Shown here one piece after another: positions 1 to 64,000 of a stretch of DNA of 64,000 bases. The position numbers and the translations under genes were made by a program. The notes under the pieces are model-generated. The model had not been told where the DNA came from. It did not search any database and saw only the letters and a list, made by a program, of their open reading frames with translations. Numbering within the stretch: position 1 is the stretch's first letter; each line of letters begins with the position of its first letter. The stretch comes from Mesoterricola silvestris (GTDB taxonomy: Bacteria > Acidobacteriota > Holophagae > Holophagales > Holophagaceae), in contig NZ_AP027080.1 of assembly GCF_030295405.1 (NCBI RefSeq), positions 1,240,001 to 1,304,000 on the forward strand, written 5' to 3'.

Positions 1-1116
<1,116 letters not shown>

Positions 1117-1155
1117 TGCGTTACTCCCCTGAGGGCGGTGTGGGCATTAATGGAT

Positions 1156-1857
1156 TCAGGCGGGGGCCTGGGAGGGCTCCCCTTCCGGGTGGTTGTTGAC
1201 GATGACCCGGGCCGGGCGCAGCAGCTGGTCCCGCAGGAAGTAGCCGCGCTCGTAGACGGCGGCCACGGACCCGTCGGGGAGATTGGCCTGGCTGGTGGTG
1301 GTGAGGGCCTCGGCGTGCTGGGCGTCGAAGGGGTCGCCCACGTTCAGGGCCAGGGGCTCCACCCCCGCCTTGCGCAGGGCCTCCTGCATCTGGCGCTGGA
1401 TCAGCACCACGCCGCCGTGGAAATCCTCCAGGCTGGTGTAGGTGGCGTTGATGCACCGTTCGAAGCTGTCCAGCACGGGCAGGAGCTCCAGGAGCACCTT
1501 GCGCTCGGCCAGGGTCACCGCCAGCTGGGTCTCGCGGCCCACGCGGTTCCGGTGGTTGGTGAAATCCGCCATGAGGCGGTGGTGCTTGTCCTTGTGATCC
1601 GATTCGGCCTTCTCCAGGGCCTCCAGCCGGGCCCGGGCCTTGGCCAGTTCGCTTTCCAGGTCCTCCCGGCTCATGCCGGCCGTTGCCGGGTCCGCCGCGG
1701 CCGCGGGTGGCTCGTAGTCGCCGATCTCGTCCGCGAGGGCCTGCAGGTCGGCCCCCTCGCCAAATTCCTCGAGGGTCAGATCGACGGTCAGGTCGTTTTC
1801 CGGCGGCTGGGAATCGGCGGGGAAGTCCGGGATGGGAGGTTGGATTTTTTCGGTCAT
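1156..1857 (-). CDS. grpE: Nucleotide exchange factor GrpE
   Basis: GrpE releases ADP from DnaK in the cytoplasm. The protein has 233 residues. An acidic, Pro-rich N-terminus is followed by a long helical stretch (about residues 60-140, consistent with the dimerisation coiled coil). The C-terminal beta domain carries the family signature region around GYFLRDQLLRPARVIVNN. Its length is slightly above the usual 190-210 because of the acidic tail. It lies 35 bp downstream of hrcA and 39 bp upstream of dnaK in the same orientation, so the three genes almost certainly form one transcript. Confidence 0.97.
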   Translation of the reverse strand: MTEKIQPPIPDFPADSQPPENDLTVDLTLEEFGEGADLQALADEIGDYEPPAAAADPATAGMSREDLESELAKARARLEALEKAESDHKDKHHRLMADFTNHRNRVGRETQLAVTLAERKVLLELLPVLDSFERCINATYTSLEDFHGGVVLIQRQMQEALRKAGVEPLALNVGDPFDAQHAEALTTTSQANLPDGSVAAVYERGYFLRDQLLRPARVIVNNHPEGEPSQAPA

Positions 1858-1892
1858 TGAGTACTCGATAATGAAATGTTAGGGGAAATGCG

Positions 1893-2951
1893 TCAAACGG
1901 ATGTGGGTTTCCGCCGCTGGATTTCGTCGGACCACCACGCCAGGCTGCCCGCCACCTTCCGGTAGTCCAGGCGGAGGGGACCCACCAGGGCGAAGGTCAC
2001 TTCGGCGCCCCGGTTGACGGTGACGGTGCGCAGGGCGGTGGCCAGGGGCATCTCCTGGAAGAAGGGGTTCTCGGATCCCAGGAGCAGCTGCACCTCCGAG
2101 GTGGCCGCCACGGCGAAGGCGTTGAGGAGGTGGGCCAGGCGCTCGTGCTGCTCGAAGGCCTCCACCAGGTTCCGGAAGCGGGAGGGATCCAGGAATTCCG
2201 GGCAGCGCCCCATCTCGCCCAGGCCGGCGACCACCAGGGGCGAATCCGTGGGCTGGGTCATGCGGGCGGCCACTTCCGAGAGGCGCCGGCTCAGTTCCCG
2301 GGCGTCGGAGGCCTGGCCCTCCAGATCGGTGATGAGGCGGTCCCGCATTTCGGGGAGGGAGCAACCGGCGAAATGGATGGTGGCGAAGTTCCCAAGTTCC
2401 ACCAACTTCGATGCGGGGAACCCCCAGCGGTTCTCCATGATCTGGTGTTCCACCTCGCCGCCGGTGCCCACCCACACCGCCACGATGCGGGCGGGGGGCT
2501 TCTCGGGGCCCAGGGGGACGAACTCCAGGCGCACCATGCGGCTGCGGGTGAGGTGCAGGGGCAGGGCGATGCAGATGCCCTTCATGGCCTCGCTGAGCAC
2601 CCGGCTGGCGTTGCGCAGCCACTGGGCGTCCCCGGCCTGCCCCTCCACCCCCCCGATGGCCTCGGTGAGCTGGGGGCCCAGGATGGGGTCGGGGCGGATG
2701 GGCTGGACGAAGTGGTCCACATAGTAGCGGTAGGCCTTTTCCGTGGGCACCCGGCCCGCGGAGGTGTGGGGCTGGTACAGGAGGCCCTCGTCCTCCAGGT
2801 CCGCCAGGACGTTGCGGATGGTGGCGGAGGAAAAGGCGCCCGGGATGCGTTTGGACAGGAGGCGCGACCCCACGGGCTCCCCTTCCACCAGGTAGGTTTC
2901 GATGAGGGCCTTGAGGACGGATTCGCTGCGAGGAGAGAGGTTGAGCGCCAA
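1893..2951 (-). CDS. hrcA: Heat-inducible transcription repressor HrcA
   Basis: HrcA represses chaperone genes by binding the CIRCE operator, with GroEL as its activity sensor. The 352-residue protein starts with a winged-helix domain (about residues 1-100). This contains SSATIRNVLADLEDEGLL and the highly conserved HTSAGRVPTEKAYRYYVD, followed by the GAF-like and inserted dimerisation regions typical of the family. It heads the hrcA-grpE-dnaK operon. No recognisable CIRCE (TTAGCACTC-N9-GAGTGCTAA) was found in the 84 bp upstream, so its operator may be diverged or located elsewhere, for example before groES. Confidence 0.97.
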   Translation of the reverse strand: MALNLSPRSESVLKALIETYLVEGEPVGSRLLSKRIPGAFSSATIRNVLADLEDEGLLYQPHTSAGRVPTEKAYRYYVDHFVQPIRPDPILGPQLTEAIGGVEGQAGDAQWLRNASRVLSEAMKGICIALPLHLTRSRMVRLEFVPLGPEKPPARIVAVWVGTGGEVEHQIMENRWGFPASKLVELGNFATIHFAGCSLPEMRDRLITDLEGQASDARELSRRLSEVAARMTQPTDSPLVVAGLGEMGRCPEFLDPSRFRNLVEAFEQHERLAHLLNAFAVAATSEVQLLLGSENPFFQEMPLATALRTVTVNRGAEVTFALVGPLRLDYRKVAGSLAWWSDEIQRRKPTSV

Positions 2952-3035
2952 GGTCGGAAATTCCCTTTCGCGGGCGGTCCACGCCGCGCGTGACCCAACT
3001 ATACTTCATTTTCAGCCCTTTCCCGGAGGTCCCCC

Positions 3036-3890
3036 ATGACGTTTGCCCCAACCCTTCCGTCGGCCGCGATCCTCGCCGTCCTCCTCGCCTGCGGGCAGGT
3101 CTCCTGCGACCGCAAGCCCACCGAGGCCGAAGTGCAGGCCCAGGCCGCCGCCAAGGCCGCCGACGACCGGGTCGCCACCCTGGAAAAGGAGATTGCCGAT
3201 ATCAAGGCTGGCAAGCAGTCTGGCGCCGGCGACGCGGACACCGTCCAGCACATGTCCAAGGCCCAGCTCAAGGCCCTGGACCGCCGCCTGGCCGATGCCA
3301 AGAGGAGCGCCAGCCAGGCCCACCAGGACGTCCAGGCCATCGCCGCCGCCCCCAAGGCCGAGGCCGCCCGCACCGTGATCCTGGAGGTGCCGGCCCAGAC
3401 CCAGGTGGCCGTGGCCCTCTCCCGGGAGCTGGACACCGAAAAGGACCAGGCGGGCGACGCCTGGGAGGGCACCCTGGCCGAGGACGTGACGGTGGGCGGC
3501 AAGGTCGCCTGGGCCAAGGGCACCCCCGTCAAGGGCGTGGTGGCCCAGAGCACCCCGGCCGGCCGGCTCCAGAGCGGGCAGGGCGGGCTGGGCATCCGCC
3601 TGTCCACCGTGGGCCGGAACGACGTGGAGGCCGGCACCTACGTGGTGGTGGGCGACAAGCGCGGCGAGCGCAACGCCAAGTTCATCGGCGGCACCGCCGC
3701 CCTGGGCGCCCTGGTGGGCATCCTCTCCAGCAAGGACAACCGGGGCGACCACGCCCTGGGCGGCGCGGCCATCGGGGCCGCCGCCGGCACCGCCGCCGCC
3801 GCGGGCACCGCCTCCACCGTCATCCGCATTCCCGCCTCCAAGCCGGTGGTCTTCACCCTGAGCGAGCCGGAACGGGTGGTCCTGAAATAG
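3036..3890 (+). CDS. Putative envelope lipoprotein with C-terminal glycine-zipper segment
   Basis: No specific family is recognised. The 284-residue protein starts with a hydrophobic signal containing two possible lipobox cysteines (LLAC at residue 19 and QVSC at residue 24). An Ala/Lys/Glu-rich helical region with coiled-coil character (about residues 30-110) follows. A beta-rich part of about 100 residues comes next. The C-terminal third has a small-residue-rich stretch resembling a glycine zipper (GGTAALGALVGIL and GGAAIGAAAGTAAAAGT). It is probably exported and membrane-associated. It diverges from hrcA, is preceded by a good GGAGG site, and lies 9 bp before the class II aldolase, so these genes may be co-transcribed without an obvious functional link. 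Confidence 0.75.
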   Translation: MTFAPTLPSAAILAVLLACGQVSCDRKPTEAEVQAQAAAKAADDRVATLEKEIADIKAGKQSGAGDADTVQHMSKAQLKALDRRLADAKRSASQAHQDVQAIAAAPKAEAARTVILEVPAQTQVAVALSRELDTEKDQAGDAWEGTLAEDVTVGGKVAWAKGTPVKGVVAQSTPAGRLQSGQGGLGIRLSTVGRNDVEAGTYVVVGDKRGERNAKFIGGTAALGALVGILSSKDNRGDHALGGAAIGAAAGTAAAAGTASTVIRIPASKPVVFTLSEPERVVLK

Positions 3891-3899
3891 ACTGGAGGC

Positions 3900-4544
3900 A
3901 TGTTCAAGCTCCTCGCCAACCTCTGCGACGTCTGCCGTCGGCTCCACGCGCGCAACCTCCTGGCCGCGGCCGACGGCAACGTCAGCGTCCTGCTGGATGA
4001 CGGGCGCATCGCCATCACCCCCTCGGGGGTGGCCAAGGCCCGCATGGCCCCCGCCGACCTGGCCTACCTGGCCCGGGACGGCCGGGTCGTTTCGGGCCGG
4101 CCCAGCACGGAGCGCCTCATGCACCTGGCCGTGTACCGGGCCTGCCCCGAGGCCCGGGCCGTGGTGCACGCCCATCCCCCCACGGCCATCGCCTTCAGCC
4201 TGGCCCACCCGGAATGGGCCTGCCTGCCCTCGGAGGCCCTGCCGGAGGTGATCCTGGCCGCGGGGAGCATCCCCTTCGTGCCCTACGCCCGGCCCGGCAC
4301 CGCCGCCATGGGCGAGGTCCTGGCCCCCTTCCTCCCGGCCCATCGGCTCATGGTCCTGGCCCGCCACGGCGCCCTGGCCTGGGGCGAGAGCCTGGAGGAG
4401 GCCTACAACGGCATGGAGCGCCTGGAGCACGTGTGCCAGATCCTCAAGACCGCCCTGGACCTGGGCGGCGCCCGGCCCCTGCCGGACGCCGAAGTGGAGG
4501 CCCTGCGCCAGGCCCGCCTGAAAACCGGAAGGAAGCTCCTGTGA
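3900..4544 (+). CDS. Class II aldolase/adducin family protein, candidate 5-methylthioribulose-1-phosphate aldolase
   Basis: Zinc-dependent aldolase/dehydratase fold of 214 residues. Visible motifs are GNVS near residue 27, the acidic catalytic region STERLMHLAVY, the zinc ligands HAHPPTA, and a later conserved LARHGALAWG. The sequence resembles L-fuculose-phosphate aldolases (VVHAHPPTA, VPYARPGT) more than MtnB dehydratases. The stop codon overlaps the GTG start of mtnA, indicating translational coupling. In the DHAP shunt known from Rhodospirillum rubrum, MtnA feeds an Ald2-type class II aldolase that splits 5-methylthioribulose-1-phosphate into DHAP and 2-methylthioacetaldehyde. I infer that role. 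The MtnB dehydratase is the main alternative. Confidence 0.85.
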   Translation: MFKLLANLCDVCRRLHARNLLAAADGNVSVLLDDGRIAITPSGVAKARMAPADLAYLARDGRVVSGRPSTERLMHLAVYRACPEARAVVHAHPPTAIAFSLAHPEWACLPSEALPEVILAAGSIPFVPYARPGTAAMGEVLAPFLPAHRLMVLARHGALAWGESLEEAYNGMERLEHVCQILKTALDLGGARPLPDAEVEALRQARLKTGRKLL

Positions 4545-5572
4545 AGACCGCCGATTCCCTCGCCCTGCGCCACGACGGCCGCCGCCTCCGGATCCTCGAC
4601 CAGACGCTCCTTCCCCATAGGGAGGAATGGCTGGAGGTGCCCGACCCCGACGCCATGGTCCTGCACATCCGGCGCCTGGCGGTGCGGGGCGCGCCCCTCA
4701 TCGGCGTGGCCGCGGCCCTCAGCCTGGCCACCTTCGCCCAGGACGGCGCCGGTCCCGCCGAGCTGCGCCTGGCCGCGGCCCACCTGCGCCGGGCCCGCCC
4801 CACGGCCGTGAACCTCATGTGGGCCATGGACCGCATGGGGGCCATCCTGGACGGGGGCCGCTGCAAGGACGACGTGGTGATGGCCGAACTCATCGCCGAG
4901 GCCGAGGCCATCTTCGTGGAGGACGTGGCCCTGTGCGAGGCCATGGCCCGCCAGGGCCTGGGGCTCTTCGGGGAGGGGGAGGCGGTGCTCACCCACTGCA
5001 ACTCCGGGGGCCTGGCCACCGCCGGCATCGGCACCGCCCTGGGCCTCATCCGCCGGGGCTTCGAGGCCGGCAGGGTCACCCACGTGTTCGTGGACGAGAC
5101 CCGCCCCCTCCTCCAGGGGGCCCGCCTCACGGCCTGGGAGCTGGCCCGCCTGGGCATTCCCCACACCCTCCTCACCGACAGCATGGCGGCCATCCTCCTG
5201 CGGGAGGGCCGGGTGCAGCGGGTGCTCCTGGGCGCCGACCGGGTGGCGGCCAACGGCGATTTCGCGAACAAGGTGGGCACCTACGGCCTGGCCGTGCAGT
5301 GCCGCCACCACGGCGTCCCCTTCCACCCCGTGGCCCCCTGGTCCACCGTGGACCTGGCCTGCCCCGGGGGCGACGCCATCCCCATCGAGCAGCGGGACCC
5401 CGCCGAGGTGCGCGGCACCTGGGCCGCCGCCGGAACCCCCGCCTTCAACCCCTCCTTCGACGTGACCCCCGCGCACCTGGTGACGAGCCTGGTGACGGAC
5501 CGGGGCGTGTTCACGGCCGCGGAACTGGCTTCCGGGATCCTCTCTCGCCCACGTCTCCGACCCACCCCCTAA
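4541..5572 (+). CDS. mtnA: S-methyl-5-thioribose-1-phosphate isomerase
   Basis: MtnA converts 5-methylthioribose-1-phosphate to 5-methylthioribulose-1-phosphate in methylthioadenosine recycling. The 343-residue protein has the eIF2B-like fold and clear MtnA signatures: RGAPLIGVAAALS, RPTAVNLMWAMDRM, the catalytic Cys in LTHCNSGGLATAG, and the catalytic Asp in LLGADRVAANGDFANKVG. The GTG start at 4541 overlaps the aldolase stop codon (GTGA). No mtnK, mtnP, mtnC or mtnD is present nearby, which fits a short DHAP-shunt arrangement better than a full methionine-salvage operon. Confidence 0.95.
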   Translation: MKTADSLALRHDGRRLRILDQTLLPHREEWLEVPDPDAMVLHIRRLAVRGAPLIGVAAALSLATFAQDGAGPAELRLAAAHLRRARPTAVNLMWAMDRMGAILDGGRCKDDVVMAELIAEAEAIFVEDVALCEAMARQGLGLFGEGEAVLTHCNSGGLATAGIGTALGLIRRGFEAGRVTHVFVDETRPLLQGARLTAWELARLGIPHTLLTDSMAAILLREGRVQRVLLGADRVAANGDFANKVGTYGLAVQCRHHGVPFHPVAPWSTVDLACPGGDAIPIEQRDPAEVRGTWAAAGTPAFNPSFDVTPAHLVTSLVTDRGVFTAAELASGILSRPRLRPTP

Positions 5573-5600
5573 CCGTGAACGGTCCGTTTTCGACCGCTGA

Positions 5601-5742
5601 TCCCCTTCATCCTGTTCATCCGGTTTCATCCCTGTTCCCGCAGGGCCAGCGACGAGATGGGGCGGCGCGCCACTGATCCGCATGCGCCGACCCATCCCAG
5701 CTCCGGCCCTGCGGAACCCGGGATGAACGCCGATGGAGGGGA
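5601..5742. repeat. Dispersed palindromic repeat, copy A
   Basis: A long imperfect inverted repeat. The left arm reads inward from TCCCCTTCATCCTGTTCATC to the core GCAGGGCC. The right arm has the reverse complement (GGCCCTGCGG then GATGGAGGGGA) with about 9 bases missing. The centre contains GGCGGCGCGC and GCATGCGCC, which also pair. A near-identical copy lies at 36034-36184. Both copies sit between the 3' ends of convergent genes, as expected for REP/BIME-like or bidirectional-terminator elements. No protein is encoded. Confidence 0.9.
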
Positions 5743-5816
5743 TGAATCGGGATCCGCCCTTCCTGGAACAACCCCTTCGTCACGGTTTCAAGGCGCCTTG
5801 GTTCATCCCGCACATC

Positions 5817-6557
5817 CTAAGACCGGAACCACCCCAGGGGTCCCGTGGCCTCCGTGCCGCCCTCCTCGCGGATCAGGCACCAGCAGTCCTCGTCCCGGAT
5901 CTCGGGGGCGTGCACCGAACCCGGGGCGTGGTGCACCCAGTCGCCCACGGCCAGGGACTGGCCCTGGTCGTCCATGCGGCCGGCCAGCACCAGGATGCTT
6001 TCCGAACCCAGGTGCCGGTGGGCCTCGGCCCGGGCGCCGGTGGGGGAGTAGGCCAGGACGAGGCTCAGGTCCCGCTGGGGGTCCTTGAGCAGCTCCGCCC
6101 GGCGCCGGCCCTGGGCGCCGTCCACCCAGCGCCACTGGTCCTCGGGGGGGAGGCGGTGGAGGATGTCCGGGGGCAGGTGGTAGGGGCCGGGCTGGGGTCC
6201 CCGGGCGCTGGCCACGGTGTGGTGGGCCTCGGCGAGGATGGCCAGGGGCAGGTCGGGGCCGGCCTCCAGCAGGTCCCGGGCCTCGGCGGGCACGGGGGTG
6301 GCGGGCCACCCGCGGGGCCTGGCGCTGCCCAGGGCGGCCAGGGCCCCGTCCAGGGCGGCCTCGGCGGCTTCGGGGGCGGGGGGCTCCAGGCCGTCCACCA
6401 GGGCCGGCAGGGCCCGCAGGGTGGCCAGGATGGCCCGGCAGGAGGGGCAGAAGAGCAGGTGGAGCCGCACCAGGAAGGTCTGCCAGAGGGAGAGCGTCCC
6501 GTCCACGAAGTCCGAGAGCAGGGCGTTGGAAGCTTCGCACGTCAGGAACAGAGTCAT
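5817..6557 (-). CDS. Anti-sigma factor, ChrR-like zinc domain plus cupin domain
   Basis: Predicted to bind and inhibit the adjacent ECF sigma factor. The N-terminus contains the zinc anti-sigma motif His33-x3-Cys37-x2-Cys40 (HLLFCPSC). The C-terminal about 110 residues form a cupin-type sensor, visible in EAHRHLGSESILVLAGR and HAPGSVHAPE. The 246 residues match the ChrR architecture, whose cupin domain binds metal and responds to singlet oxygen or related oxidants. The start ATG overlaps the sigma factor stop (ATGA), so the pair is translationally coupled. The inducing signal here is unknown. Confidence 0.88.
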   Translation of the reverse strand: MTLFLTCEASNALLSDFVDGTLSLWQTFLVRLHLLFCPSCRAILATLRALPALVDGLEPPAPEAAEAALDGALAALGSARPRGWPATPVPAEARDLLEAGPDLPLAILAEAHHTVASARGPQPGPYHLPPDILHRLPPEDQWRWVDGAQGRRRAELLKDPQRDLSLVLAYSPTGARAEAHRHLGSESILVLAGRMDDQGQSLAVGDWVHHAPGSVHAPEIRDEDCWCLIREEGGTEATGPLGWFRS

Positions 6558-7159
6558 CCCCGCCTCCCCGTCATGAACGCGTCCAGGAAGCCCCTCAGGC
6601 CCAGGCGGGCCCGGTGCAGGCGCTGCCGCACCAGCCCCCGGCTGATGCCGAGCTTGGAGGCCACTTCGTCCGTATTCATACCTTCCAGGTCCCTCAGAAT
6701 GAAAACCGCCCTCTGGTCGTCGGAAAGCTGGTTGAGGCCTTCGCGGATCTTGGCCCGCATCTGGTCCCGCTCCACGGACACCAGGGCCATGGCGTCCTGG
6801 CTCCAGTCCCGCATCCTATCCGTATTCATCAGATGCCCGTCAGGGGCGAAACGTGGCAAGAAATCTTCAATGGCGTCCTCGCGGCGGCGGATCCGTGATC
6901 TGCGTAACATTAGTGCTTCATTTATGCAGATGCGGTAGGCCCAGGTGGAGAACTTGCTCTTCCCCTGGAAGCGGCCCAGCTCCGTGTGGATGCTGATCAG
7001 GGCCTCCTGCAGGGCGTCCTGGGTGTCCAGGGTGTCCTGGAGGATCCGGTGGATCCCGGCGTAGAAGAGGCCCAGGTAGGGCCGCACCAGGGCGCTGAAG
7101 GCTTCGCCGTCGCCCTCCTGGGCGCTGGTGATGAGCTGGCTTTCGATGGGAGGGTTCAT
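6554..7159 (-). CDS. ECF RNA polymerase sigma factor
   Basis: A 201-residue group 4 sigma factor. Region 2 is visible as DTLDTQDALQEALISIHTELGRFQGKSKFSTWAYRI in shortened form (DALQEALI, FSTWAYRICINEA). Region 4 contains LSDDQRAVFILRDLEGM and the helix-turn-helix ASKLGISRGLVRQRLHRAR. It lies between a sensor kinase gene (9 bp upstream) and its likely anti-sigma factor (4-bp overlap downstream). It probably directs transcription of a small stress regulon including this operon. The unusual point is the linked histidine kinase. Confidence 0.95.
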   Translation of the reverse strand: MNPPIESQLITSAQEGDGEAFSALVRPYLGLFYAGIHRILQDTLDTQDALQEALISIHTELGRFQGKSKFSTWAYRICINEALMLRRSRIRRREDAIEDFLPRFAPDGHLMNTDRMRDWSQDAMALVSVERDQMRAKIREGLNQLSDDQRAVFILRDLEGMNTDEVASKLGISRGLVRQRLHRARLGLRGFLDAFMTGRRG

Positions 7160-7168
7160 CCAGGCAAC

Positions 7169-8380
7169 CTAGCGCGGCGAAAGGGGGATGCGGATCGTGA
7201 AGGTGGCGCCCAGGCCCGGTCCCGGGCTCGTCGCCTTGATATGGCCCTGGTGCAGGGTGACGATCTCCCAGCAGAGGAAGAGCCCCAGGCCCGTGCCGGG
7301 CACCTGGCGGGTCATCTCGTCCCCCACCCGGTAGAAGCGCTGGAACACCCGCGGCAGCTCCCGGGCGCTGATCCCGTTCCCGCGGTCCGTGACCGTGATG
7401 ATGGCGAATTCCCCGTCGGAGTCCAGGGTGATCTCCGTGGAGCGGGGCTCCGGGGCGTACTTGAAGGCGTTGGAGAGGAGGTTGTCCATGACCTGGCCCA
7501 TGGCCCTGCGGTCCATGTCCGCATGAATGCCGATTCCCAGCTGGAGGTTCAGGCCCAGGGAACCCGTGCCCAGCCGGTGGTCCATGGACTCGACCACCTC
7601 CCGCAGCCACGGGGCCACTTCCGTGGGTTCGAACTTCAGGTCGAGGCTGCCCGCGTCGGCCCGGGCCACCTCCAGCAGGTTGCCCACCAGCTCCGTGAGG
7701 CGCACCAGGTCCCCGTCCATGAGCTTCTGGATCCGCGCCCGGCGCTCCGGCCCCAGCTCCCGGGTGTAGAGGGTCTCGATCCACACCCGCAGGCTGGCGA
7801 TGGGCGTCTTGAGCTCGTGGGTGACCGAGGCGATGAAATTGCGCTGGCGGAGCATCAGCTCCATCTCGGAATTGAGCTTGCGGTAGATGTAGCTGAGGCC
7901 CAGGAGCACGGCCAGCACCATGACCGCGGCCTCCCCGGCGGCCCTCCACAGGGCCAGGGTCCGTTCCCGTTCCATGGCCCCCAGGATCTCCACCCGCAGG
8001 GTCAGGAAGGCGGACTGGTCCAGGAGCATGGGATCGTCCGGCTCCACGGGGCCCGGCACCACCGCCACGTAGGGGAAGCGTCCCTCGATGGCGGCCTTGC
8101 GGGTGGCCAGGGGCGGGAACTGGGGGAGCCTGGCCTCCACCGTGCCCGGCTTGGCCGTGCCCGGGTCGCCCTGGAACACGATGCGCAGGATCTCGACGCT
8201 GTCCATCTGCCAGGCCTCGGCCCGGCCCGCCCTCATGGTGGCGATGCGGGCGTTCTGCAGATTCCGGGATTCCCGGATCTGGAGGCTGATCCACCAGGCC
8301 ATCTGACTGAGCAGAATGAAGGCGACGCTCCAGAAAATGAGGCGCTCGGTGGCGGGAGGTTTGAGGTGGGCCGCTTTCAT
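7169..8380 (-). CDS. Membrane sensor histidine kinase
   Basis: The 403-residue protein has an N-terminal membrane segment (about residues 13-33), an extracytoplasmic region of about 120 residues, and a second membrane segment (about 145-165). The kinase core follows: phospho-acceptor His188 in SVTHELKTPIASLR, N box MDNLLSNAFKY, G1 DRGNGI and G2 GTGLGLFL. No response regulator lies next to it. Instead it precedes an ECF sigma factor by 9 bp, with the anti-sigma gene next. Its ligand is unknown. The start at 8380 gives a positively charged residue cluster before the first membrane helix. Confidence 0.93.
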   Translation of the reverse strand: MKAAHLKPPATERLIFWSVAFILLSQMAWWISLQIRESRNLQNARIATMRAGRAEAWQMDSVEILRIVFQGDPGTAKPGTVEARLPQFPPLATRKAAIEGRFPYVAVVPGPVEPDDPMLLDQSAFLTLRVEILGAMERERTLALWRAAGEAAVMVLAVLLGLSYIYRKLNSEMELMLRQRNFIASVTHELKTPIASLRVWIETLYTRELGPERRARIQKLMDGDLVRLTELVGNLLEVARADAGSLDLKFEPTEVAPWLREVVESMDHRLGTGSLGLNLQLGIGIHADMDRRAMGQVMDNLLSNAFKYAPEPRSTEITLDSDGEFAIITVTDRGNGISARELPRVFQRFYRVGDEMTRQVPGTGLGLFLCWEIVTLHQGHIKATSPGPGLGATFTIRIPLSPR

Positions 8381-8478
8381 CCATTGCTTAGCATGTTGAA
8401 AAAACAGTCTGAGGCCTCCGGCGGGAAATCCACAAGGGGTCTTGCAATGCGGCCCCGGACGGGCATCCTTTAAATCGA

Positions 8479-9912
8479 ATGACTTCCTTGCCCGTCAACC
8501 CCTTCAAGCCGGGATCCTCCCCCAACCGCCCGGCCCCCGCCGGTCCGGTTCCCGCGGGCCTGAATCCGGGCGCGAACAACGAACTGCTGGTGGAACTCCT
8601 CCACGGCCAGCGCCTGGTGTCCACGCTCACCCAGGAGGTTGCCGAGCTCAAGACCAAGCTCGCCCGCAGGACCCACCAGATGGGCGTGCTCCAGCACGTG
8701 GCCGAGATCCTGGCCGCCACCCCCAAGGCCGCCCAGGTGGCCAGCGTGGTGCAGGACGTCTTCGTCCAGGAATTCGGGGCCCGCACCTGCATCGTGTGGA
8801 TGCTGGAGGACAGCGGGGCCTGCTACGAGCCCCGCAGCGCCCACGGCCTGCCCCGGGCCGTGGGGGCCCGCCTGCGCCTTCCCGCCCCCAATCCCTTCCC
8901 CAACGCCCCCATGGTGCTGTTCCAGGACCAGTGGCTGGACCCGTCGGTGCACAAGGGCTATCTGGATCCCCTCCGGCCCACGGAGGACACCGCCCTCTAC
9001 TACGTGCCCTTCGAGAACCAGCTCCTGCTCATGGGCTTCGCCGTCATCGGCCTGGACGCGGGCCGGACCCTGGAGGAGGACCAGAACTCCCTCACCATCC
9101 TCCAGCGCCAGGTGGCCTCCAGCATCTACAACGCCTGGCTTTTCCGGGACCTCGGGAACCAGCGGGACACCCTGCGGCGCCAGACCGGGGAACTGGAGAA
9201 GGCCAACGCCGCCCTGCGGGAGGCGGACCGCTTCCGCAGCGAGTTCCTGGCCCTCACCAGCCACGAGCTGCGCACGCCGCTCACGGGCATCATGGGCTTC
9301 ACGCGCCTGGTCATGGACGGCCTCTACGACGACGAGGAGGAGATGAACCGGATGCTGGCCGACAGCTACAATTCCGGCAAGCACCTCCTGGACCTCCTCA
9401 ACGACATCCTGGACCTGGCCAAGATCGAGAGCGGCCGCATGCAGATCCGCATCGATCCCTGCGCCCTGGCGGGCCTCATGGACGAGGTGAGGACCATCGT
9501 CCAGGCCTACCCCCGCAGCCCCGGGGTGGAGCTGGTCTGGCCCGAGGGCCTGGAGGCCATGCCCGAGGTGCTGGCGGACTCCGGGCGCCTGAAGCAGGTG
9601 CTCATCAACCTCCTCTCCAACGCCCTGAAGTTCACCAAGGAGGGCGCCGTCACCGTGGCCGTGGAGCGGGGCATCGGCGAGATCGCCCTGTGCGTGGCCG
9701 ACACCGGCATCGGCGTCTCCCGGGAGGCCCAGACCCGCCTCTTCCAGAAATTCGTCCAGGCCGACGGCGGCCACTCCCGGGAGTACGGCGGCACCGGCCT
9801 GGGCCTGGTCATCTGCAAACACCTCATGGAAATGATGAACGGCACCATCGCCTTGGCGAGCGAGGGAGAGGGCAAGGGGACGACCATGACCCTCACGCTG
9901 CCCATCGCCTAG
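8479..9912 (+). CDS. Cytosolic GAF-domain sensor histidine kinase
   Basis: The 477-residue protein has no membrane segment. A Pro-rich N-terminus and short coiled coil (about 40-70) precede a GAF-like sensor domain (about 75-220). A helical linker follows, then the HisKA domain with His262 in LTSHELRTPLTGIMGF. The ATP-binding domain has the N box INLLSNALKFTKEG, G1 DTGIG, the F box and G2 GGTGLGLVI. Downstream there is no regulator gene, only a 527-bp non-coding stretch, so this is an orphan kinase. It diverges from the kinase-sigma-anti-sigma operon across a 98-bp shared promoter region. Confidence 0.93.
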   Translation: MTSLPVNPFKPGSSPNRPAPAGPVPAGLNPGANNELLVELLHGQRLVSTLTQEVAELKTKLARRTHQMGVLQHVAEILAATPKAAQVASVVQDVFVQEFGARTCIVWMLEDSGACYEPRSAHGLPRAVGARLRLPAPNPFPNAPMVLFQDQWLDPSVHKGYLDPLRPTEDTALYYVPFENQLLLMGFAVIGLDAGRTLEEDQNSLTILQRQVASSIYNAWLFRDLGNQRDTLRRQTGELEKANAALREADRFRSEFLALTSHELRTPLTGIMGFTRLVMDGLYDDEEEMNRMLADSYNSGKHLLDLLNDILDLAKIESGRMQIRIDPCALAGLMDEVRTIVQAYPRSPGVELVWPEGLEAMPEVLADSGRLKQVLINLLSNALKFTKEGAVTVAVERGIGEIALCVADTGIGVSREAQTRLFQKFVQADGGHSREYGGTGLGLVICKHLMEMMNGTIALASEGEGKGTTMTLTLPIA

Positions 9913-9927
9913 GTGTCGAAGGTACGG

Positions 9928-10356
9928 GTCCCGGACCTTCGCCCCGGGTCGTCATCGCCGGACAAGCCGGCGATGACGGGGGGTGTGGAAGGGACGCGCG
10001 GGCTGTGCTGCGCCCCTTTCCTTCGCTGGGCGTTCCGGAGCCGGATCGCGGGGGCCCCCCGGCCAGCCCCAGGCAGGTGCGCGGCTTCCAATGCCCTGTT
10101 GGATCCGCTTCGCGTGCGGCGGACCGCCGCCGGAAGCCGCCGACGCTGATCGGCCATTCAACGTCGGCGCGCCCCCTACGCCACGCCCCCCACTCGCAGC
10201 GAGCCCCCCACACCCTAGGCCCCCCCGGAAGGCCCCAGGTCCGACCCACCCGAGCCCCCCAACGAAGCCGGAAGGTGAAACCCAGCCCCATCGTCCGCTT
10301 CGCAACCCAACGAGGCCGGCTTGTCCGGCCGAGTACCCGGGTCGAAGGTCCGGGAC
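9928..10356. repeat. Gene-free element with 22-bp terminal inverted repeats
   Basis: The interval 9913-10439 has no credible gene. It is bounded by GTCCCGGACCTTCGCCCCGG (from 9928) and its near-perfect reverse complement ending at 10356, with a single mismatch over 22 bp. Inside the left end is a perfect 11-bp stem hairpin, GTCATCGCCGG-ACAAG-CCGGCGATGAC (9951-9977). The interior is C-rich with stops in all plausible frames or low-complexity Pro/Arg translations. The block resembles a non-autonomous mobile or intergenic repeat element. A flanking target-site duplication was not recognised. Confidence 0.6.
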
Positions 10357-10439
10357 ACGGGCGCCTACCCAACCTCCCCAAAACCCCGCTTGTCCGAGGA
10401 ATCCGGGCCTCGTAAACTGAGGCATCTTTGGAGACTGGC

Positions 10440-12458
10440 ATGAAACGCAGCGCCCTCGGCATCGCCTTCACCCTTGTCGCCCTCACGGGGCTCCATGCGG
10501 ACGAGGGGATGTGGACCTTCGACAACCTTCCGGCCGCGCGCATGAAGGCGAAGTACGATTTCACGCCGGACGCGGCCTGGCTCGACCATGTGCGCCTGGC
10601 CACGGTGCGCTTCCCCGGGGGGACAGGCTCCTTCATCAGCGGGGACGGCCTGGTCCTCACCAATCACCACGTGGGCCACGGCTGGATCGAGCGGGTCTCC
10701 GACGCCGCCCACGACTACGTCAAGAACGGCTTCGTGGCCAAGGACCGGCAGGCCGAGATCAAGGTTCCCGGGCTGGAGCTGGCCACCCTCATGGCCATGG
10801 AGAACGTCACGGCCCAGGTGGCCAAGGCCGCCGGGGACCCCCGGGAGGCCCTGGCGCGCCTCGCCCGGGAATCCGGGGCCCGCACCGGCCTGCGCTGCGA
10901 GCCCGTCTCCCTCTACCAGGGCGGCGAGTCCTGGCTCTATTCCTACAAGATCCACAAGGACGTGCGCCTGGTCATGGCGCCGGAGTACGCCATCGCGGCC
11001 TTCGGCATGGACTGGGACAACTTCTCCTTCCCCCGCCACGACCTGGATTTCAGCCTCTTCCGCGTCTACGAGGACGGCAAGCCCTACGTGCCGCCCCACC
11101 ACCTGGCCTTCGCGCCCTCGGGGCCGAAGTACGGCGACCTCACCCTGGTGGTGGGCCACCCCGGCCACACCTCCCGCCTGGAGACCCTGGCCCAGATGGA
11201 GGCGTACCGGGACGCCCTGAACCCCGCGCGCATCCGGACCCTGGACCGCACCCGCAAGGCCCTCCACGCCTTCGCGGCCCGGGGCGCCGAGAACGCCCGC
11301 ATCGTCTCGGGCACGCTCATGGGGCTGGAGAACTCCTACAAGGTCTTCGTGAACGAGACCCTGGGCCTCAAGGACAAGGACGCCATGGCCGCGGTGGCCG
11401 CCGCCGAGAAGGAGCTGCGGGAGGCCGTGGCCAAGGATCCGGCCCTGCAGGCCTCCACGGGCCGGAGCTGGGACCTGGTGGCCGAGGCCATGGCCCGGCG
11501 CAGCGCCGTGGCCCGGGAATCCGCGGCCTCCGGCGGGAGCCTGCTGGGCTACGTGCACGGCCTGCTCCGCCTGGAGGAGCAGCTGGCCCTCCCCGCCGCC
11601 CAGCGGGGCGCGGGGTACCGCACCGACAAGGAGCTCGAGGCCCGCAGGGCCGCCCTGGGCGGACGCCGCCTGACGAACCCCGGCCTGGAGCGCGAGACCT
11701 TCCTGGCCGCCGCCAAGGGCGCCCTGGAGGACCTGGGTCCCGACCATCCCTTCGTGAAGGCGCTCCTGGACGGCCGCAGCCCCGAGGCCGCCACCCAGGC
11801 CCTCTTCGACGGCACCCGGCTCCTGGATCCCGCCGCCCGGGCCAAGGCCGCGGAGGCCGGCGTGAAGGGCTCCACGGATCCCCTGGTGGTCCTGGGCCGC
11901 AGGCTCTTCGGCATCCAGGAGTCCCTGCGCAAGGTGCGCGAGGAGACCGAGGCCGTCATCGCCGAGCAGGGCGCCCGCATCGCCCGGGCCCGCTTCCAGG
12001 TGAAGGGCCGGTCCGTGTATCCCGACGCCACCTTCACCCTGCGCCTGTCCTACGGCGCCGTGGAGACCTACCCCGCCAACGGCACCCTGGCCCAGCCCTT
12101 CACCACCTTCGGCGGGCTCTACGACCGCGCCGACGCCTGGGGCCCCGACGCCGAGAACCATTCCTGGGAGCTCCCGGAGCGCTGGGTCAAGGCCCGGGGC
12201 AAGCTGGACATGAGCACCCACTTCGACTTCATCACCACCAACGACATCATCGGCGGCAATTCCGGCTCGCCCATGGTGGACCGCCAGGGCCGCGTGGTGG
12301 GCCTGGTCTTCGACGGCAACATCGAATCCAACGCCGGGCGGTTCTTCTTCGACCCCCGCGTGAACCGCGCCGTTTCCGTGGATGCCTCGGCGATCCTCGA
12401 AGCGCTGTCCAAGGTCTACGACGCCAACCACCTGGCCACCGAAATCAAGTCCAAGTAA
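10440..12458 (+). CDS. S46 family dipeptidyl-peptidase (DPP7-like), first copy
   Basis: Periplasmic serine exopeptidase that removes dipeptides from peptide N-termini. The 672-residue protein has a short signal peptide ending near LHA and the family-typical DEGMWTFDNLP. A chymotrypsin-like catalytic core is split by a helical domain. Visible catalytic elements are LTNHHVGHG (His76/His77), the Asp-containing FPRHDLDFSLFRVYEDGKP, and GGNSGSP with nucleophile Ser608. The residue 18 positions after the Ser is Gly626. The equivalent residue is Gly in DPP7 and Arg in DPP11, so hydrophobic P1 preference is inferred. ATG at 10440 has GGAG at proper spacing. It is followed 13 bp later by a paralogue. 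Confidence 0.94.
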   Translation: MKRSALGIAFTLVALTGLHADEGMWTFDNLPAARMKAKYDFTPDAAWLDHVRLATVRFPGGTGSFISGDGLVLTNHHVGHGWIERVSDAAHDYVKNGFVAKDRQAEIKVPGLELATLMAMENVTAQVAKAAGDPREALARLARESGARTGLRCEPVSLYQGGESWLYSYKIHKDVRLVMAPEYAIAAFGMDWDNFSFPRHDLDFSLFRVYEDGKPYVPPHHLAFAPSGPKYGDLTLVVGHPGHTSRLETLAQMEAYRDALNPARIRTLDRTRKALHAFAARGAENARIVSGTLMGLENSYKVFVNETLGLKDKDAMAAVAAAEKELREAVAKDPALQASTGRSWDLVAEAMARRSAVARESAASGGSLLGYVHGLLRLEEQLALPAAQRGAGYRTDKELEARRAALGGRRLTNPGLERETFLAAAKGALEDLGPDHPFVKALLDGRSPEAATQALFDGTRLLDPAARAKAAEAGVKGSTDPLVVLGRRLFGIQESLRKVREETEAVIAEQGARIARARFQVKGRSVYPDATFTLRLSYGAVETYPANGTLAQPFTTFGGLYDRADAWGPDAENHSWELPERWVKARGKLDMSTHFDFITTNDIIGGNSGSPMVDRQGRVVGLVFDGNIESNAGRFFFDPRVNRAVSVDASAILEALSKVYDANHLATEIKSK

Positions 12459-12471
12459 CCCTGGAGCCCCC

Positions 12472-14538
12472 ATGAAGACGCGATCCCTCCTCCTGCCCCT
12501 GGCAGCCATCCTGGCCTGCGCCCCCGGCCTCCGCGCCGACGAGGGCATGTGGACCTTCGACAATCTGCCCGTGCAGAAGCTCAAGGCCGACTACAACTTC
12601 ACCCCCGACCAGGCCTGGCTGGACCACGTGCGGCTCTCCTCCCTGCGCTTTCCCGGAGGCAGCGGCTCCTTCATCAGCGCCGACGGCCTCGTGCTCACCA
12701 ACCACCACGTGGGCCGCGGCTCCGTGCAGCAGCTTTCCAGCAAGGAGCACGACTACATCCGCGACGGCTTCATCGCCGCCACCCGCGGCGAGGAGCTGAA
12801 GGTCCCCGGCCTCGAGCTCTACACCCTCATGGCCATGGAGAACGTCACCGACCGCGTCAACAAGGCCGTCAAGCCCGGCTCCGACGACAAGGAGGCCCTC
12901 AAGGCCCGCAAGGACGAGCTGGGGAAGATCACCAAGGAGATCCAGGACCGCACCGGCCTCACCGCCGAGGCCGTGACCCTTTACGCGGGCGGCGAGTACT
13001 GGATGTACCAGTACAAGAAGCACACCGACGTCCGCCTCGTCATGGCCCCCGAGCAGCAGATCGCGTTCTTCGGCGGGGATTCCGACAACTTCACCTACCC
13101 CCGGCACAACCTCGACTTCACCCTCTTCCGCGTCTACGAGGACGGCAAGCCCTACCACCCCGCCCACCACCTGAACTGGACGAAGACCGGCGTTAAGAAC
13201 GGCGACCTCACCTTCGTGGTGGGCCACCCCGGCAGCACCGAGCGCCTGGGCACCTCCGCCCAGATGGCCTTCGCCGGCGGGTTCAGCCTGCCCATGCGGA
13301 TCAAGGGCATGGAGCGCCAGCGCCAGGCGCTCCTGGACTACGCCAAGCTCTCCCCCGAGAACAAGCGCCAGGTGGGCTCCACCATCTTCGGCCTGGAGAA
13401 CGGCATCAAGGCCATGAACGGCTACCTCGCCGGCCTCAAGGACCAGGAGGCCATGGCCCGGATCGCCAAGGCCGAGGCGACCCTCAAGGCCAAGGTGGCC
13501 GCCGACCGCGACTCCGACGCGGCCGGGAGCTGGGACGCCATCGAGAAGGCCCTGGAGGTGCAGAAGGCCCTCTTCCAGGAGAGCCAGGCCCTCAACGCCC
13601 GCTCCGGCGCCGCCTATGAAAGCGCCCTCCTGGGCCACGCGCTCACCCTGGTGCGCCTGGCCGAGGAATCCGCCAAGCCCTCCGATCAGCGCCTGGAGGA
13701 GTACCGCGACACGCGCCTGGAGGGCGTGCGCAAGCGCCTCCTGGTGAACCGTCCCTTCTACCCCGCCCTCGAGACCGCCATGTTCACCTTCGGCCTCACG
13801 GAATCCGCCGGCACCCCGCTGGTGGCCTCCATCCTGGGGGGACGCACCCCCGCCGAATTCGCCAAGGCCGCCGTGGACGGCTCCCGCCTGAACGACCCCG
13901 CCGTGCGCAAGGCCCTGGTGGAAGGCGGCAAGAAGGCCATCGACGCCAGCCAGGACCCCATGATCGTCCTGGCCCGGAAGATCGACGGCCCCAACCGCGA
14001 GTTCCGCCGCAAGCTGGAGGACCAGGTCACCTCCGTCCTGGCCGAGCACGGCGGCCGCATCGCCAAGGCCCGCTTCAAGGCCTACGGCAAGAGCGTCTAC
14101 CCCGACGCCACCTTCACCCTGCGCATGACCTACGGCCCCGTGGCCTCGTACCCCGCCAACGGCACCCACATCCAGCCCTTCACCACCCTGGGCGGCCTCT
14201 ACGACCGCGCCGCGGCCTGGGGCCCCGAGGCCGAGAACGGCGCCTGGAGCCTGCCCAAGCGCTGGATCGAGAACCGCTCCAAGGTGAACCCCGACACCCC
14301 CTTCGTCTTCGCCCACGCCGTGGACATCATCGGCGGCAACTCCGGCTCCCCCGTCATCGACCGCAAGGGCGACCTCATCGGCCTGATCTTCGACGGCAAC
14401 ATCGAGAGCCTCCCCGGCCACTTCTTCTACGACGGCAAGGTCAACCGCGGCATCGCCGTGGACGCCCGCGCCATCCTGGAGTCCCTGGACAAGGTCTACG
14501 CCGACAAGCCCATCGTCCACGAGATCCTCGGCAAGTAG
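12472..14538 (+). CDS. S46 family dipeptidyl-peptidase (DPP7-like), second copy
   Basis: A 688-residue paralogue of the upstream peptidase with the same layout: signal peptide, DEGMWTFDNLPV, LTNHHVGRG (His78/His79), YPRHNLDFTLFRVYEDGKP, and GGNSGSPVIDRKGDLIGLIF with nucleophile Ser624. Gly642 occupies the position that separates DPP7 (Gly) from DPP11 (Arg). It differs from copy one mainly in a longer, Lys-rich helical insertion after residue 120. The start ATG at 12472 is preceded by GGAG. The two genes form a tandem operon closed by a strong hairpin. Together they probably process imported or extracellular peptides for amino-acid nutrition. Confidence 0.94.
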   Translation: MKTRSLLLPLAAILACAPGLRADEGMWTFDNLPVQKLKADYNFTPDQAWLDHVRLSSLRFPGGSGSFISADGLVLTNHHVGRGSVQQLSSKEHDYIRDGFIAATRGEELKVPGLELYTLMAMENVTDRVNKAVKPGSDDKEALKARKDELGKITKEIQDRTGLTAEAVTLYAGGEYWMYQYKKHTDVRLVMAPEQQIAFFGGDSDNFTYPRHNLDFTLFRVYEDGKPYHPAHHLNWTKTGVKNGDLTFVVGHPGSTERLGTSAQMAFAGGFSLPMRIKGMERQRQALLDYAKLSPENKRQVGSTIFGLENGIKAMNGYLAGLKDQEAMARIAKAEATLKAKVAADRDSDAAGSWDAIEKALEVQKALFQESQALNARSGAAYESALLGHALTLVRLAEESAKPSDQRLEEYRDTRLEGVRKRLLVNRPFYPALETAMFTFGLTESAGTPLVASILGGRTPAEFAKAAVDGSRLNDPAVRKALVEGGKKAIDASQDPMIVLARKIDGPNREFRRKLEDQVTSVLAEHGGRIAKARFKAYGKSVYPDATFTLRMTYGPVASYPANGTHIQPFTTLGGLYDRAAAWGPEAENGAWSLPKRWIENRSKVNPDTPFVFAHAVDIIGGNSGSPVIDRKGDLIGLIFDGNIESLPGHFFYDGKVNRGIAVDARAILESLDKVYADKPIVHEILGK

Positions 14539-14551
14539 CCGACCCGCTGTC

Positions 14552-14585
14552 CGAGGGGCCCCGGATCCCTTTCCGGGGCCCCTCG
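14552..14585 (+). terminator. Strong hairpin after the S46 operon
   Basis: A perfect 14-bp stem, CGAGGGGCCCCGGA paired with TCCGGGGCCCCTCG, encloses a 6-base loop 13 bp after the second peptidase stop codon. There is no T-tract, as is common in very GC-rich genomes, but the position and stability support termination. Confidence 0.7.
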
Positions 14586-14602
14586 CCGTCGGCAACCAAC
14601 CC

Positions 14603-14631
14603 TTGACCTTCCGCCCATTCAAAGGCAAACT
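14603..14631 (+). promoter_or_regulatory. Possible promoter for the tRNA pair
   Basis: TTGACC (14603-14608) is a near-consensus -35 hexamer. A weak -10-like CAAACT lies 17 bp downstream, which would start transcription about 15-20 bp before tRNA-Lys. Only half of the -10 matches, so this is tentative. Confidence 0.35.
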
Positions 14632-14653
14632 GATCTTTCGCCGGCAGCGGCAT

Positions 14654-14730
14654 GGGCCCATAGCTCAGCTGGTTAGAGCACCTCCCTTTTAAGGAGATTG
14701 TCGCCGGTTCGAGTCCGGCTGGGCTCACCA
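14654..14730 (+). tRNA. tRNA-Lys (anticodon TTT)
   Basis: A 77-nt cloverleaf with acceptor arm GGGCCCA/TGGGCTC, D-arm GCTCAGCTGGTTAGAGC, anticodon loop CTTTTAA (anticodon TTT), T-arm GCCGGTTCGAGTCCGGC and encoded CCA. The outermost anticodon-stem pair is a mismatch (C-A), which is tolerable. It is paired with tRNA-Glu 50 bp downstream. Confidence 0.95.
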
Positions 14731-14780
14731 CTCTCCACGAAGTCCTTGAAAACCAGCAGATCCACAGCAGTCCAACCCAG

Positions 14781-14855
14781 GGGGCCATCGTCTAGGGGTT
14801 AGGACGTCGCCCTTTCACGGCGATAACACGGGTTCGAATCCCGTTGGCCCTACCA
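14781..14855 (+). tRNA. tRNA-Glu (anticodon TTC)
   Basis: A 75-nt cloverleaf with acceptor arm GGGGCCA/TGGCCCT, anticodon stem-loop CGCC-CTTTCAC-GGCG (anticodon TTC), T-arm ACGGGTTCGAATCCCGT and encoded CCA. It is followed 3 bp later by a hairpin with a T-rich tail. Confidence 0.95.
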
Positions 14856-14858
14856 GCA

Positions 14859-14893
14859 AACACCCTTGAGAAATCAAGGGTGTTCTTGTTTCT
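14859..14893 (+). terminator. Intrinsic terminator after the tRNA genes
   Basis: An 11-bp perfect stem, AACACCCTTGA-GAAA-TCAAGGGTGTT (14859-14884), is followed by the T-rich CTTGTTT. It ends the tRNA transcript. Because the lrgB-like gene on the other strand stops at 14896, the hairpin can serve both directions. Confidence 0.85.
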
Positions 14894-14895
14894 GC

Positions 14896-15603
14896 TCAGG
14901 TTATTCGGGTCAGCCAATGCGCGATGCCTGGGGCGGCAAGGACATTGATGAGGCCCACGCAGACCATCACAAGACCGGCGATGGAGCCCATTTCGGAATC
15001 GAGCTGCAGGGCCCGGGCCGTGCCTACGCCATGGGCGCCGAGGCCGAACAGCGCGCCTCGCGCGAGGTTGCTGCGGATGGGCAGCACATTGAGGAGCAAC
15101 TCGCCCAGGGAGGCGCCCATCACCCCGGTGATGAGCACGAAGACCGCGGTTAGGGCCGGCACCCCGCCGAGGCCGCTGGAAACGGTCATGGCGAAGGGCG
15201 TGCTCATGGACCGGGGCAGCAGGCTGAGCCGGACCGGCCCGGAAAGCCCCAGCCAGCCGGAAAGGACCCAGGAGGAGAGCATGGAAGCCGTACTGCCGGC
15301 CAGGACACCCACCAGGAGGAGCAGCCAATGCCGGGCGATGAGCGCCCGGCAGCGGTAGATGGGCACGGCGAACGCGATCGTCGCCGGCGCCAACAGCCCA
15401 ACCAGCAGGCGCGGCCCGCGGATGTAATCCCCATAGCCAACGTGGAGCAGGAGGGCGACCCCAAGGAGCACCGCTGGAGCGAGGATCAAGGGAGAGGTCC
15501 ACCAGGCGCCGAAGCGGCGGTGGACGCGTTTTCCCACGGCATACATCGCGATCGTGGCCGCGAGCCAAAGGCCCGCCGTGATCCACGCGTCATTTGCTGG
15601 CAT
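14896..15603 (-). CDS. LrgB/CidB family membrane protein
   Basis: A 235-residue integral membrane protein with about six or seven hydrophobic helices. It carries the LrgB-family hallmark segments SLLPRSMSTPFAM, VFVLITGVMGAS and GLGAHGVGTARAL. LrgB/CidB proteins act with LrgA/CidA holin-like partners in control of murein hydrolase activity and in pyruvate or glycolate transport. The start ATG overlaps the upstream lrgA-like gene by 14 nt, so the two are co-expressed. The divergent LysR gene suggests regulation like CidR over cidAB. The exact physiological substrate cannot be told from sequence. Confidence 0.92.
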   Translation of the reverse strand: MPANDAWITAGLWLAATIAMYAVGKRVHRRFGAWWTSPLILAPAVLLGVALLLHVGYGDYIRGPRLLVGLLAPATIAFAVPIYRCRALIARHWLLLLVGVLAGSTASMLSSWVLSGWLGLSGPVRLSLLPRSMSTPFAMTVSSGLGGVPALTAVFVLITGVMGASLGELLLNVLPIRSNLARGALFGLGAHGVGTARALQLDSEMGSIAGLVMVCVGLINVLAAPGIAHWLTRIT

Positions 15604-16054
15604 GGGCCCTCCTTGACCGGCCGGCCCAGACGCAGAATTCGATGGTAAAGGCCGTGGTGACCATCACGACCAGGATGCCCAGGGCAATCGCGAGCAACAG
15701 CTTCAACCCAAGAACGCCTAAGAACTGGGGGTAGTTGAGGAGCGCCAGCATGGGTGGCAGGAAGAACAGAAGCATTTCGCTCATGAGCCATTTGGAGCCA
15801 AGTTGGATGGTCCGTACCGGCAACAGGCCGCTGAGGAGCAGGGCGAGCACGATGAACAACCCCAGGATCGCCCCAGGGATGGGGGCGCCCGTTCGCTTGA
15901 CGATCCACTCGCCAACCCTCCAGAACCCGATCAGGGCGGCCACCTGGAGCACCCTTGTCCGGACCAGCCGGAACCAGCGCGGACGCCGCGAGGCGTTGGC
16001 CGCACGGGGACGGTGGGGGGATGCTTGGCGGGGGTGGACCCAGGACATGTTCAT
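15590..16054 (-). CDS. LrgA/CidA family holin-like protein
   Basis: About 155 residues with four predicted membrane helices and the CidA/LrgA core GEWIVKRTGAPIPGAILG, followed by WLMSEMLLFFLPPMLALLNY. A basic N-terminal extension (about 35 residues rich in Arg/Pro) is unusual for the family. The frame stays open to 16132, but starting there would overlap the LysR start and consume both operator palindromes. I therefore prefer ATG at 16054; 16048 is an alternative. It pairs with the overlapping lrgB-like gene. Confidence 0.88.
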   Translation of the reverse strand: MNMSWVHPRQASPHRPRAANASRRPRWFRLVRTRVLQVAALIGFWRVGEWIVKRTGAPIPGAILGLFIVLALLLSGLLPVRTIQLGSKWLMSEMLLFFLPPMLALLNYPQFLGVLGLKLLLAIALGILVVMVTTAFTIEFCVWAGRSRRAHASK

Positions 16055-16080
16055 GTCTGGAAGGTTAGGTTTCCGGTTGA

Positions 16081-16129
16081 TATTCCGGAAGTGAATATAA
16101 TGAATTTGTCTTATTCCAAAGGGGAATAA
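16081..16129. promoter_or_regulatory. Two palindromic sites between lrgA-like and lysR genes
   Basis: The divergent intergenic region contains TTATTCC-AAAGG-GGAATAA (16111-16129, perfect 7-bp arms). A second, imperfect version, TATTCC-GGAAG-TGAATA, starts at 16081. The spacing of about 30 bp puts both on related helix faces. LysR-type regulators bind such dyads and usually autoregulate. The inner site abuts the lysR start codon, so repression of lysR and activation of lrgAB is the simplest model. Confidence 0.65.
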
Positions 16130-16131
16130 CA

Positions 16132-17007
16132 ATGGAGCTGCAACCGCTGCGCATGTTCGTCGACGTTGTCCGGCATGGCGGATTTTCCCGGGCCGCGGCG
16201 GTCGTCCATGCCTCGCAATCCACCCTCAGCAAAGCGGTCAAGCAATTGGAGGACGAATTTGGACAGGCGCTGCTGGAGCGCCTCCCGAGGGGGATCAAAC
16301 TCACCGCCGCAGGGGAGGTGATGCACCGGCGGGCGACAACCCTGTTGGCCCAGGCCGACGACCTCAGGGCCGAGTTGGACGAACTCCGGAACGTGAAACG
16401 GGGCGTGCTGCGGCTCGGAGTTCCGTTCGTGGGCAGTGATGTCTTGTTTGCCAAGCCCTTGGCTGAATTCCGCAGGCGTTATCCCGGGATCGAGGTCCAG
16501 CTGACGGAACATGGCAGCAAGAAACTGGAGGAATTGGTGCTTGCGGGCGAACTGGAGGTCGCCGCCTCGCTCCTGCCGGTCCCGGAGGTGTTCGCCTGGA
16601 AGGAACTGCGGCGGGAACCGATCGATCTCCTGGTCGCGGCGGATCACCTGTTCGCCGAGGCGAAAAGCGTCCATTTCAAGGATGTGGCCGAGGAGCCGGT
16701 CATTCTCTATGCCCCCGGGTTCGCCCTCAATCCCATCATCCTCGACGCCTGCCGCCGGAATCATTTCACGCCGAAGGTCATCGCCCAGACCAGCCAGGTC
16801 GGCTTCGTCATGGCGCTGGTCGCCGCCAAGCTCGGCGTGGCCTTCCTGCCTCGAATGATCGCCTCACAGATGCCAAACCCCGCGACGCGCTGCATTCGGA
16901 TCGGAGGGCCCTCGATTCAATGGCATATGGCCCTGATCTGGCGGCGCGACGGCTTCCTTCCTCCCGCCGCCAAGGCCTGGCTCGATGTCGTGGATGGCAA
17001 GACCTAG
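16132..17007 (+). CDS. LysR-family transcriptional regulator
   Basis: The 291-residue protein has an N-terminal winged helix (residues 1-60) with FVDVVRHGGFSRAAAVVHASQSTLSKAVKQLE in shortened form (GGFSRAAA, SQSTLSKAVKQLE). The rest is a two-lobed effector-binding domain. It is divergent from the lrgAB-like genes, the arrangement used by CidR-type regulators that respond to acetate or pyruvate overflow metabolism in Firmicutes. The effector here is unknown. The ATG at 16132 directly follows the inner operator dyad, so it is likely autoregulated. Confidence 0.93.
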   Translation: MELQPLRMFVDVVRHGGFSRAAAVVHASQSTLSKAVKQLEDEFGQALLERLPRGIKLTAAGEVMHRRATTLLAQADDLRAELDELRNVKRGVLRLGVPFVGSDVLFAKPLAEFRRRYPGIEVQLTEHGSKKLEELVLAGELEVAASLLPVPEVFAWKELRREPIDLLVAADHLFAEAKSVHFKDVAEEPVILYAPGFALNPIILDACRRNHFTPKVIAQTSQVGFVMALVAAKLGVAFLPRMIASQMPNPATRCIRIGGPSIQWHMALIWRRDGFLPPAAKAWLDVVDGKT

Positions 17008-17265
17008 AAAAGCCACTGGCTTTGAGCCTCAATTGCTTTCCGCGGCCCCATCCGTATTCCTGAAAACTTCCTCCCAGGTCCGGCTCCATGGGGCTTCGGG
17101 AACGACCGGGTTCCATCGTGCGGAAGGCCGCGTGCCGATGATGGGATCCCCTTGTTCCATTTCCGGGATCCAAGGGCGATCAATATGGATTGAAGTATTA
17201 ATATTGCAGGTGATGGTGTTTGGCTCCCTTCTTGCTGTCCTGGAACCTTCCCCGGGGTTATCCGC

Positions 17266-19611
17266 ATGCCGACGCTTCACTTCAGCCTGACGCAGAGTCT
17301 TCGGTCCCTGGCCCGGGCCCCGGGTTTCGTGGTGGCGTCCTGCCTGACCCTCAGCCTCGGTTTGGCGGCCGCGCTGGCCGCCTTCGGGCCGGCTTGGGAC
17401 ATCCTGGGGCGCCCCTTCGACTTCCGGGATTCCGAACGGATCGTGACCGTTTCGGCGGAGGGTCCCGAGGGCAGCACCTTCATCAGGCCCATGAAGGGCT
17501 CCGATTTCTGGACCCTCCGCAGGGAACTGAAGGCGACGGAGAGCCTCGGCGCCTGCCGGGACGCGTTTCCCGAGGCGGACCTTCCCGAAGGGAAGGCGCC
17601 GGTGAGGATCGCCCTGGTGACGGACGGGTTCTTTTCCACGATGGGGATTCCGCTGCTCCTGGGCCGGGACGTCGAGCCCGGGGAATCCAGACTGGGGGCG
17701 GACCGGACGGTGATCCTGGAGCACCGGTTCTGGATGCGGCGGTACGGGGGCGATCCCGCGGTGCTGGGGCGGACCCTGAACCTGGATGGCGTGCCCCACG
17801 CGATCGTCGGCGTCCTGGCCCCGCAGCGGCGCAAGCCGTGGTTCCTGGGTGATATGGTGGCCTTCAAACCGTTGGCTTTCGAGCCGGGCGGACGGATTCC
17901 CGGCGGCGGGGTCTGCTGGGTTTTCGGACGGTTGTCCCAGGGGGGAAGGCTGGCGGGCCTCCAGTCGGAACTGGACCGGGTCGCCCCGTCCCTGGGACCG
18001 ACCCGGCCCGCCGGCGATCGTTCCTGGGGCCTCAAGGCGAGGGGCCTGGTGGCCCAGTGGCGGGCCCAGGAAGCGCCCGCCCTGGCCCTGACGCTGGCGG
18101 CGGGAGGCCTCGTCCTGCTCCTGGCATGCGCCAACGCCGCCCACCTCCTTCTGGCCAGGAACCTGGCCCGCATGCGGGAATGGGGGATCCGCACCGCCCT
18201 GGGCTCGGGCCTCCTGGGCATGGGGTCCATCATCCTGACCGAGGCGGCCCTCCTGGTCCTGGCCTCCTTGGGCCTCGCGGTGCCGCTCCTGGCGGGGCTC
18301 CGGGCAGCCGGCCTCCTGGATCTGCCGCCCCTGGGACGGGTGCTCAACCTGCCGGCCCTGATCGCGGCCCTCATCCTGGCCCTGGCCGGGATCTCGGCCC
18401 TGCCCATGCGATGGGCCACCCGGACGGATCCCGCCCTGGCCCTGCAGGAAGGGGGCACGAGCACGGCCACCCGGCGCAGCCGCCGGCTCCGGGGCGGCAT
18501 GGCCATCTTCCAGGTGGCTCTGGCCATGGCCCTGCTTTGTGGGGCGGGGATGGCCCTTCGGGCCCTGGAGCGGCTGCGGCGGACGGATCTCGGCTACGCC
18601 TACAAGGACCTGGCCGTGGCCTGCTTGCGGAGCGACCGGGGAATGGACGAGGCCCTCCAGCGCCAGTTGGTGCGGGAGGCCGAGGCCATCCCCGGCGTGA
18701 AGGCGGCGGCCCTGTCCAGTTCGTGGCCCCTGGTGGACCAGGGGAACGGCGAGGATCTCCTGCCGGAGGGCGGCTCCGGGACCCTCCATGCGGACTACCA
18801 CCGCACGGGTGGCGGCAACCTGGCCACCCTCGGGCTTGCGCTCCTGGCCGGGAGGGATCTGGAAGCCGGCGACCAGGACGCATGCATGGTGAGCCGATCC
18901 TTCGCTGAACGCGCGTGGCCCGGCGCCGATCCCCTGGGCCGGCGCGTGAGCCTCCCGGGGGGGGGCCGGCCGCCCCTGACCGTGGTCGGGGTGGTGGGGG
19001 AGGCGCGCATGAGCCGCTTGGCCCGGGCCCCCGTCCCGGCCCTTTACGCCCCCATCGCCAAGGACCTGCCTGGGTTCCCGGGGCTCTACCTGAGAACGCG
19101 CCTTTCCACGGGGGCCCTGGGCGGCCCCCTGGCATCCATCCTCACGCGCCTGGATCCCTCCATCCGGATCCAGTCCATCAACCGCCTGGAAAACCTGGCC
19201 AGCCGGGAATACGAACAACCCCGGCTCCTGTCCCGGCAGGCCCTGGTCGCGGCCGTACTGGCCACCGTGCTGGCCGGGGTCGGATTGGCGGGAACCCTCG
19301 CGGAGACCGCGGCCCGGCGGCGGCGGGACTGGGGCATCCGCATGGCGCTGGGGGCCGGCCCCTGGCACCTGGTGCGCCACGTCCTGGGGGACCTGGCCCG
19401 GATCCTGGCGCCGGGCCTGGCCCTGGGCATGGGCCTCGCATGGGGGCTGGGCCGGGTCCTCCAGTACCAGTTCCCCGGAACGGATCCCGCCGATCCCGCC
19501 ATGTTGGGGGGCGCAGCGGTCCTCCTGGCCCTGGCGGGGTTTGCCGCCGGCACCCTTCCCGCCCTCCAGGTGCTGGGAATCCGCCCCGCGGAATCCTTGC
19601 GGGCCGAGTAG
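17266..19611 (+). CDS. ADOP-type duplicated orphan permease (MacB/FtsX-like)
   Basis: The 781-residue protein has two copies of the MacB-like unit. The first has a membrane helix (about 20-40), a periplasmic domain with the conserved DGFFSTMGIPLLLGRDVEPG and a three-helix FtsX core. The second starts near residue 410, with periplasmic motifs GLALLAGRDLEAGD and FAERAWPGADPLGRRV and a final FtsX core ending GTLPALQVLGIRPAESLRAE. No ABC ATPase lies nearby, matching the acidobacterial duplicated orphan permease family. Its substrate is unknown. The 258 bp upstream hold no gene, only an AT-rich patch at about 17175-17215 that may contain the promoter. Confidence 0.92.
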   Translation: MPTLHFSLTQSLRSLARAPGFVVASCLTLSLGLAAALAAFGPAWDILGRPFDFRDSERIVTVSAEGPEGSTFIRPMKGSDFWTLRRELKATESLGACRDAFPEADLPEGKAPVRIALVTDGFFSTMGIPLLLGRDVEPGESRLGADRTVILEHRFWMRRYGGDPAVLGRTLNLDGVPHAIVGVLAPQRRKPWFLGDMVAFKPLAFEPGGRIPGGGVCWVFGRLSQGGRLAGLQSELDRVAPSLGPTRPAGDRSWGLKARGLVAQWRAQEAPALALTLAAGGLVLLLACANAAHLLLARNLARMREWGIRTALGSGLLGMGSIILTEAALLVLASLGLAVPLLAGLRAAGLLDLPPLGRVLNLPALIAALILALAGISALPMRWATRTDPALALQEGGTSTATRRSRRLRGGMAIFQVALAMALLCGAGMALRALERLRRTDLGYAYKDLAVACLRSDRGMDEALQRQLVREAEAIPGVKAAALSSSWPLVDQGNGEDLLPEGGSGTLHADYHRTGGGNLATLGLALLAGRDLEAGDQDACMVSRSFAERAWPGADPLGRRVSLPGGGRPPLTVVGVVGEARMSRLARAPVPALYAPIAKDLPGFPGLYLRTRLSTGALGGPLASILTRLDPSIRIQSINRLENLASREYEQPRLLSRQALVAAVLATVLAGVGLAGTLAETAARRRRDWGIRMALGAGPWHLVRHVLGDLARILAPGLALGMGLAWGLGRVLQYQFPGTDPADPAMLGGAAVLLALAGFAAGTLPALQVLGIRPAESLRAE

Positions 19612-19664
19612 GTTCCCCCTCCAGGCCGATCCGGATCCGAAGACCGCGGCTTCGTCCTTCTGAA

Positions 19665-20003
19665 TCAGGCGCTTGTGGGTGCTGCGTGGAGAGACAACCC
19701 CAGAGCCCGGACTACCTTGAGGAACGTGATCATTTCTGGATTTCCATCCTCGGACAACGCCTTGTAGAGCGATTCTCGGCCAAGGCCCGCCTTTCGAGCT
19801 ATTTCTGACATGCCCTTCGCGCGGGCAATGGTGCCAATGGCCTGAAGAATGACCTTCGGGTCTCCGTCCTCGAGAGCAGCTTCAAGGTAGGCTGCGATCT
19901 GCTCATCGTTTTGGAGATAGCGGGCGGCATCGTAGGGGCGAGTGCGTGCACGGACCTTCGCCGGGTCCAGAGCGGGAACCGTGGAAGCTTTGGCGGTGGC
20001 CAT
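19665..20003 (-). CDS. Addiction-module antidote-type HTH protein, no toxin partner
   Basis: A 112-residue protein of the HigA-like/putative addiction module antidote family. The conserved segments are RPYDAARYLQNDEQIAAYLEAAL and the helix-turn-helix GMSEIARKAGLGRESLYKALS, followed by GNPEMITFLKVVRALGLSL. In this family the toxin gene usually lies immediately upstream. Here the 104 bp upstream contain no RelE/HigB-like reading frame, only a short palindrome and the end of another gene. It appears to be an orphan antitoxin, possibly acting as a simple repressor. Confidence 0.85.
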   Translation of the reverse strand: MATAKASTVPALDPAKVRARTRPYDAARYLQNDEQIAAYLEAALEDGDPKVILQAIGTIARAKGMSEIARKAGLGRESLYKALSEDGNPEMITFLKVVRALGLSLHAAPTSA

Positions 20004-20040
20004 GTCAGGACTCTCCCGAGAACCTCTCTCATGACGTAAT

Positions 20041-20056
20041 GTATCCCATAGGATAC
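20041..20056. promoter_or_regulatory. Palindromic operator upstream of the antitoxin-like gene
   Basis: GTATCC-CATA-GGATAC has perfect 6-bp arms and lies 38 bp upstream of the antitoxin-like start codon. It is a plausible autoregulatory binding site for the HTH protein. This is positional inference only. Confidence 0.5.
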
Positions 20057-20107
20057 AAACCGCAAGGGGAAGATGCAGGTTTTTCAGAATCCGTCAGGGG
20101 CCCGCCC

Positions 20108-20368
20108 TCACTTCCCCTTGGCGTTCTTCGGGGTCCCGTCCTTCTCCAGATACTTGTCCGGATTCCGTTCCAGGTCCTTGCCGCAGTTGGCGCAGCACAC
20201 GCGGTAGCTCCGGCCGCGGACGGCGACGGTGGGGCTCTTGGTGTCCACCTTCATGGGGCAGGTGGGGCAGACCAGTTCGTGGGGGCGGGCTGAGGGGTGG
20301 CCAGGGCGATGAGGGGAAGGGCGAGCCAGGGAAGGGGCATGGGGACTCCGGGGTGCGGGGGAGAGCAT
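20108..20368 (-). CDS. Small YHS/TRASH-like metal-binding protein, probable frameshift after the signal peptide
   Basis: The C-terminal half (CPTCPMKVDTKSP, RGRSYRVCCANCGKDL, NPDKYLEKDGT) resembles YHS-type metal-binding domains with CxxC and CCxxC cysteines. In this frame the N-terminus from ATG 20368 is Pro/His/Arg-rich and not signal-like. In the next frame, ATG at 20340 gives MPLPWLALPLIALATPQPAP, a good signal peptide that runs in register up to the cysteine domain but is out of frame by one base. The junction lies in a G-rich run (20280-20300). An indel or sequence error in that run is likely. The adjacent copper receptor suggests copper handling. Confidence 0.65.
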   Translation of the reverse strand: MLSPAPRSPHAPSLARPSPHRPGHPSARPHELVCPTCPMKVDTKSPTVAVRGRSYRVCCANCGKDLERNPDKYLEKDGTPKNAKGK

Positions 20369-20459
20369 GGCAGGGTCCCGGGGGCGCCCGGAAGGGCGCG
20401 CCCCTGCGTCATTTTGCCGCAGGGACGGGGGGGGCGGGAGGAGGTAGGGTTGAGGAAAC

Positions 20460-22607
20460 GTGACAGTTCGAGTCTTGTTTCGAGGGTGGAGTCGGGCCCT
20501 CCTGGAGGTTTCCGTGGGCGTGGGGCGCGTGGGCGGGTTCTGGATGGTGGCGGCTTCCCTGCCGGTGATGGCGGGGGGGGCGCCGGAGGGGCCGAAGGAG
20601 GGGAAGGTCCGGGAGACGCCCTCGGCGGTGGTGGAGGTGACGGCGCCGCTGCCCTCGGAACCGCTGGTGACGGTCCTGGATCCCCGGGGGGCGCGCCAGC
20701 CGGTGCCCGCCCAGGACGGAGCGGATGGCCTGAGGACCGTGCCGGGCTTTTCCGTCGTGCGCAAGGGGGGCAGTGACGGGGATCCGGTGCTGCGGGGCAT
20801 GGCCGGGTCGAGGCTGCTCCTGCTCCTGGACGGGGAGCAGATCCTGGGCGGGTGCGGCGGGAGGATGGACCCTCCCACGGCCTACGTCTTCCCGGAAAGC
20901 TTCGACCGCATCACGGTGGTGAAGGGGCCCCAGACGGTGCTCCACGGCCCGGGCAACTCGGCCGGGACGGTCCTTTTCGAGCGCACCCGGGAGCGGCTCG
21001 CCGGGCCTTCCGTGAAGGGCTACGCCAGCGCCATGGGCGGGAGCTTCGGGCGCGACGACGAGGTGCTGGACGTCACCGGCGGGAACCGGGACATCGTCGT
21101 CCGGGGCACGGGAACCCGGTCCCACGCGGGGGATTTCCGGGACGGGGGCGGGGCCTCCGTGCACAGCTTCCACACCCGCTGGAGCGCGAACCTGGCCCTG
21201 GGCTGGACCCCCGGGGACGACACCCGCCTGGAGGTGACCACGGCCCGCAGCGACGGCGAGGCCGCCTACGCCGACCGGGGCGTGGACGGCACCCGGTTCC
21301 GGCGGGAGAACGCCGGCTTCCGGGCGGAGTTCCGCCGGGTGGCGTCCTGGCTGGAGAAGGTGGAGTTCCAGGTCTTCCGGAACTACGTGGACCACATCAT
21401 GGACAACTACTCCCTGCGGACCTTCACGCCCACGGTGATGGCCCCGGAGCCCTCTGCCATGAATCCCGATCGCACCACCACGGGGGGGCGGCTGGCGGGG
21501 GAGCTGCGCCTGGGGGCCTCGACCCTGGCCACCCTGGGGCTGGATGCCCAGCGCAACGAGCACACGGGGCGCATGAGCATGATGCAGTGGTCCATGCCCG
21601 AGGAGGGGATGCCCCGGGTGGCCGATGCGCGGTTCCGGAACGCGGGCCTCTTCGGGGAGGCGCGCCACGCGTTCACCGGGGCGGACCGGGTCGTGGGGGG
21701 CCTGCGGGTGGACCGGTGGCGGGCGGAGGATCCGCGGCCGCGGGTGTCCACGGGCATGATGGGCAGCTCGCCCAATCCCACCGCCGGCGCCCGGCGGAAG
21801 GAGACCCTGGGCGGCGGGTTCCTGCGGTACGAGCGGGGCCTGCCGGAGGAAGCCACCTGGTACGCCGGGATCGGCCGGGCCGAGCGGTTCCCGGACTACT
21901 GGGAGGCCATCGCCAAGGAGAGCCTGGCCTCGGTCAGCGCCTTCGGCACCCGGCCCGAGCGCACCACCCAGGTGGACCTGGGGTGGATCCGCCGCGCGGG
22001 CCCCCTCCAGGGCTCCCTTTCGGTGTTCGCCAACCGGGTTTCGGATTACATCCTGATCCAGTCCAATGTGATGAAACCCGCCGGCATGATGGGGACCCGC
22101 GCGGCGACCGTCACCCGCAACGTGGACGCCGCCAGCTACGGCGGGGAGGCCACCGGGATGGTGCGCTTCGCCGGGGGGCTTCGCCTGGATGGGAGCCTGG
22201 CCTACGTGCGGGGGCGGAACCGCACCGATGGGCTGGCCCTGGCCCAGATTCCCCCCCTGGAGGCCCGCCTGGGAATCGTCTACCAGGGGGACACCTGGTC
22301 GGCAGGCCTGCTGACCCGGGGGGTGGCGCGCCAGGACCGGGTGGCGGTGAACCAGGGCACCATCGTGGGCCAGGACCTGGGGCCCACGGGGGGATTCGGG
22401 GTGCTCTCCCTCAACGGGGCCTGGAACGCGGCCCCCGGCCTCGTGGTTTCCTTCGGGGTGGACAACCTCGCCAACCGCCTTTACGCCGAGCACGTCAGCC
22501 GCGGGGCGACCGCGGTTCCCGGCTACGCCCCGCAGACCCTCCGGGTGGGGGAACCGGGCCGGAACCTCTGGGTCAAGCTGGCCTATGCATTCGGGGCGTG
22601 CCATTGA
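20460..22607 (+). CDS. TonB-dependent copper receptor, OprC/NosA-like
   Basis: Outer-membrane beta-barrel for copper import, energised by TonB. The plug domain contains GFSVVRKGGSDGDPVLRGM and the OprC-like GGCGGRMDPPTAYVFPESFD, with the Cys-x3-Met that binds copper in OprC. A His/Met-rich loop (EHTGRMSMMQWSM) supplies likely further copper ligands. The barrel ends in a C-terminal strand (LWVKLAYAFGACH). The reading frame opens at GTG 20460. The true start may be an internal GTG or ATG before VAASLPVMA, which looks like a signal peptide end. It is followed by redox-sensing regB/regA-type genes, with the YHS protein divergent. Confidence 0.92.
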   Translation: MTVRVLFRGWSRALLEVSVGVGRVGGFWMVAASLPVMAGGAPEGPKEGKVRETPSAVVEVTAPLPSEPLVTVLDPRGARQPVPAQDGADGLRTVPGFSVVRKGGSDGDPVLRGMAGSRLLLLLDGEQILGGCGGRMDPPTAYVFPESFDRITVVKGPQTVLHGPGNSAGTVLFERTRERLAGPSVKGYASAMGGSFGRDDEVLDVTGGNRDIVVRGTGTRSHAGDFRDGGGASVHSFHTRWSANLALGWTPGDDTRLEVTTARSDGEAAYADRGVDGTRFRRENAGFRAEFRRVASWLEKVEFQVFRNYVDHIMDNYSLRTFTPTVMAPEPSAMNPDRTTTGGRLAGELRLGASTLATLGLDAQRNEHTGRMSMMQWSMPEEGMPRVADARFRNAGLFGEARHAFTGADRVVGGLRVDRWRAEDPRPRVSTGMMGSSPNPTAGARRKETLGGGFLRYERGLPEEATWYAGIGRAERFPDYWEAIAKESLASVSAFGTRPERTTQVDLGWIRRAGPLQGSLSVFANRVSDYILIQSNVMKPAGMMGTRAATVTRNVDAASYGGEATGMVRFAGGLRLDGSLAYVRGRNRTDGLALAQIPPLEARLGIVYQGDTWSAGLLTRGVARQDRVAVNQGTIVGQDLGPTGGFGVLSLNGAWNAAPGLVVSFGVDNLANRLYAEHVSRGATAVPGYAPQTLRVGEPGRNLWVKLAYAFGACH

Positions 22608-22624
22608 CGGCGGATCGTAGGAGC

Positions 22625-23884
22625 ATGGGGGCCATGACCTATCCGATCCCAGGCCTGTCCTACGCCTGGCTTGTGCGGCTGCGGTGGATCACCGTGGCCG
22701 CCCAGGCCGCGGCGATCCTCCTGGCGGCGCGGCTGCTGCCCGGCGCCCTGCCGGTGCCCGCGCTCCTGGGCCTGGTGGCCGCGGGGGCCGCCAGCAATGC
22801 CGCCCTGGCCTGGTTCCTGCGCCGGCCGGAACCCCCGCCCCGGCACCTGCCCGGCGCGGCCCTGGCCCTGGATATCCTTCTGCTCACGGGGCTCCTGTAC
22901 GGCAGCGGCGGCCCGGCCAATCCCTTCACGGCCCTGTACCTGGTGCAGATCACCCTGGCCGCCGTGGTGATGCGGGGGGGGTGGGCCTGGGGCCTCTCCC
23001 TCCTGGCCGCCTCGGGCTACGGGCTCCTCTTCTTCTGGAACGTCCACGTGCACGCCCTGGGCCACATGGACCACGGGGGCCAGGGCATGTCGCTCCATCT
23101 GCTGGGCATGTGGGTGGCCTTCGCCATCACGGCCAGCCTCATCGCCATGTTCGTGGGCAAGGTCACCGAAGCCCTGCGGACCCGGGAGGAGGACCTGGCC
23201 CGGCTGCGGGAGCGGGACGCCCGCCACGCCAAGCTGGCCGCGCTCACCACCCTCGCGGCGGGGGTGGCCCACGAGCTGGGCTCGCCCCTGGGCACCATCG
23301 CGGTGGCGGCGGGGGAGCTCCAGCGGGAGGCGGAGGCCATGGGGCGGCCCGGGGAGGCCCTGGCCGGGGACGCGGCCCTCATCCGCCGGGAGGTGCACCG
23401 CTGCCGGGGGATCCTGGACCAGATGGCCGATCCCAGCGGCGCCCTGTTCGGGGAGGATCCCAGGCCCGTGGCCTGGGGGGAGGTGGCGGCCCTGGTGGCG
23501 GCCCAGGCCCCCCCGGAGGTGCGGTTCGAGGTCCCGGCGGGGACCGCCGGCCCGCTGCCGGTGCAGGGGCTGGTGAGGACCCTGAGGGCCCTGCTGGCCA
23601 ACGCCCTGGAGGCCTGCCCGGAGCCGGGGGGGATCCTGGTGCGGGCCTGGGAGGAGCCCGGGGCCTGGAACCTGGAGGTGGTGGACCGGGGCCGGGGCAT
23701 GGCCCCGGAGGTGCTGGCCCGGGCCGGGGATCCGTTCTTCACGACGAAGGAGGCGGGGGAGGGCATGGGGCTGGGCCTCTTCCTGGCCCGCACCTTCGCC
23801 GAGCAGCTGGGGGGCGGCCTGACCCTCCAGTCCTCCCCGGGCGCGGGCACGCGGGTCCGGATGCGGTGGCCCGGCCATGGCTGA
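22625..23884 (+). CDS. RegB/PrrB-type redox sensor histidine kinase
   Basis: The 419-residue kinase has about six N-terminal membrane helices containing GGPANPF (residues 95-101). This matches the GGxxNPF quinone-sensing motif of RegB. The HisKA region has phospho-acceptor His216 in AAGVAHELGSPLGTIAV. Cys260 in HRCRGILDQM occupies the region of the redox-active Cys265 of RegB. The ATP-binding domain has LLANALEACPE, DRGRGM and GMGLGLFLA. A His/Met-rich loop (HVHALGHMDHGGQGMSLH) in the membrane part is unusual and may bind metal. Its stop codon overlaps the regulator start by 8 nt. Confidence 0.92.
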   Translation: MGAMTYPIPGLSYAWLVRLRWITVAAQAAAILLAARLLPGALPVPALLGLVAAGAASNAALAWFLRRPEPPPRHLPGAALALDILLLTGLLYGSGGPANPFTALYLVQITLAAVVMRGGWAWGLSLLAASGYGLLFFWNVHVHALGHMDHGGQGMSLHLLGMWVAFAITASLIAMFVGKVTEALRTREEDLARLRERDARHAKLAALTTLAAGVAHELGSPLGTIAVAAGELQREAEAMGRPGEALAGDAALIRREVHRCRGILDQMADPSGALFGEDPRPVAWGEVAALVAAQAPPEVRFEVPAGTAGPLPVQGLVRTLRALLANALEACPEPGGILVRAWEEPGAWNLEVVDRGRGMAPEVLARAGDPFFTTKEAGEGMGLGLFLARTFAEQLGGGLTLQSSPGAGTRVRMRWPGHG

Positions 23885-24407
23885 GCCCGGGCCCTCCCTG
23901 CTGCTGGCGGAGGACGACGCGCCCTTCCGGGAGCGCCTGGCCACGGCCCTGCGCCGCCGCGGCCTGGAGGTGCAGGCGGCCTCCTGCGTTCCCGAGGCGC
24001 TGGCCCTGGCCCGGGAGGAGAGCCCCGAGTGGGCCCTGGTGGATCTCCGCATGCCCGGGGGCTCGGGCCTGGACTTGGTGCGGGAATTGAAGGGCCTGGA
24101 CCCGGAGACCCGGGTGGTGGTGCTCACGGCCTACGGCAGCATCGCCACGGCCCTGGAGGCGGTGCGCCTGGGCGCGGCCCACTACCTGACCAAGCCCGCG
24201 GACGTGGACCGCATCCTGGCCGCCTTCACCGGCGGCCCCAGCGCCCCGGAGGAGGCGTCCACCCCCTCCCTGGACCTGGTGGAATGGGAACACCTCCAGC
24301 GGGTGCTGGCGGACTGCGAAGGCAATGTCTCCGAGGCCGCCCGGCGCCTGGGCATGCACCGCCGCTCCCTGCAGCGGAAGCTGGACCGGACCCGGCCGCC
24401 GCGCTGA
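23877..24407 (+). CDS. RegA/PrrA-type response regulator
   Basis: The 176-residue protein has a receiver domain with Asp56 as phosphorylation site (LVDLRMPGGSG), Thr in LTAYGS and Lys in YLTKPADVD. A Pro/Ser linker leads to a Fis-type helix-turn-helix (NVSEAARRLGMHRRSLQRKL), the RegA/ActR architecture. It is translationally coupled to the kinase by an 8-nt overlap. RegBA systems control redox-dependent respiration. The copper receptor upstream suggests that copper supply for oxidases or nitrous oxide reductase could be one target, which is inference. Confidence 0.93.
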   Translation: MAEPGPSLLLAEDDAPFRERLATALRRRGLEVQAASCVPEALALAREESPEWALVDLRMPGGSGLDLVRELKGLDPETRVVVLTAYGSIATALEAVRLGAAHYLTKPADVDRILAAFTGGPSAPEEASTPSLDLVEWEHLQRVLADCEGNVSEAARRLGMHRRSLQRKLDRTRPPR

Positions 24408-24462
24408 TCCGCCGGGGGGACGGGAAAGGGGGACCCGCCGGGCCCCCCTTCCGGGTTCCGGA

Positions 24463-24675
24463 TCAGGAGCGCTGTTCCTCCCCGAAGCCCTCCATGACGT
24501 CGGCCATGGTGGTGTATTTCCGGTCGGGCAGGCCGTCCAGGGCCTTCATGACCGCCGGGTCCGGGTCCCCCTTCCTGACGTGGGCGACGAGATCCCCCTT
24601 CTGACAGGGGAAATCGATTCCTTTGAGATGGAGCGCGATGTTGGACGGAGATTCTCCGCCGACGCCTCGGGTCAT
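24463..24675 (-). CDS. DUF2795 domain small protein
   Basis: A 70-residue protein with the DUF2795 pattern: SNIALHLKGIDFPCQKGDLV, then DPAVMKALDGLPDRKYTTMADVMEG. Related proteins are small, soluble and of unknown function; a DNA- or partner-binding helical fold is assumed. ATG at 24675 is preceded by a strong AGGAGG. Longer upstream starts would add an Arg/Ala-rich stretch with no family match. It converges with the regA-like gene, and the 55 bp between contain G/C-rich inverted repeats that could terminate both. Confidence 0.82.
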   Translation of the reverse strand: MTRGVGGESPSNIALHLKGIDFPCQKGDLVAHVRKGDPDPAVMKALDGLPDRKYTTMADVMEGFGEEQRS

Positions 24676-24888
24676 GGCATCCTCCTGGGCAAGCCTGCGG
24701 CCGGTGTGCGTTCCCGGAACCATTCCGGAGTCCCGTGCCGCTGCCCCTACCATGCGGGAGGCGCCACCCTGGTTCCCGGCCGGGGCCCGCGCATTCATGG
24801 ATGGAAGGCGGGCACCATTGGGCCGGAGCCCTCATCCATGGCTCTGTGGCGAAGGGCAGCCCGTGGGCCGCCGCCAGGATGGATGCCC

Positions 24889-27800
24889 ATGCACAAGGCC
24901 CCGCGAAGCACCCGAACCCCCAAGCGCATCCCGCCCGACGTGGTGGACGCCGTCGTGAGGGGCGGGGAGGCGGGGCTCACCGATGAGGAACTGCACGACG
25001 TGCTCCAGGTGGGCTCCCCCGGCGCGCCCAAGGAGCGGCCCCCCAAGCTGGATTTCCCCCTGGTGGCCCTGGGCGCCTCGGCGGGGGGGCTGGGGGCCTT
25101 CGAGGCCTTCTTCTCGGGCCTTCCGGATGGGCAGGCGGGAATGGCCTTCGTGCTGGTGCAGCACCTGGCGCCGGACCACGCCAGCATCCTGGCCAGCCTC
25201 CTGGCGCGGTACACGGAGCTTTCGGTGCACGAGGCGGTGGACGGCATCCGGGTTCAGCCCGACTGCGTCTACGTGATCCCCCCGGGCCGGGACATGGCCC
25301 TGCACGACGGGGCCCTGCGGCTCTTCCTGCCGGCCCAGCCCCGGGGGATCCGCACCACCATCGATTTCTTCTTCCGCACCCTGGCGGAGGAACTGGGGGA
25401 AAGGGCCATTTGCATCATCCTTTCCGGCACCGGCAGCGACGGCACCCAGGGGGTGCGCATGGTGAAGGGGGAGGGGGGCATGGTGATGGTGCAGGCCCCC
25501 GACACCACCGAATTCGACGGCATGCCCCGCAGCGCCCTCTCCACCGGCCTGGTGGACTACGTGTTGCCGCCGGACCAGATGATGGGGGCCCTGCGGCACT
25601 ACGTGGACCACGCCTTCGGGGACCGGCGCAGCCGGGCCGCCACCCCCTCGGCGGTGCAGGCGCTCCCCCAGGTTGTCGCGGTGCTGCGGCACCGCACCAC
25701 CCACGACTTCTCCCAGTACAAGGAAAGCACCGTCCTGCGCCGCCTGGAGCGGCGCATGGTGCTGCACCGCCTGGAGAAGGTGGAGGCCTACCTGGACTTC
25801 CTGAAGACCGATCCCCAGGAGGTGGACGCGCTGTTCCACGACCTGCTCATCGGGGTGACGGCTTTCTTCCGGGACCGGGAGGCCTTCCTGGAACTGCGCC
25901 GCACCGTCATCCCCGCCCTGCTGGACGGCCGGGAGCCCGGGGGGCTGGTGCGGGTGTGGGTGTGCGGCTGCTCCACGGGGGAGGAAGCGTACAGCCTGGC
26001 CATCCTGCTCCGCCACCACCTGGAGGAGCACCGGCTCAACCTGCGGGTGCAGGTGTTCGCCACGGACATCGACAGGATGGCCATCGACACGGCCCGCAAG
26101 GGCGTGTACGCCACCTGCCACGTGCCGGATATCCCGGAGGAATTCCTGGCCCGGTTCTTCACCAGGGACTTGGAGAACGGCACGCTGCTGGTCAATCCGT
26201 CCGTCCGGGACATGCTGGTCTTTTCCGAGCAGGACGTCATCAAGGATCCGCCCCTTTCCAGGATGGATCTCATCACCTGCCGGAACGTCATGATCTACAT
26301 GAACGTCTCCCTGCAGCGGAAGATCATCCCGCTCTTCCATTACGCCCTCAACGCGGGGGGCATCCTGTTCCTGGGCTCCTCCGAGACCCTGGGGGAGAAC
26401 GGGCCGATGTTCCAGACCGTCCACCGCAAGCACAAGCTCTTCCGGCGGCGGGAGGGGATCCTGCGGGTGCCGGAGCTCCCCCCCATGAACCGGCCCGCCC
26501 GGGAGATGGGACTCCGGGGCCGGGGGGAGGACCGGGCGGGGCCTCTGCGCCTGGGGGATCCGCGCCTGGGGTACCGGAGCATGCTGGAACAGGCCCTGGT
26601 GAACCACTACCTCCAGTCCGCCCTGCTCACGGATGACCGGGGGGACATCCTCCACGTCCTGGGGCGGTGCGGCGCCTACCTGGAACCCGCCCAGGGGGAC
26701 GCGGCCTTCAATGTGCTGGCCATGGCCCGGCCGGGCCTCAAGAGCGCCATGCTCAGCGCCTTCCAGGAAGCGTCCCGGAACAAGGGGCAGGTGGGCCGCC
26801 GATCCGTTCCCTTCCGCCCGGAGGGAGCCCCCCCCATGCGCGTGGGCATCACGGTGCGGGCCCTGCCGCCCTCGCCCATCCTCCTGACCTCGCCGGACCA
26901 CTTCCTGGTGGTCCTGGAGGAGGAGCACCGCTGGGAAGCCCATCGGGACAGGGAAGCCCCGCCGGATCCCCCGCAGGCCCCCGTGGAGGCCCTGGTGGCG
27001 GCCCTGGAGGACGAGCTGCGGACCAAGGACGCCTACATCCAGACGACCCTGGAGGAAATGGCCACCTCCAACGAGGAACTGAATTCCGCCAACGAGGAAC
27101 TGCAGTCCATCAACGAGGAGATGTCCTCCGCCAACGAGGAGCTGGAGACCTCCAAGGAGGAGCTCCAGTCCGTCAACGAGGAGCTTGGCACAGTGAATGC
27201 CGAACTTCAGAACAAGGTGGCGGAGCTGTCCCAGGCCTACAGCGACATCAACAGCCTCCTGAGCGGAACCGGGGTGGGGATCCTGGTGGTGGACCGGCAG
27301 CTGCGCATCGTGCGCTTCACCCCCGCCCTGGCGCAGCTCATCAACCTCGTGCCGGGGGACGTGGGCCGGCCCCTGAAGCATTTGTCCACCAACCTGGTGG
27401 GTCCGTTCCAGCTGGACGAGGAGATCCGGAGGGTCCTGGCCACGGGCGCCAGCGCGGATTTCGAAGTGCAGGCCCGGAAGGGCGCATGGTACCTGTTGCA
27501 CCTGCGGCCGTCGCCCCCCCTGGATCCCGCCCAGGACGGGGTGGTGGTCACCTGCGTGGACATCAGCTGCCGCAGGCAGGTGGAGACGGATCTGGGCGAT
27601 TGGGAAAACCAGCTCACGGCCCTGAACGAAGCGGGCTTCGGGGTGTTCCGCATCGACCACCAGTCCGGCCGGACCTTCCTTTCCGCCCACCTGCGCGCCA
27701 TGCTGGGCCTGGCCGCCGGACGGGAGTTCACGGCGGAGGAACTCTCGGCCCTGCTGCACCCTGAGGGGGCGCGGCTGCTTCCCGCGGACCGGGATGAAAC

Positions 27801-27993
27801 CTGGAGCACCTCGTACGCCGCCGGCGCGGACCGGCGGGTGGTCACCACCCTCGGCCGGGTGATTTTCGAACAGACCCCGGAGGCCCGCATTCCGGTGCGG
27901 GAGTCGGGCATCTGCACCACCACGCTGGATGGCGTTGTCCTGACCCGCCAGGACGGGCCGCCGGCACCCCAGGGAGAGGAGCCTTCCCCATGA
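24889..27993 (+). CDS. CheB-CheR-PAS fusion protein (chemotaxis-type methylesterase/methyltransferase)
   Basis: About 1034 residues. The CheB domain (about 50-235) has the Ser-His-Asp triad in LGASAGGL (Ser64), VQHLAPDH and LSGTGSDGTQG. The CheR domain (about 255-530) has the S-adenosylmethionine motif WVCGCSTGEEAYSLA, FATDID and ITCRNVMIYM. A long heptad-repeat coiled coil (about 720-785; NEELNSANEELQSINEE) precedes a PAS domain (about 790-890) and a second PAS-like region. Unlike many relatives it has no kinase domain of its own, but the next gene overlaps by ATGA and encodes a kinase-like protein. Starts at 24838 or 24883 are also in frame. ATG 24889 has the best-spaced AGGA. Confidence 0.92.
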   Translation: MHKAPRSTRTPKRIPPDVVDAVVRGGEAGLTDEELHDVLQVGSPGAPKERPPKLDFPLVALGASAGGLGAFEAFFSGLPDGQAGMAFVLVQHLAPDHASILASLLARYTELSVHEAVDGIRVQPDCVYVIPPGRDMALHDGALRLFLPAQPRGIRTTIDFFFRTLAEELGERAICIILSGTGSDGTQGVRMVKGEGGMVMVQAPDTTEFDGMPRSALSTGLVDYVLPPDQMMGALRHYVDHAFGDRRSRAATPSAVQALPQVVAVLRHRTTHDFSQYKESTVLRRLERRMVLHRLEKVEAYLDFLKTDPQEVDALFHDLLIGVTAFFRDREAFLELRRTVIPALLDGREPGGLVRVWVCGCSTGEEAYSLAILLRHHLEEHRLNLRVQVFATDIDRMAIDTARKGVYATCHVPDIPEEFLARFFTRDLENGTLLVNPSVRDMLVFSEQDVIKDPPLSRMDLITCRNVMIYMNVSLQRKIIPLFHYALNAGGILFLGSSETLGENGPMFQTVHRKHKLFRRREGILRVPELPPMNRPAREMGLRGRGEDRAGPLRLGDPRLGYRSMLEQALVNHYLQSALLTDDRGDILHVLGRCGAYLEPAQGDAAFNVLAMARPGLKSAMLSAFQEASRNKGQVGRRSVPFRPEGAPPMRVGITVRALPPSPILLTSPDHFLVVLEEEHRWEAHRDREAPPDPPQAPVEALVAALEDELRTKDAYIQTTLEEMATSNEELNSANEELQSINEEMSSANEELETSKEELQSVNEELGTVNAELQNKVAELSQAYSDINSLLSGTGVGILVVDRQLRIVRFTPALAQLINLVPGDVGRPLKHLSTNLVGPFQLDEEIRRVLATGASADFEVQARKGAWYLLHLRPSPPLDPAQDGVVVTCVDISCRRQVETDLGDWENQLTALNEAGFGVFRIDHQSGRTFLSAHLRAMLGLAAGREFTAEELSALLHPEGARLLPADRDETWSTSYAAGADRRVVTTLGRVIFEQTPEARIPVRESGICTTTLDGVVLTRQDGPPAPQGEEPSP

Positions 27994-29270
27994 GCATGTA
28001 TGGATGGACACCGGATTTCGATAGACCGAACAAGCATGACCCTTGGCCGGAGGTGCGTTCCTTCGCCGAAGGCCTCACCCCGGGGTCGCCGCCCCTGAGC
28101 CTGGTTCCCGGGGAGGACGAGAACGTCCAGGACCTCATCAACGAACTGATCGTGGCCCACCTGGAGACCCAGGCCCAGAACGAGGAGCTGCGCCAGGCCC
28201 ACTGGGCCCTGGAGGCCACCCGGGAGCACTATTTCGAACTGTTCCACTGCGCCCCCCTGGGCTCCCTGGTGCTGGACGGCAAGGGGATCATCCGGGAAAG
28301 CAATCTGGCCGCGGAGGATCTCCTGCAGCTGCCGTCCCGCAAGTTGCGGAACCGGCCCCTGGGGCGGTTCGTGCAGCAGGAGGACCATGGCGCCTACGCC
28401 AAGTGCCTGGCCTGGTCCGTGCAGGGGGGCGCTTCCCGCCAGTGCCGGGTGCGGCTGCGCCAGGGGGGGCGTTTCGTGCCGGTGGCCGTGGCCCTCCGCC
28501 GGCCCATGGGGGCGCAGCCGGAGGCGCCCCTGCTGGCGAACCTGCTGGAAATGGACGGGACCGGGGCGGAGCGGGCCCCGGCCCCCCAGGTCCGCCTGGA
28601 GCCGCGCATGGCGGGGCTCACCGGGCTGGCCCGGCGCTTTTCCCAGGAGACCACCCGGGCCATGGCCTCCATCCGCTCCCTGGTGGAGTCCCAGATGGTC
28701 CATGCGCCCCCCGGCAGCGCCCTGGCCCGGGACCTGGAGGCCATCCGGGAACTGTGCCGCATGGGCCGGGGCTTCGCCCTGGGCCTGGCCGGGTTCGCCA
28801 AGGAGCGGCTGGCCACGGTGCAATCCATCGATCTCAACGCCCTGGTGTGCGACGAAATGACCCTGCTCAAGGGCCAGGGCGCGGCGGTGCGGGTCGCCCC
28901 CGACCTGGACCCGGGGCTGAGGCTCATTCCCGGCGACCCCTCGGCCCTGGCCACCTGCCTGATCCACCTCTGCGCCAACGCCCTGGAAGCCATGCCCGGC
29001 GGCGGGACCCTGGGCCTGGCCACCCGCAACGAAACCGAGGACGCGGTGCTCCTGGAAGTGAGCGACACCGGCGCCGGCATGGCGCCGGAGGTGCTGGAGC
29101 GGGCAGCCGAGCCCCTCTTTTCCACCCGGCGCCACCGCAACGCCGCGGGCCTGGGGCTCTCCCTGGTGTACGGCGCCATGCGGGCCCACCACGGCCGCAT
29201 GGAACTGGAAAGCGCCCTGGGCGAAGGCACCACCGTGAGGCTGCACTTCTCGGCTGTTCGCTCGGTATAG
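27990..29270 (+). CDS. PAS-domain histidine-kinase-like protein lacking a phospho-acceptor His
   Basis: The 426-residue protein has a short coiled coil (about 55-75), a PAS domain (about 75-180; FELFHCAPLGSLVLDGKG), a helical region and an intact-looking ATPase domain (IHLCANALEAMPGG, DTGAGMAPE, GLGLSLVYGAM). Where the H box is expected (GLAHDFNN-like), the sequence reads GLARRFSQETTRAM, so Arg replaces the His. It is translationally coupled to the CheB-CheR fusion through ATGA. It may be a pseudokinase, or it may phosphorylate or bind ATP in trans. No cognate receiver lies adjacent. Confidence 0.85.
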   Translation: MSMYGWTPDFDRPNKHDPWPEVRSFAEGLTPGSPPLSLVPGEDENVQDLINELIVAHLETQAQNEELRQAHWALEATREHYFELFHCAPLGSLVLDGKGIIRESNLAAEDLLQLPSRKLRNRPLGRFVQQEDHGAYAKCLAWSVQGGASRQCRVRLRQGGRFVPVAVALRRPMGAQPEAPLLANLLEMDGTGAERAPAPQVRLEPRMAGLTGLARRFSQETTRAMASIRSLVESQMVHAPPGSALARDLEAIRELCRMGRGFALGLAGFAKERLATVQSIDLNALVCDEMTLLKGQGAAVRVAPDLDPGLRLIPGDPSALATCLIHLCANALEAMPGGGTLGLATRNETEDAVLLEVSDTGAGMAPEVLERAAEPLFSTRRHRNAAGLGLSLVYGAMRAHHGRMELESALGEGTTVRLHFSAVRSV

Positions 29271-29340
29271 GGCCGGGCTTGGCGATGGGGCGGGAGTACG
29301 AGAACGTGGACGTTCCTTTCTTTTCAGATGGAACCCCACG

Positions 29341-30108
29341 ATGCGACGAATGGTCATCCCCTGCCTGTGCCTGCTCGCCCTGGCCTGCGCGTCCCCCCTG
29401 ACGAAGCTGAGGCCCGGGGAGGGCGGTCCCAGCCTCCGCCTGGGGGCGGTCACGGTGGAGGACCACAGCCGGCAGCTCAAGCGCCTGAGGCCCCAGGGGC
29501 CCGGGGAGGCCAATACCCCCGAGGCCCGGCGGGCGGCCTTGGATGCCCACGGCCGCTGGCTCCAGTGGGCCTTCCGGGAGGAGGCCCAGGCCTGCGGCAT
29601 CGCCTTCCGGGAGGACGCGCCCTACCGGCTGGAGCTGGCGGTGACGGACCTGGGGGAGATCCGCACCTCGTACATCCTCTACGGCATCGCCTCCGGCGTG
29701 GCCTGGGGCGTGGGCACGGGCCTGGTGATGCACAACACCCGCCTGGCGGTGGGGCTGGGCGGGTACGAACTGCTGGAGGAAAGCGCCTTCTGGATCGGGG
29801 GGAGCGCCCTGTTCGGGTCCTTCTCGGCGCCCGCCGTGCTGGAAGCCCGGCTGTACCTTCCGGGGGAGGCCAAGCCGTTCTGGACCGAAACCTACTACGT
29901 GCTGTCCGGACGATCCCTCCTCAAGGAACGGCCCAAGGCGGAGCGGTCGGACCGGGCCATCCAGTTGGAGGCCTCCCTGCAGAAGGCGGTGCAAAAGCTC
30001 CTGGAGGACCTGGAGGCCATCCCGGGGTTCCCCGCCCGCACCGGGGAGCGCCTCCGGGACAAGGGCCTCCGGGAGCGGATCCTGGGCAAGGCGCCCCAGG
30101 GCTGGTAG
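29341..30108 (+). CDS. Putative lipoprotein of unknown function
   Basis: The 255-residue protein begins with a lipoprotein signal (PCLCLLALACAS, lipobox Cys16). A mixed body includes a hydrophobic Gly-rich stretch (YGIASGVAWGVGTGLVM, about residues 118-134). A C-terminal charged helical tail follows. No family is recognised. It lies 70 bp after the kinase-like gene and 24 bp before an outer-membrane-type protein, in the same direction, so it may be part of an envelope module placed between two signalling systems. Confidence 0.75.
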   Translation: MRRMVIPCLCLLALACASPLTKLRPGEGGPSLRLGAVTVEDHSRQLKRLRPQGPGEANTPEARRAALDAHGRWLQWAFREEAQACGIAFREDAPYRLELAVTDLGEIRTSYILYGIASGVAWGVGTGLVMHNTRLAVGLGGYELLEESAFWIGGSALFGSFSAPAVLEARLYLPGEAKPFWTETYYVLSGRSLLKERPKAERSDRAIQLEASLQKAVQKLLEDLEAIPGFPARTGERLRDKGLRERILGKAPQGW

Positions 30109-30132
30109 CGTTCTCCCAGGGAGGGCTTTGCG

Positions 30133-30855
30133 TTGCGGAACCGGATCCACGCGTGCCTGGTGCTCCTGATGGCGGCGAGCCTCGCGCCGGCCCGGGCGCA
30201 GGCCGGCGGCTGGTACCTGGAGGCGGGGGCCGGGCGCCTTTCCGGGGATTTCGGAACGGCGGACACCGGACGGGTGGACCTGGCCTACGGCACCGTGGGC
30301 TATGCCTGGTCCCGCGCGTACCTGGACGTGACCGTCCCCGCCCTGCGCCTGGAAACCCGGTCCAGCGGCGGGAGCCGCCGGGCCTCGGGCCTGGGGGATG
30401 TGCTGGTGCGGGGCCTGCGGCGGGTGGTGGCGGAACCCGGGGGCTTCTCCTTCGATGCCGGCCTGGCGGTGAAATTCCCCACCGCCGACCCGGACGCGGA
30501 CCTGGGCACGGGCCAGGGGGACGCCGAGGCCTTCCTGGCCCTGAACCAGCGCTGGGGCCGCTTCCAGGTGACGGTCCAGGGGGGCTGGATCCAGAGCCAG
30601 CCCCGGCCTGGGCAGCGGAACGGGCAGTACACGGCCGGGTGCGGCATGGCCTGGTATGCCAGCCGCACCAAGGTCTCCCTGGGCTATGCCGCGCGGGCGG
30701 CCCCGTACCCCGGCACGCCCTCGCCCCGGGAACTGGCCCTGGATGTGTACCGGGCCCTGGGCACCCGGTTCGCCCTGCGGGCCTCCTGGGCCGCCGGGCT
30801 CTCGGACGGTTCCCCCCATTCGAACCTGGGGGTGGGCCTCCTCTACTTCCCGTGA
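30133..30855 (+). CDS. Putative outer-membrane beta-barrel protein
   Basis: The 240-residue protein starts with TTG at 30133 and has a signal peptide ending ARAQA. It shows alternating hydrophobic strands typical of small barrels (GWYLEAGAGRL, VTVQGGWIQSQ, SNLGVGLLYFP) and a C-terminal strand ending in Phe-Pro. Parts (FPTADPDADLGTGQGD) resemble MetA-pathway/transporter-like barrel families. The stop codon overlaps the GTG start of the CHASE2 kinase, which suggests the barrel and sensor are co-expressed. Function is unknown. Confidence 0.75.
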   Translation: MRNRIHACLVLLMAASLAPARAQAGGWYLEAGAGRLSGDFGTADTGRVDLAYGTVGYAWSRAYLDVTVPALRLETRSSGGSRRASGLGDVLVRGLRRVVAEPGGFSFDAGLAVKFPTADPDADLGTGQGDAEAFLALNQRWGRFQVTVQGGWIQSQPRPGQRNGQYTAGCGMAWYASRTKVSLGYAARAAPYPGTPSPRELALDVYRALGTRFALRASWAAGLSDGSPHSNLGVGLLYFP

Positions 30856-32585
30856 ACCGGGCCCTGCCGCCCGCCCTGGGCGCCCTGGCCACCCTGGTGC
30901 TGCACCTTTCGGGCGCCCTGGGGCCGGTGGAGCTCCTCACCCGGGACCTCCTCCTGCGGGCGCTGCCCGCCCGGACCCCGGCCCACGTGGCGGTGGTCCT
31001 GGTGGACGAGGAGGCCCTGCGGCGCCTGGGCCCGTGGCCCCTGGGCCGCGGGACCCTGGCCGTCCTGGTGGACCGGATCGTGGACGCCGGCGCCCGGGGG
31101 GTGGTGGTGGACATCCTGCTGCCCGGGGCCCGGGAGGGCGACGATCGGTTGGCGGGCGCCCTGGGCCGGGGCCCCAGCGCCCTGGCGGCGGGGGTGGACG
31201 ACACTGGGGCCTGGCTGCTGCCCGCCCCGGGCCTGGGCGCCGCCCGCCCGGGCCACGTGAGTTTCGATCTGGACCGGGACGGGGTGGTGCGGCGCTTCGC
31301 GGCCACCAAGGAGATCGGGGGCAGGGCCCTGCCGGCCCTGCCCGTGGCGGCCGCGCGGCTGTGGGATCCCGGGTGGCCCGTGCCGGTGGGGGCCACCCTG
31401 CGCCCCGGGTTCCGGCACCGCCCCGTGCCGGCGGTGGGGGCCGCGGCGGTGCTGGACGGCGCGCCCGGCGCCCTCCGGGGCCGCGTCGTGTTCCTGGGCA
31501 TCAATGCGGCCGGGGTGGGGGACCGCTTCATTTCCCCCGTGTCCCCGGGGGGGTCCCCGGATCCCGGGGTGGTGATCGAAGCCCTTTCCGCCGAGGCGGT
31601 GCTTTCCGGCGATCTCCTGGGGCAGGCGCCGCCCCTGCTCACGGCCCTGCTGACCTTCGGCCTGGGGCTGGCCCTGGGCCGGTGGCGCCGCGCCTGGGTG
31701 GCCCTGGGCCTGGGTCTCGCGCCCATGGCCCTGGCGGCCGCCGCCCTGGCCTGGGCCCGGCTGGAGCTGGCGCCCCTGGGGATCCTGGCGGGCCTGCTGG
31801 CCGCGGGGGCCCTCACCGCCCTGGACCGGGCCCGCCAGGCCCGCCGGGCCATGGGCGCGGCCGATGCCCGCATCGCGGAACTGGAACGCCTCCAGGCCGG
31901 CCTCGCCCGGGCCCGGCTCCAGGACACCGAGGCCCGGCGGGTGGTGGCCCACGAGCTGAAGACCCCCCTCACGTCCATGCGCGGCCTGGCCCAGCTCCTG
32001 GCCCAGTTCGAGCTTTCCGGCCCGGAGCGGGAGCGGGTGGCCCGCATGGTGATGAACGAATCCTCCCGTCTGGCCCAGATGGTGGACGCCCTCCTGGACC
32101 TGGAACGCCTGGCCCTGCGGCCCTTCGAGACCAGCGCGCAGCCCCTGGATCTTTCGGCCCTGGTGGCCGGGCGGGTCCAGATCCTCCGGGGGGGCAGCGG
32201 GCGGGACGTGACCGCGGACCTGGAGCCGGGGATCCGGGTGCTGGGGGACCCGGCCCTCCTGGAGCGGGTGCTGGACAACCTCACCGGCAACGCCCTGAAG
32301 TTCTCCCCCGGGGGGGCCCTGGGCCTCGGGCTGCGGCGCCAGGGCGACTGGGCGGTGCTGGAGGTGCGGGACCAGGGCCCGGGGATCCCGCCGGAGGAAC
32401 GGACCCGCATCTTCGGACGGTTCGCCCGGGGGCAGGGCGGGGCGCCGGGCCTGGGCCTGGGGCTGGCCCTGGTGGCGGAAGCCCTGGCCTGGCACCGGGG
32501 CGAGGTGGAGGCGGACGAGGCTCCGGGCGGGGGCGCCCTGTTCCGTGCTAGACTCCCGCTCATGGTGGATGGGCGGAACCTGTGA
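30852..32585 (+). CDS. CHASE2-domain sensor histidine kinase
   Basis: The 577-residue protein starts with GTG at 30852, overlapping the previous stop. One N-terminal hydrophobic segment precedes a CHASE2 extracellular sensor domain (about 30-245; VVLVDEEALRRLGPWPLGR, VVVDILLP, GRVVFLGINA). Three membrane helices (about 255-335) and a kinase core follow, with His367 in RRVVAHELKTPLTSMRG, N box DNLTGNALKFSPGG, G1 DQGPGIPP and G2 LGLGLALVAEAL. The response regulator follows 7 bp later. CHASE2 ligands are not known. The neighbouring FecR protein is a frequent genomic companion of CHASE2 proteins. Confidence 0.92.
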   Translation: MNRALPPALGALATLVLHLSGALGPVELLTRDLLLRALPARTPAHVAVVLVDEEALRRLGPWPLGRGTLAVLVDRIVDAGARGVVVDILLPGAREGDDRLAGALGRGPSALAAGVDDTGAWLLPAPGLGAARPGHVSFDLDRDGVVRRFAATKEIGGRALPALPVAAARLWDPGWPVPVGATLRPGFRHRPVPAVGAAAVLDGAPGALRGRVVFLGINAAGVGDRFISPVSPGGSPDPGVVIEALSAEAVLSGDLLGQAPPLLTALLTFGLGLALGRWRRAWVALGLGLAPMALAAAALAWARLELAPLGILAGLLAAGALTALDRARQARRAMGAADARIAELERLQAGLARARLQDTEARRVVAHELKTPLTSMRGLAQLLAQFELSGPERERVARMVMNESSRLAQMVDALLDLERLALRPFETSAQPLDLSALVAGRVQILRGGSGRDVTADLEPGIRVLGDPALLERVLDNLTGNALKFSPGGALGLGLRRQGDWAVLEVRDQGPGIPPEERTRIFGRFARGQGGAPGLGLGLALVAEALAWHRGEVEADEAPGGGALFRARLPLMVDGRNL

Positions 32586-32592
32586 GGACTCC

Positions 32593-33963
32593 ATGACCCG
32601 GATCCTGGTGGTGGACGATGACCTGGCCATCCGGGAAATGGTGGCCCTGGCCCTGGAGAAATGCGGGTACCGGGTGGACCGGGCCCCGGGCCTCCCGGAG
32701 GCCCGGGCGGCCCTGGACGCCGCTCCGCCGGGCCTGGTGGTGTGCGATCTGTACCTGCCCGGCGGCACCGGTCTGGACCTGCTGGAGCAGGTGCGGGCCC
32801 TTCCCGGGCCGCCGCCCATGATCCTCATGACCGCTCGGGGCAGCATGGAGACCACGGCCCTGGCCCTGAACGGGGGGGTCTTCGACTACATCGCCAAGCC
32901 CTTCGACCTGGACGTGCTGCTGGAGCGGGTGCGGGCGGCCCTGGGGGGGGCCGTGGAGGCCGGGGCGGAACCGGAGCGGGGCCCGGCCAGCATGATGGTG
33001 GGTTCCCACCCGGCCATGGTGGAGGCCTACAAGGCCACCGGCCGGGTGGCGGCCATGGCGGTGCCGGTCCTGGTGCTGGGGGAAACGGGCACGGGCAAGG
33101 AACTGGTGGCCCGGGCCCTGCACCGCTTCGGCGGCCACCCGGAGGGACCCTTCGTGCCGGTGCACTGCGGGGCCATCCCCGACACCCTCATCGAAAGCGA
33201 ACTGTTCGGCCACCGCCGGGGGGCCTTCACCGACGCCCAGCGGGACCGGCGCGGCGCCCTGGCCCTGGCCCACGGCGGCACGGTGTTCCTGGACGAGATC
33301 GGGGAGATCTCCCCGGTCTTCCAGGTCAAGCTCCTGCGCTTCCTTGAGGACGGCATCGTGCAGCCCCTGGGGGCCGAAAAGGGCGATCCGGTGAAGGTGC
33401 GGGTGGTGGCGGCCACCCACCGGGATCTGAGGGCCCTGGTGGCGGCGGGGAGCTTCCGGCAGGACCTCTACTACCGCCTGGCCGGATTCGAGATCCGCCT
33501 GCCGGCCCTGCGGGACCGGCTCTCGGACCTGCCGGACCTGGTCCAGCACTTCCAGGAGCGGTTCCGGGGGGAGCTGGGCCTGCCCGCCGCCGGCCCCCCC
33601 TCCCGCGAGGTGCTGGCGGCCCTGGCCGCCCACCCCTGGCCGGGCAATGTGCGGGAGCTGGGGCACGTGGTGCGCCGCCTCCTCATCGAGACCGGAGCCC
33701 TGGGGGACGCCGCGGCCCTGGGCCGGATCCTGGGGGACGGGCCGGCCCCGGGGGCGCCGGCGCTGTCCCCGGCCAGCTTCGGGGCGCCCTTCGTGCCCCT
33801 GGAGGAGATGGAGCGGATGTACCTCCTGGCCGTGCTGGCCCACGCCCGGGGCAACAAGACCGAGGCCGCCCGGATCCTGGGCATCGAGCGCAAAACGCTC
33901 ACCCGCAAGCTCCGGCCTGCCGATTGCATGGATACGGACGATGCCGAAGGAGGCGCCCCTTGA
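32593..33963 (+). CDS. NtrC-family sigma-54 response regulator
   Basis: The 456-residue protein has a receiver domain (phospho-Asp52 in VCDLYLPGGTG), a sigma-54 AAA+ domain with Walker A GETGTGKELVAR, Walker B GGTVFLDEIGE and an arginine-finger region. A Fis-type helix-turn-helix ends it (KTEAARILGIERKTLTRKL). The sigma-54 contact loop reads GAFTDA rather than GAFTGA, a known natural variant. It is the likely partner of the CHASE2 kinase 7 bp upstream and overlaps the FecR-like gene by 4 bp. It would activate sigma-54 promoters. Confidence 0.94.
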   Translation: MTRILVVDDDLAIREMVALALEKCGYRVDRAPGLPEARAALDAAPPGLVVCDLYLPGGTGLDLLEQVRALPGPPPMILMTARGSMETTALALNGGVFDYIAKPFDLDVLLERVRAALGGAVEAGAEPERGPASMMVGSHPAMVEAYKATGRVAAMAVPVLVLGETGTGKELVARALHRFGGHPEGPFVPVHCGAIPDTLIESELFGHRRGAFTDAQRDRRGALALAHGGTVFLDEIGEISPVFQVKLLRFLEDGIVQPLGAEKGDPVKVRVVAATHRDLRALVAAGSFRQDLYYRLAGFEIRLPALRDRLSDLPDLVQHFQERFRGELGLPAAGPPSREVLAALAAHPWPGNVRELGHVVRRLLIETGALGDAAALGRILGDGPAPGAPALSPASFGAPFVPLEEMERMYLLAVLAHARGNKTEAARILGIERKTLTRKLRPADCMDTDDAEGGAP

Positions 33964-34643
33964 TCCCCATCCTGGTTCCCGCCCTCGCCGCCCTGCTGCA
34001 GGCCCCGGCGCCCGACGTGGCCTACCGCTTCGACCAGGTGCGGCGCTCCGTGGAACTGTGGCCCGGCGGTGACCGGGACCGGGCCGTGAAGGCCGTGGCC
34101 GGGGCCCCGGCCCGGTCCGGGGACGGGGTGCGCACCGGCTGGTGGGCGGAAACGGTGCTTTCGGCCCCGGAGTGGGGGAGCCGCTTCGTGGTCTACGGTT
34201 CCACCCGGGTGCAGCTGGCCGGGGGGGAGCCCGGGGTGCTGCTCCGCCTGGAGCGGGGGCGGATCCTGGCCACCTTCGAGGCCCTGGTGGGCGCTTCCCG
34301 GCGGGAGCGCAAGGTGGCCGTGCCCGGGGCCCTGCTGGCCGTGCGGGGCACCCGGTACGGGCTGGAGGTGGCCGGGGACGGCACCTCGACCCTCACGGTG
34401 TTCGAGGGGGTGGTGGAGGTGCTGACCACGCGGCCCCACCCCGCTCCGATCCTGGTGAAGGCCGGCGAATGGTCCACCTTCGGCCCCGGCACCCTGCCCG
34501 AGGTGGAGCACGGCAACGCCCGGGGCTTCGAGGAGCGGGCCTGGGCCCAGGGGGAGCGCCCCGGCAAGGCCCTGGGGCCCGGGGCCAAGGTGCCCGGGGC
34601 GAGCACGAACCGGAATCCCCACGCCAACCCCGGCCGCCACTGA
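33960..34643 (+). CDS. FecR-domain periplasmic protein
   Basis: The 227-residue protein starts with TTG at 33960, well placed after AAGGAGG. An in-frame ATG at 33924 lacks such a site. A short signal-like segment (PILVPALAALLQAPAP) is followed by the FecR beta-rich domain (VVYGSTRVQLAGGEPGVLLRLERGR split over this region, then VPGALLAVRGTRYGLEV and TVFEGVVEV). A Pro/Gly-rich tail ends it. It is the last gene of the CHASE2 kinase-NtrC regulator operon, overlapping the regulator. It may sense or transmit an envelope signal to the CHASE2 kinase. Confidence 0.85.
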   Translation: MIPILVPALAALLQAPAPDVAYRFDQVRRSVELWPGGDRDRAVKAVAGAPARSGDGVRTGWWAETVLSAPEWGSRFVVYGSTRVQLAGGEPGVLLRLERGRILATFEALVGASRRERKVAVPGALLAVRGTRYGLEVAGDGTSTLTVFEGVVEVLTTRPHPAPILVKAGEWSTFGPGTLPEVEHGNARGFEERAWAQGERPGKALGPGAKVPGASTNRNPHANPGRH

Positions 34644-34679
34644 TCCGCCGGGTCCTTTGGACGCGCCCGGGCCCGGGGA

Positions 34680-34698
34680 CCGGGTCAGGATGACCCGG
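34680..34698 (+). terminator. Short hairpin after the FecR gene
   Basis: CCGGGTCA-GGA-TGACCCGG forms a perfect 8-bp stem 37 bp after the stop codon, without a T-tract. It may end the sensory operon before the separately preceded DUF4382 gene. Confidence 0.4.
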
Positions 34699-34808
34699 AT
34701 TCCCGGGGAAAGGGCCGGATTTGCGGTTGGCGCGGTTCTTGATGAAGACGCCCGGGACACCGGCCCAGCAGGCCGGGTTCCCGCATCCACCCTTTCAAGG
34801 AGGCCCCC

Positions 34809-35972
34809 ATGAAGAATTCCACCGCGTTGCCCCTTGCGGTCGCCGTCCTTGGCCTGGCAGGCCTCGTGGGCTGCGGCGGCACCTCGTCCTCCGCGTCCCC
34901 CACCGGCGCGGCCATGAACGTGCACCTGGTGGACGGCCCCATCTCGGGCTTCCAGGAGATCGACCTGAACATCCAGACCGTGGAGATCTCCTCCGGCGGC
35001 GGCGCCTGGATCACCCTGGGCACCCCCGGCAAGACGGTCAATCTCCTGAACCTGGTGGGCGGGATCGAGGAGACCCTGGCCCACGGGGCCACCCTGCCCG
35101 CGGGACACTATGACCAGATGCGCCTGGTCCTTGGCAGCGGGAACAGCATCGTGCTCGCCGACGGCACCTCCCACGCCCTCACCGTCCCCTCCGGCATGCA
35201 GACCGGGATCAAGCTCATCGTGAGCTTCGACGTGGCCGCCGGCACCACCAAGGACGTGTGGATCGACTTCGACGCGGCCCATTCGATCCAGGTGGTGGGG
35301 GCGGGGGCCTCGGGCAAGTACATGCTGAGGCCCACGGTGTGGGCCTACGACAAGGTGGTCACCGGGTCGATCTCCGGCAAATTCACCGATTCCGCCACCG
35401 GCGCGGCCCTGGCGGGGGTGGCGGTGCTGGCCGAGACCCTGGACGGCTCCGGCAATGCCCGCATCTCCCGGAGCACCGTCACCGACGCCACCGGCGCCTA
35501 CACGCTGGACCTGCTTCCGGTGGGCGCCACCTACTACGTGGTGAGCCAGCCCCAGGTGGGCGCCGCCGCCCCCGTCTCCTACGACGCCAAGGCCAGCGAC
35601 GCCTTCGCCCTCACGGGGATGTCGCCGGTGTTCACCTACAGCGCGGCCTTCATGTCCGATGCCGCCACCGGCTCCCTTTCCGGCGGCATCACCCCCCTGG
35701 CCACCGCCGACCAGAGCGATCTCGTGAACCTGCTGGCGTCCCTGGCCTCGCCCACCTCCGGCACCCACACCTTCATCGTCAGGACGAACATGGCCGCCCT
35801 GGGCACCGCCACCGAGACCTTCGGCTTCACGGGCCTCCCGGCCGGGGCCTACAGCCTCCAGGCCCTGCGCGCCACCCAGAACCCCGACGGCACCACCACC
35901 GCCTCCGCCTCCGCGGTGGTGCCGGCGGCCGTGGTCGCCGGGGCGACGGCCACGGTCAATCTCGGGTTCTAG
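34809..35972 (+). CDS. DUF4382-domain lipoprotein
   Basis: The 387-residue protein has a lipoprotein signal (VAVLGLAGLVGCGG, lipobox Cys22). A DUF4382 domain follows (about 35-190), with the typical MNVHLVDGPISGFQEIDLNI and LPAGHYDQMRLVL. A carboxypeptidase-regulatory-like Ig fold (about 195-300; SGKFTDSATGAALAGVAV) comes next, and then a third beta-rich region with LPAGAYSLQALRAT. It is likely anchored on the envelope surface and non-enzymatic; function is unknown. It has a strong AAGGAGG site and follows a non-coding stretch of 165 bp. Confidence 0.88.
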   Translation: MKNSTALPLAVAVLGLAGLVGCGGTSSSASPTGAAMNVHLVDGPISGFQEIDLNIQTVEISSGGGAWITLGTPGKTVNLLNLVGGIEETLAHGATLPAGHYDQMRLVLGSGNSIVLADGTSHALTVPSGMQTGIKLIVSFDVAAGTTKDVWIDFDAAHSIQVVGAGASGKYMLRPTVWAYDKVVTGSISGKFTDSATGAALAGVAVLAETLDGSGNARISRSTVTDATGAYTLDLLPVGATYYVVSQPQVGAAAPVSYDAKASDAFALTGMSPVFTYSAAFMSDAATGSLSGGITPLATADQSDLVNLLASLASPTSGTHTFIVRTNMAALGTATETFGFTGLPAGAYSLQALRATQNPDGTTTASASAVVPAAVVAGATATVNLGF

Positions 35973-36033
35973 ATCGGGTTTTCGACCCACACCCTCGAAG
36001 CCAGCCGATAGCCATTCGATTATTCACGGCTGA

Positions 36034-36184
36034 TCCCCTTCATCCCGTTCATCCAAATTCATCCCTGTTTCCGCAGGGCCAGCGATGGGGTGGGGCGGCG
36101 CGCGGTTGATCCGCATGCGCCGACCCATCCCTGCTCTGGCCCTGCGGGAACAGGGATGAAATCGGATGAATGGGATGGAGGGGA
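36034..36184. repeat. Dispersed palindromic repeat, copy B
   Basis: The complete 151-bp version of the palindrome also found at 5601-5742. The arms of about 70 bases pair end to end: TCCCCTTCATCCCGTTCATC at the left matches the complement of GGATGAATGGGATGGAGGGG at the right with few mismatches. The inner core CTGTTTCCGCAGGGCC matches GGCCCTGCGGGAACAG. It lies between the convergent DUF4382 and GH30 genes and ends 10 bp before the GH30 stop codon. Confidence 0.9.
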
Positions 36185-36194
36185 TGGAGGGGGT

Positions 36195-37775
36195 TCAAGG
36201 CCGGGTCGGGGGCCTTGAGGCGGTTCCTGGGAGGGGGATGCGCAGGGACTGGAGGGCGTTGGCGGGGATCCCCAGGGTGGCGCGGGCCCGGCCCACCTGG
36301 AGGGTGTAGGTGAGGGGGCGGGGGGAGGGGTTGAAGGCGATGACGGTGAGGTGGGCTCCGTCGGGGGGCAGGGCGGCGGTGGCCAGGAGGGGGCTGGCGC
36401 CGGGGGTGGCCACGCGCACGATGCGGTCCCCGGGGCGCAGGTAGCGGCTGAAGTGGGCCAGGACGGGGAGCAGGGGGGTGGGGTAGGCGTCGCCGGTGGC
36501 GGTGTCCACCATCACGGGGGCGGCGCAGTAGTTGCCCACGTGGTTGGGGCCGCCGCGCCGGTCCAGGACGATGTTCCAGTCGATCCACCCGGCCAGTCCG
36601 TGGTTGAGGCCCTCCAGCAGCTCCCGGGCGTAGCGGTGCACGGGGGCGTAGAGGGGGTGGTCCCGGCGCGCGGGTCCGGGGGCCCAGCGGTAGCCCCAGT
36701 CGGCGGCCCCGGGGCTCCACCACCAGGCGTCGTTGCGCCAGCCCAGGAAGGCCCCGCCGGGAGCGTTCTCCTCCAGGGAGATGGCGTCCACGCAGCCCTC
36801 GGTGTGCAGGAGGGGAAGGGCCGGCCAGCGCGCGCGCAGCTCGTCCAGGACGGCGGCGCCGCCGGCGCGGGTGCGCTCGTACCAGTGTACGCCGGTGCCC
36901 CACACGAAGGGGGCCGCGGCGGGGTCGGCCATCATGGCGGCGGTGTATTCCAGGGCGCCGGCGTCGCGGTTGTGGTCGAACTGGATGATCCTCACGGCGC
37001 CCAGGCCGGCTTCGCGCAGGCGCGGGCCCAGGTGGCCGCCCACGTACCGGGCCAGGTCGCCGGCGGTGAACTCCATGCTCTCCCACTGGCCGCCGTTGCC
37101 CATGGGTTCGTTCTCGGGGGTCACGGCCCAGATGGGCACGCCGGCGTCCCGGTAGGCCTGGAGGTAGCGCACCATGTAGCGCGCGAAGGTGTCGTGGTGG
37201 CGGGGCAGGAGGGTGCCGCCGCGGCCGGCGCCGTAGAAGTCCTGGTTGTCCTTCATCCAGGCTGGGGCGGTCCAGGGGCTGGCGACGATCCTCAGGGCCG
37301 GCTCCCGGGCCAGGGCGTCCTTCACCAGGGGCAGGAGGGCGTAGGCGGGGTCCCGGGCGCCCTTGAAGCCGCGGGTGTCGGGGGCGATGGAGAAGTGGGC
37401 CAGGGCCTCGTCCCCGGCCACGTCGTCGTAGGAGAAGCGGCCCTCCACACTGAAGTCGCAGGCGCCCACGGGAACCCGGGCCAGGGTGAAGCCGGCGCCT
37501 CCGGGGCCGAAGAACCGGTCCAGGACCTGGCCGCGGGAGGCTTCGGGCAGCTGGGCCAGGACCCAGGCCGAGGCTTCCGTGAGGGCGCCGCCGATGCCCT
37601 CCAGGGTCTGGCGAAGGTCGCCGGGATGGATGTCCACCAGCGTGCCGCGCACGGGCGCGCCCCGGCGCAGCCGGGGCGGGGGCAGCTCCCGCAGGCGCTC
37701 TCCGGCGGCGCTGGTCTGGACGAAGGGGGCCGGGGGCGCCGCCAGGGCCAGCAGAAGGACCGCGGCGGGGATCAT
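36195..37775 (-). CDS. GH30-family glycoside hydrolase
   Basis: A secreted 526-residue enzyme with a short signal peptide (IPAAVLLLALAAPPAP). It has a beta/alpha barrel with GH30 landmarks: QTLEGIGGALTEASAW near the N-terminus, SPWTAPAWMKDN, the acid/base Glu in WAVTPENEPM and the nucleophile Glu in LLHTEGCVDA. A C-terminal beta-sandwich follows. GH30 members include beta-1,6-glucanases and glucosylceramidases. In this locus a beta-1,6-glucanase acting on laminarin-type branches is plausible. ATG 37775 overlaps the stop of the upstream glycosidase (ATGA), so the genes are coupled. Confidence 0.92.
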   Translation of the reverse strand: MIPAAVLLLALAAPPAPFVQTSAAGERLRELPPPRLRRGAPVRGTLVDIHPGDLRQTLEGIGGALTEASAWVLAQLPEASRGQVLDRFFGPGGAGFTLARVPVGACDFSVEGRFSYDDVAGDEALAHFSIAPDTRGFKGARDPAYALLPLVKDALAREPALRIVASPWTAPAWMKDNQDFYGAGRGGTLLPRHHDTFARYMVRYLQAYRDAGVPIWAVTPENEPMGNGGQWESMEFTAGDLARYVGGHLGPRLREAGLGAVRIIQFDHNRDAGALEYTAAMMADPAAAPFVWGTGVHWYERTRAGGAAVLDELRARWPALPLLHTEGCVDAISLEENAPGGAFLGWRNDAWWWSPGAADWGYRWAPGPARRDHPLYAPVHRYARELLEGLNHGLAGWIDWNIVLDRRGGPNHVGNYCAAPVMVDTATGDAYPTPLLPVLAHFSRYLRPGDRIVRVATPGASPLLATAALPPDGAHLTVIAFNPSPRPLTYTLQVGRARATLGIPANALQSLRIPLPGTASRPPTRP

Positions 37776-39358
37776 TCCCGGACCCGCAGCGGGTCGGCCC
37801 AGGGCCCGTCGTACAGGAACCTGCGGGCGGTGAGGGTCTTCACGAACTTGCCGAAGCGCACATCCACGCCGCCGAAGACGGACAGGACGGCGCAGCCCGC
37901 GGGGGGCCGGTACGCGTCGGCCACGGGGGCGCCGGGGGCGATGGGGCGGGTGCGGGTCTCCCCGGGCTCCCAGCCCTTGTGGGGGGAGAAGGCGTAGCGC
38001 AGGCCGCCGTCCACCTTGAAGGGGCCGGTGGGGCCCAGGCGGAAGGTGACGGGCACCTCCCGGGCGCCCCGGAGGCCGTCCACGCCGGTGGCGAGCTCCA
38101 GGCGGGGCCATTCCACGGGATCCTTGCCGGTGAGCACCACGAGGGTCTCCCACTTGAGGACCCGGCCCGCGGCGTCCAGGGCCTCCACCACCAGCTCCCG
38201 GTCCGTGAGGCCCTCCCCGGGGAAGCGCACCTCCCCCGTGGCGCGGCCCCGGGCGTCGGGCACGGCCTCCAGCAGGACCCGGTCCCGGAACACCACCCGG
38301 ATTCGCTTCACCGCGGGCTGGCAGTGGGCCTCCAGGGGCACGGTCTCCCGGTAGAAGGCGTGGTTCCGGGGGGAGGCCACCAGGGCCAGGTTGTACTGGG
38401 CCAGGGCGTACCAGGCGGGGCGGGGGTGGCCGGCGGCGTCCTTGAGGGAGCCGAAGCCCAGCATGCCGAACCATTCCTCCGCCTCGTCGTCGTGCACGGC
38501 GGGATTGCCGGCCTTCCACCAGCCGTCCGCGTAGTAGAAGGGGCACAGGCCCGTGCCGCCGGCGTCCAGGAAATCCCGGTAGTACCGGGTCATGGCCTCG
38601 GCCTGCTGGCCCAGGGTGTTGCCGCCGTAGAGGCCCTCGCCCTTGCGGGACACGGAGCGGCCGAATTCCGTCAGGAGGGCGGGCTTGCCGTCGGTGCCCG
38701 CGAGCATGCGCTGGGCCTCGGCGAAGCCGTGGGTGAAGTTGGCGCTGTCCCGGTAGTCGTAGGCGTTGCGCCCCCGCACGTCGAAGAGCCCCATGTCCAC
38801 CCATTCGGTGATGGCGGCATTGCCCGAGATCGTCACGGGCACCCCGGGGTGCAGCTCGTGGATGAGCGCCGTGGCGCGGGCCCACAGGTCCCGGGTGGCC
38901 GCGGCGCCCACCTTGCGGATGTGCTCGGGCATGGGCTCGTTCATGATGAGGTACGTGATCACGCAGTCGTAGGCGCGGGTGTAGGCCAGGGTGGAGCGGA
39001 TGAGCTCCAGGTCCCGGGCCGCCACGGCGGGGTCGGCGAAGTCCTCGTCGGGCTTGAGCCAGATGCCGAACACGATCTTGAGGCCGGAGGCCTGCACCAC
39101 TTTCAGCTCGGGTTCCGACATCTGGGACCAGGTGCGGATGGCGTTGAAGCCCGCGGCCTTGATGAGCTCCAGGTCCCGGCGCACCTGGTCCAGGTCCCTT
39201 CCGCGGGTCTCGTAGGGGGCCTCCCCGGGGCGGGCCCCGCTCTCGTAGCCCAGGGCGTTCACCAGGAAGCGGTGGCCGTCCAGGTGGTACCAGCCGTCCT
39301 TCAGTTCCAGTCCGGCCGCGGCGCAGGGCAGGGCCAGGGCAAGCAGGAGCCTTCGCAT
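37772..39358 (-). CDS. Clan GH-A glycosidase (GH2/GH5-like TIM barrel)
   Basis: A 528-residue secreted protein with signal peptide RRLLLALALPCAAAG. The barrel begins with LDGHRFLVNALGYES and IKAAGFNAIRTW. The acid/base Glu is in VITYLIMNEPMPEH and the likely nucleophile Glu in PALLTEFGRSVS. A C-terminal beta-rich domain of about 170 residues follows. The layout resembles GH2-type catalytic domains without the usual N-terminal sandwich; exact family assignment needs a profile search. It sits between the GH16 lipoprotein (8 bp) and GH30 (4-bp overlap), so it is part of the beta-glucan operon. Confidence 0.82.
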   Translation of the reverse strand: MRRLLLALALPCAAAGLELKDGWYHLDGHRFLVNALGYESGARPGEAPYETRGRDLDQVRRDLELIKAAGFNAIRTWSQMSEPELKVVQASGLKIVFGIWLKPDEDFADPAVAARDLELIRSTLAYTRAYDCVITYLIMNEPMPEHIRKVGAAATRDLWARATALIHELHPGVPVTISGNAAITEWVDMGLFDVRGRNAYDYRDSANFTHGFAEAQRMLAGTDGKPALLTEFGRSVSRKGEGLYGGNTLGQQAEAMTRYYRDFLDAGGTGLCPFYYADGWWKAGNPAVHDDEAEEWFGMLGFGSLKDAAGHPRPAWYALAQYNLALVASPRNHAFYRETVPLEAHCQPAVKRIRVVFRDRVLLEAVPDARGRATGEVRFPGEGLTDRELVVEALDAAGRVLKWETLVVLTGKDPVEWPRLELATGVDGLRGAREVPVTFRLGPTGPFKVDGGLRYAFSPHKGWEPGETRTRPIAPGAPVADAYRPPAGCAVLSVFGGVDVRFGKFVKTLTARRFLYDGPWADPLRVRE

Positions 39359-39366
39359 GGCGCCTC

Positions 39367-40209
39367 CTAGGAGCGGCGGTAGACCCGCACGTAGTCCACG
39401 TACATCTTCTGGGGCCAGGTGGTCGAGCCGGTGGGGCTCCCGGGCCAGTTGCCGCCCACGGCGACGTTCAGGATGAGGAAGAAGGGGTGGTCGAAGACCC
39501 ACAGGCCGCCGCTGGGCAGATCCGCGGCGGCCCGGGTGGAGAAGAGCACGTCGTCCAGGTAGAACCGGATCTGGGTGCCCTCCCATTCCACGGCGTAGAG
39601 GTGGTAGTCGTCGGACAACTTGCCCGAGGCGAGGACCTTGCTCGCCGTGAGGCCGTTGGCGCCGGAATAGCCGGGGCCGTGCAGGGTGCTCCAGAGGGTG
39701 GAGGGCTGGCTGCCCACCACTTCCATGACGTCGATCTCGCCGCAGTTGGGCCAGCCGTTGGTGGCCACGTCGGTGCCCAGCATCCAGAAGGCGGGCCAGA
39801 TGCCCGGACCGGTGGGGACCTTGATGCGGGCCTCGAAGCGGCCGCTGGACTGGGAGAAGAGGCCCTGGGTCTTGAGCCGGGCGGAGGTGTAGTTGCGGGT
39901 GATGCCGTCGGCGCCGGTGAAGGTTTCGGCCTGGGCGGTGACCACCAGGTTGCCGGACTGGATCTGGGCGTTGGCGGGGCGGCTGGTGTAGGTCTCCAGC
40001 TCGTTGTTGCCCCATCCGTTGCCGCCGGTGTCAAAGGCCCACTTGGCGGCGTCGGGGGCGCTGCCGTCGGCGCCGCTGAATTCGTCGCTCCAGCTCAGCA
40101 CCCAGGTGCCGCTGGGCTTGGGGGGCGTGCCGCCGTTGGAGGAGGAGCCGCCGCCGCAGCCCAGCAGGAGGGTGGCGAGGGCGAAGGGAAGGGCCGTGAG
40201 GGTCTTCAT
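39367..40209 (-). CDS. GH16-family beta-glucanase lipoprotein (laminarinase-like)
   Basis: A 280-residue lipoprotein with signal LPFALATLLLGCGGG (lipobox Cys18) and a short Ser/Gly/Pro linker. The GH16 jelly roll contains WSDEFSGADGS, the catalytic motif GEIDVMEVVG (nucleophile and acid/base Glu flanking the central Asp) and LNVAVGGNWPG. The motif with an extra residue (EIDxxE) is the laminarinase/beta-1,3-glucanase subtype. Surface or periplasmic anchoring fits an enzyme that makes oligosaccharides for the TonB receptor of the divergent operon. It is the first enzyme gene after the XylR-type regulator. Confidence 0.94.
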   Translation of the reverse strand: MKTLTALPFALATLLLGCGGGSSSNGGTPPKPSGTWVLSWSDEFSGADGSAPDAAKWAFDTGGNGWGNNELETYTSRPANAQIQSGNLVVTAQAETFTGADGITRNYTSARLKTQGLFSQSSGRFEARIKVPTGPGIWPAFWMLGTDVATNGWPNCGEIDVMEVVGSQPSTLWSTLHGPGYSGANGLTASKVLASGKLSDDYHLYAVEWEGTQIRFYLDDVLFSTRAAADLPSGGLWVFDHPFFLILNVAVGGNWPGSPTGSTTWPQKMYVDYVRVYRRS

Positions 40210-40313
40210 GGGAAGGGCTCCATGGGAGGGGAGGGGCTGGCGGGGAATCGGAACCAGAGTGCCAAGCGAAAGATGGATAGCCTATAGTCTTATTTCGTAA
40301 AAGGTGTCCCTTT

Positions 40314-41492
40314 TCAGCGGGGGGCGTGGGCGGCCCGGTACTGGGTGGGGGTGCTGCCGCTCTCCCGCTTGAAGAAGCGGCAGAAGTAGGTGGCGGACTG
40401 GAAGCCGCAGGCCTCGGCCACCTCGTCCAGGGTGGCGGAGGTGTTCTCCAGGAGCCGCATGGCGGTGCCCAGGCGCACGCGCACCATCTCCCCGGCGATG
40501 GAGCGGCCCAGGTTCTTGCGGAAGAGCCCATCCAGGGTGGACCGGGAGCAGCCGGCCAATTCGCACACCTGCTCCACGGAAACGCCCCGGCAGGCCCGGT
40601 CCCGGATCACCCGGGAGGCGGCCAGCACCAGGGGGTTCTCCGCCGTGGTGACGTCCGTGGATTCCCGCTCCACCACCCGCAGGGGGGGCTGCTTGTACAG
40701 CCGGGCCTCCACCGGTTCCCCGTCCAGGATGCTGGTGAGGAGCCGCCCCGCCAGGAGGCCGATGCCTTCGGTGTCCGGGGCGATGCTGGTGAGGGTGGGG
40801 CGGCAGAGCCGGCAGAGGATTTCGTCGTTGTCCACGCCCATGACCGACACGTCGCCGGGCATGGCGATGCCCAGGTCCCGGCAGGCGGTGATGAGCTGCT
40901 GGCCCCGGGTGTCGTTGCAGGCGAGGATGGCCACGGGCTTGGGGAGGCGGGCCAGCCAGGCCGCCAGGTTCGGTTCGTACTCCAGGCCCCGCATTTCCCG
41001 GAACTGCTGGCGGATGGCGCTGGAGACCTTGGGGGGCGGTTCGTACACGTGGGGGGTGAGGCCCCGTTCCCGCACCAGGGCGGTGAAGGCTTCGGAGCGC
41101 CGGTCGGAGAAGAACACGCCGGGGTAGCCGCAGAAGGCGAAGTGATTGAAGCCGGCCTTGGTGAAGAACTCGTCGGCCAGGGCGGCCACGACCCCGGGGT
41201 CGGTGTCGATCCAGGGGTAGTCGGGGCAGTTGCCCTCGCCCTGCACGTCCACGAGGGGCACCCCCAGGGAGGTGATCTGCCGGCCCAGGTCCGCGGTGGA
41301 GATGAAGCCGATGATGCCGTCGATGTGGCCCTTCTTGAGCCAGTGGGGGAGCTTCATGAACTCCGCCCGTTCATAGGGGAAGATGAGCCAATTGTCCTGT
41401 TCCAGGGCGTAGCTGGCCACGCCCCGGCAGATGCCGCGGCTGTAGCCGCCGGAGGCGGGGACGAGGAGGGCGATGTGACGGATCCTGGCCAT
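40314..41492 (-). CDS. XylR-type regulator: LacI-like sugar sensor with C-terminal AraC HTH
   Basis: The 392-residue protein starts with a periplasmic-binding-protein-like ligand domain (residues 1-280; IALLVPASGGYSRGICRGV, DGIIGFIST, ILACNDTRGQQLI, VMGVDNDEILC). It ends with two AraC-type helix-turn-helix motifs (SVEQVCELAGCSRSTLDGLF and TLDEVAEACGFQSATYFCRFFK). This is the XylR/rhamnose-type activator layout that lacks the N-terminal LacI HTH. It lies between the divergent halves of the beta-glucan locus, so an oligosaccharide or glucose-derived inducer is likely. ATG 41492 follows AAAGGA; the frame continues upstream without a good site. Confidence 0.93.
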   Translation of the reverse strand: MARIRHIALLVPASGGYSRGICRGVASYALEQDNWLIFPYERAEFMKLPHWLKKGHIDGIIGFISTADLGRQITSLGVPLVDVQGEGNCPDYPWIDTDPGVVAALADEFFTKAGFNHFAFCGYPGVFFSDRRSEAFTALVRERGLTPHVYEPPPKVSSAIRQQFREMRGLEYEPNLAAWLARLPKPVAILACNDTRGQQLITACRDLGIAMPGDVSVMGVDNDEILCRLCRPTLTSIAPDTEGIGLLAGRLLTSILDGEPVEARLYKQPPLRVVERESTDVTTAENPLVLAASRVIRDRACRGVSVEQVCELAGCSRSTLDGLFRKNLGRSIAGEMVRVRLGTAMRLLENTSATLDEVAEACGFQSATYFCRFFKRESGSTPTQYRAAHAPR

Positions 41493-41534
41493 CGTATGTC
41501 CTTTCTTGCCTCGGACGCGTGGGGGAAAGGGGCG

Positions 41535-41548
41535 GAAAAGCGCTTGCA
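41535..41548. promoter_or_regulatory. LacI/cre-like palindromic site in the divergent sugar promoter
   Basis: GAAAAGCGCTTGCA contains the perfect palindrome AAGCGCTT and matches 12 of 14 positions of the cre/LacI-type consensus TGWAANCGNTNWCA. It lies in the 273-bp divergent region between the XylR-type regulator and the binding lipoprotein. The same region has repeated TTTCCGAAAGG/TATCCGAAA (41575-41595) and an AT-rich TATGAT (41618-41623) that could be a -10 element for the plus-strand operon. The XylR-type protein has AraC DNA-binding helices, so this site may serve another regulator. Confidence 0.4.
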
Positions 41549-41765
41549 TCACGGGCGACAAGGGGCTGGGGAGGTTTCCGAAAGGTTATCCGAAAAAATA
41601 AAAAAAGACCATTTACTTATGATTTCTAATAACTCAACCTTCTCAAGTCCTCTTTGAGTCCATCTGCCCCAACGGTCCCCGAACCCGGATTCCGCATCCG
41701 GTTCCGGCGCGCCCCTCCAGACCTGTGTCAGGATGAAACTAATTCTTCTAAAAAAAGGAGATATC

Positions 41766-44700
41766 ATGTCAACCCCACGACTCCGGGCGAGCTTCGCGCT
41801 GCTGGCGTTGATGCCCCTGATCTGGCTGCTGGCCTGCTCCAGCTCCCACAAGGGGGGCCGTGACCTGACCTTCCTGTCCGTGGCGCCCACCCATGTGGCC
41901 CTCTTCCCCGGGGAGACGGCCCAGTTGGGGGTCACCGCCCACTACAGCGACGGCACCACCGAAGCGGTGACCTCCGGCACCACCTTCGAGGCCGCCGCCC
42001 CCGCCGTGGCCACCATCAGCGCCTCCGGCCGCATCACGGCGGTGGCCGCGGGCACCAGCACCGTCTCCGCCCACCTGGGCGACAAGAGCGCCGACGCCGT
42101 CATCGACGTGGCGCCGGCCTTCTTCCCGGTGTTCACGGACGCCTATCCCAAGGGCGTCACCTTCGTGCCCTTCGGGGGCTCCACCAACGCCGTGGCCCCC
42201 GACGCCGCCCAGCCCCACGCGGGCGCGGCCTCCCTGCGCATCGACGTGCCGTCCTCGGGCTACACCGGCGGGGCCCTCAAGGCCGCCGCGGTCCAGAACC
42301 TCTCGCTGTACAACGCCGTCACCTTCTGGGTGAAGGCCAGCAAGAGCGCCACCCTGAACGTGGCGGGCCTGGGCAACGACGGGGTCAATTCCGACTGGTC
42401 CGCCGAAGTGGCCAACCTTCCCCTGACCACCTCCTGGGTCAAGCAGGTCATCCCCCTTCCCGACAAGGCCAAGCTCACCGCCACCGCCGGGCTCTTCCAC
42501 TTCGCGGAAGGCTCCGACGAAGGCGCCTACAGCATCTGGATCGACGACATCCGCTACGAGAACCTGCCCGCGGCCGAACTGGCCGCCCCCACCGCCGCCA
42601 CCATCGCCTGGGCCCCCACCAGCGTGGAGATCTCCAAGTCCAGGTCCCTGGGGCTCACCGGCACCATCACCTATGCCACCCCCGCCGTCACCGTGAGCAA
42701 CGCCAGCCTGCGCTGGTTCACCCTGGCCTCCGCGACGCCCGCCGTGGCCACCGTGGACGGCAGCGGCCTGGTTTCGGGCCTCACCCTGGGCACCTCGGAA
42801 ATCACCGCCACCCTGGGCGGCCTGGCCGTGCCCGGGTCCGGCACCGTCACCGTCATCACCCCCATCGTGCCCACCACGGCGCCGGCCCGGCCCACGGTGG
42901 ATCCCTCCAAGGTCATCTCCCTGCTTTCCAAGGCCTACACCAACATTCCCGTGGACACCTGGGGCACCAGCTGGAGCAACGGCAACGCGGGCCCCAACCT
43001 CACCAGCCTCACCATCGGCGGGGACGACGTCAAGAAGTACACCAACCTCGCCTACGTGGGCGTGGAGTTCTACGCCGCCGGCAACGCCGTCGACGCCACC
43101 AGCATGACCTACCTCCACGTGGACGTGTGGACCCCCGACATCACCGACTTCCACGTCAAGCTGGTGGACTTCGGCGCCAACACCGTCTACGGCGGCGGCG
43201 ACGACTCGGAATCGGAAGTGGCGGTGAACGCCACCACCACCCCCGCCCTCAACGCCACCAAGCAGTGGGTGTCCCTGGACATCCCCATGGCCAGCTTCGG
43301 CAACCTGGCCAGCCGCAGGCACCTCGCCCAGCTCCTGTTCATCGGCGCCACCCCCTCGGGCACGGGCACCGTCTACGTGGACAACGTCTTCTTCCACAAT
43401 TCCCCCTTCATCGATTCCGTGCCGCCCACCCTGGCCATCACCGATGACGTGGCGGCCCCCACCGCCTACGGCCCGGTGACCTTCACCTTCACCTTCAGCG
43501 AGGACGTGGGCTCCAGCTTCCTGGACTCCGCCGTCACCGTCACCGGCGGCACCGCCGGCCCCCTCACCAAGGTCAGCGGCACCACCTACACCCTCACGGT
43601 GACCCCGCCCGCCACCACCGCCGGCACGATCACGGTCAATGTCCCGGCCGGAACCTACTCCGACCTGGCGGGCAACGCCGGCACCACGGCCGCCACCCGG
43701 TCCCAGGACTACGACACCCGGGTCATCATGCGCCAGATGGACCTGCCGCTGGTCACCTTCGACGCGGGCAACGTGGCCTACGGCTTCACGGACTTCGGCG
43801 GCGTCACCTCGTCCCTCGCGGCCGATCCCGTGACCGCGACCAACAAGGTGGCGAAGGTCGTCAAGCCCACCACCGCCCAGTTCTGGGGCGGGACCACCCT
43901 CTCGGCCAACGGCACCCTGGGCTTCCTCCACGCCATCCCCTTCGATGCCGCCCACACCCGCATGACCGTGCGCGTCTATTCCCCCGAAGCCGGCACCCCG
44001 GTGCGCCTCAAGGTGGAGGACCACGCCAACGGCACCGTGGCCTGCGAGACCGAAGTGAACACGACGGTCGCCAACGCCTGGGAGACCCTCACCTTCGACT
44101 TCGCCACCCCCGCCAGCGGCACGCCCGCGCTGGACTTCGCCAAGACCTACGACAAGGCCTCGATCTTCTTCAACTTCATGCACGGCGTGGGCGGCACCGC
44201 CCTGGGCGCCGACGCCACCTACTACTTCGACGACGTGGCCTTCGACCACTTCACGACCCTCACCTTCGACAACCCCGCCCTCGCATACACCCTGGTTGGG
44301 TTCGGGGGCGCCGAGGATTCCACGGTGGCCACCGATCCCGCCAGCAGCGCCAACAAGGTGGTGAAGGTCGTCAAGGCCGCCGGCGCCCAGACCTGGGCCG
44401 GCACCACCTTCGCCCTGGGCGCCTCCAACCTGGCGCTGTCCCGGATCCCCCTGGGCCACGGCACCACCCGGATCCTGGTGCGCACCTACTCCCCCGACGC
44501 GGGCGCCAAGGTCAAGCTCAAGGTGGAGAACGCCGCCGACGGCACCCTCTCCTGCGAGACCGACGCCACCACCACCGTCGCCAACGCCTGGGAGACCCTG
44601 GTCTTCGACTTCGCCACTCCCTCCAGCGGCACCGCGGCCCTCAACGCCACCACCGTCTACAACAAGGCCTCGATCTTCTTCGACTTCGGCAATGCCGGCA

Positions 44701-45221
44701 CCGGCAAGACCTACTACTTCGACGACGTCACCTTCGACGCCTTCGAGGGGCCGGTCACCTTCGACAACTTCCTGGCCACCTACGTCCTCACCGGCTTCGG
44801 CGGCGACGAGGGGGCCACGGTGGAAGCGGATCCCGCGGGCGGCTCCAACCTGGCCGCCAAGGTGACCAAGATCGCCGGCGCCCAGACCTGGGCGGGGGTG
44901 ACCGTCTCCACCGGGGCCAACTTCTCCATCGGCCGCATCCCCTTCTCCGCCGCGGGGCTCAACAAGTTCACCCTGCGCGTCTATTCCCCGGCCGCGGGAA
45001 CCCCGGTGCTCCTGAAGGTGGAGGACCAGGGCAACGGCACGGTCTCCTGCGAGAAGCAGGCCACGACCACCGGCGCCGGCGCCTGGGAGACCCTGACCTT
45101 CGATTTCACGGGCCTCTTCGACGCCACCAAGACCTACGACAAGGTTTCCATCTTCCCCGGCTTCGGAGCCGCGGGCACGGGCACCGTCACCTACCTGGAC
45201 GACCTGGCCTTCCTGCCCTGA
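41766..45221 (+). CDS. Large surface lipoprotein with Ig-like and three repeated carbohydrate-binding-like domains
   Basis: The 1151-residue protein has lipobox MPLIWLLACSS and no catalytic motif. In order: a Big2 Ig-like domain (about 35-115), a beta-sandwich ending YSIWIDDIRYE (about 120-265), a second Big2 domain (about 275-365), another beta-sandwich ending GTVYVDNVFFHN (about 380-550), a bacterial Ig-like domain (about 555-655), and three tandem repeats of about 155-165 residues starting near 659, 829 and 996. Each repeat opens with VTFD-like and FGG motifs and ends YYFDDV-like. This looks like a glucan-capturing surface protein, analogous in role to SusE/F. It has a strong AAAAGGAGAT site. 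Confidence 0.85.
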   Translation: MSTPRLRASFALLALMPLIWLLACSSSHKGGRDLTFLSVAPTHVALFPGETAQLGVTAHYSDGTTEAVTSGTTFEAAAPAVATISASGRITAVAAGTSTVSAHLGDKSADAVIDVAPAFFPVFTDAYPKGVTFVPFGGSTNAVAPDAAQPHAGAASLRIDVPSSGYTGGALKAAAVQNLSLYNAVTFWVKASKSATLNVAGLGNDGVNSDWSAEVANLPLTTSWVKQVIPLPDKAKLTATAGLFHFAEGSDEGAYSIWIDDIRYENLPAAELAAPTAATIAWAPTSVEISKSRSLGLTGTITYATPAVTVSNASLRWFTLASATPAVATVDGSGLVSGLTLGTSEITATLGGLAVPGSGTVTVITPIVPTTAPARPTVDPSKVISLLSKAYTNIPVDTWGTSWSNGNAGPNLTSLTIGGDDVKKYTNLAYVGVEFYAAGNAVDATSMTYLHVDVWTPDITDFHVKLVDFGANTVYGGGDDSESEVAVNATTTPALNATKQWVSLDIPMASFGNLASRRHLAQLLFIGATPSGTGTVYVDNVFFHNSPFIDSVPPTLAITDDVAAPTAYGPVTFTFTFSEDVGSSFLDSAVTVTGGTAGPLTKVSGTTYTLTVTPPATTAGTITVNVPAGTYSDLAGNAGTTAATRSQDYDTRVIMRQMDLPLVTFDAGNVAYGFTDFGGVTSSLAADPVTATNKVAKVVKPTTAQFWGGTTLSANGTLGFLHAIPFDAAHTRMTVRVYSPEAGTPVRLKVEDHANGTVACETEVNTTVANAWETLTFDFATPASGTPALDFAKTYDKASIFFNFMHGVGGTALGADATYYFDDVAFDHFTTLTFDNPALAYTLVGFGGAEDSTVATDPASSANKVVKVVKAAGAQTWAGTTFALGASNLALSRIPLGHGTTRILVRTYSPDAGAKVKLKVENAADGTLSCETDATTTVANAWETLVFDFATPSSGTAALNATTVYNKASIFFDFGNAGTGKTYYFDDVTFDAFEGPVTFDNFLATYVLTGFGGDEGATVEADPAGGSNLAAKVTKIAGAQTWAGVTVSTGANFSIGRIPFSAAGLNKFTLRVYSPAAGTPVLLKVEDQGNGTVSCEKQATTTGAGAWETLTFDFTGLFDATKTYDKVSIFPGFGAAGTGTVTYLDDLAFLP

Positions 45222-45231
45222 CCCACCCCAA

Positions 45232-45263
45232 GGGCGCGGGGCCGGAACGCCGGCCCCGCGCCC
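45232..45263 (+). terminator. Perfect 14-bp GC hairpin after the binding lipoprotein
   Basis: GGGCGCGGGGCCGG-AACG-CCGGCCCCGCGCCC begins 10 bp after the stop codon. It lacks a T-tract. It may be a terminator or, more likely, a partial terminator or mRNA 3'-end stabiliser that sets the ratio of the abundant lipoprotein to the downstream receptor genes. Confidence 0.65.
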
Positions 45264-45312
45264 ACGCCGGTTTCGACGACACACACGGACATTTCCCCAT
45301 TCGGAGGACGTC

Positions 45313-46080
45313 ATGATTGGAGCAAAACACCTGGTTCGCGGGGGACTGGCCCTGTGCCTCTGCGGCGCGCTGGCCCCTCTTCGCGCCCAGGAGACCGGTT
45401 TCTCCAAGAGCTTCAAGTTCCGGTTCGGCATCGCCGGAAAGCAGCAGGACCACCTGCGGGCCCCCTACAGCGGCCTGGGCTTCAACGTGGGCTACGGCGT
45501 CGGCCCCGGCACCGTGGGCCTGGAGATCGGATACATCTACAAGACCGGCGACGACTACTTCACCGTCCCGGACGATTCCAGGCTGGACCCGGCCCTGCTG
45601 CCCATGAATCCCGCCAAGGCGGTGGAATCCAAGCGCAACGAATTCGCCGGGCTCACGTTCCGGGCTTCGTACAGCCAGGCCCTCAACACCGCCTGGCGCT
45701 GGCAGGCGGGGCTCCAGTTCGGCGGCAGCTTCAAGCACCAGTACGTGGGTGACGCCCAGAGCGCCCCCTGGGACGTGGCGTCGGGCGACAAGGCCTGGCG
45801 CGATTTCTACCTGGGCTCCACCCGGAAGGCGAAGTACGTGCCCTCCCCCTACGCGGGCCTGGTGTGGAAGGCCGACAAGGACTCCAGCGTCGAGTTCAAC
45901 GTGGTGCTGCTCAGCTACTCGGCCATGGAATACCACCACTACGCGGGTTCGGCCTCCGCCTACGACTCCGGCGCGCCGGGGCGCCGCTCCAACCCCGGCG
46001 CCGCGTGGCCCATGGACGCGCTCACCAGCCGGAACCGGATGGTGCCCCATGCCGAAGTCGCCTATGTGTTCCATTTCTAG
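45313..46080 (+). CDS. Putative outer-membrane beta-barrel protein
   Basis: The 255-residue protein has a signal peptide ending PLRAQ and many amphipathic strands (GLGFNVGYGVGPGTVGLEIGY, AGLTFRASYSQAL). A typical barrel C-terminus with terminal Phe (HAEVAYVFHF) ends it. No specific family is recognised. It lies between the binding lipoprotein and the TonB receptor, 27 bp before the latter, and is presumably co-expressed with the glucan uptake apparatus. Confidence 0.75.
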   Translation: MIGAKHLVRGGLALCLCGALAPLRAQETGFSKSFKFRFGIAGKQQDHLRAPYSGLGFNVGYGVGPGTVGLEIGYIYKTGDDYFTVPDDSRLDPALLPMNPAKAVESKRNEFAGLTFRASYSQALNTAWRWQAGLQFGGSFKHQYVGDAQSAPWDVASGDKAWRDFYLGSTRKAKYVPSPYAGLVWKADKDSSVEFNVVLLSYSAMEYHHYAGSASAYDSGAPGRRSNPGAAWPMDALTSRNRMVPHAEVAYVFHF

Positions 46081-46107
46081 GCCCAACAGAGAATCGCGGA
46101 GACTCAG

Positions 46108-49100
46108 ATGACCATGCGCAATTTGCTGTTTCGCTCCAGCGTCGCGGTGATGCTCACCGGGGGCGCGGGCCTGATGGCCCAGACCACCACCGGCGCCCTC
46201 AGCGGCGTGCTCACGGACGAGGCCGGCCAGCCCCTCCGGGGCGCCCGGGTCGCCCTGGAAAGCCCGGCCCTGTTCCAGACCAAGGTCTTCACCACGGACG
46301 CCAAGGGCGAGTACCACGCCCTCCTCCTGCCCGTGGGCAACTACACCATCAAGGTGAGCGCGGCCGGCATGATCGGGCGCACGGCCAAGAACGTCCGGGT
46401 GGGCCTGGGCTCCAACCAGACCCTGAATTTCGCCCTCAAGGCCGTGCAGGCCGCCTCGGCCACCGTGGAGGTGGTGGGCACCTCCGCCGCCGCCGAGGCC
46501 AAGACCAGCGACAAGATCTCGGTGAACTACTCCGCCGACCAGCTGCTGAAGATGCCCGTGTCCATGCAGGGCTTCGACGCCATCACCAACATCGCCCCGG
46601 GCATCTCCGGCTACGGCAAGGAAGCCCGGGTGCGCGGTTCCGACATGAACCAGATCCTCTACAGCATCGACGGCATCAACGTCAAGGACGACACGGGCAC
46701 CTATTCCTCCCTCTACGCGCCCCTGCCGGACAGCATCGAGGACGTGCAGGTGGTGACCTCGGGCCTGAACGCCCGCAACGGGCTCGTGAGCGGCGGCCAG
46801 GTGAACATCGTCACGAAGACCGGGTCCAACGCTTTCGAGGGCACCATCCGGGCCAACATGAGCCGGGCCTCCATGGCTGCGGATTTCCCCCTCACCAACG
46901 CCAACAATAACTCCAACCTCCTGCGGGAGGACCTGACCCACACCACCGATTTCACCTTCAGCGGCCCCATCATCAAGGACCGGCTGTGGTTCACCCTCGG
47001 CACCCGGGTCACCCCCAGCCAGGCCACCTCGGGCCTGCTGGGCTACACCGTGGTGGGCGTCAAGGCCGGCCAGCCCAACATCCCCTGGGGCCAGGTGCAG
47101 AGCCTGCTGCGGCCCATGGCCACCTACGGCCTCAACAAGAACGTGGACGACGTCATCAACACCGGCCCCGGCGGCAACTACGGCAACACCGCCGAGGACG
47201 CGGGAACCAAGCTCAGCTCCTCCATCAAGTTCCAGAAGTTCGAAGGCAAGCTCACCGGCCTGGTCTCGGCGAACCATTCCCTCAGCGCCACCTTCCTGGA
47301 GGAGAAGACCACCCAGGGCGGGGTCCAGGGCCAGCGCAACACGGACCCCTGGGAGGGGAACATCCTGCGGGGCATCGGCGACATGGTCACCGAGACCCGG
47401 GCCTGGACCCTGGGCTGGAACGGCATGCTGGCCTCCAACTGGTCGGTGGAGGCCCGCACCACCTACGCCGCCAATACGTTCAACGACGTGAAGAACCCCA
47501 ACCCGGGCGTTTCGGTGTCGGGCTACTTCGCCAGCCCCGACCCGGCCATGCTCCTGCGGGGCGAGAGCGGGCCCCACTCCTGGCTGGGCAGCCCCGACAG
47601 CTACGACTACGGCCCGCTGCTCACCAACATGTCCACCTACGACGTGAGCCCCCTGAAGAAGGGCAACAGCACCTGGTCCCTCAACGTCAAGACCCTCCAG
47701 AGCTTCCTGGGCAGCCACGACATCGACCTGGGCGCCGAGAGCGTGGCCAGCCTCTACAATTTCGGGCGGTCCAAGTACGGCAACCGGGGCGTGTTCACGG
47801 GCGGCTGGTACCGGGATTCCGTCACGGGCAAGTACCTCTACCCCACCTTCCACCGGGGCGAGGCGGGCTCGGACCCCACCGAGATCCTCCAGATGGGCCC
47901 CGGCGAGAACCCGGTGGCCAACGGCTGGAACGCCTGGGCCAACATGCCCAACGGCCTTGGAACCCAGGCCCCCTTCCTCCACTGGGAGGCCATCCGCGGC
48001 CCCAGCGCCCACATGGAGAAGTTCTACGACAATCCCGGCGATTCCAAGAACCGGACCACCTCCGTCTACGTCAACGACAACTGGACCGTCAACAACTTCC
48101 TGAACGTCATGGTGGGCGCGCGCTACAACAAGCTCACCATGCAGGACCAGGGGGGCAACAGGCTCGACGACATGAACGTGTTCGAGCCCCGCCTCCTGGT
48201 GAAGTTCAACCCCGACGGCGGCAACCGGGAGGTGTGGTCCTTCTCGGCCGCCAAGCTGGCCTCGGCCTATTCGGACGCGGTGGCCAACAACTTCCGCGGC
48301 AACGCCTGGGAGGTGCGCACCGTCCACCTGTGGAACGGGGCGAACCTGGACGGGGGCCAGCCCGGCTTCGACACCAGCGCCGCCTTCGGCGACGCGCCCA
48401 CGGGCCTCCACAACGGCTACACGTACACCGGCCAGAACATGAACGGCGTGCGGTTCGTGGACTACGACACCCTGATCGACCCCAAGAACTACGGCCCCGC
48501 CTACGACATGCTGGACGCGCGCCAGACCTACATCGCCAAGGGCCTGCGCGCCCCCTACGCCTACGAGTTCAGCGTGGGCTACCAGCGCAACTACGAGACC
48601 GGCTACTTCAAGGCCAACGCCATCCGCCGGGTCTACAAGGACAGCATCGTCAGCTCCATCCACGACTACGGCATGGATTCCATGGTCCACATGGTCAGCC
48701 CGGACCCCAACGACCCCCTGCGCATGTGGAAGCAGAAGACCTCCTGGCTCAATTCCAAGTTCGACCGGATCTACTCGGGCCTGGAGATCGCCTTCCAGAA
48801 GCAGCTCAGCTCCCGCTGGAGCCTCATCGGGTCCTACACCTACGACCAGTCCACGGGCACCAACGACCTGGACTACTACAACTACAAGACCCTGCGCGAG
48901 AAGCTCCTCAGCCCCGAGCAGCAGGAGCGGGCCGTGGGCAAGGGCCTCCTGAGCCGCAACCAGATCGCCCACGTGTTCCTCACCTACACCCACCCCGTGG
49001 GCAAGGGCAACGTCTCCTTCTCCCTCAAGGGCGACACCTGGACGGGCGGCGTCATCCAGGCCCAGGGCTGGACCGACTACCGGTCCCTGGCGGGCTTTTC

Positions 49101-49533
49101 CGCCCTGCAGCTGCCCGGGGGCATCAACGGCGAGCGGGTCATCGACGTGGACCAGCGCACCTCCAACTGGCAGACCTACTTCCCCACCTACTACGGGGAC
49201 ATGGGCGCATTCAAGACCGGCGTGGACTACTACCAGGTGGGGGCCAAGGTACAGTGGGACATCCCCCTGGGCCTGGGCAAGGTGCGCCTCATCGGCTTCG
49301 TGTCAATCGACAACATCTTCAACCACTTCGTCATGACCAACGTGTACGGCTACTTCACGGGGGATTCCCCCAGCTCCACCGTCAACGTGGCCCCCGGGAG
49401 CCCCATGGCGCTGTTCAATGGCAACCGCTTCTACGGCCAGACCCCGGGCGACGCGGGCGCCAAGTACGGCGACTACAACCAGGGCTACGGCGGCCGGAAG
49501 GTGGGCGATTTCAGCATCGGGCTCAAGTTCTAG
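46108..49533 (+). CDS. Oar-like TonB-dependent receptor with CarboxypepD_reg domain (glucan locus)
   Basis: A 1141-residue outer-membrane transporter. The signal peptide ends GLMAQ. The N-terminal carboxypeptidase-regulatory-like domain (about 25-110; GALSGVLTDEAGQPLRGARV) is followed by the plug (about 125-240; RVRGSDMNQILYSIDGINV, VVTSGLNARNGLVSGGQVNI). A large barrel ends in VGDFSIGLKF with terminal Phe. This architecture replaces SusC in Acidobacteriota. Its position among glucan enzymes suggests it imports beta-glucan oligosaccharides with TonB energy. There is no SusD homologue; the multi-domain lipoprotein two genes upstream may take that role. Confidence 0.93.
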   Translation: MTMRNLLFRSSVAVMLTGGAGLMAQTTTGALSGVLTDEAGQPLRGARVALESPALFQTKVFTTDAKGEYHALLLPVGNYTIKVSAAGMIGRTAKNVRVGLGSNQTLNFALKAVQAASATVEVVGTSAAAEAKTSDKISVNYSADQLLKMPVSMQGFDAITNIAPGISGYGKEARVRGSDMNQILYSIDGINVKDDTGTYSSLYAPLPDSIEDVQVVTSGLNARNGLVSGGQVNIVTKTGSNAFEGTIRANMSRASMAADFPLTNANNNSNLLREDLTHTTDFTFSGPIIKDRLWFTLGTRVTPSQATSGLLGYTVVGVKAGQPNIPWGQVQSLLRPMATYGLNKNVDDVINTGPGGNYGNTAEDAGTKLSSSIKFQKFEGKLTGLVSANHSLSATFLEEKTTQGGVQGQRNTDPWEGNILRGIGDMVTETRAWTLGWNGMLASNWSVEARTTYAANTFNDVKNPNPGVSVSGYFASPDPAMLLRGESGPHSWLGSPDSYDYGPLLTNMSTYDVSPLKKGNSTWSLNVKTLQSFLGSHDIDLGAESVASLYNFGRSKYGNRGVFTGGWYRDSVTGKYLYPTFHRGEAGSDPTEILQMGPGENPVANGWNAWANMPNGLGTQAPFLHWEAIRGPSAHMEKFYDNPGDSKNRTTSVYVNDNWTVNNFLNVMVGARYNKLTMQDQGGNRLDDMNVFEPRLLVKFNPDGGNREVWSFSAAKLASAYSDAVANNFRGNAWEVRTVHLWNGANLDGGQPGFDTSAAFGDAPTGLHNGYTYTGQNMNGVRFVDYDTLIDPKNYGPAYDMLDARQTYIAKGLRAPYAYEFSVGYQRNYETGYFKANAIRRVYKDSIVSSIHDYGMDSMVHMVSPDPNDPLRMWKQKTSWLNSKFDRIYSGLEIAFQKQLSSRWSLIGSYTYDQSTGTNDLDYYNYKTLREKLLSPEQQERAVGKGLLSRNQIAHVFLTYTHPVGKGNVSFSLKGDTWTGGVIQAQGWTDYRSLAGFSALQLPGGINGERVIDVDQRTSNWQTYFPTYYGDMGAFKTGVDYYQVGAKVQWDIPLGLGKVRLIGFVSIDNIFNHFVMTNVYGYFTGDSPSSTVNVAPGSPMALFNGNRFYGQTPGDAGAKYGDYNQGYGGRKVGDFSIGLKF

Positions 49534-49557
49534 GCGACCAACGACATGGAGAATGCC

Positions 49558-50145
49558 ATGAAACACCTCCGCAGCATCCTGATGGGCCTCCTGGCGCTTC
49601 CCCTGGCCGCCGGCAACCCCGGCTTTTCCGCCGGTGGCGGCGTGATCCTGGGCCTGGACAGCTACAAGAAGGCCGTGAACAGCACCACCGGCTTCATGAT
49701 CAACGCCGGATGGGAGACCACCCTGGCCAAGACCGACGTGCCCGTGCGCGTCGCCCTGAACCTGGGCACCATGCCCGGCAAGGCCCTGAACGGCCTCAAG
49801 ACCTCCCTGACCCTGGCCCAGCTCTCCGGGGACCTGCTCCTGGACACGGGCGTGCCCCGGCTCCGGGGGGTCTTCGGGCTTTCCCTGAACAGCTACAAGG
49901 CCTCCTTCAGCGGGGACGAGAGCCCGGCCATCTTCGACGCCGAGCACCACTTCCCCTTCCACGACTGCAAGGGGCTCAAGGGGGGCCTCCGGGCGGGGCT
50001 GGAGTACGCCCTCACGTCCCGGGTCACGGTGGAGGCCCTGCTCCAGGCCACGGAACTGGCCGGACGCCAGCGCAACGACGCCCTGATCCGCCAGGGGGCC
50101 ATCAATCCCGCATGGCTTCAGCTCGGCGCCCGCTATCAGTTCTGA
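49558..50145 (+). CDS. Small putative outer-membrane or periplasmic beta-rich protein
   Basis: About 195 residues with a signal peptide (HLRSILMGLLALPLAAG). Strand-like segments (FSAGGGVILGL, GFMINAGWETTL, LLDTGVPRLRGVFGLSLN) lead to a C-terminal aromatic strand LQLGARYQF, consistent with a small barrel. No family is recognised. ATG 49558 has GGAG at a good distance; ATG 49546 is also in frame. It is tightly placed between the TonB receptor (24 bp) and the symporter (13 bp), so it is very likely in the same operon. Confidence 0.75.
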   Translation: MKHLRSILMGLLALPLAAGNPGFSAGGGVILGLDSYKKAVNSTTGFMINAGWETTLAKTDVPVRVALNLGTMPGKALNGLKTSLTLAQLSGDLLLDTGVPRLRGVFGLSLNSYKASFSGDESPAIFDAEHHFPFHDCKGLKGGLRAGLEYALTSRVTVEALLQATELAGRQRNDALIRQGAINPAWLQLGARYQF

Positions 50146-50158
50146 ACCCGGAGCCTCC

Positions 50159-51616
50159 GTGACCACGACCCCCATGAACGAGGAAGCCGGCCGGCTCGGA
50201 TTCGCCGAGAAGGCCGGCTACGCCCTCGGCGACGCCGCCTCCAACTTCTACTGGAAGACCTTCGAGTTCTTCATCATCTTCTTCTACACCGACATCTTCG
50301 GCATCTCCGCGGGGACCGTCGGCACCATGATGCTGGTGACCCGGGTGGTGGACGCCGTGGCGGACCCCGTCATGGGCACCCTCGCGGACCGCACCCGCAC
50401 CCGGTGGGGGCACTTCCGCCCCTACCTGGTGTGGTTCGGCCTGCCCTTGGCGGCCGCGGGCGTCCTCACCTTCACCACGCCCGCCCTGGGCCAGGGCGCC
50501 AAGGTGGTGTACGCCTACGTCACCTACTGCCTCCTCATGCTGCTCTACACGGCCGTGAACATCCCCTACAGCGCGCTCATGGGGGTCATGACGCCCAACA
50601 GCAAGGAGCGCACGTCCCTGGCCTCCTTCCGGTTCGTGGGGGCATTCTCGGTGGCGGTGCTGGTGCAGTACTGCACCCCCAGCCTGGCCCAGTGGTTCGG
50701 CATGGCGCCCGCCCTGCGGGCCCAGCACAGCCTGCTGGCCCACCCCGGGGCGTGGATCCGGTGGTTCCTCTCCAAGGACTTCCTGGCCCTGCCTTCGGAC
50801 CTGGCCCGGGGCTGGCAGCTGACCATGGGCCTCTACGGCCTGATCGCGGTGGCCCTCTTCGCCCTGTGCTTCCTGGCCACCCGGGAGCGGGTGGCGCCCC
50901 CCGCGGGGCAGGATCCCGATCTCCGGGGCGATTTCAGGGCCCTCATGGGCAGCCGGGCCTTCGTGGTGATGATCGTGGTGGCCGTGGCCATGATCAGCGC
51001 GTTCGTCCTCAAGGGGTCGGTGTCGGCCTACTACTTCAAGTACTACGTGCACCGCAACGACCTGCTGGGCCCCTTCCTGGTGAGCAACGCCCTGGCCTTC
51101 CTGGCCGCGGTGATGCTGGCCCCGCCCGTGGCCCGGAGGTTCGACAAGAAGGTGATCTTCATGGCGGCCATCGGCGTGGGCGGCGCGATCATCCTGGGCT
51201 TCTGGTTCGCCGGGCCCGGGGACATCGCCTGGATCTTCGCCCTGCAGATCCTCTCCAGCTTCGTGATCGGGTTCAATTCGCCCCTGCTCTGGGCCATGTT
51301 CGCCGACACCGCCGACGACGCCGAATGGCGCTCGGGGCGGCGCAACACCGGGCTGGTCTTCGCCTCGGCCATCTTCGGCACCAAGATCGGCCTGGCCGTG
51401 GGGGCCTGGATCACGGGCATCCTCCTCACCTGGTTCGGCTACGTGGCCAACGTGGACCAGACCGCGCGCTCCCTGGTGGGCATCCGGCTCTCCATGAGCC
51501 TCTTCCCCGGGGCGCTGCTCATCCTCTCCGCCCTGCTCATGAAACTCTATCCCCTCGACGACCGCATGATGGTGCGGATCGAGAAGGACCTCAAGGACCG
51601 CAAGTCCCAAGCCTGA
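50159..51616 (+). CDS. GPH (MelB-like) sugar:cation symporter
   Basis: A 485-residue inner-membrane transporter with about 12 hydrophobic helices. Glycoside-pentoside-hexuronide family motifs are visible: EKAGYALGDAASNFYWKT near the N-terminus, RVVDAVADPVMGTLADRTRTRWGHFRPY after helix 2, and DTADDAEWRSGRRNTG in the second half. It would move the oligosaccharides from periplasm to cytoplasm with Na+ or H+. GTG start at 50159. Its position between the receptor and GH17 supports a glucan-derived substrate; the exact sugar is not readable from sequence. Confidence 0.93.
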   Translation: MTTTPMNEEAGRLGFAEKAGYALGDAASNFYWKTFEFFIIFFYTDIFGISAGTVGTMMLVTRVVDAVADPVMGTLADRTRTRWGHFRPYLVWFGLPLAAAGVLTFTTPALGQGAKVVYAYVTYCLLMLLYTAVNIPYSALMGVMTPNSKERTSLASFRFVGAFSVAVLVQYCTPSLAQWFGMAPALRAQHSLLAHPGAWIRWFLSKDFLALPSDLARGWQLTMGLYGLIAVALFALCFLATRERVAPPAGQDPDLRGDFRALMGSRAFVVMIVVAVAMISAFVLKGSVSAYYFKYYVHRNDLLGPFLVSNALAFLAAVMLAPPVARRFDKKVIFMAAIGVGGAIILGFWFAGPGDIAWIFALQILSSFVIGFNSPLLWAMFADTADDAEWRSGRRNTGLVFASAIFGTKIGLAVGAWITGILLTWFGYVANVDQTARSLVGIRLSMSLFPGALLILSALLMKLYPLDDRMMVRIEKDLKDRKSQA

Positions 51617-51617
51617 G

Positions 51618-52589
51618 ATGCGAATGCGTACTATCCTCTCCTTGTGCCTCGCCCTTTCCGTATCCCTGGGCGCGGGCGAACCCGATCTTGCCCGGCAGGC
51701 CTTCTGGGGCGACGCCGTGTGCTATTCCGGATACCGGGAAGGGCAGGACCCCGACAAGGGCCTCTACCCAACCCCCGCCCAGGTGATGGAGGATCTGCGC
51801 ATCCTCGACCGCAAATGGAAGGTCATCCGCCTCTACGGCTCGGACCGCCACGCCGCGGACGTGCTGGAGGCCATCCGGGCCGGAAAGCTGGGGCTGCGGG
51901 TCATGCTGGGCATGTGGCTCAGCGGAAAGCCCGGCAAGGCTCCGGAGAACGAGCGCCAGGTGGCCGAGGGCATCCGCCTGGCCCGGGCCTACCCGGACGT
52001 GGTGGTGGCCGTGAGCGTGGGCAACGAGGCCCTGGTGGAATGGTCGGACCACAGGCTCACCGAGCCCGAGGTCATCGCCTTCGTGGACCGCGTGAAGGGC
52101 GCCGTGGCCTGCCGGGTCACCGTGGCCGACGATTTCCTGTACTGGATCAGGCCCGGGAACCGCCTGGCGGAGCACCTGGACTTCATCACCCTGCACAGCT
52201 ATCCCATGTGGGGCAACCAGGACATCGACGAGGCCTTCGCCACCACCCTGGACAAGTTCGCCCAGGTGCGCCGGGCCTACCCGGGCAAGACCATCGTCTT
52301 CGGGGAGGTGGGCTGGGCCACCTTCACCCAGGGCCCCAAGCACGCCCCCCGGGCGGGAAGCGAGGCCAAGCAGAAGCGCTACTTCGAGGAGATGAGCGCC
52401 TGGGCCCGGTCCCTGGGGGTGACGACGTTCATCTTCGAGGCCTTCGACGAGCCCTGGAAGGGCACGGGGACGGAAGGCCACTGGGGGCTCTTCTCCGTGG
52501 GCCGCAAGGCCAAGCCGGCCGTGCTGGGCTGGTTCCCGGAGCTGCGCCCGGAGGGGCCCACCTCCCCCGCCTACGGGGACCGCCCATGA
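51618..52589 (+). CDS. GH17-family beta-1,3-glucan-active enzyme
   Basis: A 323-residue protein with an N-terminal signal (LSLCLALSVSLGAG) and the GH17 barrel. YSGYREGQDPD is the substrate-binding start. The acid/base Glu is in VVAVSVGNEALVEW, and the nucleophile Glu in TIVFGEVGWAT. FIFEAFDEPWKG and HWGLFSVGRKAKPA form the conserved end. Bacterial GH17 enzymes act as beta-1,3-glucanases or glucanosyltransferases. It follows the symporter by 1 bp and overlaps the GH94-like gene by ATGA, so it is part of the glucan operon. It acts in the periplasm. Confidence 0.92.
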   Translation: MRMRTILSLCLALSVSLGAGEPDLARQAFWGDAVCYSGYREGQDPDKGLYPTPAQVMEDLRILDRKWKVIRLYGSDRHAADVLEAIRAGKLGLRVMLGMWLSGKPGKAPENERQVAEGIRLARAYPDVVVAVSVGNEALVEWSDHRLTEPEVIAFVDRVKGAVACRVTVADDFLYWIRPGNRLAEHLDFITLHSYPMWGNQDIDEAFATTLDKFAQVRRAYPGKTIVFGEVGWATFTQGPKHAPRAGSEAKQKRYFEEMSAWARSLGVTTFIFEAFDEPWKGTGTEGHWGLFSVGRKAKPAVLGWFPELRPEGPTSPAYGDRP

Positions 52590-55500
52590 CCGCCACCTGC
52601 GTTTCCCGCATCCCCCTGGTCCCCGCGGCCCCCGACGTGGACGGCGGCATCGTGGACTTCGACGGAGAGCGCTGGTTCCGGGTCTCGGGCCTGGACGGCA
52701 TGCCGCCCTTCTTCATGAGCGTGGTGAGCGACTCCGACCACTGGCTGTTCCTCTCCAGCAACGGCGCGCTCACCGCGGGCCGGCGGGACCCGGACCACGC
52801 CCTCTTCCCCTACCACGCCGACGACCGCATCCACGACAGCCTGGAGCACACCGGCGGCAAGACCCTGGTGCGGGTGGCCCGGGAGGGCGGCGCCTGCCTC
52901 TGGGAGCCCTTCTCGGACCGCTACCAGGGCCTGTACCGCATCCGGCGGGATCTCCTCAAGAGCGTCCGCGGCAACAAGATCGTCTTCGAGGAGCGCAACG
53001 AGGACCTGGGCCTGGCCTTCCGGGTGGCCTGGATGACCAGCCACCGCTTCGGCTTCGTGCGCCGCAGCGAGCTGGTGAACCTCGGGTCCGGCCGGGTGGA
53101 GGCGGAGGTGCTGGACGGCCTCCAGAACGTCCTGCCCGCGGGCCTGGGCTGGCGCTTCCAGCTGGAGTTCAGCACCCTGTGCGACGGGTACAAGCGCACC
53201 GAGCTGCTCGCGGACACGGGCCTGGCCCTCTTCCGCCTCAGTTCCATCCCCGCCGACCGCCCCGAGCCCAGCGAGGCCCTGCGGGTGAACACGGCCTGGT
53301 CCCTGGGCCTGGATTCGCCGGGCCATCTCCTCTCCTCCCCGGGCATCGCCGCCTTCCGCCGGGGCGAGGCCCCGGCGGAGGAGACCGACGTGCGCGGGCG
53401 GCGCGGCGCCTACCTCGTGAACGGGGCCCTGGCCCTGGAACCGGGGGCTTCCCGGGAGTGGTTCGTGGTGGCCGACGTGGCCCTGGACGCCGTGGCGGTG
53501 GTCGCCCTGCGGACGCGGCTGGCCGGGGGCGGGGACCTGCGCGCCGAGCTCCTGGAGGACATCGAACGGGGCACCCGGGGCCTCCTGGAGAGGGTGGCCG
53601 GGGCCGACGGCCTCCAGGCCGGCGAGGACGAGCGCAGCGCGAGCCGCCACTTCTCCAACACCCTCTTCAACATCATGAGGGGCGGCATGCCCGGCCTGGG
53701 CACCCGCATCCCCCGGGACGATTTCCGGCTCTTCGTGTCCCGGTCCAACCGGGACCTGGCCGCGCGCCACGGGGCCCTCCTGGCGGCGCTGGAGGAGGCC
53801 CCCTCCCGCGGGGCCTTCACGGCGGCCCTGGCCGCCACCGGCGATCCCGACCTGGAGCGCCTGGGGCGGGAGTACCTCCCCCTCACCTTCAGCCGGCGCC
53901 ACGGCGACCCCAGCCGGCCCTGGAACATCTTCTCCATCCAGGTGCGGGAGCCCGGCGGCGCCCAGATCTACAACTACCAGGGCAACTGGCGGGACATCTT
54001 CCAGAACTGGGAGGCCCTGGGCTTCAGCTACCCCACCTTCCTGGAGGCCATGATCGCCAAGTTCCTGGGGGGGTCCACCGCGGACGGGCACAACCCCTAC
54101 CGGGTGCTCCGGGAGGGCTTCGAGTGGGAGACCCTGGATCCCCACGATCCCTGGTCCTTCATCGGCTACTGGGGGGATCACCAGGTGGTGTACCTGCTGC
54201 GGCTCATGGAGGCCTCCGAACGGACCTACCCCGGCGCCCTGGCGCCGCTCCTGGACCGGCGGATCTTCGGGTACGCGGACGTGCCCTACCGCATCAAGCC
54301 CTTCGACGAGCTCCTGGCGGATCCCCACCGGACCATCGAATTCGACGCCGAGGCCCATCACCGCATCCTGGCCCGGGCCGAGGCCCTGGGCGCCGACGGC
54401 AAGCTGCTCCAGGGGCCCGGCGGGCCCGTGCGGGCGGGGCTGGCCGAGAAGCTCCTGGTGGTGGCCCTGGCCAAGCTCTCCAACTTCATCCCCGGCGCCG
54501 GCATCTGGATGAACACCCAGCGGCCCGAATGGAACGACGCCAACAACGCCCTGGTGGGCTACGGCGTCTCCCTGGTGACCCTCTGCCACCTGAGGCGGTT
54601 CCTGGCCTTCTGCGACGGCCTCCTGGAACGGGACGCGCCGGTGGCGGAGGAGGTGGCGGCCTGGTTCGGGGGGATCGCCGCGGCCCTGGCCTCGGCCTCC
54701 CCGGAGGCGGCCGACACCGTCTCCGGCCGGCGGGCCCTGCTGGAGGCCCTGGGCCGCGCCGGGTCCTCGTACCGGAAGGACCTCTACGCCCGGGGGCGCT
54801 CGGGGCGGCTGGCCACGATCCCGGCCTCGGCCCTGCGGGCCTTCTTCGCGGGGGCCCTGGGCCACCTGGACCACGCCATCCGCGCCAACCGCCGGGACGA
54901 CGGCCTCTACCACGCCTACAACCTCATGGGCCTGGAGGAGGGCGACATCTCCATCCGCCGCCTGCAGCCGATGCTGGAAGGGCAGGTGGCCGCCCTGAGC
55001 GCGGGCATCCTCGCCCCCGCCGAGGCCGCGGACCTGCTGGACGCCCTGCGGCGCAGCCCCCTGCGCCGGGAGGACGTGGGCAGCTACCTGCTGTATCCCG
55101 ACCGGGAGCTGCCCCGGTTCCTGGAGAAGAACCTCCTCCCGGAGGACGCCCCCGCGCGGATCCCGCTGCTGGGCGCCCTGGTGGAGGCCGGGGACACCTC
55201 CATCGTGGTGCGGGACGTGCTGGGCAGGCTGCACTTCAACGCCGACTTCCGCAGCCGGAGGCCCCTGGAGGCCGCCCTGGACGCCCTGGGAGGTCCGGCC
55301 GAGGCCTGCCGCGGCGAGGTGCTGGCGCTGTACGAGGCCGTCTTCGACCACCGGTCCTTCACGGGGCGCTCCGGCACCTTCTACAAGTACGAGGGCCTGG
55401 GCTGCGTCTACTGGCACATGGTGTCCAAGCTCCTGCTGGCCGCGGACGAGGCCCGGCGCGCGACCCCGCCGGAGGACCCCGCCTTCCCCCGGCTCCAGCG

Positions 55501-55990
55501 CCACTGCCGGGAGATCCGGGAGGGGCTGGGCGTGCACCGGAGCCCCGCGCAGGTGGGCGCCATCCCCATCGACCCCTACTCCCACACCCCGGCCCAGGGC
55601 GGCGCCCAGCAGCCCGGCATGACGGGCCAGGTGAAGGAGGACTTCCTCTCCCGTTTCGGGGATCTGGGGGTGCAGGTGGAGGCGGGGCGCATCGCGTTCC
55701 ATCCCGCGTGGGTCCCCGGTGAGGAGTTCCTGACCCGGCGCGGGGCCTTCACCTACGTTGACCTTGCGGGCCGCACCCGGACCCTGGACCTGGAACCGGG
55801 ATCCCTGGCCTACACCCTCTGCCAGGTGCCCGTGGTGGCCACACGCTCCGGGGCTCCGTCCCTGCGGGCGCTCCTGACGGACGGGTCCTGCCGGACCTTC
55901 CCCGGCCTTTCCCTGGACCTCCCCACCAGCCGGGCCCTCTTCGACCGGACTGGAGAGATCGAGCGCATCGAAGTGGTGCTGGGCTCCTAG
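52586..55990 (+). CDS. Large cytoplasmic GH94-like protein, candidate beta-1,3-glucan oligosaccharide phosphorylase
   Basis: The 1134-residue protein has no signal peptide. An N-terminal beta-sandwich-like part (VSDSDHWLFLSSNGALTAGRR in pieces; DHWLFLSSNGALTAG, FPYHADDRIHDSLEH) is followed by an (alpha/alpha)6-type region. That region has NYQGNWRDIFQNWEALGFSY, PWSFIGYWGDHQVVYLLRL, PEWNDANNALVGYGVSL and FYKYEGLGCVYWHMVSKLL. Asp651 in EWNDANN matches the position and context of the catalytic Asp of GH94 phosphorylases (DWND). Size, GH17/GH16/GH30 neighbours and cytoplasmic location fit GH149 or GH161 beta-1,3-glucan phosphorylases. This is inference; a glycosidase or new family remains possible. 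Confidence 0.7.
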   Translation: MTATCVSRIPLVPAAPDVDGGIVDFDGERWFRVSGLDGMPPFFMSVVSDSDHWLFLSSNGALTAGRRDPDHALFPYHADDRIHDSLEHTGGKTLVRVAREGGACLWEPFSDRYQGLYRIRRDLLKSVRGNKIVFEERNEDLGLAFRVAWMTSHRFGFVRRSELVNLGSGRVEAEVLDGLQNVLPAGLGWRFQLEFSTLCDGYKRTELLADTGLALFRLSSIPADRPEPSEALRVNTAWSLGLDSPGHLLSSPGIAAFRRGEAPAEETDVRGRRGAYLVNGALALEPGASREWFVVADVALDAVAVVALRTRLAGGGDLRAELLEDIERGTRGLLERVAGADGLQAGEDERSASRHFSNTLFNIMRGGMPGLGTRIPRDDFRLFVSRSNRDLAARHGALLAALEEAPSRGAFTAALAATGDPDLERLGREYLPLTFSRRHGDPSRPWNIFSIQVREPGGAQIYNYQGNWRDIFQNWEALGFSYPTFLEAMIAKFLGGSTADGHNPYRVLREGFEWETLDPHDPWSFIGYWGDHQVVYLLRLMEASERTYPGALAPLLDRRIFGYADVPYRIKPFDELLADPHRTIEFDAEAHHRILARAEALGADGKLLQGPGGPVRAGLAEKLLVVALAKLSNFIPGAGIWMNTQRPEWNDANNALVGYGVSLVTLCHLRRFLAFCDGLLERDAPVAEEVAAWFGGIAAALASASPEAADTVSGRRALLEALGRAGSSYRKDLYARGRSGRLATIPASALRAFFAGALGHLDHAIRANRRDDGLYHAYNLMGLEEGDISIRRLQPMLEGQVAALSAGILAPAEAADLLDALRRSPLRREDVGSYLLYPDRELPRFLEKNLLPEDAPARIPLLGALVEAGDTSIVVRDVLGRLHFNADFRSRRPLEAALDALGGPAEACRGEVLALYEAVFDHRSFTGRSGTFYKYEGLGCVYWHMVSKLLLAADEARRATPPEDPAFPRLQRHCREIREGLGVHRSPAQVGAIPIDPYSHTPAQGGAQQPGMTGQVKEDFLSRFGDLGVQVEAGRIAFHPAWVPGEEFLTRRGAFTYVDLAGRTRTLDLEPGSLAYTLCQVPVVATRSGAPSLRALLTDGSCRTFPGLSLDLPTSRALFDRTGEIERIEVVLGS

Positions 55991-56132
55991 TGTAGGGCGC
56001 CAGAAATACCTGTAACGCCATTGAACGATATCTTCGCCAAGGTGACCCGCGCACTTCGTCAACACCCCACCTTCTCTGGATCGGTACGTGGGGGTGGGGC
56101 GAATTGTTGCGGGTTTTTCTGGCGGCCTACAC
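55990..56132. repeat. 143-bp inverted-repeat element after the phosphorylase candidate
   Basis: GTGTAGGGCGCCAGAAA (55990-56006) and its reverse complement TTTCTGGCGGCCTACAC (56116-56132) match at 16 of 17 positions. Inside, ACCCGC...CACCCCACC faces GTGGGGGTGGGG...GCGGGT, so much of the element can fold on itself. The left end overlaps the last base of the upstream stop codon. It could be a MITE-like insertion or a large terminator; no open frame lies within. The remaining 41 bp to the response regulator would hold its promoter. Confidence 0.6.
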
Positions 56133-56173
56133 TCGCTTCCGCCCGGGGGCGGTCTCGTGGTTGAATCGTAGCC

Positions 56174-56884
56174 ATGCGTCCCAATGCCCAGCGACCGCGC
56201 CGGGTCCTCGTCATCGAGGACGAGGCCGCGCTGGGGTCGCTGGTCAAGGCCAACCTGGAATCCGAAGGCTTCCACGCGGCCCTGGAGGGCGACGGCGAGG
56301 CGGGCCTCGCCGCCCACGCCCGGGAGGCGGCGGACCTCATCGTCCTGGACCTGTCCTTGCCCGGCATGGACGGCCTGGAGGTCCTGAGGACCCTGCGCCG
56401 GCGCCAGGACAAGGTGCCCGTGCTCATCCTCACCGCGCGTTCGGGGAGCGACGACCGCATCCAGGGCCTCTCCTACGGCGCCGACGACTACCTGGCCAAG
56501 CCCTTCGCCATGCTGGAGCTCACGGCCCGCATCCGGGCCATTCTCCGGCGGGCCGCGCCCGAGGAGGAGGGGCGGCGCATGGCCCGCAGCGGGCCCTACC
56601 GCATCGACTACCTCCACCTGTCCGTGCACCGGGGCCGCACCGATACGCTGCTGAGCCTGCGGGAATTCCGGCTGCTGGAGGTGCTGCTGGCCCACCCGGG
56701 GCGGGTCCACGGCCGCCAGGACCTGGTGAACCTGGCCTGGGAGGCCGACGCCCACCCCACCCTGCGCACCGTGGACAAGCACATCAACGCCCTGCGCAAG
56801 AAGCTGGGGGACTCGGACGAGAATCCCGCGATCCAGACCCTGGAACGGGAAGGCTACCGTTGGACCCTCCCCGTGAAATGGTGA
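56174..56884 (+). CDS. OmpR/PhoB-family response regulator
   Basis: The 236-residue protein has a receiver domain (phospho-Asp59 in IVLDLSLPGMDG, Thr in LILTARSGSD, Lys in DDYLAKPFAM). A C-terminal winged helix has LSLREFRLLEVLLAHPGRV and RTVDKHINALRKKLGD. There is no adjacent kinase. The nearest plausible partner is the histidine kinase at 61292, separated by a TonB receptor and a thioredoxin-like gene in the same orientation. It may control that receptor, whose upstream region of 214 bp begins directly after this gene. Confidence 0.95.
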   Translation: MRPNAQRPRRVLVIEDEAALGSLVKANLESEGFHAALEGDGEAGLAAHAREAADLIVLDLSLPGMDGLEVLRTLRRRQDKVPVLILTARSGSDDRIQGLSYGADDYLAKPFAMLELTARIRAILRRAAPEEEGRRMARSGPYRIDYLHLSVHRGRTDTLLSLREFRLLEVLLAHPGRVHGRQDLVNLAWEADAHPTLRTVDKHINALRKKLGDSDENPAIQTLEREGYRWTLPVKW

Positions 56885-57098
56885 GTCCCTCCCGGGACGA
56901 GGATGCGGCCTCCTGGTTCATCCGGATGTGGCGCGTGCGCACAAATCGTTGTATTTGAATATTTGAAGGCATTTTTTCGATTCTTAAAAGTTCACAATCA
57001 ATTCTCTTGATTTCTTCTTGATGGAGGTGTAGCCCACCCCTGACCATGGATACCAACCAAGGGAAAACCAACCCAACCCGATCCCCAGGAGGAATCCC

Positions 57099-60083
57099 AT
57101 GATCAGACCCGGCCATCCGTCGGGGCCAGGAAGGCTCTGCGCCCTCATCGTCGCGTCGTCCACCCTGCTGTTCAGCCAGAGCGCCTCCGTGGGCAACATC
57201 ACGGGCCTGGTCACCGGACCCGGCGGCAAGCCCCTGGCGGGCGCGCTGGTCCAGGTGGACACCGGCCGCGGCGTGCGGGAGTTCCGCTCCGGCGCGGACG
57301 GCAAGTTCCTGGTGCCCCAGCTGCTTCCCGGCACCGTGAAGGTGCACGCGACCGCCAAGGGCATGACCTCCTTCCGGACCCAGATCACCGTGGTGGCCAA
57401 CCAGAACGTCGTCCTCACCGTGCCCCTGGCCCAGGTGGCGGAGGCCTTCGTGGAAGTGGTGGCCGTGCAGAACCCGGAAGTGGGGGTGGACCCCGGCGTG
57501 GCCGTGACGGGCAGGAATTTCGACGCGGAGGCCATCGCCAACCTGCCGAACATCGGTTCCGGCGTCTACAGCGCCGCCCTCAAGACCCTCCCCGGGACGC
57601 CCTCGGGCGGCTACAACTTCCATGGTTCCGAGGACGGCGGCAACGGCTACGCCATCAACGGCGTGGAATCGCGGTCCGCCAGCGGCGGCACCCAGCTGGT
57701 GCCCCTGAACCCGGATCTCATCGAGCAGTTCAATGTGCTTTCCGCCGGCGTATCCGCGAAGTACGGCCGGTTCGTGGGCGGGGTGGTGAACACCGTCACC
57801 AAGAGCGGCACCAACACCTTCCAGGGGTCCATGCGCCACGACCTCACCAGCGATTCCTGGAACGCGCTGCCCCGCCAGTCCGCCTACACCACCAGCAAGA
57901 GGGTGCCCCGCCGGGTCACGGACGTGCAGTCGTACACCTTCCTGGGGCCCGTCATCAAGGACAAGCTGTTCTTCGCGGTGGGCTACAACACCACCACCCC
58001 GAGCGTCACCAGCGTGCTCACGGGATCGGTGGGCAGCGGCCTCTTCGCGCCCTACACCTTCTCCACCACCAGCGGCAGCGAGCTCAAGGACATCCGCCTG
58101 GACTGGCAGGTCAATGCCGAGAACAAGGTTTCCGGATCCTGGAGCCGCTACCTTTCCACCCGGTCCGGCTCCACCAGCGGCCGGGGCATCTCCACCCTCG
58201 CGGCGGGGAACGGCCCGTCGCGCACCGAGAAGAGCTACAAGGCCGTGAGCTGGACCAGCACCCTGACCAGCACCCTGCTCCTGGACGTCATCGCCAGCGA
58301 GACCCTCGTCAAGAGCGGCGGCCCCGGCACGGGCTCCCAGGGCGGCGCGGGGGTGGTGACCTGGAAGGATCTCAAGAACCCCGGCAACGGAGACCTCTAC
58401 GACAACGGCATCAACGCCGGGAATCTCAGCCAGGAGAAGATCCGGACCCTGGGCGTCAACCTGGCCTGGAACGGCGCGGGGCACTCCCTGGAGGGCGGCG
58501 TGCAGTACTACAACAGCCGCATCGACTCCATGGGCAGCTATTCCGGTTCCGACGGCGGCTACGCCGCCATGACCCCCTCCCACGCCCTGCTCCAGTTCTA
58601 CGGCTGGAACGTGGCGGCCCCGCCCTCCATGGACCGCGCCTACCGCAACCTCGCCGTCAACGACTCCACGCGCACCAGGCTGGTGATGTTCGACCCCCTC
58701 CAGGGCGGCGCCGACACGCGGATCCTCGGACTCTTCGCCAACGACGTGTGGACCCTGGACAACCACTGGACCGTCAACCTGGGCCTGCGCTACGACCGCA
58801 ACCAGGTGGACCTGGATCCCGAGGGGGACCGCTTCACCGCCACGTCCCTGACGCCGCGCCTCTCGGCCTCCTACGACCTCCAGGGCAACACCCGGCACGT
58901 CTTCGGCCTGAGCCTGGCGGAATACGCCGGCCAGTACAACGTCAGCACCTTCTCGGCCACCAGCGTCTCCAACACGGTCCCCGTGCGCCTCTACAAGTAC
59001 TACGGCTCCGGCAGCGGCAGCGACGCCCTGAACGCGGACGGTTCCATCAACTGGAACGTGTGGGGCAAGTCGGCCACCGCCCTGGGCGTGGCCAACCCCT
59101 ACCAGGCCACCCCCAATCCCCTCACCAGCCGTTCGGTGACGGCCGATCCGAACATCAAGCCGCCCCGGTCCCGGGAGGCCACGCTCTCCTACCGCTACAC
59201 CGACTCCCTCCAGTCCCTTTCCGCCACCTTGATCCACAAGCTGCAGGACAACTACGTCGGCCTGAAGTACCTGGGCGCGGCCGGAACCGCGGCGGGCGCG
59301 GCCAACAAGCAGTACTTCACGGACTCGGGCATGGAAACCCGCTACGAGGCCCTGGAGATCCAGTACAAGCGCGAGATCGGGTCCGGGTTCCGGGCCGGGG
59401 GCAACCTCAGCTGGTCGTACACGCGGGCCAACGCGGGGCAGGGGGTGGGCACCAGCTCCCGCAACCAGTACGGCGATTTCATCGCCAACGACCTGGTGGA
59501 TCCCTTCGGCCCCCAATCCGGGCAGTGGTCCTCCTCCTCCACGCCGGTCACGCTGCACCTGGACGCCACCTACTCCCGCTCCTTCGGCAAGGCCGGGAAG
59601 CTGGACGTGTCCATGCTCGGCAACTACTGGTCCAAGAGCTTCCGGGGCTACCGCAGCTATTCGGGCCCCACCACCGCTGAAATCCAGGGCTACGGCTACC
59701 CCGACAGCGTCACCCGCGCCTACGCGGATTCCCCCACCTGGTGGCCGGAGCAGTTCAGCTTCGATCTGCACGTGGGATACGAGATCGAGCTCTACCGGAA
59801 GATCACCTTCTTCACGGCCCTGGACGTGCTGAACGTCTTCAACCACATGCAGCCCATGTACGTGAACTACAGCACGGCGCTCACCGACGGCACCCGGACC
59901 TTCGCGCCCTACGATCCGTCCATCGCCACCGCCTTTCCGGACTGGTATTCCAATCCCAGGCTCCGGCCCGTCGCCTACAACGCGCCGAACCCGAACAAGA
60001 ATCCCTCCATCCTCGCGGATGGGGAGACCGGCGACTACACCGCCCCCCGCAAGATCCAGATCCGCGCAGGGTTCCGCTTCTAG
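57099..60083 (+). CDS. Oar-like TonB-dependent receptor with CarboxypepD_reg domain (second copy type)
   Basis: A 994-residue outer-membrane transporter. The signal peptide ends LLFSQ. The CarboxypepD_reg domain is about 25-110 (NITGLVTGPGGKPLAGALVQV). The plug (about 125-235) is visible as GYAINGVESRSASGG and NVLSAGVSAKYGRFVGGVVN. The barrel ends RKIQIRAGFRF with terminal Phe. It is only distantly similar to the receptor at 46108. The 214 bp upstream hold no gene. They contain a marked AT-rich stretch (56941-57020), unusual in this genome and likely to contain its promoter, and an AGGAGG site. The ligand is unknown. Confidence 0.92.
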   Translation: MIRPGHPSGPGRLCALIVASSTLLFSQSASVGNITGLVTGPGGKPLAGALVQVDTGRGVREFRSGADGKFLVPQLLPGTVKVHATAKGMTSFRTQITVVANQNVVLTVPLAQVAEAFVEVVAVQNPEVGVDPGVAVTGRNFDAEAIANLPNIGSGVYSAALKTLPGTPSGGYNFHGSEDGGNGYAINGVESRSASGGTQLVPLNPDLIEQFNVLSAGVSAKYGRFVGGVVNTVTKSGTNTFQGSMRHDLTSDSWNALPRQSAYTTSKRVPRRVTDVQSYTFLGPVIKDKLFFAVGYNTTTPSVTSVLTGSVGSGLFAPYTFSTTSGSELKDIRLDWQVNAENKVSGSWSRYLSTRSGSTSGRGISTLAAGNGPSRTEKSYKAVSWTSTLTSTLLLDVIASETLVKSGGPGTGSQGGAGVVTWKDLKNPGNGDLYDNGINAGNLSQEKIRTLGVNLAWNGAGHSLEGGVQYYNSRIDSMGSYSGSDGGYAAMTPSHALLQFYGWNVAAPPSMDRAYRNLAVNDSTRTRLVMFDPLQGGADTRILGLFANDVWTLDNHWTVNLGLRYDRNQVDLDPEGDRFTATSLTPRLSASYDLQGNTRHVFGLSLAEYAGQYNVSTFSATSVSNTVPVRLYKYYGSGSGSDALNADGSINWNVWGKSATALGVANPYQATPNPLTSRSVTADPNIKPPRSREATLSYRYTDSLQSLSATLIHKLQDNYVGLKYLGAAGTAAGAANKQYFTDSGMETRYEALEIQYKREIGSGFRAGGNLSWSYTRANAGQGVGTSSRNQYGDFIANDLVDPFGPQSGQWSSSSTPVTLHLDATYSRSFGKAGKLDVSMLGNYWSKSFRGYRSYSGPTTAEIQGYGYPDSVTRAYADSPTWWPEQFSFDLHVGYEIELYRKITFFTALDVLNVFNHMQPMYVNYSTALTDGTRTFAPYDPSIATAFPDWYSNPRLRPVAYNAPNPNKNPSILADGETGDYTAPRKIQIRAGFRF

Positions 60084-60099
60084 CCCTTCCATCCCCATC

Positions 60100-60131
60100 G
60101 GCCTGCCCGGAACCCCGGGCAGGCCCCTTTT
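60100..60131 (+). terminator. Intrinsic terminator after the second TonB receptor
   Basis: A perfect 11-bp stem, GGCCTGCCCGG-AACC-CCGGGCAGGCC (60100-60125), is followed by CCTTTT. It lies 16 bp after the stop codon and 14 bp before the next gene, so downstream genes may depend on read-through. Confidence 0.8.
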
Positions 60132-60144
60132 CGCGAGTCGATTC

Positions 60145-61281
60145 ATGTCCTATCGGATTTCCACAGCCCTCCTCCTACCGGCGATGCTCGTCGCCCAGGC
60201 CCCGGCGGAGGACACCTCGGCGCTGGTCGCCACGTACACCGCCGTCGTCAAGAACTACGCCGCCCACCTCAAGGAGGGCAAGGCCGCCAAGACCCGCCTT
60301 CCCATGGACGCCACGCCCGAAGGCCTTTCGGTGCTCATCGCCCACGAGACCCGCCCCGGGGTGCGCCAGCTCCTGCTCCAGGCCCGCTACTTCATGCTCC
60401 GGTCCCAGGCGGCGGAGTCCGGCAAGCTGCCCGACAACCTGGCCAACTTCCAGTTCACCCTTACCACCAGCTCCATGCTCGAACTGGCCGGTCAGATGAC
60501 GCCCGATTCCCCCGCCCTGGACCTGGTGGCGGCGGTGGATCCCGAATTCCTGGGCTGGATCGCCTGGCATGCCAGCGGGGGCGGGTACGTCAAGCAGACC
60601 GAGGCCCAGGCCGCCACCAAGGCCTTCGCCTTCTTCGACCAGGTCTTCGAGAAGCACCCCAGCCGCGCCGTGAAGCTCCTGGCGCTGGAGTCCTCCATCG
60701 AGCTGTCCTCCCGGCCCCGCATGATCGCCGAGGTGCGCAAGGGCGTGGCCCGGCTCCAGGCCTTCGAGCCCGCCTCCCCCGCCATCGCCAAATGGAACGC
60801 CTGGCTCGTCAAGGCCGAGGTGGAGGACAAGATCGCGCCCAAGGCCGGCAATCCCATGCCCGCCTTCAAGGTCACGGAACTGGGCAAGGGCGGCAAGGTC
60901 CTGGGCCCCGCCACCTTCAAGGGCAAGTACTGGATCCTGGATTTCTGGGCCACCTGGTGCGGCCCCTGCAAGGGGGAGCTGCCCTTCGTGCACAAGGCCT
61001 ACGCCAAGTACCACGACGCGGGCCTGGAGATCCTCAGCGTGTCCAGCGACAAGAAGGTGGGGGACATCGCCGCCTTCCGCAGGAACCCCGCCACGCCCAT
61101 GCCCTGGCACCACGCCTTTCCCGAGGGCAAGGAGCGGGAGGCCCTCATGAACCTCTTCCAGGTGAGGGGCATCCCCCACGTGATCCTGGTGGGCCCCGAC
61201 GGGAAGATCATCACCGTCAATGACGGGCTTCGGGGCGAGGACCTGGACCGGACCCTAGGCAAGCTCCTCAAGACCAAGTAG
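60145..61281 (+). CDS. TlpA-like thioredoxin-fold protein with N-terminal helical domain
   Basis: The 378-residue exported protein has signal peptide SYRISTALLLPAMLVAQAP. A helical N-terminal domain of about 230 residues has no recognised family. The C-terminal thioredoxin/AhpC-TSA-like domain (about 240-378) contains the redox motif WATWCGPCK, the cis-Pro loop RGIPHVILVGPDGKI and KGKYWILDFWAT. It probably reduces or maintains periplasmic disulfides. Similar proteins often sit beside TonB receptors in Bacteroidota and Acidobacteriota. ATG 60145 gives a clean signal peptide; the frame extends upstream through the terminator hairpin and is rejected there. Confidence 0.9.
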   Translation: MSYRISTALLLPAMLVAQAPAEDTSALVATYTAVVKNYAAHLKEGKAAKTRLPMDATPEGLSVLIAHETRPGVRQLLLQARYFMLRSQAAESGKLPDNLANFQFTLTTSSMLELAGQMTPDSPALDLVAAVDPEFLGWIAWHASGGGYVKQTEAQAATKAFAFFDQVFEKHPSRAVKLLALESSIELSSRPRMIAEVRKGVARLQAFEPASPAIAKWNAWLVKAEVEDKIAPKAGNPMPAFKVTELGKGGKVLGPATFKGKYWILDFWATWCGPCKGELPFVHKAYAKYHDAGLEILSVSSDKKVGDIAAFRRNPATPMPWHHAFPEGKEREALMNLFQVRGIPHVILVGPDGKIITVNDGLRGEDLDRTLGKLLKTK

Positions 61282-61291
61282 GGTTCCATCC

Positions 61292-62923
61292 ATGCCCTTT
61301 GTCCAGATCGCCCGGGCACGTCCCGGCACCCGGCGCCTGCGCGCGGCCCTCCGGATCCTTCCGGGGCCGCGCGGGTCCGTGTGGCCCCTGCTGGTGGCCT
61401 GGGCCGTCATTTGTGCGGCCCTGGCGGCACTGCCGGCGTGGTGGCTCTCCGACTGGAAGGATCTGACGCTCGACCGGTGGTTCAGCGCCACCCACACCCA
61501 GGCGGCCCGGCTCACCCAGGAATGGGAGCACTGGACGGTCGGCGTGCCCGACTTCACCACCGGCGACGAACCCGCCATGCGCGCCTGGCTGGCCCGGGAG
61601 GCCCTGGTCACGGCCCTGGTGGATTCGGACACGGGCCGGGTGTGGCTCCGGGAGGGCGACCGCCTCCGGCCGTCCACGGATCCCGAGGCCACCCGGGAGC
61701 CGGCGGACTGGGCCCGCAGGGCCCTGGAACTGGCCCCCGTCTGGACGCCGCGGGGGGCCCGGGCCGTGGCCAGCCGCAGGGGCCTCGTGGCGGACGCCGG
61801 CACCTGGTGGCTGGTGGGCGCGGTGGACCCCCTGAACCGGGAGCGCTGCTCCATCGTGGCCTTCCATGGCAAATGGTGCCTCATCAAGGCCTGGGTGCCC
61901 GGCAGCCCCGAGGTGGAGCGGTGGCTGCAAGGCACCCTGAAGCCCGGCGCCGCGTACCGGTTCGGAATGGTTTCGGGCTTCAAGAACAGCGGGAACCTGA
62001 AGCGGCCGCGCACCTTCTCCAGCTTCCGGCGCGCCTGCAAGGGCGATGGGGAGGACCGGCTGGAGTTCACCTGCCCGGACACGGCCCCTTTCCGGGTGGA
62101 CAAGGAACTGAGCCAATCCTTCGGGGGCATGTGGTACGCCGTGCTCCAGATGGCCCCGGAAACCTACCGGGCCTTCTGGAAGGCCTACCTCCTGCGCGGC
62201 CTGGCGGCCTGGAGCGCCTACGCCCTCCTGGTCCTGTCCAGCGGCCTCGCCGTGGCCCTGGTGATCCTGGGCCGCAACCGGGAGCGCCTCCTCGCGGACC
62301 GCCTGGCCTCCCTCACCCACAGCCTCAAGACCCCCCTGGCCGTCCTGAAGCTGCGCTGCGACACGGTCCTCAACCCCGACCTGTCCCGGGACATGCAGGA
62401 GGCGCGCCTCCTGGAGATCCGCGGCGAGGTGGACCACCTGGTGCGGTCCATCGAAGGCGGGCTGGAGGAGATGCGCGACCGCTACTCCGAAGGGGTCCAG
62501 GACCGGGTGGACGCGGCCTTCTTCGAGCGCATGGACGAGGACCTCACCCCCGCCTTCGAGGCCCAGGGAAGGGTCCTGGAGGTGTACGGCGCCGAGGTGG
62601 GCCTCCGCTGCAGCGCCAGCGCCCTGCGGGCCGCCCTGGACACCCTCGTGGAGAACGCCCTGGTCCACGGCCGGGGCCGGGTGGTGGTGAAGGCCTCCCG
62701 GGCGGAAGGCGGGGTGCGGGTGGACGTGACGGACGAAGGGGAGGGCATTCCCCCGGCCGTGCTGGAGGGCCTGGGCCGGCGCGCCCCGGCCTGTCCCGCT
62801 CCGGGCCCGGGCCGGGGCATGGGCTTGCTGGTGCTGGGCCAGGTGGCCCGGCAGGAGGGATGGGGCCTGGCCTTCGGCAGGGAGGACGCGGGGTTCACGG
62901 CGCGGCTGGAGCTTCCCGGCTGA
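61292..62923 (+). CDS. Membrane sensor histidine kinase
   Basis: A 543-residue kinase. A basic N-terminus is followed by a membrane helix (about 30-50). A large periplasmic domain (about 55-295) contains two Cys pairs and has no recognised family. A second helix (about 305-325) precedes His343 in SLTHSLKTPLAVLKL, a helical dimerisation region, N box LVENALVHGRG, G1 DEGEGIPP and G2 GRGMGLLVLG. The layout resembles PhoQ-like kinases. It follows the TlpA-like gene by 10 bp and is the probable partner of the OmpR-type regulator at 56174. Confidence 0.92.
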   Translation: MPFVQIARARPGTRRLRAALRILPGPRGSVWPLLVAWAVICAALAALPAWWLSDWKDLTLDRWFSATHTQAARLTQEWEHWTVGVPDFTTGDEPAMRAWLAREALVTALVDSDTGRVWLREGDRLRPSTDPEATREPADWARRALELAPVWTPRGARAVASRRGLVADAGTWWLVGAVDPLNRERCSIVAFHGKWCLIKAWVPGSPEVERWLQGTLKPGAAYRFGMVSGFKNSGNLKRPRTFSSFRRACKGDGEDRLEFTCPDTAPFRVDKELSQSFGGMWYAVLQMAPETYRAFWKAYLLRGLAAWSAYALLVLSSGLAVALVILGRNRERLLADRLASLTHSLKTPLAVLKLRCDTVLNPDLSRDMQEARLLEIRGEVDHLVRSIEGGLEEMRDRYSEGVQDRVDAAFFERMDEDLTPAFEAQGRVLEVYGAEVGLRCSASALRAALDTLVENALVHGRGRVVVKASRAEGGVRVDVTDEGEGIPPAVLEGLGRRAPACPAPGPGRGMGLLVLGQVARQEGWGLAFGREDAGFTARLELPG

Positions 62924-63054
62924 GGCCTGGGCCTGACATTTCCTGACAATCCTCGGACGATACCCCCGGGGCCGAACCGGGTCCAAGGCTCTGTGAACCA
63001 CGCGGCAGGATTCCCCTTCCGGGAACCCCGCCCGGGAGACCGGAGGACCTACCC

Positions 63055-63285
63055 ATGCGAAACCCGCACAACCTTCTCCTTTCCACCCTCGTCCTGCTGG
63101 CCGTAACCGTGCAGCCGGCCCTGGCCGCCTCGCGGACCGTGACCCGGTCCGTCACCGGGCCCAACGGGAGGACCGCGAGCCGTTCCCGCACCGTGACGCG
63201 GGATGCCGGAAGCCGAACGGTGACCACCACCGCCACGGGACCCAACGGCACCACGGTGAGCCGGTCCCGGACGATCCGGCGCTAG
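63055..63285 (+). CDS. Tiny secreted protein made of two 23-residue repeats
   Basis: A 76-residue protein with a clear signal peptide (LLLSTLVLLAVTVQPALAA). The mature part is two near-identical repeats, residues 27-49 and 54-76, sharing RTVT, TGPNG and SRSRT, joined by DAGS. It is basic (Arg-rich) with Thr/Ser-rich beta-like periodicity. No function is known. A good GGAGG site precedes it, and it ends 1 bp before the next start, so it may be co-expressed with the beta-lactamase-like gene. Confidence 0.75.
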   Translation: MRNPHNLLLSTLVLLAVTVQPALAASRTVTRSVTGPNGRTASRSRTVTRDAGSRTVTTTATGPNGTTVSRSRTIRR

Positions 63286-63286
63286 C

Positions 63287-64000
63287 ATGGGCGGGCATCG
63301 GGCGAAGCGCGCGGGGGCCGGGATCGCGCTCCTGCTGGTGGTGGGCCTTTCTGGCTGCCTGCGCGCCGTGCGGCGCGTGGCGGCCCAGGTGTCCACCCCG
63401 GACGTGGTGGTCAGCGGCGATCCCGGCCGGGTGCCGGCCGGGGTCCGGGAGGCGCTGGCGGACGCCGTCAGGCGGGGCGCCAAGGGCGTCACGGCCATCG
63501 TCATGCGGGACGGGAAGGAACTGTTCCGGCTGGACGTGGGGAAGATCGACCCGGAGGCCCGGTATCCGGTGGCCTCGGCCTCGAAATGGATGACGGCCGC
63601 CCTGGTGATGACGGTGGTGGACGAGGGCCGGCTTTCCCTGGACGAGCCCATTGCGAACCACCTTCCGGAGTTCCAGGGCGAGAAGGGCCGCACGACGCTG
63701 CGCCATCTGCTGGCCCAGACCTCCGGCCAGGGCAGCCTGAAGGGCCGCGTGGACATCCGGCAGGATCCCCGGCTCACCCTGGCCGAGTCGGCCGCGGAGG
63801 TGGCACGGCTGCCCCTGGAGCACCCGCCGGGCGCGGTGTTCGCATACGGCGGGCCCGGCTTCCAGGTGGCGGGCGCGCTGGTGGAGAAGGTGACCGGCCG
63901 GCGGTGGGCGGACCTCTTCAGGGAACGGATCGCCGGGCCCCTGGGCATGGAACGCACGTCCTGGGAGCACCCGCCGGGCCGGGTGCCTTCGGGGCAGACC
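63287..64000 (+). CDS. Serine beta-lactamase-like hydrolase (lipoprotein), 3' part missing
   Basis: 238 visible codons. The lipoprotein signal (IALLLVVGLSGC) is followed by a class C beta-lactamase/penicillin-binding-protein-like fold with the SxxK motif SASKWM and DEPIANHLPEF. The Tyr motif region reads FAYGGPGFQVAG (Tyr-Gly-Gly instead of the common Tyr-x-Asn). Such enzymes are often esterases or D-aminopeptidases rather than true beta-lactamases. The KTG region lies beyond the window edge. The start ATG is 1 bp after the stop codon of the small repeat protein. Confidence 0.88.
   Translation, partial: MGGHRAKRAGAGIALLLVVGLSGCLRAVRRVAAQVSTPDVVVSGDPGRVPAGVREALADAVRRGAKGVTAIVMRDGKELFRLDVGKIDPEARYPVASASKWMTAALVMTVVDEGRLSLDEPIANHLPEFQGEKGRTTLRHLLAQTSGQGSLKGRVDIRQDPRLTLAESAAEVARLPLEHPPGAVFAYGGPGFQVAGALVEKVTGRRWADLFRERIAGPLGMERTSWEHPPGRVPSGQT

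Follow-up and report, generated by a model that had tools for sequence, protein, structure and literature searches.

The gene-free block at 9928–10356 of the window, that is, of the whole 64 kb stretch that was analysed (positions 1,240,001–1,304,000 of the single 4.99 Mb contig of Mesoterricola silvestris), is with a probability of about 0.88 an old copy of a MITE. It would have been inserted at CTAG, with duplication of this target, by a transposase acting in trans, for which the IS5 family (DUF4096 type) is the most likely source. The kind of element, a miniature transposon with a gene-sparing target, is already known. As far as our searches reach, the family itself, the link between CTAG and the stop codon, and the covarying hairpin cassette are new; no description of the window family was found in the open-licence PMC literature.

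The element occupies 9913–10376 (plus strand, outer edges within about 10 bp) and belongs to an old subfamily; it was delimited by homology to dispersed copies, by matches of an end model at 9902–9980 and 10306–10384, and by its absence from four genomes of the same genus (G001, G002, G004 and G005). Upstream lies a histidine kinase gene (8479–9912, plus strand; ORF with the Pfam domains HisKA and HATPase_c), whose TAG stop is contained in a CTAG at the left edge of the element (9909–9912). This CTAG would be the insertion target, judging from its sequence, the CTAG census and the CTAG flanks of several young copies. From the kinase stop (9912) to the start of the downstream S46 peptidase gene (10440–12458, plus strand; ORF, Pfam PF10459) there are 527 bp, ending in an ancestral spacer plus peptidase leader (10377–10439, plus strand) that aligns with element-free relatives. 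The window copy is of an older, shorter-ended type that abuts the CTAG stop of the kinase, and its own duplication is not visible because the outermost repeat has been lost. The codon-model caller placed no gene in the block, in agreement with the sequence-only reading, and the ORFs that overlap it were judged to be spurious high-GC frames. In the crude gene map, this 527-bp interval ranks second among the gaps, behind one of 902 bp at 19612–20513, so that the claim of the largest non-coding interval was not confirmed. As a separate observation, two similar tandem genes occupy 10440–14538, the first being the S46 peptidase identified by Pfam, and both carry DEGMWTFDNLP near their start.

The terminal inverted repeats, represented by the inner conserved part on the left (9925–9949, plus strand) and by 10335–10359 on the right (minus strand), form arms of 25 nt with 92% complementarity; the 22 nt originally reported as inverted repeats are real, with one mismatch, and are the inner part of the full terminal repeat, since young copies show a longer full end. 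The left subterminal hairpin (9950–9978, plus strand), identified from the sequence and from covariation, is perfect as had been stated, with a stem of 12 bp rather than 11 bp and the 5-nt loop ACAAG. The right one (10314–10330, plus strand), recognised in the sequence, is shortened in the window copy to a 6-bp stem with the loop CTTGT, and 10315–10329 also forms a perfect inverted pair of 15 nt with 9957–9971. Eight perfect stems of at least 10 bp were listed in the 64 kb window, six of them with at least 11 bp, and ten Markov controls contained 0–2 stems of at least 11 bp each; therefore, the left hairpin is not expected by chance, yet it is not unique in the window. The non-coding core between the hairpins (9979–10313, plus strand) is about 71–78% identical to the best other copies and C-rich on its right side, so that the biased composition described for the interior holds for the right half (51% C at 10160–10310, against about 38% in neighbouring genes).

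Searching its own genome with the block gave 78 matches on both strands from the best 40 of 204 candidates; the longer matches were mostly 71–86% identical, with one long match at 68%. A young copy used as query retrieved ten further near-full-length relatives at 85–93% identity, and the terminal repeats of this copy are about 72 bp long. The left side of a young copy (e.g., L048, 527 bp) consists of CTAG, GAGCCTGGCTACGTAATCG-TACGTGTCCCGGACGTTCGCCCTG-TTT and the hairpin CGTCATCGCCGG-CCAAG-CCGGCGATGACG; on the right, a gene-less core is followed by a different hairpin (CGTTGCTGCGGGC-TTG-GCCCGCAGCAACG), the inverted end and a closing CTAG or variant, the MITE tip being GAGCCTGTC/GAGCCTGGC. From 36 ends, a covariance model covering end and hairpin was built (R1), which matched all 150 candidates scored (the best 150 of 7,099 first-look candidates, E up to 0.01). 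By this model, the family is present at no fewer than about 94 places in its own 4.99 Mb chromosome, as 55 pairs and 39 single ends. The paired copies are 126–557 bp long (six of 126–131 bp, one of 294 bp and 48 of 352–557 bp). With E above 1e-4, five single ends count as weak, and at least four single ends, or up to seven if weak or partial matches are counted, gained a partner in a later model search.

Empty sites at the kinase/S46-peptidase junction in the four same-genus genomes prove the insertion at the window locus. In G001, G002, G004 and G005, a single alignment spans the two flanks and the element is absent; the kinase stop, which is TGA or TAG, is followed there by a short spacer and then by the peptidase leader, with computed kinase/S46 spacers of 55 and 70 bp in two relatives versus 527 bp here; in G003, the two flanks match about 1.2 kb apart. 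The search of the genus used the joined flanks of 14 copies, with 220 bp per side. The element was absent from 16 of the 20 relative loci fetched (9 of the 14 queried sites), with 0–53 bp between the aligned flanks, and the remaining four (L139, L141, L142 and L143, from two sites) hold other sequence; at the relative's site corresponding to L046, the left flank aligns poorly. Copies dispersed on both strands, together with the four empty sites at the window locus, support the non-autonomous mobile element that the sequence-only reading had suggested. The search it proposed for dispersed copies and empty sites found both, and the block is clearly not a unique sequence that is syntenic in all relatives. 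The family thus has the features of MITEs, namely short elements without coding capacity, terminal inverted repeats, and dispersal in multiple copies with empty sites.

The named relatives of the kinase gene place the lineage in Holophagaceae, and an HMM of the terminal repeat matched none of the 29 kinase-gene loci from named genomes. In a more distant relative (L166), 1,180 bp lie between the kinase and S46 genes, and neither this HMM nor R1 matches there. In a search of 41 genomes, the window copy had matches outside its own genome only in G002 and G004, both of the genus, and marginal ones in G009 and G022. The young copy matched G001, G002, G004 and G005, mostly at the ends, and had no match in G003. 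A plasmid or phage origin was rejected, as one young copy had no match among 72,556 plasmid records and the window copy had none among 50,697 phage records.

The insertion target is rare: 14 CTAG were observed in the 64 kb window versus 55 expected from a Markov model and 175 from base composition, with 9 of them overlapping a stop codon. Avoidance of CTAG is described for Haloquadratum in PMC3119063. By model coordinates, CTAG stands exactly at both tips in 3 of the 55 paired copies (L057, L041 and L048), and other paired copies have a tip that is altered by mutation, displaced or missing. TTAG stands on either side of L053, and the empty sites corresponding to L052 and L046 show a single CTAG. 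Some copies, therefore, carry the target duplication of a MITE, as CTAG or TTAG on both sides. The TTAG pair of L053 matches the 4-bp duplication type, CTAG/YTAA, given for MITEPsy1 in PMC3189936, and a CTAG/YTAA target duplicated in this way is what is expected of an IS5-derived MITE. At CTAG, a duplication of TA (2 bp) and one of CTAG (4 bp) look alike, so that it may be either.

The end pattern of the family is also found more widely. With up to three mismatches allowed, its outer 23 bp matched 160 times, in 29 of the 77 Holophagaceae genomes, counting the own genome and the genus; a reversed control matched 5 times. The inspected pairs outside the window family were mostly copies of a second gene-less repeat of about 275 bp, mostly 275–277 bp, with the ends CTAGGAGCCTGTC(T/C)A(C/A)GTA(A/T)T. 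This repeat shares with the window family the outer part of the terminal repeat, the CTAG flanks and the lack of any transposase seen, whereas its core and inner repeat are different; R1 matched none of the 38 loci examined. The cores are related between genera (e.g., 69% over 276 bp for L097 versus L228). Copies with CTAG ends were observed in several Holophagaceae genera (L212–L237), together with short forms of 59–63 bp, and one 276-bp MITE (L097:978–1333) lies between the arms of an inverted repeat (acacagtagtg-CTAG ... CTAG-cactactgtgt) and looks as though it had entered the centre of a palindrome.

Concerning the transposase, DUF4096 (IS5-type) gave five matches in the own genome, one of them below the cut-off. 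Two belong to a 1500-bp IS in CTAG with the ends GGGCTGTCGGCAAA, and one of these adjoins a 276-type MITE. In G001, 54 DUF4096 matches were obtained, and the nine IS inspected all start and end at CTAG. With two further CTAG-flanked types in Holophagaceae, there are four types in all, with the tips GGCCTGTTTTCAAA, GGCCTGTTAACACT, GGGCTGTCGGCAAA and GCTGTGTTCGGAAT, which appear similar to the MITE tip in style only. The IS of the own genome (L105/L108) is like the window MITE in having CTAG on both sides and a comparable tip (GGGCTGTC versus GAGCCTGTC); unlike the MITE, it encodes a transposase and has different terminal repeats. Copies of this IS type stand near 0.14 and 0.84 Mb of the own genome, and L108, the one near 0.14 Mb, also carries a PDDEXK_3 (PF13366) gene beside the transposase (L108:2321–2758). 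Recognisable CTAG-flanked ends were seen in only 8 of 32 DUF4096 loci, and L108 merely adjoins a MITE; the MITE's own ends surrounded a transposase in none of the 32, some of which are cut by contig ends. In the sets of 15 and 26 loci with MITE-type ends that were inspected among the matches listed, several of them single-ended, paired ends bound short elements only, except in L094, where an IS630 element lies within a MITE. As no autonomous element with the MITE's ends was found among these loci, we infer the helper from target and tip style only. Orphan MITEs are common.

Mobilisation by an IS630/Tc1-type transposase, with duplication of TA inside CTAG, was also considered and is unlikely. 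It would be consistent with an IS630 element of G004 (DDE_3), which likewise sits in CTAG and is nested in a related 276-bp MITE, and CTAGGAGCC...GGCTCCTAG fits a TA duplication equally well, the short remnant L096 even better. However, the MITE tip does not resemble that of the IS630 element, TGTAGGCCGCCAGAA, the TTAG pair of L053 fits a 4-bp duplication with one mutation fewer, and a search for PF13358 (IS630) found nothing in the own genome, which shows the strongest amplification of the family of all genomes searched; for this last reason, IS630 was rejected as the own-genome helper. Beyond this question, the G004 locus shows the 276-bp MITE split by the IS630 element, itself in a CTAG inside the MITE (L094:752–2893), and a PDDEXK_3 (PF13366) gene again stands beside the transposase (L094:863–1318). 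Elsewhere, a MITE sits on an IS630 end.

Under the preferred reading, a MITE mobilised in trans by an IS5-type enzyme, a transposase from elsewhere would recognise the terminal repeats and insert the element at CTAG, whereby the target would be duplicated. CTAG is avoided inside genes and survives mostly within TAG stop codons, and the duplication would restore the stop codon; insertions at gene 3' ends would thus be harmless, with the best survival between convergent genes. The gene context, determined by a crude codon-model caller, showed that, of 110 element ends, 81 either overlap the 3' end of a gene or come within 30 bp of one, with 54 TAG, 17 TGA, 9 TAA and 1 undetermined stop. Such a position of the ends accords with CTAG being rare and mostly at stops. 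The excess of TAG at element-bordering stops (54/81 versus 15/31 in window genes) was not significant by itself (p 0.09).

Elements were located between convergent genes in 34 of 55 cases and next to a one-sided 3' end in 16; four had neither, and one had a 3' end on one side and no gene call on the other. With the same caller and this single 64 kb window as the comparison set, 4 of 40 junctions were convergent (p 2e-7; 3 of 43 near the window edges excluded), as were 2 of 13 CTAG sites (p 0.004; 1 of 14 excluded). The convergent bias therefore exceeds the effect of CTAG alone, and selection probably has a role in it. In this family, the target choice of a transposon would be tied to a genome-wide bias, the avoidance of CTAG except in TAG stops, and this link would explain how a repeat reached about 90 places without breaking genes.

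The subterminal hairpin is a maintained feature, while its arms and the flanking repeat vary. Across 36 ends, 96% of stem cells are paired and two-sided changes occur in 8 of 12 pairs, and pairing falls to 19–59% in slid controls. The 150 model-fitted matches (of 198), some of which are palindrome echoes on the other strand, show two-sided changes in 10 of 12 pairs, with 329 two-sided, 9 one-sided (G-U) and 63 unpaired cells; these counts refer to sequences rather than events and are inflated by subfamily inheritance. In 78 gap-free 81-nt ends, hand-picked from the model list, 97.8% of pairs form, whereas arms drifting in the manner of the inner repeat would be expected to give 76.8%, and the stem is perfect in 60 of these ends. 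The difference from the overall consensus is 18% for the hairpin arms and 13% for the inner repeat, since several stem types exist. Terminal repeats collect changes like the core; the hairpin arms vary but change together.

Among 11 young copies, singletons numbered 0 in 316 sites of the left hairpin and 88 in 3,982 of the core; for the right hairpin, there were 2 in 290 sites when L053 was left out and 11 in 319 when it was included. The outcome of the constraint test depends on this one row, being 2 singletons (counted by eye) versus 13.4 expected without the L053 right hairpin (p 0.0002) and 11 versus 14 with it (p 0.26); the changes in the L053 right hairpin are paired on both arms. Matches to the hairpin only also exist (e.g., L187:1710–1741). 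Based on these data, we infer that some process at the DNA or RNA level keeps the arms of the subterminal hairpins paired, and the few G-U intermediates argue for a DNA-level constraint or arm-to-arm copying rather than RNA selection alone.

The covarying hairpin and the fold of 9913–10376, more stable than 100 shuffles (z = −4.6), would also be expected of a structured non-coding RNA locus conserved for RNA function, which the sequence-only reading had offered as its other identity for the block. This explanation is very improbable. Nested inverted repeats would give such stability, four relatives lack the locus at the corresponding position, the cell counts above speak against a purely RNA-level constraint, and no sigma-70-like promoter, the promoter type covered, was found. 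No Rfam family matched the block or 13 related loci at the cut-off, so that the identity was not supported; under permissive settings, the block had four weak matches (three miRNA models and one frameshift element), all of them well short of the cut-off, and an intact RNA gene was rejected since no score exceeded the gathering threshold.

Palindromic hairpins near both ends also recall REP-like palindromes dispersed by RAYT/TIRYT, for which a tyrosine HUH transposase would mobilise the repeat as single-stranded DNA. For Acidobacteria, PMC3733652 describes tyrosine transposases with long inverted repeats on their flanks, which would favour such an origin. The resemblance to the REP or CGTC-tagged palindromes of that text extends to small size, short loops and extragenic position; the window-family palindrome differs in normally lying inside an element with terminal inverted repeats and in its stem of 12 bp, compared with 8–9 bp in the CGTC type. 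PF01797 (Y1_Tnp) had no match in the own genome and is present in G003 and G004; a RAYT/REP-type mobilisation was rejected for its absence from the own genome. Furthermore, DDE transposons characteristically have terminal inverted repeats and duplicate their target, and mobilisation by a tyrosine transposase thus seems highly implausible.

Returning to a MITE moved by an IS5-type transposase, a putative role of its hairpin in termination or mRNA-end protection is possible. The transposon might bring a hairpin cassette to stop codons, which the host would keep as a two-way terminator or mRNA-end protector, mainly between convergent genes; we consider this conceivable but doubtful. An intrinsic terminator inside the block was not supported (1 site versus a shuffle mean of 0.6). 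If the cassette proposal is true, the family would be a mobile terminator system re-tooling gene ends chromosome-wide. The many natural replicates of a gene-3'-end hairpin could allow RNA-level selection to be separated from DNA-level palindrome repair.

Judged by the CTAG/YTAA target, MITEPsy1 of Pseudomonas syringae is the closest known system. According to PMC3189936, it is thought to derive from ISPsy2, an IS5-family element, and is 100 bp long, with 6 insertions tabulated and a duplication of CTAG or YTAA. Compared with MITEPsy1 as presented there, the window family differs in its length of 126–557 bp, its far larger number of places, its other repeat sequence, its covarying subterminal hairpins and its strong bias toward convergent gene ends.

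Follow-up and report, generated by a model that had tools for sequence, protein, structure and literature searches.

GH149 enzymes act on the non-reducing end of beta-1,3-gluco-oligosaccharides, where they remove a single glucose unit with inorganic phosphate. This phosphorolysis, which yields glucose-1-phosphate, can be reversed in vitro (PMC5827456), and Pro_7066, whose crystal structures are available (PDB: 6HQ6 and 6HQ8), is biochemically a beta-1,3-glucan phosphorylase (PMC5827456, PMC6771811). In the "Type II" GH149 clusters described in Alteromonadales in 2018, the phosphorylase is accompanied by a TonB-dependent receptor, an extracellular GH16, a cytoplasmic GH17, a PF13347 transporter and regulators (PMC5827456); a 2026 paper returns to GH149 in the context of laminarin PULs (PMC13188888). 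Here, we analysed a stretch of 64,000 nucleotides from Mesoterricola silvestris (Acidobacteriota, Holophagaceae), referred to below as the window, to which all coordinates refer unless another locus is named. We consider it about 95% probable that the protein encoded at 52586-55990 is a GH149 beta-1,3-oligoglucan phosphorylase that acts in the cytoplasm as the final step of a locus for laminarin/beta-1,3-glucan utilisation.

Family, active site and structure model of the GH149 protein

The gene (52586-55990, + strand) encodes 1134 residues followed by a stop, a typical length for the family, as 89 relatives span 1093-1156 residues. Its N-terminus, MTATCVSRIPLVPAAPDVDGG, shows no evident signal peptide by eye. 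An earlier note on this DNA had given exactly this frame and length, and had likewise seen no signal peptide; it also pointed to an EWNDANN motif, which is present from residue 648 with its aspartate at residue 651, and to an (α/α)6-like pattern, which our structure model backs.

Family membership is clear from full-length matches. The NCBIfam model NF058639, an equivalog for "1,3-beta-D-glucan phosphorylase, GH149 family" with a curated cut-off of 1150 bits, matches residues 17-1132 with 1427.9 bits, and the best match among all PDB sequences is 6HQ6 (Pro_7066; E = 0, 1090.5 bits, residues 21-1131), with about 44-45% identity. A Pfam scan of the protein gave no match even at E ≤ 1, and scans of Pfam, NCBIfam and PDB sequences gave no match to the GH94 family. 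The empty Pfam result arises because Pfam has no GH149 model, not because the family is new, and with the NCBIfam match so far above its cut-off we rejected a reading of the blank as a new or unnamed family. The same gap in Pfam may be why the earlier note could not place the protein and called it a possible new or GH149/GH161-type phosphorylase, perhaps of a divergent or unnamed family. The GH149 part of that proposal stands, while both the new family, on the strength of the equivalog score and the match to a solved GH149 structure, and GH161, which reaches only about 50 bits, fall away. The protein is an ordinary, well-conserved member of GH149.

The published active site of Pro_7066 comprises W651-N652-D653 in the catalytic loop, with D653 the predicted catalytic residue, together with R470-D471, E951 and H959 (PMC6771811). 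Each has an aligned counterpart here: the WND motif W649-N650-D651 (54530-54538, +), with Asp651 the predicted catalytic residue, the donor-site RD motif R469-D470 (53990-53995, +), and the donor-site glutamate E936 and phosphate-recognition histidine H944 (55391-55417, +). All of these residues are invariant across the 89 relatives. In the alignment Asp651 occupies the position of the Pro_7066 catalytic Asp653, and so the aspartate is not placed outside the active-site pocket, which the earlier note had named, along with a strong match to an unrelated family, as an outcome that would speak against it; no such match was found.

An AlphaFold2 model built from 33 homologues (pLDDT 88, pTM 0.90) is closest to 6HQ8 and 6HQ6 (6HQ8: TM 0.94, Z 48.8, rmsd 2.4, 1112 residues aligned), so that in the comparison of three families proposed by the earlier note GH149 ranks ahead of GH161 (Z 36.1) and GH94 laminaribiose phosphorylase (Z 28.1). 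Superposition on 6HQ8 accounts for the whole GH149 domain set of β-sandwich, helical linker, (α/α)6 domain, jelly-roll and two inserts, and the sequence alignment to 6HQ6 continues through both insert domains. The pLDDT falls below 50 in the catalytic loops (residues 650-652 and 928-937), and Asp651 is therefore assigned to the pocket by the alignment to the crystal structure and not by the model.

Organisation and conservation of the locus

The GH149 gene is the last of an operon on the + strand. It overlaps the GH17 gene (51618-52589, +) by 4 bp, and the latter lies 1 bp from the gene for a GPH (MelB-type) cation symporter (50159-51616, +; TIGR00792, 380 bits, cut-off 231; PF13347, E 1.2e-94) predicted to act in inner-membrane uptake; given these spacings the three genes in all likelihood share a transcript and are translationally coupled. 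The GH17 product (PF00332 above cut-off; PDB: 6FCG, E 1.4e-25, and 4WTP, E 9e-20), a putative beta-1,3-glucanase or transglycosylase with the motifs GNE at E137 and GE at E230, has a signal-peptide-like stretch at its N-terminus, read by eye, and would be periplasmic.

Upstream on the same strand lie genes for a lipoprotein with Big and CBM-like domains (41766-45221, +), a 255-residue predicted outer-membrane protein (45313-46080, +) that is syntenic and has no match in Pfam or NCBIfam, an Oar-like TonB-dependent receptor with a CarboxypepD_reg domain (46108-49533, +; PF13620, PF25183 and PF07715 above cut-off; 74-87% identity among syntenic loci) and a syntenic 199-residue outer-membrane β-barrel-like protein (49546-50145, +; PF13505 slightly under its cut-off). 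In the lipoprotein Big_12 and Big_2 score above cut-off, CBM_4_9 and CBM_35_2 barely exceed theirs and an LLAC lipobox can be read by eye; with its repeated CBM-like domains and its conservation in the locus, it is a possible SusD-independent surface glycan-binding protein.

Divergent from these, on the - strand, are genes for a XylR-like regulator with Peripla_BP_3 and AraC HTH domains (40314-41561, -; PF13377 and PF12833 above cut-off; 74-86% identity in synteny), the real start of which is probably downstream of the listed TTG, for a GH16 lipoprotein (39367-40209, -; PF00722) and for a syntenic TIM-barrel glycoside hydrolase (37772-39358, -). The GH16 is closest to endo-beta-1,3-glucanases (PDB: 2HYK, E 2.8e-74, plus many laminarinases) and is thus a putative endo-beta-1,3-glucanase of laminarinase type. 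The TIM-barrel hydrolase exceeds the cut-off of no model in Pfam or NCBIfam; phmmer relates it to PDB 9FZ9 (E 9.4e-126), which, like 9G4N, is labelled 'GH2 catalytic domain-containing protein' and for which our literature search found no accompanying paper. The picture drawn by the earlier note, of a TonB-driven beta-glucan locus in which the phosphorylase gene closes an operon with a GPH symporter and GH17, agrees with the spacings and family matches of these genes.

The ten-gene order is common to a second locus in the same genus (L101, 73-87% identity) and to one in a genome of the genus g2 (L103), and Geothrix sp. SG200 (L013) matches it across the sequence examined; in another g2 genome (L102) the regulator, symporter and GH149 are retained in a different arrangement. 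Conservation of the gene set while protein identity varies argues for one functional unit. Genus g2 is probably Geothrix, as the GH149 proteins of L010 and of the Geothrix locus L013 are identical. Only 4 of the 21 g2 genomes listed carry a GH149 gene, which is therefore accessory in this genus.

Directly downstream of the operon, at 56174-62923 (+), are genes for a response regulator, a second CarboxypepD_reg TonB-dependent receptor, a thioredoxin-domain protein and a histidine-kinase-like protein, apparently a separate unit. In the 10 kb past GH149 in L013 we found no counterpart of this response regulator or second receptor, and for this reason we set both aside as locus members; L101 and L103, in which the sequence past GH149 extends for only 1.3-2 kb, have little bearing on these genes.

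In the species-genome collection, relatives are encoded at no fewer than 588 candidate places, with Bacteroidota in the majority among the best 80 of these. The phylum sample gave a match in 11 of 297 genomes, and ten of these exceed the family cut-off. Among 90 GH149-type sequences placed in a tree, the protein clusters with Holophagaceae sequences on an unremarkable branch, and compared with the 89 relatives it departs from near-invariant positions only at G253 and S890. A Holophagaceae subclade of GH149 whose preference for chain length or linkage has shifted, supplied through TonB and GPH uptake with a periplasmic GH17, is in our view unlikely. GH149 genes in MAGs labelled Brockarchaeota and Demequina (L014, 10001-13414; L016, 10001-13387) group with Acidobacteriota in the same tree, through either mis-binning or transfer.

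Proposed pathway

If the enzyme works as we propose, external beta-1,3-glucan would be cleaved by the lipid-anchored GH16, and the resulting oligosaccharides captured and brought in by the CBM-like lipoprotein and TonB receptor, trimmed or remodelled in the periplasm by GH17 and moved as short chains to the cytoplasm by the GPH symporter. There GH149, with inorganic phosphate, would attack the chain at its non-reducing end, Asp651 protonating the leaving sugar, to give α-glucose-1-phosphate and a chain shorter by one unit; by analogy with GH94 the reaction is expected to be inverting. Phosphohexomutase and glucokinase acting on the products could then feed glycolysis. A glucokinase gene and phosphohexomutase genes are found in the same genome, although the latter match generic PGM/PMM and score below the strict pgm equivalog cut-off. 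The cell locations in this scheme are those suggested by N-termini read by eye, and beta-1,3-glucan is the likely substrate because the GH16 and GH17 neighbours point to it.

A GH149 enzyme could instead use glucose-1-phosphate to build a beta-1,3-glucan for storage or for the wall, or could phosphorolyse mixed-linkage glucan. We regard such a role as highly improbable, since the neighbouring GH16, GH17, TonB receptor and GPH symporter are those of uptake and degradation and are kept together, and the GH16 is nearest to endo-beta-1,3-glucanases. The degradative beta-1,3-glucan phosphorylase we favour is also a candidate among enzyme variants for synthesising beta-1,3-glucan, though it changes no concept.

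Comparison with known systems

Membership in GH161, in GH94 or in a fourth, as yet unnamed family of clan GH-Q phosphorylases has practically no probability: the WND, RD and His motifs and the (α/α)6 fold are common property and GH161 structures are the second-best matches, but the GH161 PDB entries score 50.7 bits in three fragments against 1090.5 bits for GH149, Z drops from GH149 to GH161 and again to GH94, the branch is not unusual in the tree, and the GH149 equivalog score refutes it. GH161 (9GY9, 9QQK) is alike in fold, catalytic-loop context and reaction type, but is smaller and only 15-18% identical in structural alignment. GH94 laminaribiose and cellobiose phosphorylases share the clan GH-Q fold and catalytic Asp context, but their structural Z is about 28 or less and they lack the GH149 insert domains (PMC6771811). 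Elsewhere in the M. silvestris genome, outside the window, L096/L097 (C1:1043553-1045256) forms one 1116-codon open frame with two GH94 beta-supersandwich matches, comparable with cyclic beta-1,2-glucan synthases. Pro_7066 is the closest match among PDB sequences, homologous over the full length and alike in domain order, published active-site residues and the Dom 1 and Dom 2 inserts, though under half of its residues are identical to those of the Mesoterricola protein.

The gene content of the locus is already known as that of the Type II GH149 clusters, both having a TonB-dependent receptor, GH16, GH17, a PF13347 transporter, a transcriptional regulator and GH149. What is new is the placement in Acidobacteriota and Holophagaceae, the type of regulator and a GH17 that appears exported. 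The paper that established GH149 does not name Acidobacteriota in its main text (PMC5827456), and our literature search found no paper connecting Holophagaceae with laminarin; the locus points to phosphorolytic use of beta-1,3-glucan conserved in some Holophagaceae. While the Type II clusters belong to Alteromonadales and pair a histidine kinase with a response regulator, the Mesoterricola locus has a regulator of XylR/AraC type, and its GH17 carries a signal-peptide-like N-terminus where the Type II description has a cytoplasmic enzyme (PMC5827456). To the Type II set the present locus adds the CBM-like lipoprotein and the outer-membrane proteins.
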